Shown piece by piece: positions 1 to 32,080 of a DNA stretch of 32,080 bases; position 1 is the stretch's first letter; each line of letters opens with the position of its first letter. Below the pieces are notes generated by a model. The model ran no database searches. It saw only the letters and a program-made list of their open reading frames with translations, and was not told where the DNA came from. The stretch lies in the NCBI GenBank assembly GCA_020446525.1, contig JAGREO010000156.1, positions 1-32,080 of the forward strand, given 5' to 3'. This DNA is from Geminicoccaceae bacterium. GTDB lineage: Bacteria > Pseudomonadota > Alphaproteobacteria > Geminicoccales > Geminicoccaceae. Position numbers and translations under genes: made by a program.

Positions 1-599
1 GAAGCGCCGATCATCATGCCCAGCACTTCGCGCCGGCCGTCCGTGTTGACGCCGACCGCGATGATCACGGCGACGGAGACGATCCGTCCGTTCTGGCGCG
101 CCTTCACGTAAGTCGCATCGATCCAGATATAGGGCCAGTCGCCTTCAATCCGGCGATTGAGGAACTCATCGACGCGTTCGTCGATGTCCTCGCAGAGCCG
201 CGATACTTGGCTCTTCGAGATGCCGCTCATGCCGAGAGACTTGACCAGGTCGTCCACCGACCGAGTCGAGATGCCTTGAATATAGGCCTCTTGAATGACC
301 GCGGTCAGCGCCTTCTCTGCCAAACGCCGCGGCTCCAAGAAGCCCGGGAAATACGAGCCCTTCCTGAGTTTCGGGATGCGCAACTCGATCGTCCCGGCGC
401 GCGTCTCCCAGACCCGATCGCGGTAGCCGTTGCGCTGCACCAGCCGATTCGGGCTCTTCTCGCCCAAGGCAGCGCCCGTCTTGCCACCGACGTCGAGCTC
501 CATGAGCCGCTCGGCCGCGAAGCCCAGCATTTCACGCAGCAGATCGGCGTCGGACGTCTTCTCCAACAGCCCCTGCAGGGCCATCATCTCGTCGGTCAT
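1..599 (-). CDS. IS256 (mutator)-family transposase, N-terminal 199 residues, partial
   Basis: DDE transposase that moves the surrounding insertion sequence. The reading frame opens at ATG 599 ([14 protein letters not shown]) and stays open to the window edge. Family hallmarks are in order: the N-terminal helix region, [36 protein letters not shown], then [17 protein letters not shown], and the start of the catalytic domain with the first Asp in [14 protein letters not shown], followed by [15 protein letters not shown]. Typical members are about 400 residues, so roughly half is visible, and the second Asp and the Glu lie outside. No stop or frameshift is seen in the visible part, so this copy may be active. 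Confidence 0.93.
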
Positions 600-698
600 C
601 AGTGGTCGCTCCGGTTCAGGCTGATGTTCACAACCCGACCCTACCGGAGAACCGCTGGTGGCCACCCGCAGCTACACCACGTCCGGGGACATGACCCC
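1..698 (-). mobile_element. IS256-family insertion sequence, right end (partial)
   Basis: The element runs off the left edge. Its transposase gene reads inward from 599, and about 100 bp of non-coding DNA separate that start from the presumed outer end near 698. Read on the minus strand, the end begins GGGGTCATGTCCCCGGACG, which resembles the terminal inverted repeats of IS256-type elements. The boundary is supported independently: the MarR reading frame stops resembling its family exactly here, after the residues FLGL. The other inverted repeat and the target duplication are outside the window, so the exact terminal base is uncertain by a few bases. Confidence 0.8.
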
Positions 699-928
699 AA
701 GCCGAGAAAGCTGACGACTTCCTGCTGCGTCGTATCCCGTCCTCCGCGCGTCATCCAGCCGCAGACGACCAGGACGGTGAATTGCGGCTGGGTCAAGCCG
801 AGGGGCTTCAACTGCGCGTTCAGGCCGCGCTGCCAGAGCATGAACCGATGCCAGAGTGCGAAGCCCGGGCTTTCTCGCGGCCCTGCGAAGGATGAAAGAT
901 CCCACCGCGTGCCCCGTGCGTCGTTCAC
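699..928 (-). pseudogene. MarR-family transcriptional regulator, truncated by IS256 insertion
   Basis: About 76 codons of a MarR-type winged-helix repressor remain, starting at GTG 928. Family-like segments are SPGFALWHRFMLWQRGLNAQL (dimerisation helix), LGLTQPQFTVLVV, and TTQQEVVSFLGL, the start of the DNA-recognition helix-turn-helix. The frame then enters the terminal sequence of the IS256 element and reads nonsense to a stop at 641. The recognition helix, the wing and the C-terminal dimer helix are lost, so no functional regulator can be made. Its start overlaps the stop of the upstream SRPBCC gene by four bases (GTGA), showing the two formed an operon. MarR plus SRPBCC pairs are common in bacteria. 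Confidence 0.8.
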
Positions 929-1347
929 CGACTCTTCGCTTCGTTCTCGCAGGCCTGCTTCAAGCCGCGCAGAGTGGCTGGAAGGGAGGCGTCGATCTCT
1001 CGGCCGATCACCCGACGGAAGAGAGTTTTCAACGACCCGGAAAAGCGCACCGTGTGCGTTGCCGTCGTCCGATCGCCGTCACCTTCCAGAGTGTGATCGA
1101 AGTGCATTCGGCACAACGGCAGGCGTCCTTCCATCGTGAAGGATCGCCCGGGCACGACGTCGACCACACGCACGCGCGCTTTCGGCCCCTTGCAAGGCTT
1201 CAGCCAGCCCTCCGCCCCCTGTTGCAAGCCTTACGGCAAGAAGACTTCCCTGGTTTCGTGATCCTACACGGGCCAGGACGTCACTTTTTCATAGAGCGCG
1301 AAAACCGACCCGCGCGGAGCGGAGACGGTGATGCTGTAGGTGATCAT
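925..1347 (-). pseudogene. SRPBCC-fold (START/polyketide-cyclase-like) protein, two in-frame stops
   Basis: Read from ATG 1347, the frame gives MITYSITVSAPRGSVFALYE, a typical SRPBCC beginning, and continues VTSWPV before a TAG at 1264-1266. Eleven codons later there is a TAA at 1231-1233. The same frame then runs open for 100 codons to 925 (PGRSFTMEGRLPLCRMHFDHTLE, then a C-terminal helix with LRGLKQACE). The total of about 140 codons matches the usual family length. Both stops are one substitution from a sense codon (TGG to TAG, GAA to TAA), so the gene decayed by point mutation. The 100-codon remnant alone lacks the first strand and helices and is unlikely to fold. The ligand is unknown. 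Confidence 0.78.
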
Positions 1348-1458
1348 CCCGATAGGCCTCGGTTCATATCGTAAGCACGTTTACTTTATGTTCCGAGACC
1401 GCGGGCGAAGCAAGACAAGACAGTTCGATCCAGACGTCGATTCGACCCGAAATCCGGT

Positions 1459-2280
1459 TCAACCCGAGGGAATTGCGGCGGTGTCGGTGAGTTTGTGACG
1501 GATTCGCTCGCGCGTCGCCTGATCGAAGAGGTGGGCGAACTTGCTGCCACGGGTGTCGACGATCTTGTTCTCCGGACGGATCTTCCAGGCCTCGTCGGGC
1601 CGGACGATGTCGTCGCGCCATGACGACACCTGCTCGAGCGACAGGCTGCCGGGCTCTAGGCCGACGAAGGCGGCCAGACCGTCGAGCGTCTCTTTTCGCC
1701 CCTCGACCAGATCGTCGTAGCGGACGACGAAGGTATCGCATCGCCCGCGATTGGCCTCGGTCACCCGTGCGTAACGGTTGTAGAGGCGAATCATCGCATC
1801 GAGATTGGCGAGCCATCCCCAATGGGCGGGATATTTCTCGAACGCATCGTAGAGCGAGGCGACGACGTCCGATCCGTCGCGCAGGATGTGGACGAACCGG
1901 GCACCGGGGACGAAGGTGCGAATTTCGTCCATGAAGAACATGTGCTCGGGTGTTTTCTCGAGCCAGCCGGCCATGCCGCGGATCGCCGCTTCGCGGCCGA
2001 GCAGGGTCGCGAAACGGCGACAGGCTTCCTCCAGGGAGGTGACGCCGGTCCAGTCGTGCCGGCCTTGGAGATCGTTGTTTTCCGCGATGAAGGCGAAGGC
2101 GTGCGCCACACGGGCCGGATCCAGACGGATGCGATCGAGCAGCCGCACCGGCCGTCGGCGGTGCAGGTGACGAAAGAAGTGCGTCTCCTTGACCGTATAG
2201 AGGGAAAGCTGGGTGGCGAGGATCGACTGCAACAGTGTCGTTCCCGAACGCGGGCTGCCGACCAGAAAGAGCTCGATCAT
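1459..2280 (-). CDS. Sulfotransferase family protein (Sulfotransfer_3-like)
   Basis: Predicted cytoplasmic PAPS-dependent sulfotransferase of 273 residues. The 5'-phosphosulfate loop is clear at residues 8-17 (GSPRSGTTLL). The 3'-phosphate-binding segment is at about 129-142 (FVHILRDGSDVVAS, with Arg134 and Ser137/Ser142 as candidate ligands). A WLEKTPEH stretch near 106-113 is typical of this subgroup. The ATG overlaps the stop of the upstream glycosyltransferase as ATGA (2277-2280), so the two are almost certainly translationally coupled. This pairing suggests the acceptor is a glycan or glycolipid made by that glycosyltransferase, which is inference. A different type of sulfotransferase occurs at 18877. 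Confidence 0.88.
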   Translation of the reverse strand: MIELFLVGSPRSGTTLLQSILATQLSLYTVKETHFFRHLHRRRPVRLLDRIRLDPARVAHAFAFIAENNDLQGRHDWTGVTSLEEACRRFATLLGREAAIRGMAGWLEKTPEHMFFMDEIRTFVPGARFVHILRDGSDVVASLYDAFEKYPAHWGWLANLDAMIRLYNRYARVTEANRGRCDTFVVRYDDLVEGRKETLDGLAAFVGLEPGSLSLEQVSSWRDDIVRPDEAWKIRPENKIVDTRGSKFAHLFDQATRERIRHKLTDTAAIPSG

Positions 2281-3833
2281 GACGATACCAGTTCACTTGC
2301 GGGCCCGGCTTCACCGATCGGCCCGGTGGATGCATGCCGCTCCTGCGCGCTCTGCCGGCTCGCGCCGCGGCCAAGGGACGGTTCCTCCGGCTCGGCACTC
2401 TTCGTGTCGTGGGCGGTTCTGCGACCCAGGCGAAGCTCCAGTTGGTCGATCATCGCCGCGGCGCGGACGTTCCAGCTGTGCTCGGCCTCGATCAGGACGC
2501 GCGCCCGGGCGCCCATCGCCGGCAGGGCCGCCCGCTCGGCGTGGACCCGTCGCAGAGCGCGCACGAGATCGTCCTGATCGTCGGGGGTGAAGAGAAAGCC
2601 GGTGCTCCCATCCGCACCTTTCATATCCCCGGTGCCCGAGGCCCCGGTCCGCGGATGCGCGACCAGCTCGCGTGCGTCGTCGTAGGCGGCGGCCAGAACC
2701 GGTTTGGCCATGGCCATGTACTCGTAGAGCTTGATCGGCGAGTGGTACATCCGGCCGATCCGCATCACCCTGGCGCCGGCATAGCCGATGTCGAAGGCCG
2801 CCATTTCGGCCGCCACCCGATCACCGGCGACCGCACCTTTGAAGAGCACGCGATCGGCGAGACCGAGCTCCACCGCACGCGCCTGCCAGGGTGCCCGCAT
2901 GACACCGTCGCCGATCACCACCAGCCGGGTCACGAGCCCCTCGCTCTCTTCCAGTCTCGCCATCGCCTCCATCAACCGGTCGAGCGCCTGCCAGCCGATC
3001 AGCCCGCCGACGAACCCCAGGGTCAGATCTCTTGTCGGCTCCCCGTCCGCCGGTGAAGGAGGTGCGCCGGAGGGGACGCCACCCCTTCTGGCGGCATACT
3101 CTCCAGCGAGAGGCCGGGCTCCGGTGGAGATCACGGGATGGAAGCGCTCGAGCTCGACGGCGTTGGGCACCACCAGGATTTTCGCCGGATCGATTCCGCA
3201 TTCGGCGACCACCAGCTCCCTCAAGGCCGGCGAGACGACGATCAGCACGTCGCAGGCGCGATAGGCGGCCTTCTCGATCCGCTCGGCCAGCCAGGACAGA
3301 CCGACCGTCGCCCGTTCGGTGCGGGTCTCGTAGTAGAACAGCCCCTGGGTCTCGAGAATCCAGGGCACGCCGGCGCGTTTGAAGCGGGAACCGAGCACCG
3401 CCATCGTGGCGAACCGCTCATAGACCCAGTCGACCCGGCCGCCCAGTTGGCGCCAGGCGCGCCTGCGATTGCGCGCGGCCAGCAGCAGACGGGCGAGATC
3501 GGCAAGCGGGCGCAGCAGCGGCATGCGCTCGAGATGTCTCTGTACGCTGCCGTCGCCGAGCCGTTGCGTCACACTGCGGACGAGACGGCCCGCGAGGGTG
3601 GTTTCGGTGCCGTGCCGTGCGGTCCGTTCCCCCGGCTCACTCGTTTCGTCGCCGACGATGAACGGCTCGACCTGCCAGCCGCGGGCACGAAAGCCGGCGA
3701 TCACCCCCAGGATGTGGGCCCGCGGACCGGCCGAGGCGGCGTCCGCCCGGGTCGACACGGTCGGCGCGGCCGAAAGATAGCCAAGTCGGGGCGGCGGCCA
3801 AGCGGCCACGTTCTCTATTCTGCGGTCGCTCAA
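2277..3833 (-). CDS. GT4-family glycosyltransferase
   Basis: GT-B fold retaining glycosyltransferase, about 518 residues from the start chosen. The N-terminal Rossmann domain spans about 16-225 (PRAHILGVIAGFRARGW, then VPNAVELERFHP at the domain junction). The C-terminal nucleotide-sugar domain spans about 268-460, with GFVGGLIGWQALDRLMEA, VVIGDGVMR and the donor-binding HSPIKLYEYMAMAKPVLA. I chose the TTG at 3833 because GAGAGGGG lies nine bases upstream; the frame is open to a TTG at 3929 but the extra residues do not look like the family. The C-terminal 60 residues are Arg/Ser/Glu rich and probably disordered. It overlaps the sulfotransferase by four bases. The sugar and acceptor cannot be told from sequence. 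Confidence 0.87.
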   Translation of the reverse strand: MSDRRIENVAAWPPPRLGYLSAAPTVSTRADAASAGPRAHILGVIAGFRARGWQVEPFIVGDETSEPGERTARHGTETTLAGRLVRSVTQRLGDGSVQRHLERMPLLRPLADLARLLLAARNRRRAWRQLGGRVDWVYERFATMAVLGSRFKRAGVPWILETQGLFYYETRTERATVGLSWLAERIEKAAYRACDVLIVVSPALRELVVAECGIDPAKILVVPNAVELERFHPVISTGARPLAGEYAARRGGVPSGAPPSPADGEPTRDLTLGFVGGLIGWQALDRLMEAMARLEESEGLVTRLVVIGDGVMRAPWQARAVELGLADRVLFKGAVAGDRVAAEMAAFDIGYAGARVMRIGRMYHSPIKLYEYMAMAKPVLAAAYDDARELVAHPRTGASGTGDMKGADGSTGFLFTPDDQDDLVRALRRVHAERAALPAMGARARVLIEAEHSWNVRAAAMIDQLELRLGRRTAHDTKSAEPEEPSLGRGASRQSAQERHASTGPIGEAGPASELVSS

Positions 3834-3947
3834 CGGGCCGATCCCCTCTCGTCGCGGCACGAGCGGGATACTAGCCCTCAATCCTTGGCATTCCGTTAAT
3901 CCGACCGGTCGTCGCGGGCGGCCGCACAAGCGCTCGATCGCGATCGC

Positions 3948-6182
3948 TCAGCTTCGCGCCTCGGCGGTGCGGACGGCTCGGGTCAGGGCCCGCTGGACGG
4001 TGGTTTCCGTCAGCAGTTGCGGCAGGATTTCGGGCTCGCCGCCGGCTGCCGGAAAGAGGACGTAGAGCGGCACGCCCGAACGCCCGAAACGCTCGAGAAA
4101 GGCGGTGATCTCGGGATCGGCATTGGTCCAGTCACCCCGCAGATAGGTGATGTCGCCGGTCTCGAGAGCGCTCGCGAAGGCCTCGGAGGACAGGGCCACG
4201 CGTTCGTTGACCAGACAGGTGATGCACCATGCGGCCGTCATTTCGACGAAGACCGGCCGATTTTCGGCCAGAAGACCGTCCAATCGGCTCTGGGTGAACG
4301 GCCGCCACGAGACCGCCGTATTCTCGCTCCCGCCGGTCTCGCCGGTCGTTGCGGCCGGGTTCTTGCCGGCTGCGGCGAGAAGCGGAGAATCGGTCGCGGG
4401 AAGGGCGGCGAGGAGGAGGGCCGTCACCAGGGCCGATACCGCTCCGACACCCGACCAGGGCCGCGCGAAGCGGAGCAGCCACAGGGCCAGGGCGAGAAGG
4501 ACGAACCCCAGGAGCACCGCCAGCAGACCGGACGATCCCGTCTGCAAGGAGAGCACCCAGACCAGCCAGGCGGCGGTGGCGAACATCGGAAAGGCCATGA
4601 ACTCCTTGAAACGGATCATCCACGGGCCGGGCCGCGGCAGCAGGCGCTGCAGCGGCGGGGCGATGCTCAAGAGGAGAAAGGGAAGGGCCAGGCCCATGCC
4701 CAAAGCGGCGAAGACGGCAAGGCCGGTCGCGGTATCGGCGGTCATGGCGAAGCCGATGGCGGGCGCCATGAAGGGCGCCGTGCATGGCGTGGCGACGAGC
4801 ACCGCCAGCATGCCGGTGAAGAAGCTGCCGGTCACCCCGGTGCGTCCGGCGAGGCTGCCGCCCATGTTGGAGAGGCGGGCGAGCAGGCCCTCCGTCGCCT
4901 CTCCCGGCCGGACGGCGCCGGCCAGGACCAGTCCCACAACCGCCATCAGATAGGCCAGCAGGGCCACCACCAGGGGCGACTGCAACTGGAACCCCCAGCC
5001 GATGGCGGCACCGCCCGCCTTGAGCACGATCAGCAGGCCGGCCAACGACAGGAACGTCGTCAGCACGCCTGCGGTGTAGGCGAGGCCCTGCATCGCCGCA
5101 CCGGGCTCGCCGGCATGGCGGACCAGGGCGAGGGCCTTGATCGAGAGGACCGGAAAGACACAAGGCATCGCGTTGAGAATCAGTCCGCCCAGAAAGGCGA
5201 ACAGCACCGCCTGCAGCAGGCCGGTCGTACCGGTCTGGAACGAGGCGCCGAAAAGAGCCGCTTCGGCCGGCAGTGCCGCCGGCTCGGCCTGGACGAGAAA
5301 TCCTTGGCGCAACGTGCCGTCGGGCAGGTCCTCGATCAGCGTCAGCACGCCTTCGAGCCTCGCCGCCCGCCCGTTCCTTTCTCGCGCATCCGAGGCGGCG
5401 AACGGTCCGTCGGCCTGGGTCGTCAGTCTCAACTGCAGGCCGTTTTCGTCCAGCGTCGAGCGCTGGGCTGCGGCATGCGCGATCACGTCTCCTTCGGCGG
5501 GGAAAAAATGGACTTCGGTGACGCGCGCCGCGTCGACGGAGAAGTCGCCCTCGAGCGTCAGCATCGTTTCGTCGCCGTCGACCGCGAAGGTGGCGGGCCA
5601 GGGAACCGGCCGCGGCCGGGCGGCCGATGCCTTCTCGAACAGTGCCGCATTGGCCGGATGAGCGATGGGCGGACCCTGTCGCGTCGGCAGGCCGATGGAT
5701 AGATCGGCCCGTTCGGGAATGCAGATGTCGGCGCAGACCAGCCAGTCGGCGGCGAGTGCGATCTCGAGCGGTTCGCCCACAGGCCAACTCTCGGGCACCT
5801 GCAGCTCGGCGAGAAAGACCACCTCGTCCTCGTAGCCGTAGTTCATCAGGTCGAAATAGGGGATGGCACGCGGCAGGGGCCAGGCCGCGGGATCGGCCAT
5901 CGACGAGACGGTGACGCCTTCGGGCAATACCCAGTCCAGCCGGGTGGGTGCACCGCTGTCGCCGGGATTGAGCCAATAGGTGTGCCAGCCCGGAGCGATC
6001 GTCTGGCGCAAAGCGAGACGCATCGGCTCGCCCGGTACGGCGGCCTCGAGTTCGGCGATCAGCTCGAGCTCGACCTTGTCGGTCTTTGCGAAGGTGCCGG
6101 CGGCATGGGCGAAGGTACCGATCGTCGATGGACCGGCGAGCAGGCACCAGAGGGCGAGCACGAAAAGGCGTAGCGACGACAA
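3948..6182 (-). CDS. DsbD/ScsB-type transmembrane thiol-disulfide reductase
   Basis: Inner-membrane protein that carries electrons from cytoplasmic thioredoxin to periplasmic disulfide partners, 744 residues. An N-terminal signal segment ends near HAA (26-28). A large periplasmic domain (about 30-310) has a CADIC pair (Cys150, Cys154). The DsbD transmembrane domain (about 320-600) carries the two membrane cysteines in MPCVFPVLSIKA (Cys341) and ATPCTAPFMAP (Cys467). The C-terminal thioredoxin-like domain has WCITC (Cys653, Cys656). The long N-terminal domain with its own Cys pair resembles ScsB more than E. coli DsbD. The start is TTG 6182 with CGGAG eight bases upstream. All redox cysteines are present. 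The gene sits between ppx and a glycosyltransferase on the same strand. Confidence 0.9.
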   Translation of the reverse strand: MSSLRLFVLALWCLLAGPSTIGTFAHAAGTFAKTDKVELELIAELEAAVPGEPMRLALRQTIAPGWHTYWLNPGDSGAPTRLDWVLPEGVTVSSMADPAAWPLPRAIPYFDLMNYGYEDEVVFLAELQVPESWPVGEPLEIALAADWLVCADICIPERADLSIGLPTRQGPPIAHPANAALFEKASAARPRPVPWPATFAVDGDETMLTLEGDFSVDAARVTEVHFFPAEGDVIAHAAAQRSTLDENGLQLRLTTQADGPFAASDARERNGRAARLEGVLTLIEDLPDGTLRQGFLVQAEPAALPAEAALFGASFQTGTTGLLQAVLFAFLGGLILNAMPCVFPVLSIKALALVRHAGEPGAAMQGLAYTAGVLTTFLSLAGLLIVLKAGGAAIGWGFQLQSPLVVALLAYLMAVVGLVLAGAVRPGEATEGLLARLSNMGGSLAGRTGVTGSFFTGMLAVLVATPCTAPFMAPAIGFAMTADTATGLAVFAALGMGLALPFLLLSIAPPLQRLLPRPGPWMIRFKEFMAFPMFATAAWLVWVLSLQTGSSGLLAVLLGFVLLALALWLLRFARPWSGVGAVSALVTALLLAALPATDSPLLAAAGKNPAATTGETGGSENTAVSWRPFTQSRLDGLLAENRPVFVEMTAAWCITCLVNERVALSSEAFASALETGDITYLRGDWTNADPEITAFLERFGRSGVPLYVLFPAAGGEPEILPQLLTETTVQRALTRAVRTAEARS

Positions 6183-6329
6183 GCGGCGAACTCCGGGTGC
6201 GAAATCTCGACGTCAACCTAGAACACTTCTCGATGAGATGGGACCGGAACGATGCTCCATCTCCTCGTTTCCCGATCGAAAAGGCCCGAGCGACGCGATC
6301 GGACGGCGCCTCGCGCCGCGCTCGCCCGA

Positions 6330-7835
6330 TCAGGGCGTTCGGTCGGTCGTGACGATCTCGCTGTCGCGGCTGTCCAGCGCCTTGGCCAGCCGTTCGAGGC
6401 GCGCGCGCACGGCATCGCTGTCGGGAACGATCTCGACCGCGCCGACCTCGAGCCGCAACCGGTCCTTGCGCGCCACCAGCCGCGAAGCGTCGAGAATGGT
6501 CGGCACGCTGCCGGAAAAGCGGTAGGCGAGCAGCATCGCCCGACCAAGGATCAAAGCCCGGCGGCGTCGCGGTTTGTCGAGAAGATCGATCGCCGGGCGC
6601 ATCGCCGCATCGTTGCGCTTGCCGCCGTAGCGCGCATGGACGGCTGCCGCCAGCCAGACCCTTTCGGCATGGTCGAGGCCGATGAAGGGAAACTGCAGGA
6701 GCCGTCTGAAGCTCTGCTGTGCCTGGGCATCGACATGATCGGTCCAGGCGATGTCGGACAAGGCGCAGGCGGCCTGCCGCAGGCGCTTGTCGGCCATCGT
6801 CTCGCCGGCGAAGAGGTCGTCGGTCCAGCGCTCCAGGGCCGCAGCGAAAGCAGGAACCCTCGAGCGAGCCGCACCGACGGCACGGGCTCCTTCGAGCAGC
6901 GGGTCGCGTCGTCGTTCGGCCTCGTCGAGCCGACCGTAGAGCCAGCCCTCGCGCAGACCCAGGGCCGAGACCACGACCCGTTCGGACGCCAGCCGGCCGA
7001 GCACGCGATCGAGCACCAGGGCGGCGGCCGGCAGCATCGCCAGGCGGCGCGGCGGGGCACCGGGCAATTCGACCAGTTCCCCGGGTTTCATCTGCCAGAT
7101 CCGCCGCGCCAGTTTGCGCATCGACGATGCCGGCGCGGTATAGCCGTGCGCTACCCGCACCGGCGCTCCGGTCTCGGTCATGTGCACCCGCGCCAGCGCC
7201 CGCCAGCCGCCGCCGACCATGTAGAAGGTCGGGTACCGATCCGGGGCGGCCGGCAGGTGGGCTTCGAGCAGGGCGTCGACATGCGCCTTGGCCGCGCTCA
7301 CCGAGCGGCGCATGAGCGTGTCGACGGGCAGGCCGCCCAAAGGAAGACTCATGCGGTTCTCTTCGACCTCGCCCTGGGCCCCGTCGGAAGAAATGGCGGC
7401 CACCTCGAGGCTTCCGCCGCCCATGTCACCGACCAGACCGTGCGGCCGCCAGAGACCGGCCAGCACGCCCATGGCGGCGAAGCGGGCTTCCTCGAGACCG
7501 CTCAGGAGATGCGGAACGATGCCGGTCACCGCCTCGATCTCGGCCAGAAAGCGGCCGCCATTGGCGGCTCGCCGGACCGCTTCGGTCGCCAGGATGTCGA
7601 TCTGTCCGACACCCATGGCGGAGGCGATGGTCACGAACCGGCGTACGGCGGCCAGAGCCTGACGCACCGCGTCCTCCGGCAGCAGGCCGGTCTCTTCGAG
7701 GTCGCGCGCCAGGCCGCAGAAGGACTTTTCGTTGAAGCGCGGGAAGGGGGCCCGCGACAGGCGATCGTAGACCACCAGCCGTAGCGAATTAGAACCGATG
7801 TCGATCACCGCCAGATGCGGTTCTTCCGCCTGCAT
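6330..7835 (-). CDS. ppx: Ppx/GppA-family phosphatase (exopolyphosphatase-like)
   Basis: Hydrolyses polyphosphate or pppGpp: a 501-residue member of the ASKHA-fold Ppx/GppA family. The first phosphate loop is AVIDIGSNSLRLVVYD (about 9-24). The middle catalytic region has ATEAVRRAANG, and the second phosphate loop is GDMGGGSLEVA. The C-terminal half looks like the helical HD-like domain of longer Ppx proteins. Only 16 bases separate its start from the stop of pgm upstream, so the two are probably cotranscribed. Ppx and GppA activities cannot be separated by sequence alone. Polyphosphate and stringent-response links to neighbouring sugar metabolism are plausible but inferred. Confidence 0.9.
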   Translation of the reverse strand: MQAEEPHLAVIDIGSNSLRLVVYDRLSRAPFPRFNEKSFCGLARDLEETGLLPEDAVRQALAAVRRFVTIASAMGVGQIDILATEAVRRAANGGRFLAEIEAVTGIVPHLLSGLEEARFAAMGVLAGLWRPHGLVGDMGGGSLEVAAISSDGAQGEVEENRMSLPLGGLPVDTLMRRSVSAAKAHVDALLEAHLPAAPDRYPTFYMVGGGWRALARVHMTETGAPVRVAHGYTAPASSMRKLARRIWQMKPGELVELPGAPPRRLAMLPAAALVLDRVLGRLASERVVVSALGLREGWLYGRLDEAERRRDPLLEGARAVGAARSRVPAFAAALERWTDDLFAGETMADKRLRQAACALSDIAWTDHVDAQAQQSFRRLLQFPFIGLDHAERVWLAAAVHARYGGKRNDAAMRPAIDLLDKPRRRRALILGRAMLLAYRFSGSVPTILDASRLVARKDRLRLEVGAVEIVPDSDAVRARLERLAKALDSRDSEIVTTDRTP

Positions 7836-7851
7836 GTCTCGTCCGTTCGCG

Positions 7852-10397
<2,546 letters not shown>

Positions 10398-10467
10398 GGA
10401 CCAGTCTTTGGAAAAGGCGGCCGGATGTTCGAAACCGCTCGATCCCGACTCCTTGCCGGAGAAACAG

Positions 10468-10591
10468 TCTAAATACCTATAATCTATATTATGACCAATA
10501 AAGGGTACTACTTCATCTAAAATAGGAATTGATACTGAAACAGGCTTATGATAGGATCAAGATCCAATCATCATCGACCTGGAGTTTGCTC
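10468..10591 (+). promoter_or_regulatory. A+T-rich leader and putative promoter of the 1177-residue protein gene
   Basis: This stretch is strikingly A+T rich in an otherwise GC-rich window. It holds TATAAT at 10478-10483, with TTGCCG at 10453-10458 as a possible -35 box (19-base spacing, longer than ideal). Next to it is an inverted repeat ATAAT-CTAT-ATTAT (10479-10492 region), and further down is the palindrome GGATC-AA-GATCC (10554-10565). A ribosome-binding TGGAG precedes ATG 10592. A xenogeneic-silencer or regulator binding site would fit, but this is inference. Confidence 0.5.
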
Positions 10592-11701
10592 ATGTCTGTC
10601 GTTCTTCCCGACGTCGTGACCACCACGCGCGGGACACCGATCCTGATCGATGTTCTCGCCAACGACGCCGACGGTCTCGTCATCGCCGGGTTCACCACGC
10701 CCGAGCACGGCACGGTCACCGTCGGCACCGCCGGCGGCTTCGTCTACACGCCGGCCGAGGGTTTCGTCGGTACGGACCTCTTCACCTACACGGTGCACGA
10801 TTCGCACGGCGGAACGGCGCAGGCCGACGTGACCATCGACGTGCAGGCGCCCAACGCCGCGCCGGTGGCACGGCCCGATGTCGTCTCGCTCGCCGCCGGC
10901 AGCAGCGTCGTCCTGCCGGTACTGGCCAACGACGAGGATCCCGACGGTGATCCCTTGACCATCGTCTCGATCAACATGCCGGCCTTCGGTGTCGTTCAGG
11001 TCCAGTCCGACCAGAGCATCCGCTACACGCCGCAGCCCGGGTTCACCGGCATCGACGGGCTCGGCTACACCATCGTCGACGGCCGGGGCAAACAGGCCCA
11101 GGCCGCCGTCACCTTCCACGTCGAGGCGGTCAACCGCCCGCCCGTGGCCAATCCCGATCGGGTCGCCACCACCGTCGGCCAGCCGGTGATCATCGACGTC
11201 GCCGCCAACGACAACGATCCCGAGGGACACGCGCTGCAGCCGGTGGCGTTCACCTTGCCCGACGCCGGCACCCTGACGCTCGGGACCGGCGGGGCGTTCC
11301 TCTACGTGCCGAACGAGGGTTTCGTCGGCACCGACGGCTTCGACTACACGATCCGCGATGCCGCCGGCGCCACCGCGACCGGCACCGTCTCGATCGAGGT
11401 CACCCGGGCCAACCGGTCGCCGGTGGCGGTCACCGACAGCGTCGAGACCGAGATCGCCACACCGGTCACGATCGTGCCGCTCGCCAACGACAACGATCCC
11501 GACGGCGATCCGATCCGCATCACGGCCCTGACCGTCCCGGCTCACGGCACGCTCGACATCACCGACGGCGGCCTCGTCTATCTTCCGGCCAACGGCTTCA
11601 CCGGCACCGATCATTTCACCTACGTCATCGACGATCATCGTGGCGGCACGGCCACCGGTGCGGTGGAGGTCACGGTGCTCGAGCCGTCGGCCGATCAGAG
11701 C
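10592..11701 (+). repeat. Four tandem cadherin-like protein repeats (about 90 codons each)
   Basis: The repeats cover residues of about 1-88, 89-181, 182-274 and 275-370. Each carries a LANDxD/AANDNDP calcium-type loop, a P.HGT or equivalent turn, a Y.P..GF.GTD.F.Y strand pair and a final V.V linker. Nucleotide similarity between units is moderate, so they are old duplications. A fifth copy lies near 12764-13040, separated by the DUF2341/LamG-like region. Confidence 0.82.
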
Positions 11702-14125
11702 ACCTTCGCCAACGGCTATCACGGCCGGCGCCGGCTGGTGGTGCCGCCGCGCGCCGCCCCCGCGGAGACGGTGCGCCTGGAGAGCGGGTTCGTCCTCTTC
11801 GTCCGGGAAAGCGGCGACTGGCTGAAATCGGTCGCTTCGGGCGGTCGGGTGGAACACGAGGCCGGTTTCGACATCCGCTTCGAGGCCGTCGACGGCACCG
11901 TCCTCGCGCACGAACTGATCGCGTATGATCCCGAACTCGGCCGGCTCGAGGCCTGGGTGCGGGTGCCGCTCTGGGACCGTTCCGCGTCGCTGCAGCTCTT
12001 CCTGTACTATGGCAAGTCGGACCTGGAGACCGCCGAGGCCGATCCGGCCGGCGTGTGGGCCGACTATCTGGCGGTCTGGGACGTCCAGAGCGGCATCGAT
12101 CGCAGCGGCCACGGACGCGATCTGACCTTGTCCGGGGTCGGCTCCGGTGTCGGCCCGGGCGGGGCGCAAAGCGGCCTCTTCGACGGCGATGCCACGGCCA
12201 CGCTGGCCGACGCCTCGTTTCTCGACGGGCTCGAAGCGCTCACCGTCCAGGCCAGGATCGAAGCCGCGGCGGTCGGTACCAACCGGGGCATCATCTCGCA
12301 GGGACCGATCACCGGCGAGGACGCCGATCAGGGCTTTCTCATCCGCTACGATGCCCAGGGTTTCTTCGGCGGTGCCGAGAGGACCATCCTCTGGCAGGTC
12401 GATACGGCGGATTCCTGGACCCGGATCGAAGCCGGCAACCGCAGCCAGTCGACCGACGAGCAACATCTGGTCGGCGTCTGGCAAAAAGGCCTGACCCCGG
12501 CGCTGTTCGCCCAGGGCCGTTCGCTCAACGCCACCAACGTCGTCGACCGGCGCGATGCACCGCTGGCCGTGGGCGCCGGCCCGATCACCATCGGTGCCGC
12601 CGCCAAGGACGGTCCCGATGGCGGCTGGCAGGGGCTCATCGGCGAGGTGCGTCTGCGCGCCTCCGCCCTGCCCGCGACGCTGATCGCCGCCGAATATGCC
12701 AACCAGAGTGCCCCCGATCTTTTCTACGGTCTGGGTGACGACGAGCGCGGCACCAACGGCGTCGCCTCGCCGGTGGCCGTGCCGTTCGATCTCGAGACCC
12801 TGGTCGGCCAGCGTATCGACCTCGACGTGGTCGCCGCGGCCCTGCCGGTCGAAGCCGCCCCGCCGCCGGTCATTCTTGCGCTCGATCAGCCGCAACAGGG
12901 CATCGTCTCGGTGGTCGACGGGATCGTCCGCTACGTTCCCAATGCCGGTTTCGTCGGCGAGGACGGCTTCACCTACACCCTGACCGACGGGATCAAGTCG
13001 AGCACCGCCCGGGTGCGCATCAAGGTGGTCGGCGCCGGCGTCCAGCCGGGCCACTGGATCTGGTCGTTCGCACCGCCCACCCTGCCGGCCGACCGCAACC
13101 GCGTGAAGACCTGGCGCATCGGCGAGCAGGCGCTCGAATCGATTTCGCTCGACGTCGACGACGTGCTGCTCGGCATCCTTCCCGACAGGCCCTATACCGG
13201 CACGGTCGCCTGGAAGACGCCGGAAATTCCCTGCCCCTTCGTGCTGGTCGGCGGCGACATGAAGCCCAAGAGGCAGCAGCAGGCCCATGCCTATGATCGC
13301 TGGCTCAACGGCGTGGCGATGCTGTTCCGCTGGAGCATGAGAAAGAACGTCTCCTATCGCGGCGGCCGGCCGTTCTATTTCCTCTCGCACATCCATGTCG
13401 ACTGGAAGGCCGACGACATCGTCTGGGCCGATTTCATGCGCGGCGGCATGCCGCAGCCGGCGGCCCTCGATCGCATGCCGCTGCTCTATCTGCAGAACCT
13501 CTATTTCAACGGCGGCTGTATCTTCTTCAACAACGATACCGGCAGGAATCCCGGCATGGAGAAGTTCCAGCCGCATTCCGACGTCTATCAGGGCGACGGC
13601 TACGACATCATCGGCGCCAGGATCGGCCGCTGCCGCATCGAATGGCGCGGTCAGTGCTGGTACACCTCGCCGGGCAGCGCCGGGCAGAAATACCAGATCG
13701 GGCAGAACTGGGTGATCAAGGACACGACCCATCACCCGCTGCCCCGGCCGTCCTACCATCCGGTCAGCCGCAAGATCGAATGGGTCAAGCCCTACAAGGC
13801 CACCGCCTATGACTTCGACAAGGGGCAGTATCCCTCCTTCGCCTTCGACAATATGTGGATGGTCATCGACCCCGAGGACGACGATCCGACCACCTATTTC
13901 GGTCCCAGGGGCGGGATCGGCGGCACCGTCGGTTATGACGCGTCCACCCGTCGGATGATCTTCCCGACGGCCAGGGGCGGCGCCAATCCCGAGCCGATCT
14001 ATGCCGGCACCGCCTATGCCGCACCGGCCGGCCAGGAGCCCTCGATCATCACCCCCTCCGACGTCGGCCTCGACTACCGCATCGCCGACGTCGACACGCT
14101 CTACGCCGCGTTCGGCCAGAACTAG
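10592..14125 (+). CDS. Large multidomain protein: cadherin-like repeats, DUF2341/LamG-like region, unassigned C-terminal domain
   Basis: Protein of 1177 residues. Residues 1-370 are four tandem cadherin-like (Big_9/cadherin_5 type) repeats of about 90 residues with LANDxDPDGDPL and GFVGTDxFTY signatures, whose Asp-rich loops probably bind calcium. About 371-465 looks like DUF2341 (WLKSVASGG, FLYYGKSD). About 490-710 resembles a LamG/concanavalin-type domain. A fifth, more divergent repeat follows (about nt 12764-13040). The last 355 residues are rich in Trp, His and Asp, with YLQNLYFNGGCIFFNND and PHSDVYQGDGYD, the latter reminiscent of parallel beta-helix glycan enzymes; I cannot assign it. 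The repeats point to a surface or secreted protein, yet no Sec or Tat signal is seen at ATG 10592 (TGGAG eight bases upstream). A type I-like or other export route is possible. Confidence 0.8.
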   Translation: MSVVLPDVVTTTRGTPILIDVLANDADGLVIAGFTTPEHGTVTVGTAGGFVYTPAEGFVGTDLFTYTVHDSHGGTAQADVTIDVQAPNAAPVARPDVVSLAAGSSVVLPVLANDEDPDGDPLTIVSINMPAFGVVQVQSDQSIRYTPQPGFTGIDGLGYTIVDGRGKQAQAAVTFHVEAVNRPPVANPDRVATTVGQPVIIDVAANDNDPEGHALQPVAFTLPDAGTLTLGTGGAFLYVPNEGFVGTDGFDYTIRDAAGATATGTVSIEVTRANRSPVAVTDSVETEIATPVTIVPLANDNDPDGDPIRITALTVPAHGTLDITDGGLVYLPANGFTGTDHFTYVIDDHRGGTATGAVEVTVLEPSADQSTFANGYHGRRRLVVPPRAAPAETVRLESGFVLFVRESGDWLKSVASGGRVEHEAGFDIRFEAVDGTVLAHELIAYDPELGRLEAWVRVPLWDRSASLQLFLYYGKSDLETAEADPAGVWADYLAVWDVQSGIDRSGHGRDLTLSGVGSGVGPGGAQSGLFDGDATATLADASFLDGLEALTVQARIEAAAVGTNRGIISQGPITGEDADQGFLIRYDAQGFFGGAERTILWQVDTADSWTRIEAGNRSQSTDEQHLVGVWQKGLTPALFAQGRSLNATNVVDRRDAPLAVGAGPITIGAAAKDGPDGGWQGLIGEVRLRASALPATLIAAEYANQSAPDLFYGLGDDERGTNGVASPVAVPFDLETLVGQRIDLDVVAAALPVEAAPPPVILALDQPQQGIVSVVDGIVRYVPNAGFVGEDGFTYTLTDGIKSSTARVRIKVVGAGVQPGHWIWSFAPPTLPADRNRVKTWRIGEQALESISLDVDDVLLGILPDRPYTGTVAWKTPEIPCPFVLVGGDMKPKRQQQAHAYDRWLNGVAMLFRWSMRKNVSYRGGRPFYFLSHIHVDWKADDIVWADFMRGGMPQPAALDRMPLLYLQNLYFNGGCIFFNNDTGRNPGMEKFQPHSDVYQGDGYDIIGARIGRCRIEWRGQCWYTSPGSAGQKYQIGQNWVIKDTTHHPLPRPSYHPVSRKIEWVKPYKATAYDFDKGQYPSFAFDNMWMVIDPEDDDPTTYFGPRGGIGGTVGYDASTRRMIFPTARGGANPEPIYAGTAYAAPAGQEPSIITPSDVGLDYRIADVDTLYAAFGQN

Positions 14126-14140
14126 AAGCGGGAGTGGAAC

Positions 14141-14175
14141 GGACCGCAGGGCCGGCGTCTCGCCCCCTGCGGTCC
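14141..14175 (+). terminator. Strong stem-loop after the 1177-residue protein gene
   Basis: Perfect 11-bp arms GGACCGCAGGG (14141-14151) and CCCTGCGGTCC (14165-14175) enclose a 13-base loop, 15 bases after the stop codon. The following CTTCGTCTT is only weakly T-rich. It may be a partial terminator or attenuator that lowers expression of the hydrolase gene downstream. Confidence 0.6.
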
Positions 14176-14271
14176 CTTCGTCTTGCCGGCGCGGCCCGTC
14201 GATGCCACATGCCGCAGCGTCGCGCCACGGCGCACGACGGGCACGAGAACGCCGGACGAGAGGACGGGACG

Positions 14272-15324
14272 ATGTTGCGACGCGATCTGCTGCAGGGCCT
14301 GGGGGCGGGCGCGGTCGGCCTTCTGCTGCGGCCGTCGAGGGCGGGCGCGGCCGGTCTGGCCGTGGCACCGGGATCGCGGAGCGGACTGCCCTGGCGTTCC
14401 GGGGTGGCGCAGAACGATCCCGCCTTTGCCGAGCAGTTTGCCCGCTGGCGCGGCCGGCCGATCGATCTGGTGACCCACTGGGGCCGCTGGGATCATTTCG
14501 ACGACGTGCTCGACCTGCCGCTCGACGAACGTTTCACCGGCTTCTTCTCGACCGCCTGGAAGGCCTATCACCACGTGCCGTTGCCGGCACTGGTGAGCTT
14601 TTCCTGCTGGCCGAAGAAGGAGGCGGCGGTGCCCAAGCACGATCCGTCGCGCTGGGACGCGGCGGCCGCCGGCGAACTCGATACCGCCTTTCGTGCGACC
14701 GCCCGCAAGTTCGCCCTGATGCTCGATGCGAGCGCCCATCCCTGGATCGCCGTCCGGCTGTTCTGGGAGGCCAATGGCGGCTGGTACCCGCACGCGATCA
14801 AGGGGCGGCACGAAGCCTACAAGGAGGTGCACAGGCGTTTCGCCGACATGCTGCGCGAGGAGGCGGCCAGACGCACCGCCAAGCCGCTCCATATCAGCTG
14901 GGATCCGTCGCAACAGGGCCGCGAGGACGTCGAGGCCATCTGGCCCGGCGGCGACCATGTCGATGCCGTCTGTCCGTCGCTGCACGACAAATGGGCGCAC
15001 CGGTCGGAGGAGGAGTTCGACACATGGTCGCGCTCGATGGACGCCAACGGCCCGGTCGGCCTGCGGGCCTGGCTCGACTTCGCCCGCAGCCGCGACAAGC
15101 CCCTGGGACTCTCCGAATACGGTATCCTGACCCGGGCCGACCGCAAGTCGAAGGTCGGCGGCGACAATCCGGTCTATATCGAGGGCTGTTTTCGCTTTCT
15201 GAAAGAGAATGCCAGCTCGATCGTCTGGGAGACCTACTTCAATTCCAGTGACGGCCGGCTCGAGCCACGTGACGACGTTCCGCTCGCCGCCGCCGCCTAC
15301 AAGCGGCTCTGGGGCGGCGCCTGA
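14272..15324 (+). CDS. Tat-exported GH26-like glycoside hydrolase
   Basis: Predicted secreted glycan hydrolase of 350 residues. The N-terminus MLRRDLLQGLGAGAVGLLL is a twin-arginine-type signal ending near AGA. The catalytic TIM-barrel region has the acid/base candidate Glu166 in RLFWEANGGWY and the nucleophile candidate Glu282 in LGLSEYGI, the two-Glu arrangement of clan GH-A families such as GH26 (beta-mannanase type). The start ATG 14272 has GAGAGGAC upstream; the open frame further 5' lacks the signal. It is clearly homologous to the hydrolase encoded tail to tail at 15439 (the same Glu spacing within two residues, the same PGGD.VD and NPV.IE segments). The substrate may be the locus polysaccharide, which is inference. 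Confidence 0.8.
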   Translation: MLRRDLLQGLGAGAVGLLLRPSRAGAAGLAVAPGSRSGLPWRSGVAQNDPAFAEQFARWRGRPIDLVTHWGRWDHFDDVLDLPLDERFTGFFSTAWKAYHHVPLPALVSFSCWPKKEAAVPKHDPSRWDAAAAGELDTAFRATARKFALMLDASAHPWIAVRLFWEANGGWYPHAIKGRHEAYKEVHRRFADMLREEAARRTAKPLHISWDPSQQGREDVEAIWPGGDHVDAVCPSLHDKWAHRSEEEFDTWSRSMDANGPVGLRAWLDFARSRDKPLGLSEYGILTRADRKSKVGGDNPVYIEGCFRFLKENASSIVWETYFNSSDGRLEPRDDVPLAAAAYKRLWGGA

Positions 15325-15374
15325 GCGCGTCCGGCCGGCCTTACCGGCGCCGGAACGAACCGCCGAAAAGAGAA

Positions 15375-15402
15375 GGGGCCGGTTTTACCCGGCCCCCCTT
15401 TT
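15375..15402. terminator. Probably bidirectional rho-independent terminator between convergent hydrolase genes
   Basis: GGGGCCGG (15375-15382) and CCGGCCCC (15389-15396) form an 8-bp GC stem around TTTTAC, followed by CCTTTT on the plus strand. On the minus strand the same stem is followed by TTCTCTTTTC. It lies between the stop codons of the two convergent GH26-like genes (15324 and 15439). Confidence 0.8.
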
Positions 15403-15438
15403 GTCGTCCCATCGCGCTCGTGCGTGCGCGAGGTGATT

Positions 15439-17178
15439 CTAGAAGAGTCTGCGGTAAGCCTCGGCAGCCCTCGGATTGTGGTGCTCGGGGTAGATCACGT
15501 GGATGTCGGGATTGCCGTGCGTGCAGTTGAAGTAGGCTTCGTAGGCGATGCTTCCCGAATTGTCCTTGAAGAACTTGTACATGTTCTCGATGAACACCGG
15601 ATTGTCACCGTTGGAGCCGTGCTTGTTCTCGTCGCGCGTACCCCACTCGGCGACCGCGAGTTTCTTGCCGCGGGACTTGGCGAAGGAGAGCCAGTTCTCG
15701 ATGCCGTGCGGGTCGGACGTGCTGCCATTGTACTCGGAGCGATTCCAGGCGGCCTGGGTGCGGCTGGGCAGCACGTTGTCGTAGTAGCTGACACCCACAT
15801 AGTCGACCACGTCGCCGCCCGGATAGAGGTCAGCCGCGGTCTTGCCGTTGCGGGTATCCTTGGCGTTGTGCCAGTCGATCTTCAGACCGGGCGCCACCGA
15901 CCGCAGTGTGCGCGCCACCTTCTGAAAGCAGCTCTTGTAGCCGCTCGGATCCTTGACGCCGCTCCAGGCGTACCAGTCACCATTGGCTTCCCAGCCCAGG
16001 CGGATGACGATATCGCCCAGACCCTGGTTCTTGAGCTGCGAGGCGATCTCGCGGAAATAGCCGTCATACTGGCCGTTCCTGCACGCGCCGAAATTGTTGC
16101 CGCCGTTCTGCGGGAAGAGCGGCACGCCGATCGACGCCAGGCGGCCTTCCGAACGCGCCCGCTTGAACTTGTTCAGGCTGCCGTTCTTGAAGTAGTTGAG
16201 CAGATCGTTCCAGTTGCCGGTATATTTGGCCCAGCCGATCACCGCCTCGACCTTGCTGCCGCGCCAGTTGCCGAAAGCGTCCGCGTCGCTGCAGGCGACA
16301 CCGGAGATCCAGGAGCCGCCGCCCGACGAGGAGGGTGGATCGTAGGAGGGGGTGTAGCTCTCGTTGTTGCTGTTTTGGTTGCCGTTGTTTTTGTTATTGT
16401 TCTTTTTCGCACTCTCGGTCGAATAGGAACCCGAGCTTCCGGCGATCCTCTTCCACTTGTTGCAGAGATCGAGATTGATCTTGGCGTACTTCTGGTTACC
16501 GGCTTTCTTCTTCTCCTCGTAGCGGCCGCAATAGAGGTCGACCCGCTTTTGCGCCTCGGAGTTGCCCGAGTTGGAAACCTTCGAGTAGCTCTTGTTGGAG
16601 TTGGAACCGCCGGATCCCGAATTGCCGGCGATCCTCTTCCATTTGTTGCAGAGATCGAGATTGATCTTTGCATACTTCCAGTTTCCGGCCTTCTTTTTCT
16701 GTTCGTAGCGGCCGCAATAGAGCTCGACCCGCTTTTGCGCTTGAGATTTGCTCGAGCTGGAAACCTTCGAATAATTCTTTTCGGAACCGGACTTACCGGC
16801 GATCTTCTTCCACTTGTTGCAGAGATCGAGGTTGATCTTTGCGTACTTCCAGTTTCCTTCCTTCTTCTTCTGTTGGTAGCGCGAGCAGTACATGTCGACC
16901 CGGCGCTGCGCCTCCTTGTTGGAAGCGGCGGCGAGCCACAGGCGCGGCGTTTGTTCGGCGGTATCCCGCACGATCATCGAGGACGGGGAACCGGTGGTGA
17001 AGACCGCCGGCTGGTGCAGGCCGGCCGTCGGCGCCGAAGCGGCGGCGTCGGACGAAAAATGCGGGAAGGCATGCGCGGCTGCGGGAAGAAGGGAGACGGA
17101 GAGGAGAAGGCCGAGAACCACGCTGGTCGTGGAACATCCGCCTCTCGTCGAGGGCTCGATCTGCTTTCGGGCTGGCAT
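15439..17178 (-). CDS. Sec-exported GH26-like glycoside hydrolase with three Lys/Cys-rich repeats
   Basis: Protein of 579 residues. A Sec signal (hydrophobic 18-32, cleavage near AHA at 35-37) follows a strong AAGGAG before ATG 17178. Three repeats of about 45 residues occupy about 88-132, 145-189 and 207-251. Each contains YCxRY, KKKxGN and KYAKINLDLCNKWK, with two cysteines 22 apart. An Asn/Lys/Ser-rich linker (255-290) leads to the catalytic domain (about 290-579), with candidate acid/base Glu397 (RLGWEANGDWYAWS) and nucleophile Glu511 (LAVAEWGTRDENK). I do not recognise the repeat family. Its positive charge suggests binding to an anionic, possibly sulfated, glycan, and the Cys pairs may form disulfides (inference). 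The catalytic domain is a paralogue of the convergent 14272 gene. Confidence 0.82.
   Translation of the reverse strand: MPARKQIEPSTRGGCSTTSVVLGLLLSVSLLPAAAHAFPHFSSDAAASAPTAGLHQPAVFTTGSPSSMIVRDTAEQTPRLWLAAASNKEAQRRVDMYCSRYQQKKKEGNWKYAKINLDLCNKWKKIAGKSGSEKNYSKVSSSSKSQAQKRVELYCGRYEQKKKAGNWKYAKINLDLCNKWKRIAGNSGSGGSNSNKSYSKVSNSGNSEAQKRVDLYCGRYEEKKKAGNQKYAKINLDLCNKWKRIAGSSGSYSTESAKKNNNKNNGNQNSNNESYTPSYDPPSSSGGGSWISGVACSDADAFGNWRGSKVEAVIGWAKYTGNWNDLLNYFKNGSLNKFKRARSEGRLASIGVPLFPQNGGNNFGACRNGQYDGYFREIASQLKNQGLGDIVIRLGWEANGDWYAWSGVKDPSGYKSCFQKVARTLRSVAPGLKIDWHNAKDTRNGKTAADLYPGGDVVDYVGVSYYDNVLPSRTQAAWNRSEYNGSTSDPHGIENWLSFAKSRGKKLAVAEWGTRDENKHGSNGDNPVFIENMYKFFKDNSGSIAYEAYFNCTHGNPDIHVIYPEHHNPRAAEAYRRLF
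16426..16917 (-). repeat. Three Lys/Cys-rich repeat units inside the hydrolase gene
   Basis: The units lie at about 16783-16917, 16612-16746 and 16426-16560. Core nucleotides, for example around TTGCAGAGATCGA on the plus strand, are almost unchanged between units, pointing to recent duplication or conversion. Each unit encodes Cys-x21-Cys with Lys-rich stretches around it. Linkers between units are Ser/Gly/Lys rich and vary in length. Confidence 0.9.
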
Positions 17179-17527
17179 GTAGACTCCTTGGTTCTTCGTC
17201 GAGCGAAGGATTCTTGGTTGAGTGGGACGATCGATCCGGGATGGATGTCGTCCGTTTCGAGGGATAGACGGGCGAGTATGAGATCTATTCCCGAAAAACT
17301 AACCTGAGGTTGATTCTTTTTTATCGCCGACGCACGACGGCCCTTCGACCAGCGCCGCAGTTCCTCCCTCGAGCCGCACGTGGCGGCCTCGTGGCGGAGG
17401 TGACCGCGTCTCGACTGTTTGACCGGCGTCCGGATTGCGCTATCGCTCGCGCCGTCCTTTCGCGGAGCCCGTGCCGGTCTTGCGAGCGCTCCGGACACTG
17501 CTCACCCGGCCACGGCTCACCCGGACG
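17179..17527. promoter_or_regulatory. Divergent spacer between the repeat hydrolase and the flippase
   Basis: About 350 bases with no convincing gene. It must hold the promoter of the minus-strand hydrolase gene and probably that of the flippase operon. An 11-bp palindrome AACCTGAGGTT (17301-17311) beside a T-run (CTTTTTTAT) is the best candidate operator. No good consensus -35/-10 pair was found. Open frames here on the plus strand extend the flippase N-terminus but look unlike the family. Confidence 0.4.
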
Positions 17528-18880
17528 ATGCCCAGATTGCTTTCGCGCCTGCGCTCGCTTTCGTCGCGCGACGGCTTCGGCCGGCGGCTGGCGACGCTCG
17601 GCAGCGGCACGATCCTGGGCCAGGCCTGTCTCGTCGTCAGCGCACCCCTGATCACCCGCCTGTTCACGCCCGAGCAGTTCGGTGTGCTGGCGGTCTTCGG
17701 CGCCCTGGTCAGCATGGCGGCGGTGGTCATGGCGTTGCGCTACGAGTTCGCCGTGCCGGCCCTGGCATCCGACGAGGAGGCTTTCGCGACGACCTCTCTG
17801 GGCATGGTCGCAGCCTTACTTCTGGCTCTGCTCCTCTCACTGGCGATCGCTCTCGCCGGTGTGCCGCTCGCGGTACGGCTCGACCTCGAGGTCCTGACTC
17901 CGTTCTTGTGGATCCTGCCGCCGCTGCTTCTGGCCGCCGGCTGGTGCAACGTGCTGATGCACGCCTCGATCCGCCGCGGCACCTATCACCACAACGCCAA
18001 GAGCACCTTCCTGCACTTCGCTTCTCAGGCGGCCTCGCAACTGCTCTTCGGGGTCATGGCCCTGGGGACGGCCGGGCTGATCTGGGGCTATGCCGCCGGT
18101 CAGTTCGCCAGGCTCGCTTATCTGGCCCTCACCCTGCCGAGCGACGAGCGCCGCCGCCTGCAGGCGGTCCGGCCGGCGGCGATGTGGCGCGAGGCCCGCC
18201 GGCACTGGCGCTATCCCGTCTTCGGCGCCACCTCCGGATTGATGCAGAGCGCCGCCCAGATGCTGCCGGCGATCCTTCTGGCCAGCCTCTACGGTACCGC
18301 CACGGCCGGCCTCTTCGCCCTCGGGCAACGGATGCTCGGCATGCCGGTCCGGGTCTTGAGCGAAGCCGCCAGCCAAGTGTTTCTGGGCACCGCCGGCCGG
18401 CTCGACGGCGCGGGCCGCTACCGGTTGTTCCGGCGCACCGTTTGGCGTTTCCTCGCTCTGGGGATCCTCGGCGCCCTGCCGATCCTGCTGGCGGGGCCCA
18501 CCCTCTTCGCCTTCGTCTTCGGCGAACCATGGAGAGCGGCCGGGGCGATCATGCAGATCCTGATGCCCTTCTACCTCATGCGCTTTTCGGTCGTGCCCAT
18601 CTCGCAAATACTCAACTTGACCGGGCGTCAGCACCATCATCTGCTGGCGTCGCTCACCATCACGGGTGCGCTCGCCGCGAGTTTCGCGCTCGGCTGGTGG
18701 TTGGCGCTCGACGCGTACACCACGATCCTGCTCTACAGTCTGGGCTCGAGCGCGTCCTTCCTGCTCTATCTGCTGCTGGCCTGGCGTGCCGCCCTGGCCG
18801 GCGTCGCCGACCCCGCACCTTCGCCCGCACCTTCGCCCGCACCTTCGATTGCCGATCCCAAGGAACGACCTCCATCATGA
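17528..18880 (+). CDS. wzx: Wzx-type polysaccharide flippase (oligosaccharide flippase / MATE-like)
   Basis: Inner-membrane transporter of about 450 residues with roughly twelve hydrophobic segments. It would flip lipid-linked repeat units to the periplasm for polymerisation. Typical features are the N-terminal GSGTILGQACLVVSAPLITRLFTPEQFG, the mid-protein amphipathic loop with MWREARRHWRYPVFGATSGLMQ, and GLFALGQRMLGMPVRVLSEAASQVF. The start is uncertain: ATG 17528 fits the family but has no clear ribosome-binding site, and the frame is open to 17435. The C-terminal tail contains PAPSPAPSPAPS, encoded by a 12-bp tandem repeat, and overlaps the next start (ATGA at 18877-18880). The substrate is unknown. 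Confidence 0.85.
   Translation: MPRLLSRLRSLSSRDGFGRRLATLGSGTILGQACLVVSAPLITRLFTPEQFGVLAVFGALVSMAAVVMALRYEFAVPALASDEEAFATTSLGMVAALLLALLLSLAIALAGVPLAVRLDLEVLTPFLWILPPLLLAAGWCNVLMHASIRRGTYHHNAKSTFLHFASQAASQLLFGVMALGTAGLIWGYAAGQFARLAYLALTLPSDERRRLQAVRPAAMWREARRHWRYPVFGATSGLMQSAAQMLPAILLASLYGTATAGLFALGQRMLGMPVRVLSEAASQVFLGTAGRLDGAGRYRLFRRTVWRFLALGILGALPILLAGPTLFAFVFGEPWRAAGAIMQILMPFYLMRFSVVPISQILNLTGRQHHHLLASLTITGALAASFALGWWLALDAYTTILLYSLGSSASFLLYLLLAWRAALAGVADPAPSPAPSPAPSIADPKERPPS
18815..18847 (+). repeat. 12-bp tandem repeat (GCACCTTCGCCC), 2.75 copies
   Basis: The copies start at 18815, 18827 and 18839. They encode Pro-Ala-Pro-Ser units in the cytoplasmic tail of the flippase, about 30 bases before the sulfotransferase start. 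Copy-number change would keep the frame. Confidence 0.85.
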
Positions 18881-19764
18881 ACGACACCGCCCTGCCCGAT
18901 TTTCTGATCATCGGTGCCATGAAATCGGGCACCACCTCCCTGTGGGCCGATCTGAGGGCGAACGACGCCTTTTTCCTGCCGCAGGACAAGGAGCCCAACG
19001 TCCTGGTCAAGCAGACGACGCCCGAGGCGATCCGGCGCGACTATGCCGATCTCTTCGCGGCGGCGCGGCCGGGACAGATTCGCGGTGAGGCCTCGACCTG
19101 GTACACCAAGCGGCCGATGTTCGACGGCGTCGTCGAGCGGGCCCATGCGGCACTCGGGCCGGAACTGCGCCTGGTGATGATCGTCCGCGATCCGGTCGAA
19201 CGGCTGATCAGCCACCTCAAGCACCATCTGGTGATGGGTCTGGTGCGAAGCGAGGAGTGCGATCGGGCCGTGCTCGAGGATCCGCGCTACGTCGCCTTCA
19301 GCGATTACGGCATGCAGTTGCGCCCCTGGATCGAGACCTTCGGCCGCGAGCGGCTGTTGTGCCTGAGCCTGGACGCCTTCATGGCCGACCGCCTGGGCGA
19401 GGTGCGCCGGGTCGGGAGGTTTCTGGGCGTCGACCGGCCGCAAGAGCTGGTGATCGACGGCGAGATCAGGAACGAAGGCACGCAATTGCGCAGCAACGCC
19501 CGGTCGATCTGGCGCAAGGCCACCCGCTCGAAGCTCTACAAACGCCATTTGCGGGCGATGATCCCGGACCGCCTGCGCGACGGCGTGCGCGACGTGCTCC
19601 TGCCGGTGCGGCCGGTGCCGCCCTTGCATCTCGCACCCTCGACCATGGCCGAGATCGAGGGCCGCCTGGCCCATGTCGCGGATGATCTGCACCAACTGGT
19701 CGGGCTCGACATGCGCGTGCATCGTCGCCGGTCGGCCACGGTCGAAGTGCTCGAAACCTGCTAG
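18877..19764 (+). CDS. Sulfotransferase (Sulfotransfer_1 / heparan-sulfotransferase-like)
   Basis: PAPS-dependent sulfotransferase of 295 residues. The 5'-phosphosulfate loop is IIGAMKSGTTSLW (11-23). The 3'-phosphate segment is MIVRDPVERLISHL (101-114, with Arg104 and Ser112), the form seen in glycan sulfotransferases of the heparan-sulfate type. GEASTWYTKRP (70-80) matches the family substrate-side motif GE.S..Y. The ATG overlaps the flippase stop (ATGA), with AAGGAACGACCTCC upstream, so the two are coupled. Position inside the Wzx/Wzy operon makes the repeat unit the likely acceptor (inference). It differs in motif type from the sulfotransferase at 1459. Confidence 0.9.
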   Translation: MNDTALPDFLIIGAMKSGTTSLWADLRANDAFFLPQDKEPNVLVKQTTPEAIRRDYADLFAAARPGQIRGEASTWYTKRPMFDGVVERAHAALGPELRLVMIVRDPVERLISHLKHHLVMGLVRSEECDRAVLEDPRYVAFSDYGMQLRPWIETFGRERLLCLSLDAFMADRLGEVRRVGRFLGVDRPQELVIDGEIRNEGTQLRSNARSIWRKATRSKLYKRHLRAMIPDRLRDGVRDVLLPVRPVPPLHLAPSTMAEIEGRLAHVADDLHQLVGLDMRVHRRRSATVEVLETC

Positions 19765-19803
19765 AGCCGGCCGCGCCCTCCTTTCGAGCCACGAGGACGA
19801 GCC

Positions 19804-21558
19804 ATGTCTCTTTCGACCGCACCGACCGCGACCGATCGGAGCCGGGCCCGCAACCGGGTCCAGGGCCGGGCCGGCCGTCCGCTCGATGCGGCGCGCCGCA
19901 CCTGGTCCGGCGCCCTGTTGCTGTTCTTCGGCTGTCTCGCCTTCTACATGCTCAATCTCGACCGCATGCCGCATCCGGACGAATTGCACCACGTGCTGGC
20001 GGCTAGGAGCCTCTTGGAGACCGGTGAGCCGCGGATCGCCGAGGGCCTCTATACCCGCGGCCTCGCTTATAGCTGGATGGTCGCCGCCAGCTTCTGGGCA
20101 TTCGGCGAGGGTCTGGCGCAGGCCCGCCTGCCCTCGGTTCTCTGCATGGCCCTGCTGGTGCCGCTGGTCTTTCTCTGGTTGCGCAGCCAGGCGGGACCGC
20201 TGGCCGCCTGGACGGGCGCGCTGCTGCTGGCGACCTCGCCCTTCGCCGTCGAGATCGCCCAGTTCTCCCGTTTCTACGCACCGCAGACGCTGCTCTTCTT
20301 CGTCGGCGCCGTGCTCGTTCATGCGGGCTTCGCGCCGCTGCGGGAGTCTGGTCGGGCGCCGTTCGACCCGGGCAGGCGCGGGTTGCTGTTGGCGGCGGGC
20401 GCCGTCGCGCTGCTCGGGGCGATCTATTTTCAGCAGACCAGCCTGTTCGGCGTGCTGGGGATCGGCGTCTGGGTCGGCTGCATCGTCCTGCCCTGGCTGT
20501 TCGGCAGTGGCGAGCCCTTCGTCGCGATCACGCCGCGCATCCGCCGGCTGGCGGCGGCAGCTTTGCCGCCCCTGGCCGTGGCGGTCTTCGTTCTGGCCTG
20601 GTGGCTCGGCTTCATCGACCATATCGTCGAGCTCTATCGCTGGGCACCGGTGTTCAATCAGAGCCGGGCCGACGAGTTCTGGTTCTATTTCGTCTCCTAT
20701 TTTCTCTTCTATCCGACCTTGTGGACGCTCGGCGGCCTTCTGGTGCTGGCGGCGGCGGGCCGATGGCCGCGTCCCACCTGGTTCGCGCTCTCGGTCTTCG
20801 TCGTCTCCTTCCTCCTCAATTCCTTCGCCGCGGCCAAGGCCACGCGTTATCTGGCTTATGCGCAACCCTTCCTGTTCGTGCTCTGGGGCATGGGCCTGGC
20901 GGCGACGGTCCCGTTCGTCGCCCGCCTGCTCGCCGAGCTGCGCGACGGACTGACGCAGAGCGTGAAGGGGCCGTCCATCCTCGTCCGCCGGCGTCTGGCG
21001 GGAGGACTTCTGGCGACGGCGCTGCTCATCGTGCTGCTGGCCAATCCCTTTTGGCTGCGCAGCGCCAGCATGATGGCCGACATCGCCATTCCGCCGGAAA
21101 AGCCGACGACCAACTGGCCCGCCGCTCGTGCGGCCCTGACGCCCTGGCTCGAGGAAGCCGAGATCGTCGTCACCACCGAAGAGCTCGGCACCCTCTATTT
21201 TCTCGGCCGCTACGACATCCGCTACAGCCCCTCCAAGCTCGGAGAGCTCGAGCAGGCCACGGGCCAGCCGGTCGCCGTCGATCCGCGCACCGGCCGCCCG
21301 GTGATCGCCGGCCTCGAGGAGATGGAGGTCGTCCTCGACTGCTTCGCCAGCGGCCTGCTGCTCGGGCCGATCGAGAGCTGGGGCGCGCCGGAACTGATCG
21401 ACCGGGACCTCGTGGCGCTTCTCGAGCGTCGCACCCGGGCCGTCGAGCTGCCGGAGCGCAGTCACATGTTCGCCCGCGTCTGGCGTCATCCCCCTCGAAG
21501 CGGAGGCGATCCGGCCTGTGCGCCGCTCGAAAACCTCCTCGCCGGCCGATCACCATGA
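19804..21558 (+). CDS. GT-C membrane glycosyltransferase (PMT_2/GT39-like)
   Basis: Integral membrane protein of 584 residues with about ten or more hydrophobic segments between residues 35 and 420, followed by a soluble C-terminal domain (about 425-584). The first external loop carries the acidic pair of GT-C enzymes (Asp59, Glu60 in MPHPDELHH), and SRFYAPQTLLFF resembles the second conserved loop. Such enzymes transfer sugars from polyprenyl-phosphate donors on the periplasmic side. The start ATG 19804 has GAGGACGAGCC upstream. Its stop overlaps the next start (ATGA). It could decorate the polymer or a lipid-linked unit; the donor is unknown. A non-catalytic membrane protein is less likely given the Asp-Glu pair. 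Confidence 0.8.
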   Translation: MSLSTAPTATDRSRARNRVQGRAGRPLDAARRTWSGALLLFFGCLAFYMLNLDRMPHPDELHHVLAARSLLETGEPRIAEGLYTRGLAYSWMVAASFWAFGEGLAQARLPSVLCMALLVPLVFLWLRSQAGPLAAWTGALLLATSPFAVEIAQFSRFYAPQTLLFFVGAVLVHAGFAPLRESGRAPFDPGRRGLLLAAGAVALLGAIYFQQTSLFGVLGIGVWVGCIVLPWLFGSGEPFVAITPRIRRLAAAALPPLAVAVFVLAWWLGFIDHIVELYRWAPVFNQSRADEFWFYFVSYFLFYPTLWTLGGLLVLAAAGRWPRPTWFALSVFVVSFLLNSFAAAKATRYLAYAQPFLFVLWGMGLAATVPFVARLLAELRDGLTQSVKGPSILVRRRLAGGLLATALLIVLLANPFWLRSASMMADIAIPPEKPTTNWPAARAALTPWLEEAEIVVTTEELGTLYFLGRYDIRYSPSKLGELEQATGQPVAVDPRTGRPVIAGLEEMEVVLDCFASGLLLGPIESWGAPELIDRDLVALLERRTRAVELPERSHMFARVWRHPPRSGGDPACAPLENLLAGRSP

Positions 21559-22841
21559 CCGGCCGACCGGCCGGTGAGACGCCGCCGCCGAGCGTGCTGA
21601 TGGTCGATCCGTCGCTCTTCAGCCTGCCCTATGACGAGCATCTCTGCCGGGCCCTGGCGCATATCGGGGTGCCAGTCACGCTGGTCGGCCGGCCCTTGCG
21701 CACTTATGAGCATCTCGAGCCCGAAGGCTTCACTTTCGCCCCGCTCTTCTATCCGCGCACCGAGACCTCGAACGCCGACTGGCGCGGCTCGCCCGGCCGG
21801 CGGCTGCTCAAGGGTCTCGAACACGCCCGGGGACTGCTGGCGCTGACCCGCCGGACGCGAACGGAGCGCCCGGACGTCGTCCATCTGCAATGGTTCGGGC
21901 TGCCCTTTCTCGACCGTCTCGCACTGCGGCGGATCGGCCGCAGCGCCGGCCTCGTCATGACGGTGCACAACTCGACCGTCCTGCACGGTGCGGCGCACGC
22001 CGCCTGGTTGCAGATCCTGGGTGACCGGCGGGCACGGACGATGTTCGATCGATACATCGTGCACACCAAGAAGACCGCGAACCATCTGGCGGAACTCGGC
22101 ATCGACGCCGATCGCGTCACCCTCCTCGCCCACCCGCCCTTGCGCCTGAACCACACGGGCGGTGGAGAAGGCGCCGGTCCGCTGGTCGAAGAGTTCACTC
22201 CAAAGGGTCGTGATTCCGAGGAAAAACCGGTCCGGCTGCTCTTCTTCGGCTCGATCAAGCACTATAAGGGGGTCGATCTTCTGGTGGAGGCGGCGTTGCG
22301 GCTGGCGGCGCGCGGCCTGCCTTTCCGTCTCGACGTCCTGGGCCGGCCCTTCGAGCCGATGGACGGCCTCGAGCGGCGGGTCGCCACAGCCGGTGCGGCC
22401 GGGCGCATCCGTTTCGATCTGCGCTACATCCCGGACGGGCTCCTGGCCGAACGGCTGGCGGCGGCCGACATCGTCGTGTTCCCCTATCGCGAGATCGACG
22501 CGAGCGGCGCCCTGGCTCTGGCGGTCGAGGCGGGCAAGCCGATCGTCGCCAGCGACGTCGGCGTCTTCGGTGAGCCCGGCACGCGCGATCATCTGCGCCT
22601 GGTGCCGGCCGGTGACGTGAACGCGCTGACCGCGGCTCTGGCCGAGCTGGTGGAGGACGAAGCGGTGCGGGCCGTCTGGGCCGCGGCCGTGCGCCGGTTG
22701 AGCGGTACGATGTCGAGCTGGGAGGAGTTCGCCCGCCGCAGTCTCGAGGTCTATCGCCTGGCCGCGGACGCCGCCGCTTGCAGGAGGGGTGCGGCAATCG
22801 GCGCCGACCGGCTCGATCCCTCGCCCGAAAGGGTGCGGTGA
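21555..22841 (+). CDS. GT4-family glycosyltransferase
   Basis: GT-B fold glycosyltransferase of 428 residues. The N-terminal acceptor domain has PDVVHLQWFGLPFLD and MTVHNSTVLHG (about 106-145). The C-terminal donor domain begins at LLFFGSIKHYKGVDLLVEA (228-246) and carries the sugar-nucleotide segment ADIVVFPYREIDASGALALAVEAGKP split around Glu313 and Glu325. The start is fixed by the ATGA overlap with the GT-C gene (21555-21558). It is probably a cytoplasmic enzyme that adds one sugar to the lipid-linked repeat unit. It is not closely similar to the GT4 gene at 2277 by eye. Confidence 0.88.
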   Translation: MTGRPAGETPPPSVLMVDPSLFSLPYDEHLCRALAHIGVPVTLVGRPLRTYEHLEPEGFTFAPLFYPRTETSNADWRGSPGRRLLKGLEHARGLLALTRRTRTERPDVVHLQWFGLPFLDRLALRRIGRSAGLVMTVHNSTVLHGAAHAAWLQILGDRRARTMFDRYIVHTKKTANHLAELGIDADRVTLLAHPPLRLNHTGGGEGAGPLVEEFTPKGRDSEEKPVRLLFFGSIKHYKGVDLLVEAALRLAARGLPFRLDVLGRPFEPMDGLERRVATAGAAGRIRFDLRYIPDGLLAERLAAADIVVFPYREIDASGALALAVEAGKPIVASDVGVFGEPGTRDHLRLVPAGDVNALTAALAELVEDEAVRAVWAAAVRRLSGTMSSWEEFARRSLEVYRLAADAAACRRGAAIGADRLDPSPERVR

Positions 22842-23046
22842 ACGATGCTCTTGCGCGCCGAGCCGCAACATATGGTAGGAGACCTCGAGCCGGCCCGCAG
22901 GAGCACCGCCCGAAAACACGCCTCCCCGAACATGCTCCGAAGTCGGCGCAACACCATGTCCCGAGAGAAGTCCCCTTGCCGGTCCTGACCCGAGGTCTTT
23001 CGATTCTCCTGCCGCTTCGGCGACCCCCGTTCCGGCGGGCGGGGCC

Positions 23047-24369
23047 TTGATCGGCATCCGCCGGCCGAGCGACCGGGCGCACGGGCAGGCCTTCGCCCGA
23101 CCGTCGCTCGTCGGGCAGGAACGGCAGCGCGGGCTGATCGGGGTGATCGCCCGGCTGCTCTCGCACCTCTTCTCCTTCGAGGTGGTGTTCGGCCTCTATC
23201 TCTATTCCAACGCGCTCAAGCTGATCATTCCGCTGCCGCCACTGCCGGCCGACGAGACCGTGCTCCTGGCCGCCTTGAGCATCCTGATCGGCGGGACGGT
23301 GATGGTGCGCGAGGGGCTCCGGGTCGACGGGCTGGTGACGGTCGGCGCCTTTCTGCTCTTCGTCACCTATGCCTTCGTCAGTTGGAGCTGGTCGGCATCC
23401 ACGATGCTGGCGCCGCGCTATCTCACCTATTACGCCACCTTCCAGTTCTGGAACATCGCCGCCGGGGCCCTGATCCTGGCCAATTCACGCGAGCGCATGG
23501 TGCGCTTCGTGCTGGTCATCCTGACGCTCTCGACCTTCATCGCCCTGGCCGGGATCTACATCTACCTGACCTATGGCAGCTTTCGCTTCTATCAGGGCTT
23601 CGAGGGCAGCGGCCGCGTCTACAATCGCTGGGGCTATGCCGCCAGCATGGGCGTGGTCATCGCCTTCGCCATCCTCGCCTATTCGTCCAGCTTCAGCCTC
23701 AAGCAACTGCTCTCGCTCGTCCTGCTGGGCGTTCTCGGCTATTTCATCCTGGTCGCCAGCAGTCGCGGCTCGCTGCTCGCCGTCATCGGCGGCTGTGCCG
23801 CCATCCTGGCGACCGGCATGCCGAAAATCTCACGCGACCAGAGCATTCGGCTGAACCGCGCCCAGATCATCGCCGTCGTCGTCATCGTCTCGATCGTCGC
23901 GGTGATCGCCGTGCAATTGACGATGGGCACCTCGTTCGCCACCTTCCGCCGATTCGTAAAGCTCTACGAGCAGGCGCAGAACGTCAATCTCGTCTTCGGC
24001 GCCAATCGCTTCAGCTATTGGGATGCGGCGCTGCGCTACTGGTATTCCGCGCCGCTGTTCGGACACGGCATCGGAAACTTCTCCATCCTGTTCTACAGCA
24101 AGGAAATCCTGGGCTCGCACGCGCACAACCTCGTGCTCGAGCTCCTGGCCGACATGGGCTTCGTCGGTCTTTGCCTGTTCGGCGTGCTGCTCTGGTCGGC
24201 CTTTCGCCATCTGAGCTTCGTCCGGCTCTCGAACGATCCGCTCCTGCTGGTGGTCTTCATGCTGGCCATCTCGCGTCTGACCGTCGGCATGTACAGCACC
24301 GAGCTCGCGGCGATGGACGAGCTCTTCGTGTGTATCGGCATGCTCACCCTGCGCCCGCCCGAGCGCTGA
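23047..24369 (+). CDS. O-antigen ligase / Wzy-type polysaccharide polymerase
   Basis: Polytopic membrane protein of about 440 residues with around ten to twelve hydrophobic segments. The Wzy_C region is visible: VASSRGSLLAVIGG (about 235-248), followed after a hydrophobic helix by a periplasmic loop and then GHGIGNFSILFYSKEILGSHAHNLVLELLADMG (split across about 337-370), the classic ligase/polymerase pattern with catalytic-type Arg and His. It would join repeat units delivered by the flippase, or ligate them to a carrier. The start is uncertain: TTG 23047 has only GGGCGGGG-like context, and a GTG about 95 bases further in is possible. It follows the GT4 gene after a 205-base gap in which I see nothing else. 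Confidence 0.82.
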   Translation: MIGIRRPSDRAHGQAFARPSLVGQERQRGLIGVIARLLSHLFSFEVVFGLYLYSNALKLIIPLPPLPADETVLLAALSILIGGTVMVREGLRVDGLVTVGAFLLFVTYAFVSWSWSASTMLAPRYLTYYATFQFWNIAAGALILANSRERMVRFVLVILTLSTFIALAGIYIYLTYGSFRFYQGFEGSGRVYNRWGYAASMGVVIAFAILAYSSSFSLKQLLSLVLLGVLGYFILVASSRGSLLAVIGGCAAILATGMPKISRDQSIRLNRAQIIAVVVIVSIVAVIAVQLTMGTSFATFRRFVKLYEQAQNVNLVFGANRFSYWDAALRYWYSAPLFGHGIGNFSILFYSKEILGSHAHNLVLELLADMGFVGLCLFGVLLWSAFRHLSFVRLSNDPLLLVVFMLAISRLTVGMYSTELAAMDELFVCIGMLTLRPPER

Positions 24370-24449
24370 AGAAAGATCCCTCCGAGGCGCCCGAACTCCC
24401 GTGAGGCATGGGCGATACTTCGTCTGCTTCGTCTCGAGCTCTTCGCCGG

Positions 24450-25700
24450 TCAGCAACCCAATCGTTCGGCGAGATCGACCAGATCCCGGGCGACGAAGGT
24501 CCAGGGACCGGTGGGCCCGAGGTCGCGCCCCGCCTCGATCCCGTGCTCTTCCGGCCGGGGAAAGAAGGCGGTCTTAAGCCCCAGAGCGGCCGCAGCCGCG
24601 AGATCGTCGTTGTGTGCCGCCACCATCATGCATCGGGCGGGCTCGAGGCCGAGCATGGCGACCGAGCGCAGATAAGCTTGCGGCGAGGGCTTGTAGGCCC
24701 CTGCCGGCTCGGCGCCGAGAACGGCGTCCCAGACCAGCCCGGCGTGGCGCGCCAGATCGACCATCAGCGCCACATTGCCGTTGGAGCAGGGAGCGACGAC
24801 ATAGCGGCTCTTCAGCCGGGTCAGGCCCGGGACCGCGTCCTCCCACGGATCGAGCCGGTGCCAGGCGAAGGTGAGCCGGTCGATCGCCGCCTCGTCGAGC
24901 CCCTCGACCCCGAACGCCGCCAGCGTCTCGACCAGATTCTCGCGGTGCAGCCGATCGAGCGTGACGAAGCCGCGTTCGCCCGAACGAATGCGCTGCATCG
25001 CCGGCTGGTAGCGCGCCCGCCAGGCCCGGGCGAAGGCGTCGGCATCGACCTCCAGGTCCGCCGCCTCGACCGCCCGGGCGATCGAGGCGCGCCAGTCGAC
25101 CAGCGTGCCGAACACGTCGAACAGCAGGGCACGAACCTCCGTGCGCATCTCGACCGCACGATCCGTCACGACCTTCTCCTCCTCCAGCCGCCGTTCCAGC
25201 AACAGCACGTCGCGCCAGTGCCCGGCCATCACACCGCTACCGGTCCGAAAACCATCATCGGCGCGGGGCACCATGCGGCCGATGCGCTCGCGCCGGCCGA
25301 CGATCCTGAAGCCGCAGGTCCGATGCAGGGCCAGACTGGCCGCGTTCTCGGGAAAGATGCCGGCCTGCAGTGTCCACAGACCGGCTCGCCGGGCTTCCTC
25401 GATCAGCCGCTCGAGCAGGGCTCTGCCGATGCTCCGCCCCCGCCAGCCGGGCGCCACGTAGAGTCCGACCTCGCCCACACCGGCATAGACCGGGCGTGTG
25501 GAGACCGGCTGCACCGCCGCCCAGCCGACGACCGCCCCACCCTCGTCGACCGCCACCAGGCGCGGCCGCTCGAGGCGGGTCCGATCGAAGTCCGCCCATG
25601 ACGGCGCGACATGCTCGAAGGTCGCATGACCCGTGGCGATGCCGGCTTCGTAGATGGCGAGCACCTCGGGCGCATCCCCGACCCGCATCTCCCGGATCAC
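24450..25700 (-). CDS. GNAT acetyltransferase fused to type II haloacid dehalogenase-like hydrolase
   Basis: Single frame of 416 residues encoding two enzymes. Residues 1-170 are a GNAT domain of the phosphinothricin/PAT type (GLYVAPGWRGRSIGRALLERL is the acetyl-CoA loop, followed by FPENAASLALHRTCGFRIVG). Residues 188-416 are a type II HAD domain: motif I LLFDVFGTLVDW (Asp195 nucleophile), motif II APCSNGN, a Lys at AYKPSPQAY, and motif IV AHNDDLAAA. No stop separates them. GGAGGAGAAGG lies two bases before an in-frame GTG at 25169 (Val178), so a separate HAD-only product is possible. Substrates are unknown. It lies 26 bases after the ABC permease gene, so it may share that operon. Confidence 0.85.
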   Translation of the reverse strand: MIREMRVGDAPEVLAIYEAGIATGHATFEHVAPSWADFDRTRLERPRLVAVDEGGAVVGWAAVQPVSTRPVYAGVGEVGLYVAPGWRGRSIGRALLERLIEEARRAGLWTLQAGIFPENAASLALHRTCGFRIVGRRERIGRMVPRADDGFRTGSGVMAGHWRDVLLLERRLEEEKVVTDRAVEMRTEVRALLFDVFGTLVDWRASIARAVEAADLEVDADAFARAWRARYQPAMQRIRSGERGFVTLDRLHRENLVETLAAFGVEGLDEAAIDRLTFAWHRLDPWEDAVPGLTRLKSRYVVAPCSNGNVALMVDLARHAGLVWDAVLGAEPAGAYKPSPQAYLRSVAMLGLEPARCMMVAAHNDDLAAAAALGLKTAFFPRPEEHGIEAGRDLGPTGPWTFVARDLVDLAERLGC

Positions 25701-25726
25701 CCGCGTCCCTTTCCTCTTTCGGCCCC

Positions 25727-26596
25727 CTATCCCTTGACCGCGCCCAGCGTCAGGCCGCGGACGATGTAGCGCTGGGCGATCAGGGCGATCAGCACCGGCG
25801 GGATCATGGCGATCATCGCGCGCACCGCCATGAACCAGAACTGCACGCCGCGGGTGTCGATGGCACCGGCCATGTGCACCGGCACGGTGATCGCCTCCTT
25901 GGACGCGATGGTCAGCGCGAAGATGAACTCGTTCCAGGTGAAGGCGAAGATGATGAGACCCGTCGCGGCGATCGAGGGGGCGGCCAGCGGCAGGGCGATG
26001 CGCCAGAAGGCCGAGACGTGGCCGCAGCCGTCGACCATCGCCTGCTCTTCCAGTTCCACCGGCAGATCGAGGAAGGTCTGGCGGACGATCACCACGACGA
26101 AGGGCAGGACGAAAGTGGCGTTGACCAGGATCAGCGCCAGATGGGTGTCGAGCAGGCCCACCGCGCGCATCATCAGATAGAAGGGGATGACGACGGCGAC
26201 CGGCGGCAGGATGCGCTGGGAGAGGAACCAGATGGTGATGTCGCGGCCGGAGACCAGCCGGTAGCGGAAGCGGGCGAGCGCATAGGCGGCCGGCGTGCCC
26301 AGCGCCAGCGCCAGGAGTGAGGCCAATCCGGCGATGATCGTGCTGTTGGCGAGCGCCTGGCGGGTCTCCGGCGTGAACGCCTGCTCGATCCAGTTGGCCA
26401 GTGTCGGCTCGAAGTGGATCCAGGGAATGCCCAGCCCGACCACGGTGAAAGTGTCCATCGGATTGCGCAGGGAGGTCGAGAGCGACCAGTAGATCGGAAA
26501 GAAGAAGATCATCGCCACCAGCACGGCGGCCAGCGAAGCCAGGGCATAGGTGAACGGTTCTCGCCCGCCGGCTCGTGTTTCCGCCGGATCAGCCAT
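25727..26596 (-). CDS. Carbohydrate ABC transporter permease (MalG-like)
   Basis: Inner-membrane permease of 289 residues with six predicted transmembrane helices. The conserved cytoplasmic loop that docks the ATPase is EEQAMVDGCGHVSAFWRIALPLAAP, split as the EAA region (about 175-200). The N-terminus resembles MalG/UgpE partners (FFFPIYWSLSTSLR). It starts within the last codons of the MalF-like gene (8-base overlap) and is probably cotranscribed with it. Together they form the channel for a sugar or sugar-derived substrate bound by the product of the 27623 gene. The specificity is unknown. Confidence 0.92.
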   Translation of the reverse strand: MADPAETRAGGREPFTYALASLAAVLVAMIFFFPIYWSLSTSLRNPMDTFTVVGLGIPWIHFEPTLANWIEQAFTPETRQALANSTIIAGLASLLALALGTPAAYALARFRYRLVSGRDITIWFLSQRILPPVAVVIPFYLMMRAVGLLDTHLALILVNATFVLPFVVVIVRQTFLDLPVELEEQAMVDGCGHVSAFWRIALPLAAPSIAATGLIIFAFTWNEFIFALTIASKEAITVPVHMAGAIDTRGVQFWFMAVRAMIAMIPPVLIALIAQRYIVRGLTLGAVKG

Positions 26597-27536
26597 AGGT
26601 CTGCCTCAGGCGCCTGAAGAAGAGGGTGACGACGATGCTGACCACGATCAGAAGAACGAAGGCCATGGCACTGGCATAGCCGAGATCGAAGAAGCGCAGC
26701 CCCGTCCTGAAGGCGAACAGCGAATAGGGCTGGGTGGCGACGCCCGGGCCGCCGCCGGTCATGGCGAAGGGGATGTCGAACAGCTTGAGGGCTTCGGCCA
26801 GACGCAACAGGAGCACGATGACGATGGTCGGCTGCAGCACCGGCAGGAGGATCCGCCAGAGCAGATCGAGGGCCCCGGCCCCGTCGATCCGTGCCGCCTC
26901 GATCAGCTCGTCCGGCACACCCTGCAGGGCAGCGAGAAAGACGAGAAAGCAGAACGGCGTCCACTGCCAGATGTCGACGAGGATGACGGAAAAGAGCGCC
27001 CAGCCGGGATCGGAGAGCCAGGGCACGCCCGTCCAGCCCAAGGGACCGCCCTCTTCGTAGAAGATGGTGAAGAAGCTGTAGGCGACGGCGATCGGTGTCG
27101 CGAAGATCGGCAGGATCATCACCGTGCGAAAAAACGGCCGGCCGAACAGCTTTCGATTGAACAGCACCGCCAGAAGAAAGCCCAGAACCAGTTCGAGCGG
27201 CACCGCGACGAAGACGAAGACGAGGCTGACCCGGATCGCCTCGTGCAGTTGCGGGTCGCTCCGCATCCGCGCGAAATTGTTCCATCCGACGAAGGTGGTG
27301 ACGTTGGTCTGATCCTTGATCACCACGTTTCTGGTGCGCGGCGTGCCGTCGCTCTTGAGCACCGGCTGGCCCGCCTCGTCGAGCACCGGCTCCTTGACCC
27401 GCGTCACCGACGTCGTCTGGTCGATCTTCACGAAACTCAGATAGAGCGAATAGCCGAGCGGAAAGACGGTGAACGCCAGCACCCAGAGCACCGCCGGCAT
27501 CAGGAACAGAAAACGTATCCGACTGGTCCAGCGCAT
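26589..27536 (-). CDS. Carbohydrate ABC transporter permease (MalF-like)
   Basis: Inner-membrane permease of 315 residues. After the first helix comes an insert of about 60 residues (KIDQTTSV to FVGWNNFARM), longer than in many family members and probably periplasmic. The ATPase-docking EAA loop is ELIEAARIDGAGALDLLWRILLP (about 215-237). LFDIPFAMTGGGPGVAT is the conserved segment before the last helices. It overlaps the MalG-like gene. An ATG at 27536 preceded by GAGAG fits. A GC-rich stem-loop lies between this gene and the binding-protein gene, which usually means the binding protein is made in excess. Confidence 0.92.
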   Translation of the reverse strand: MRWTSRIRFLFLMPAVLWVLAFTVFPLGYSLYLSFVKIDQTTSVTRVKEPVLDEAGQPVLKSDGTPRTRNVVIKDQTNVTTFVGWNNFARMRSDPQLHEAIRVSLVFVFVAVPLELVLGFLLAVLFNRKLFGRPFFRTVMILPIFATPIAVAYSFFTIFYEEGGPLGWTGVPWLSDPGWALFSVILVDIWQWTPFCFLVFLAALQGVPDELIEAARIDGAGALDLLWRILLPVLQPTIVIVLLLRLAEALKLFDIPFAMTGGGPGVATQPYSLFAFRTGLRFFDLGYASAMAFVLLIVVSIVVTLFFRRLRQTYG

Positions 27537-27557
27537 CTCTCGTCAGTTTTCCCGACG

Positions 27558-27587
27558 GGGCCGGCCCCCCGAAGAAGGAGCCGGCCC
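27558..27587 (-). terminator. Intergenic stem-loop between binding-protein and permease genes
   Basis: GGGCCGGC (27558-27565) and GCCGGCCC (27580-27587) form an 8-bp arm pair with a 14-base loop. On the minus strand no T-run follows, so it is more likely an mRNA-stabilising or attenuating hairpin than a full terminator. Confidence 0.5.
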
Positions 27588-27622
27588 GCGATCGTCGTGC
27601 ATCGGACAATCAGGGCGGAGAA

Positions 27623-29284
27623 TCAGGGCGCGTAGCCGATCGCCTCTTGATAGTCCTTCAACTGGCTCTCCCGGCCGATGCGCTTGGTGACCGGCTCCCA
27701 GGCCGCCGCGGTGTCGTCGAGCGCCTGTTGCGCCGTCTTCGAGCCGGACATCGCCGCCGACAGATTCTTGTCGAGGATGTCCCAATATTCGAAGCTGCCG
27801 GGAATGCGCAGATAGGTCAGGCTGGTCGGCGCGTAGAACAGCTCCTTGTAGGCGTGGGTATAATCCTCGGCGTCTTTGGCGTCCCAGCCGGCGGCGACAT
27901 AGTCCTCGACCTTGGCCGTGCCGCCGTCCTTTTCCAGGAACTGATAGGAAAAGCCCGGATCGACGCCGTCCCAGCCGTACATCGCCATCATCTTGCTGAC
28001 CGGCTCGATCGCCATCAGGGCGAGGAAACTGTAGGCGGCCTCGGGATTGGCCGAAAAGTTCGAGACCACGCCGTGCCACGAGCCGCCGGTGGTGTTGCCG
28101 ACGACGTTGGGCGGATCGGCCGCGACGAACTCCTTCCTGGTCATGTCGTAATATTCGTCGGAGCCCGGCAATTGCGCCGAGGCGCAGTCACCGCGGACGA
28201 CCGAGCGGCTCTCGTCCTGGCAGAGCGCACCGACGTCGCCCCAGGAATAGACGAAGACCGCCTTGCCTCTCAGAAAATAGTCCCAGGCCTCGCCGAGCGA
28301 CCAGCCGACCTGTGCCGCGGGGCCGGTCTCGTGCAGCGCCTGGAGGAACTCCAGCGCCTTGACGTGACCCGGACCGTTGATCAGCGGGGTCATGTCGGTC
28401 GGATCGAACCAGTAGACATTGTGCGTCCGGTCGACCGCGTCGCCCGGATTGACGACGAAGGAGGCCGAGAGCGACTGGAAGTGATAATGCCCCTGCTCAC
28501 CGACCTTGAGGTGCAGCACCGTGCCGCTGTCCGGTTCGGCATCGTGCTCGTCCCAGTTCTTGCCGTTGAAATATTTCGAGATGTCGAGCAGTTGCTGCCA
28601 GGTCGCCGGCGGCACCGGCATGTCGTAGCCATATTCGGCCTTGAACGCCGCCTGGTGCTCGGGATCCTCGAGCACGCTGCGGCGGTAATAGAGCACCTGG
28701 CCGTCGGCGTCGTTGAGCACGCCATAGGCCGCGTCGCCCCAGTGATGCAGGGTCTTCAGGGAAGGCGGCATGACGTCGTAGGACCATTGCGGGAAATCGC
28801 CCGAGTCCATCAGCTCACCGATCTCGAAGCCGTAGCCGGCCGGCGCGATGTCGCCATACCAGAAGGCCCCGACCATGAAGGCGTCGTACTGGCCCGTGCC
28901 GTTGCGCAGATCGAGCATCATCTTGGTGTAGTGCTCGGCAAAAGGCAGCTCGACGATCTCGACCTTGCCGCCCGAGAGCTCCTCCCAGATCGGCCGGAAC
29001 GAGTAGAGCGGGCCGGAGATGCCGCCATTGGGTCCCGCACCGTTGACCGTGACCGAGATGGTGACGTCCTCGAACGGCTGCTCCTCGGGCCCGAAGAGCG
29101 CGCCCAGCTGCTCCTGCGGCACGGTGATCCGGCGATCGTCATATTCCGGTCCGAGCTTGAGCGTGACCGTGCCGTCGTCGTTCCAGTCGACATGCTCACC
29201 GGCGCCTGCCTGCGGGCCGTAAAGAACCGCCGTCAGCGCCAGAGCCGTCATCGTGCCGTTCAGGACGTGCCCGTGCCGTCGCAT
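27623..29284 (-). CDS. Extracellular solute-binding protein of carbohydrate ABC importer
   Basis: Periplasmic binding protein of 553 residues, larger than most family 1 members. A Sec signal (MTALALTAVLYGP, cleavage near AGA) follows ATG 29284, which has GGGGAGGACGAAGG directly upstream. Family features include the hinge region with YDAFMVGAFWYGDIAPAG, YGVLNDADGQVLYYRRSVLED, and GKAVFVYSWGDVGALCQD. Aromatic and acidic residues around the cleft (FWYGD, SWGD, GWDG) suggest a sugar ligand, possibly an oligosaccharide given the size; this is inference. It heads the operon with the two permeases. The ATPase gene is not in the window and may be shared from elsewhere. Confidence 0.9.
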   Translation of the reverse strand: MRRHGHVLNGTMTALALTAVLYGPQAGAGEHVDWNDDGTVTLKLGPEYDDRRITVPQEQLGALFGPEEQPFEDVTISVTVNGAGPNGGISGPLYSFRPIWEELSGGKVEIVELPFAEHYTKMMLDLRNGTGQYDAFMVGAFWYGDIAPAGYGFEIGELMDSGDFPQWSYDVMPPSLKTLHHWGDAAYGVLNDADGQVLYYRRSVLEDPEHQAAFKAEYGYDMPVPPATWQQLLDISKYFNGKNWDEHDAEPDSGTVLHLKVGEQGHYHFQSLSASFVVNPGDAVDRTHNVYWFDPTDMTPLINGPGHVKALEFLQALHETGPAAQVGWSLGEAWDYFLRGKAVFVYSWGDVGALCQDESRSVVRGDCASAQLPGSDEYYDMTRKEFVAADPPNVVGNTTGGSWHGVVSNFSANPEAAYSFLALMAIEPVSKMMAMYGWDGVDPGFSYQFLEKDGGTAKVEDYVAAGWDAKDAEDYTHAYKELFYAPTSLTYLRIPGSFEYWDILDKNLSAAMSGSKTAQQALDDTAAAWEPVTKRIGRESQLKDYQEAIGYAP

Positions 29285-29666
29285 CCTTCGTCCTCCCCGT
29301 TTTCGTTCGTTCCCGTGCCGGCCCCGCTTCTCGTCGTCGTTCCGGTAGGGGTCGGCATCCGAAGGACGGTAGGAACAGGGCTTTCGGCTTGTCAAGCGCT
29401 GCAGGCGGCGACGCGATGCCGCCGGGCTTTTCCACAAATCCGTGGATCGTTCTGTCGATGACGGCGGGACGGCGGCTCGATGACCGCCACGGGCGAAGCA
29501 CTTGCCGGCAAGCGACGGGAACGACGCCCTCGGGCACCCCCGGGTATCGCATCGGCCGGGCGGCGGCGGCGGCCTTCTTTCATGTCCGCGCGCGCCGACC
29601 TACAAGGCCCGCGGACCTCGTCGTCGCCTGCGCGCGTCGTTTGCAAAGAAAGCCCGAGAGCATCCG
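29285..29666. promoter_or_regulatory. Divergent spacer between the ABC operon and the methyltransferase gene
   Basis: About 380 bases with no supported gene. It holds the promoter candidate at 29366-29395 for the ABC operon and an inverted repeat TCCAC-AAATCC-GTGGA (29431-29446) that could be a regulator site. No clear promoter was found for the plus-strand methyltransferase gene. Confidence 0.45.
29366..29395 (-). promoter_or_regulatory. Putative sigma-70-type promoter of the ABC importer operon
   Basis: On the minus strand a perfect -35 TTGACA (29395-29390) is followed after 17 bases by CTACCG, or after 18 by TACCGT, as the -10 box. A 6-bp palindrome AGCGCT (29395-29400) abuts the -35 box and resembles the core of LacI-type operators. 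The start codon is about 80 bases downstream. Confidence 0.55.
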
Positions 29667-30521
29667 ATGTCGACCACCACGCCCTCCCCGACTCCGGTAG
29701 CCCCCGGTCCGGCCGCTCTCAGCGAACGCCAGCGCCGGGAGATCGACTATCACAAGGCGCACGCCGAAAAGAGGGCGCATCTGGCCGAGCAGCCGGTCGC
29801 CTTCGACGTCGTCGACGATCGTGAACGCCGATGGTGGAACGCCTACTGGTCGGTCTACGACATCCTGCTGCGCCACGATCTCGAGGGCAAGAGGGTGCTG
29901 CTGCCCGGCTGCGGCTTCGGCGAGGACGCCGTGCGCCTCGCCAGGCTCGGAGCCGAGGTCTACGCCTTCGACATCTCACCCGAGATCGTCGAGGTCGCCC
30001 GACACCGCCTGCGCCACCTGAAGGTCGAGGGTGTGACGCTGCAGGTAATGGCGATCGAGGCCGTGCAGCACGAGGACGCCTTCTTCGACTACGCCTTCTT
30101 TCTCGACATTCTGCATCACGTCGACATTCCCCGCGCGGCGACCGAGATCGAACGGGTGCTCAAGCCCGGCGGCTGGCTGATCGGCGATGAATTGTACACG
30201 CACAGTTTCGTGCAGAAGAACATCCGCGAGAGCCGGCTGGTCGATCGCTTCCTCTATCGGCGGATGCACGACTACATCTACGACACCGAGCACTCCTACA
30301 TCACCGAAGACGAGAAGAAGATCGACGAGCAGGATCTGCAGGTGATCGAACGACTCTGCGCCCGGTTCGAGAAATCCTACTACAACAGCCTGACCGGCCG
30401 TTTTTTCCCCGACAGGCACGACGGGCTGAGCCGGTTCGATCGTCTGGCGACCCGGGCGATCGGGTCGATGGGGCGGTTCACCGCCGGCCGGGTGGTGTTC
30501 GAAGGCCGGCTGCCGGCTTGA
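29667..30521 (+). CDS. Class I SAM-dependent methyltransferase
   Basis: Soluble methyltransferase of 284 residues. Motif I is LLPGCGFGEDAVRLARLGAEV (glycine loop, about 78-98), the acidic residue that binds the SAM ribose is in AFDISPE (101-106), and FLDILHHVDIPRAATEI followed by VLKPGGWLIGDE give motifs IV to VI. The C-terminal 100 residues form a helical cap rich in charged and aromatic residues. The start ATG 29667 has a weak ribosome site; the frame is open upstream to 29502 with low-complexity residues. The substrate is unknown. It converges with ada and shares no operon with the ABC genes. Confidence 0.85.
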   Translation: MSTTTPSPTPVAPGPAALSERQRREIDYHKAHAEKRAHLAEQPVAFDVVDDRERRWWNAYWSVYDILLRHDLEGKRVLLPGCGFGEDAVRLARLGAEVYAFDISPEIVEVARHRLRHLKVEGVTLQVMAIEAVQHEDAFFDYAFFLDILHHVDIPRAATEIERVLKPGGWLIGDELYTHSFVQKNIRESRLVDRFLYRRMHDYIYDTEHSYITEDEKKIDEQDLQVIERLCARFEKSYYNSLTGRFFPDRHDGLSRFDRLATRAIGSMGRFTAGRVVFEGRLPA

Positions 30522-30542
30522 GACGAGCCCGGGACGAGAAAA

Positions 30543-31646
30543 TCACCGTACCGCCTTCTCCCGTTCGAGCAGTTTCTTCTTGCGTTCCGGCCCCCAGCGA
30601 TAGCCGCCCGGATCACCGCTCGAGCGCGCATCGCTGCGGACGATGCGGTGACAGGGGACGAGGACGGCCACGGGGTTGGCGCCGCAGGCGCTGGCCACGG
30701 CGCGTGTCGCCCCGGGCCGGCCGATCGCCGTCGCAATCTCGGCATAGCTGGCGGTGCGGCCGGCCGGAACGGCGCGCAGGGCGTCCCAGACCTGCTTCTG
30801 AAAGGCGGTGCCCTGGATGTCGAGCGGCAGCTCGAAGGCGCTCTCCGGCCGCTCGATCGCAGCGATCGTGCGCGCCACCCATGCCGCGGCCTCGGCCGGC
30901 ACCGCGCTCAACCGGGCCCTGGGAAAAGACCGGGCCAGATCGGCCACCAGAAGGGCCTCGTCCTCCCCGAATCGGACCGCGCAAAGGCCGCGTGCGGTAC
31001 GGGCGACGAGACAGAGGCCGAGCCAGGTCGGCACGCAGGCATGGTGGATCGTCTGATCGACACCGCCGGCACGCCAGGCCGAGGGGGGCATGCCCAGAAC
31101 CTCTCGCGCCCGGGAATAAAAGCGCCCGGTCGTCGCATAGCCGGCCTCGTGGACCGCCTCGGTGACGCTCGGTGCGTCGGCCAGCCGCTCGCGCAGGCGG
31201 GCCTCGCGGCAGGCCATCGCATAGGCCTTGGGTGTGACGCCCAGTTGCGCCTTGAACAGACGGTGGAAGTGATGCGGGCTCATGCCGGCCGCCGCCGCCA
31301 GCCGCTCGAGAGCTGGCGGCTCCTCGTCCTCCTCGATCATCCGGCAGGCGGCCTCGACGGCTTCGCTCCGTCTCTGGCCCGAGGACATCTCCCTGGGCCG
31401 ACAGCGCCGGCAGGGCCGAAAACCCGCCGCTTCCGCCTCGGCGTCGAGATCGAAGAAACGCACGTTCCCCGGCGCGGGCCGGCGCGAGGGGCAACTCGGC
31501 CGGCAATAGACAAGGGTGGTGACGACGGCGTAGACGAATTCCCCGTCGCACGCCGCATCCCGCGCCAGCACGGCGTTCCAGCGCGCCCGGGCCGGCGACG
31601 CGGCTTCACGGGGCGATCCTTGGCGCATCGAGACCGGGTCGGACAT
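30543..31646 (-). CDS. ada: Ada: bifunctional DNA alkylation-repair methyltransferase and transcription activator
   Basis: Protein of 367 residues with all three parts of classical Ada. The N-terminal zinc module takes methyl groups from phosphotriesters: Cys48 and Cys52 (VYCRPSCPSRRP) and Cys79 and Cys82 (FRPCRRCRP). The AraC-type helix-turn-helix region spans about 93-192 (AAAAGMSPHHFHRLFKAQLGVTPKAY). The C-terminal O6-methylguanine methyltransferase has the active Cys332 in VLVPCHRIV. The start ATG 31646 has GGAGGAGATC upstream. The family induces its own gene after methylation, but I could not find a clear Ada box upstream. All key cysteines are present, so it should be active. Confidence 0.95.
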   Translation of the reverse strand: MSDPVSMRQGSPREAASPARARWNAVLARDAACDGEFVYAVVTTLVYCRPSCPSRRPAPGNVRFFDLDAEAEAAGFRPCRRCRPREMSSGQRRSEAVEAACRMIEEDEEPPALERLAAAAGMSPHHFHRLFKAQLGVTPKAYAMACREARLRERLADAPSVTEAVHEAGYATTGRFYSRAREVLGMPPSAWRAGGVDQTIHHACVPTWLGLCLVARTARGLCAVRFGEDEALLVADLARSFPRARLSAVPAEAAAWVARTIAAIERPESAFELPLDIQGTAFQKQVWDALRAVPAGRTASYAEIATAIGRPGATRAVASACGANPVAVLVPCHRIVRSDARSSGDPGGYRWGPERKKKLLEREKAVR

Positions 31647-31771
31647 GAACGATCTCCTCCACTCGGTGGTCCTCGTCGGGATCTAGCCCTGGAGGCGGTA
31701 TCACGCAGTCCGTTTCTTGCTCTCGGAGTGATTCGAAAGCGACGTTCTGGTCCTTCGAGCGGCGGCCCCGT

Positions 31772-32080
31772 CTAAGCCCTCACCGCCTCGAGCGCCGCCC
31801 GGTAGAGCGCCGCGTAGCGTGCGGCCGGTCGGCGCCAGCCCACTTCGTGGGCCATGCCGCGACGCTGCAGGGCGCGCCGGTCCCCGACCGTGCGATGAAG
31901 ACGGATCGTCCGGTCGATGGCGGCTTCGAGCGCCTCGCCGGTGGTGGGAGCGAACTGGATGCCGGTCGCCACGCCGTCGGCCAGGGCGGCGTCGTTGGCG
32001 TCGATCACCGTATCCGCCAGCCCGCCGGTGCGGGCCACCACCGGCACGCAGCCGTAGCGCAGGCCGTAGAGCTGGGTCAG
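31772..32080 (-). CDS. glgA: Glycogen synthase C-terminal end (partial)
   Basis: The last 102 residues of a GT5-type starch/glycogen synthase, which adds glucose from ADP-glucose to alpha-1,4-glucan. The visible part starts inside the donor-binding motif ([21 protein letters not shown]) and continues through TVIDAND and [13 protein letters not shown] to a C-terminal helix. The N-terminal domain and the start are beyond the right edge. It is the typical end length for GlgA. Phosphoglucomutase, which supplies glucose-1-phosphate for the same pathway, lies at 7852, but not in the same operon. Confidence 0.9.

Follow-up and report, generated by a model that had tools for sequence, protein, structure and literature searches.

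Gene organization of the locus

The window (the whole stretch of DNA that was analysed, 32,080 nucleotides) carries genes of exopolysaccharide (EPS) synthesis and, among them, a minus-strand gene for a 579-residue protein that combines three cationic repeat units with a C-terminal GH26 domain and is predicted to be secreted. The genes that concern us here are listed below; a GT4, a methyltransferase and a phosphoglucomutase gene also lie in the window.

1459..2280, minus strand: sulfotransferase (Pfam Sulfotransfer_3, 2e-25)
10529..14125, plus strand: Big_9/cadherin-repeat protein (Pfam Big_9, 1.2e-95)
14272..15324, plus strand: second GH26-like protein, Tat-like leader MLRRDLLQG (36% domain identity)
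15439..17178, minus strand: repeat-bearing GH26 protein, 579 aa, predicted to be secreted (translation, AAGGAG, GH26 homology in frame)
17435..18880, plus strand: Wzx-type polysaccharide flippase (Pfam Polysacc_synt_3, 5.3e-15)
18863..19764, plus strand: sulfotransferase-like protein, start approximate (Sulfotransfer_3, 3.3e-8; Sulfotransfer_1, 4.9e-8)
19804..21558, plus strand: PMT_2 membrane glycosyltransferase (Pfam, 6.5e-6)
23047..24369, plus strand: Wzy / O-antigen ligase-type polymerase (Pfam Wzy_C, 7.9e-15)

The assignment of the repeat-bearing GH26 gene to a Wzx/Wzy EPS locus is well supported. The gene lies among a flippase, a polymerase and glycosyltransferases, and this setting recurs in relatives: GH26 adjoins Wzx, PMT, Wzy and Big_9 genes in two related genomes (G013 and G026), and Wzy and PGM genes in a third (G016). 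Wzx/PMT/Big_9 loci are also present in G025 and G018, where GH26 was not found. Matches to the PMT_2 gene occur in 17 of the 31 family genomes.

The preliminary description had pointed to a sulfotransferase in the locus, and we found two genes of the Sulfotransfer_3 type. The pair formed by the second of these and the PMT_2 gene (18863-21558, plus strand) recurs in G013 and G016, hinting that these bacteria make sulfated polysaccharides. PF13469, widespread in the genomes examined, includes sulfotransferases with other acceptors, and this breadth weakens the case for a sulfated polymer.

At least five related genomes also have the Big_9/cadherin protein near Wzx/PMT, which suggests that it is a surface or matrix protein of the EPS system. 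Beyond the EPS genes lies a sugar-type ABC importer (25727-29437, minus strand), made up of a 604-aa binding protein and a pair of permeases. GH26 genes are found near ABC-importer permeases in five relatives (G007, G017, G023, G027 and G030), and the importer may take up the products of a glycan-cutting GH26.

The repeat-bearing protein and its catalytic domain

The repeat-bearing gene starts with ATG, with AAGGAG 5 nt upstream, and its product has the following parts.

17068..17178, minus strand: putative Sec signal peptide, aa 1-37 (translation, by eye)
16792..16929, minus strand: repeat unit 1, aa 84-129, predicted helical hairpin, net charge about +9
16621..16758, minus strand: repeat unit 2, aa 141-186, predicted helical hairpin, net charge about +8
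16435..16572, minus strand: repeat unit 3, aa 203-248, predicted helical hairpin, net charge about +6
16315..16434, minus strand: Asn/Ser/Gly/Pro-rich linker, aa 249-288 (translation)
15442..16314, minus strand: GH26 catalytic domain, aa 289-579 (PF02156, PDB profile, Foldseek)
15988..15990, minus strand: predicted acid/base Glu397 (LGWEANG; the same in all 6 domains of the alignment and lined up with the GH26 motif)
15646..15648, minus strand: predicted nucleophile Glu511 (VAEWG; invariant in 6 aligned domains)

The putative leader passes from a basic n-region through a hydrophobic core to AHA followed by Phe, with cleavage placed by eye after AHA at residue 37, and a short spacer separates it from the three units. 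An antisense open reading frame (15424-17307, plus strand) was dismissed because the homology, the leader and the ribosome site are all on the minus strand.

What had been called a GH26-like enzyme now stands on firmer ground, and its assignment as a genuine member of GH26 is well supported. Residues 289-579 matched PF02156 with 32.6 bits (cut-off 20.2; E 7.1e-8). A profile built from six homologues retrieved 31 PDB sequences, mostly GH26, with a mannanase as the best match (1.9e-13) and CtLic26A at about 1e-12. Furthermore, Foldseek with the AlphaFold2 model of the domain (pLDDT 68.8, pTM 0.74) placed CtLic26A in its top three positions (E 2.6e-11). The domain shares the TIM-barrel fold with the family (CtLic26A lichenase, Man26 mannanases) and also both catalytic glutamates, expected after strands beta-4 and beta-7 and predicted here as Glu397 and Glu511, although structural alignment with solved members shows identities of only about 15-17%. 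The second GH26-like gene (14272-15324) is convergent to this one, and its product keeps both glutamates and has no Pfam GH26 match of its own.

When 60 genomes were searched with the catalytic domain, 12 gave a match, the source genome included (the L012 homologue is truncated where its contig ends), and the repeats were absent from all of the other 11. The survey of relatives that had been proposed earlier recovered the enzyme in related genomes and the repeats in none of them. Two homologues carry Lys/Arg-rich N-termini of a different, non-repeated kind: L005 (G022 C196; KKKKKRVKKQRAKKK), with a net charge of +15, and L007 (G016 C27), with +8. In G013 the GH26 lacks the repeats, and its N-terminus is uncharged (net 0). 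We know of no GH26 with an N-terminal module like the one described here; the enzyme itself appears to be an ordinary GH26, and its accessory repeat module is apparently undescribed.

Sequence, age and constraint of the repeat units

Each unit is 46 residues long, and Cys-x21-Cys, KKKxGN and KYAKINLDLCNKWK occur in all three, exactly as had been claimed. The best 46-mer self-match reached 40 of 46, and 100 composition-preserving shuffles gave no more than 13 of 46, so the repeats are not a product of chance. Since the linkers between units also share a YSKVS motif, the homologous period is longer than the unit, at about 57-62 aa. A repeat-finding program returned a 174-nt unit at 100, 85 and 70%, its copies spaced 186 and 171 nt apart.

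Pairwise, the units are identical at 33, 33 and 38 of 46 residues (72-83%) and at 105, 104 and 118 of 138 nucleotides (75-86%), well short of the near identity in DNA reported before. Nei-Gojobori (NG86) estimates, which rest on few sites and are rough, gave dS of 0.53-0.62 for the whole unit and 0.42-0.63 for the core, dN of 0.087-0.24 and 0.045-0.15, respectively, and dN/dS of about 0.1-0.4. Tandem Repeats Finder reported no array at the repeat region. With DNA identity of 75-86%, dS of about 0.5 and no such array, the units did not expand very recently, and the earlier description of the expansion as recent was overstated; gene conversion could have lowered dS between the units. Thirty of the 46 columns are invariant across the three units, and the protein sequence of the repeat is evidently under purifying selection.

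Predicted fold and charge

The structure prediction suggested in the preliminary description produced one two-helix hairpin per unit. In a single-sequence AlphaFold2 model of the repeat region (mean pLDDT 77.8, pTM 0.30), six helices, mostly with pLDDT above 90, form three separate hairpins divided by low-confidence linkers, a confident prediction that each unit is an independent hairpin. The turn falls at Gly-Asn. Residues C98 and C120 and their equivalents stand 10-12 residues either side of this turn and at equal height; as one cysteine comes about 10 residues before the turn and the other about 11 after it, the two would be expected to lie opposite one another on the two helices, and this placement would suit one cross-helix disulfide per unit.

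The repeats proved as strongly positive as supposed, with a net charge of +26.7 at pH 7 over 167 aa (pI about 10), compared with +5.1 for the catalytic domain. The units carry conserved aromatic residues (Tyr14, Tyr18, Tyr29 and Trp40, plus Trp27 in units 1-2), most of which do not vary from unit to unit. A helical-wheel estimate places Tyr18, Tyr29 and Trp40 on the buried face of the hairpin.

Searches for relatives of the repeat

The repeat had been put forward as unrecognised, and no library that we tried identifies it. Profile searches gave no confident Pfam match, the one partial match, to DUF3470, being judged a chance likeness. No relatives were found in NCBIfam or among PDB sequences, in plasmids, phages or viral contigs, or in 31 genomes of the family, 289 of the class and 398 of the phylum (about 700 in total), and two peptide-pattern scans over 84,980 species found none either. 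Because the profile consists of three similar rows and the scans require near-exact peptides, relatives below about 40% identity could be missed by these searches. Within its own genome the repeat occurs in this one protein only. Foldseek with the repeat region returned generic designed and helical proteins only (best E 0.29).

Several candidates were rejected. Ten weak matches of the profile in the class genomes (E 0.01-0.1) were judged to be chance; eight of the ten were aligned and proved partial, and the only near-complete Cys-x21-Cys match sits in a 43-aa frame. DUF3470 is the C-terminal piece of the ferredoxin FdxA, and the repeat resembles it over a helix of 18 residues (18 of 42 positions match). 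Added together, the three weak matches reach 30 bits and pass the cut-off, whereas a single unit scores 13.5 against 23.2, so that the score is inflated by adding three copies of one chance helix match. Unlike FdxA, the repeat protein has no ferredoxin domain, and it scores 16.5 bits against the 135 needed for the FdxA (7Fe ferredoxin) family. A likeness to TPR (GN..YA..NL..C) was set aside, as there is no Pfam TPR match and the model shows isolated hairpins strung on linkers instead of a solenoid. Assignment as a dockerin or CBM likewise found no Pfam match, and Pfam and NCBIfam scans showed no described CBM family matching the repeat.

Proposed role and alternatives

We propose that the protein is an EPS-processing GH26 glycanase that a cationic hairpin tether holds on the cell's own anionic polymer or the surrounding matrix, a reading to which we give a probability of about 0.5. 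The secreted enzyme would act as an endo-glycanase, trimming or remodelling the polymer that its own Wzx/Wzy locus produces. Its three flexibly linked, disulfide-stapled hairpins would serve as a multivalent electrostatic tether, retaining it on an anionic polymer, probably sulfated or bearing uronic acids, or on the matrix around the cell, and cutting would thereby stay local. The substrate and the tether function are read from sequence and gene context, and we infer the anionic target from the charge of the hairpins and the sulfotransferases of the locus. Positive charge is by itself insufficient to demonstrate binding, and binding of a sulfated or otherwise anionic glycan, put forward as an inference in the preliminary description, keeps that standing here. 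The different Lys-rich N-termini of L005 and L007 lend weak convergent support to a cationic tether. The main counter-evidence to an anionic target comes from G013, where a sulfotransferase gene stands beside the same PMT gene and the GH26 is uncharged and free of repeats, which argues against a simple link to sulfate. Since the other genomes searched lack the repeat, covariation with sulfation lends an anionic tether no support.

The cationic, multivalent anatomy would also fit if the hairpins anchored the enzyme to the envelope of the cell (to lipid A or core phosphates, the surface of the outer membrane or some other anionic polymer of the envelope) and not to its EPS substrate, and secreted enzymes working at the cell are generally known often to need a surface tether. 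We consider such anchoring unlikely, however, given that Pfam shows no match to the known anchor domains LysM, SLH and PG_binding and that the related GH26 enzymes of the same loci lack the repeats. Attachment to a protein partner, such as the adjacent Big_9 protein, is quite unlikely in our view. Dockerins (the CBM10-type of anaerobic fungi and bacterial type I) are small tandem modules on glycanases including GH26, as the units are here, and their place on linkers next to a GH26 is reminiscent of the fungal dockerins of GH26 mannanases; the Big_9 protein is, moreover, a conserved neighbour. Yet CBM_10/fungal dockerin and Dockerin_1 gave no match even at E up to 10, the unit is an all-alpha hairpin with only two cysteines and no Asp/Asn calcium-loop signature, and the Big_9 protein is also present where the GH26 lacks repeats (L045).

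The conserved aromatics raise the idea that the hairpins bind a neutral glycan as a CBM, their charge being incidental, and tandem CBMs are generally known to be common on glycoside hydrolases. But three of these aromatics are estimated to be buried, no CBM family matches, and the Lys/Arg excess is both strong and conserved, which leaves this idea with little probability. Similarly improbable is a lineage-specific, ligand-free spacer arm that would simply hold the catalytic domain away from the cell or maintain its solubility. It would accord with the failure to find relatives of the repeat anywhere searched and with the lack of repeats in the GH26 homologues, whereas the invariant cysteines and core residues, dN well below dS and the confident hairpins point to selection on a defined fold.

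Parallels and significance

A close parallel to an EPS-processing GH26 is the wps-1 cluster of Actinoplanes missouriensis, which encodes the GH26 enzyme WpsE, two sulfotransferases, Wzx and Wzy (PMC13390465). In that paper, deletion of wpsE gave some normal and some abnormal sporangia, the shape being partly disturbed; its authors state that they know of no earlier characterisation of a Wzx/Wzy cluster that includes a GH26, and sulfated bacterial EPS outside cyanobacteria is only now proposed (PMC13390465). Our locus resembles wps-1 in combining a GH26 and two sulfotransferases with a Wzx/Wzy system; it differs in belonging to another phylum and in its tandem cationic repeats, of which the passages on wps-1 make no mention (PMC13390465). 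In Pantoea stewartii, the EPS-locus hydrolase WceF slowly cuts its own EPS and also agglutinates with it (PMC7949094). WceF is encoded in an EPS cluster, as the repeat-bearing GH26 is, but has a trimeric beta-helix, tailspike-like fold and no cationic hairpins.

A further, doubtful suggestion is that the 46-aa unit represents a new all-alpha class of CBM, a disulfide-stapled cationic hairpin that works in tandem, recognises bacterial sulfated EPS and directs the GH26 to it. To our knowledge, few all-alpha accessory modules target anionic polymers. The repeat module is known from one genome only. The locus and its relatives represent a second case of a Wzx/Wzy cluster with a GH26 enzyme, in a lineage different from that of Actinoplanes.
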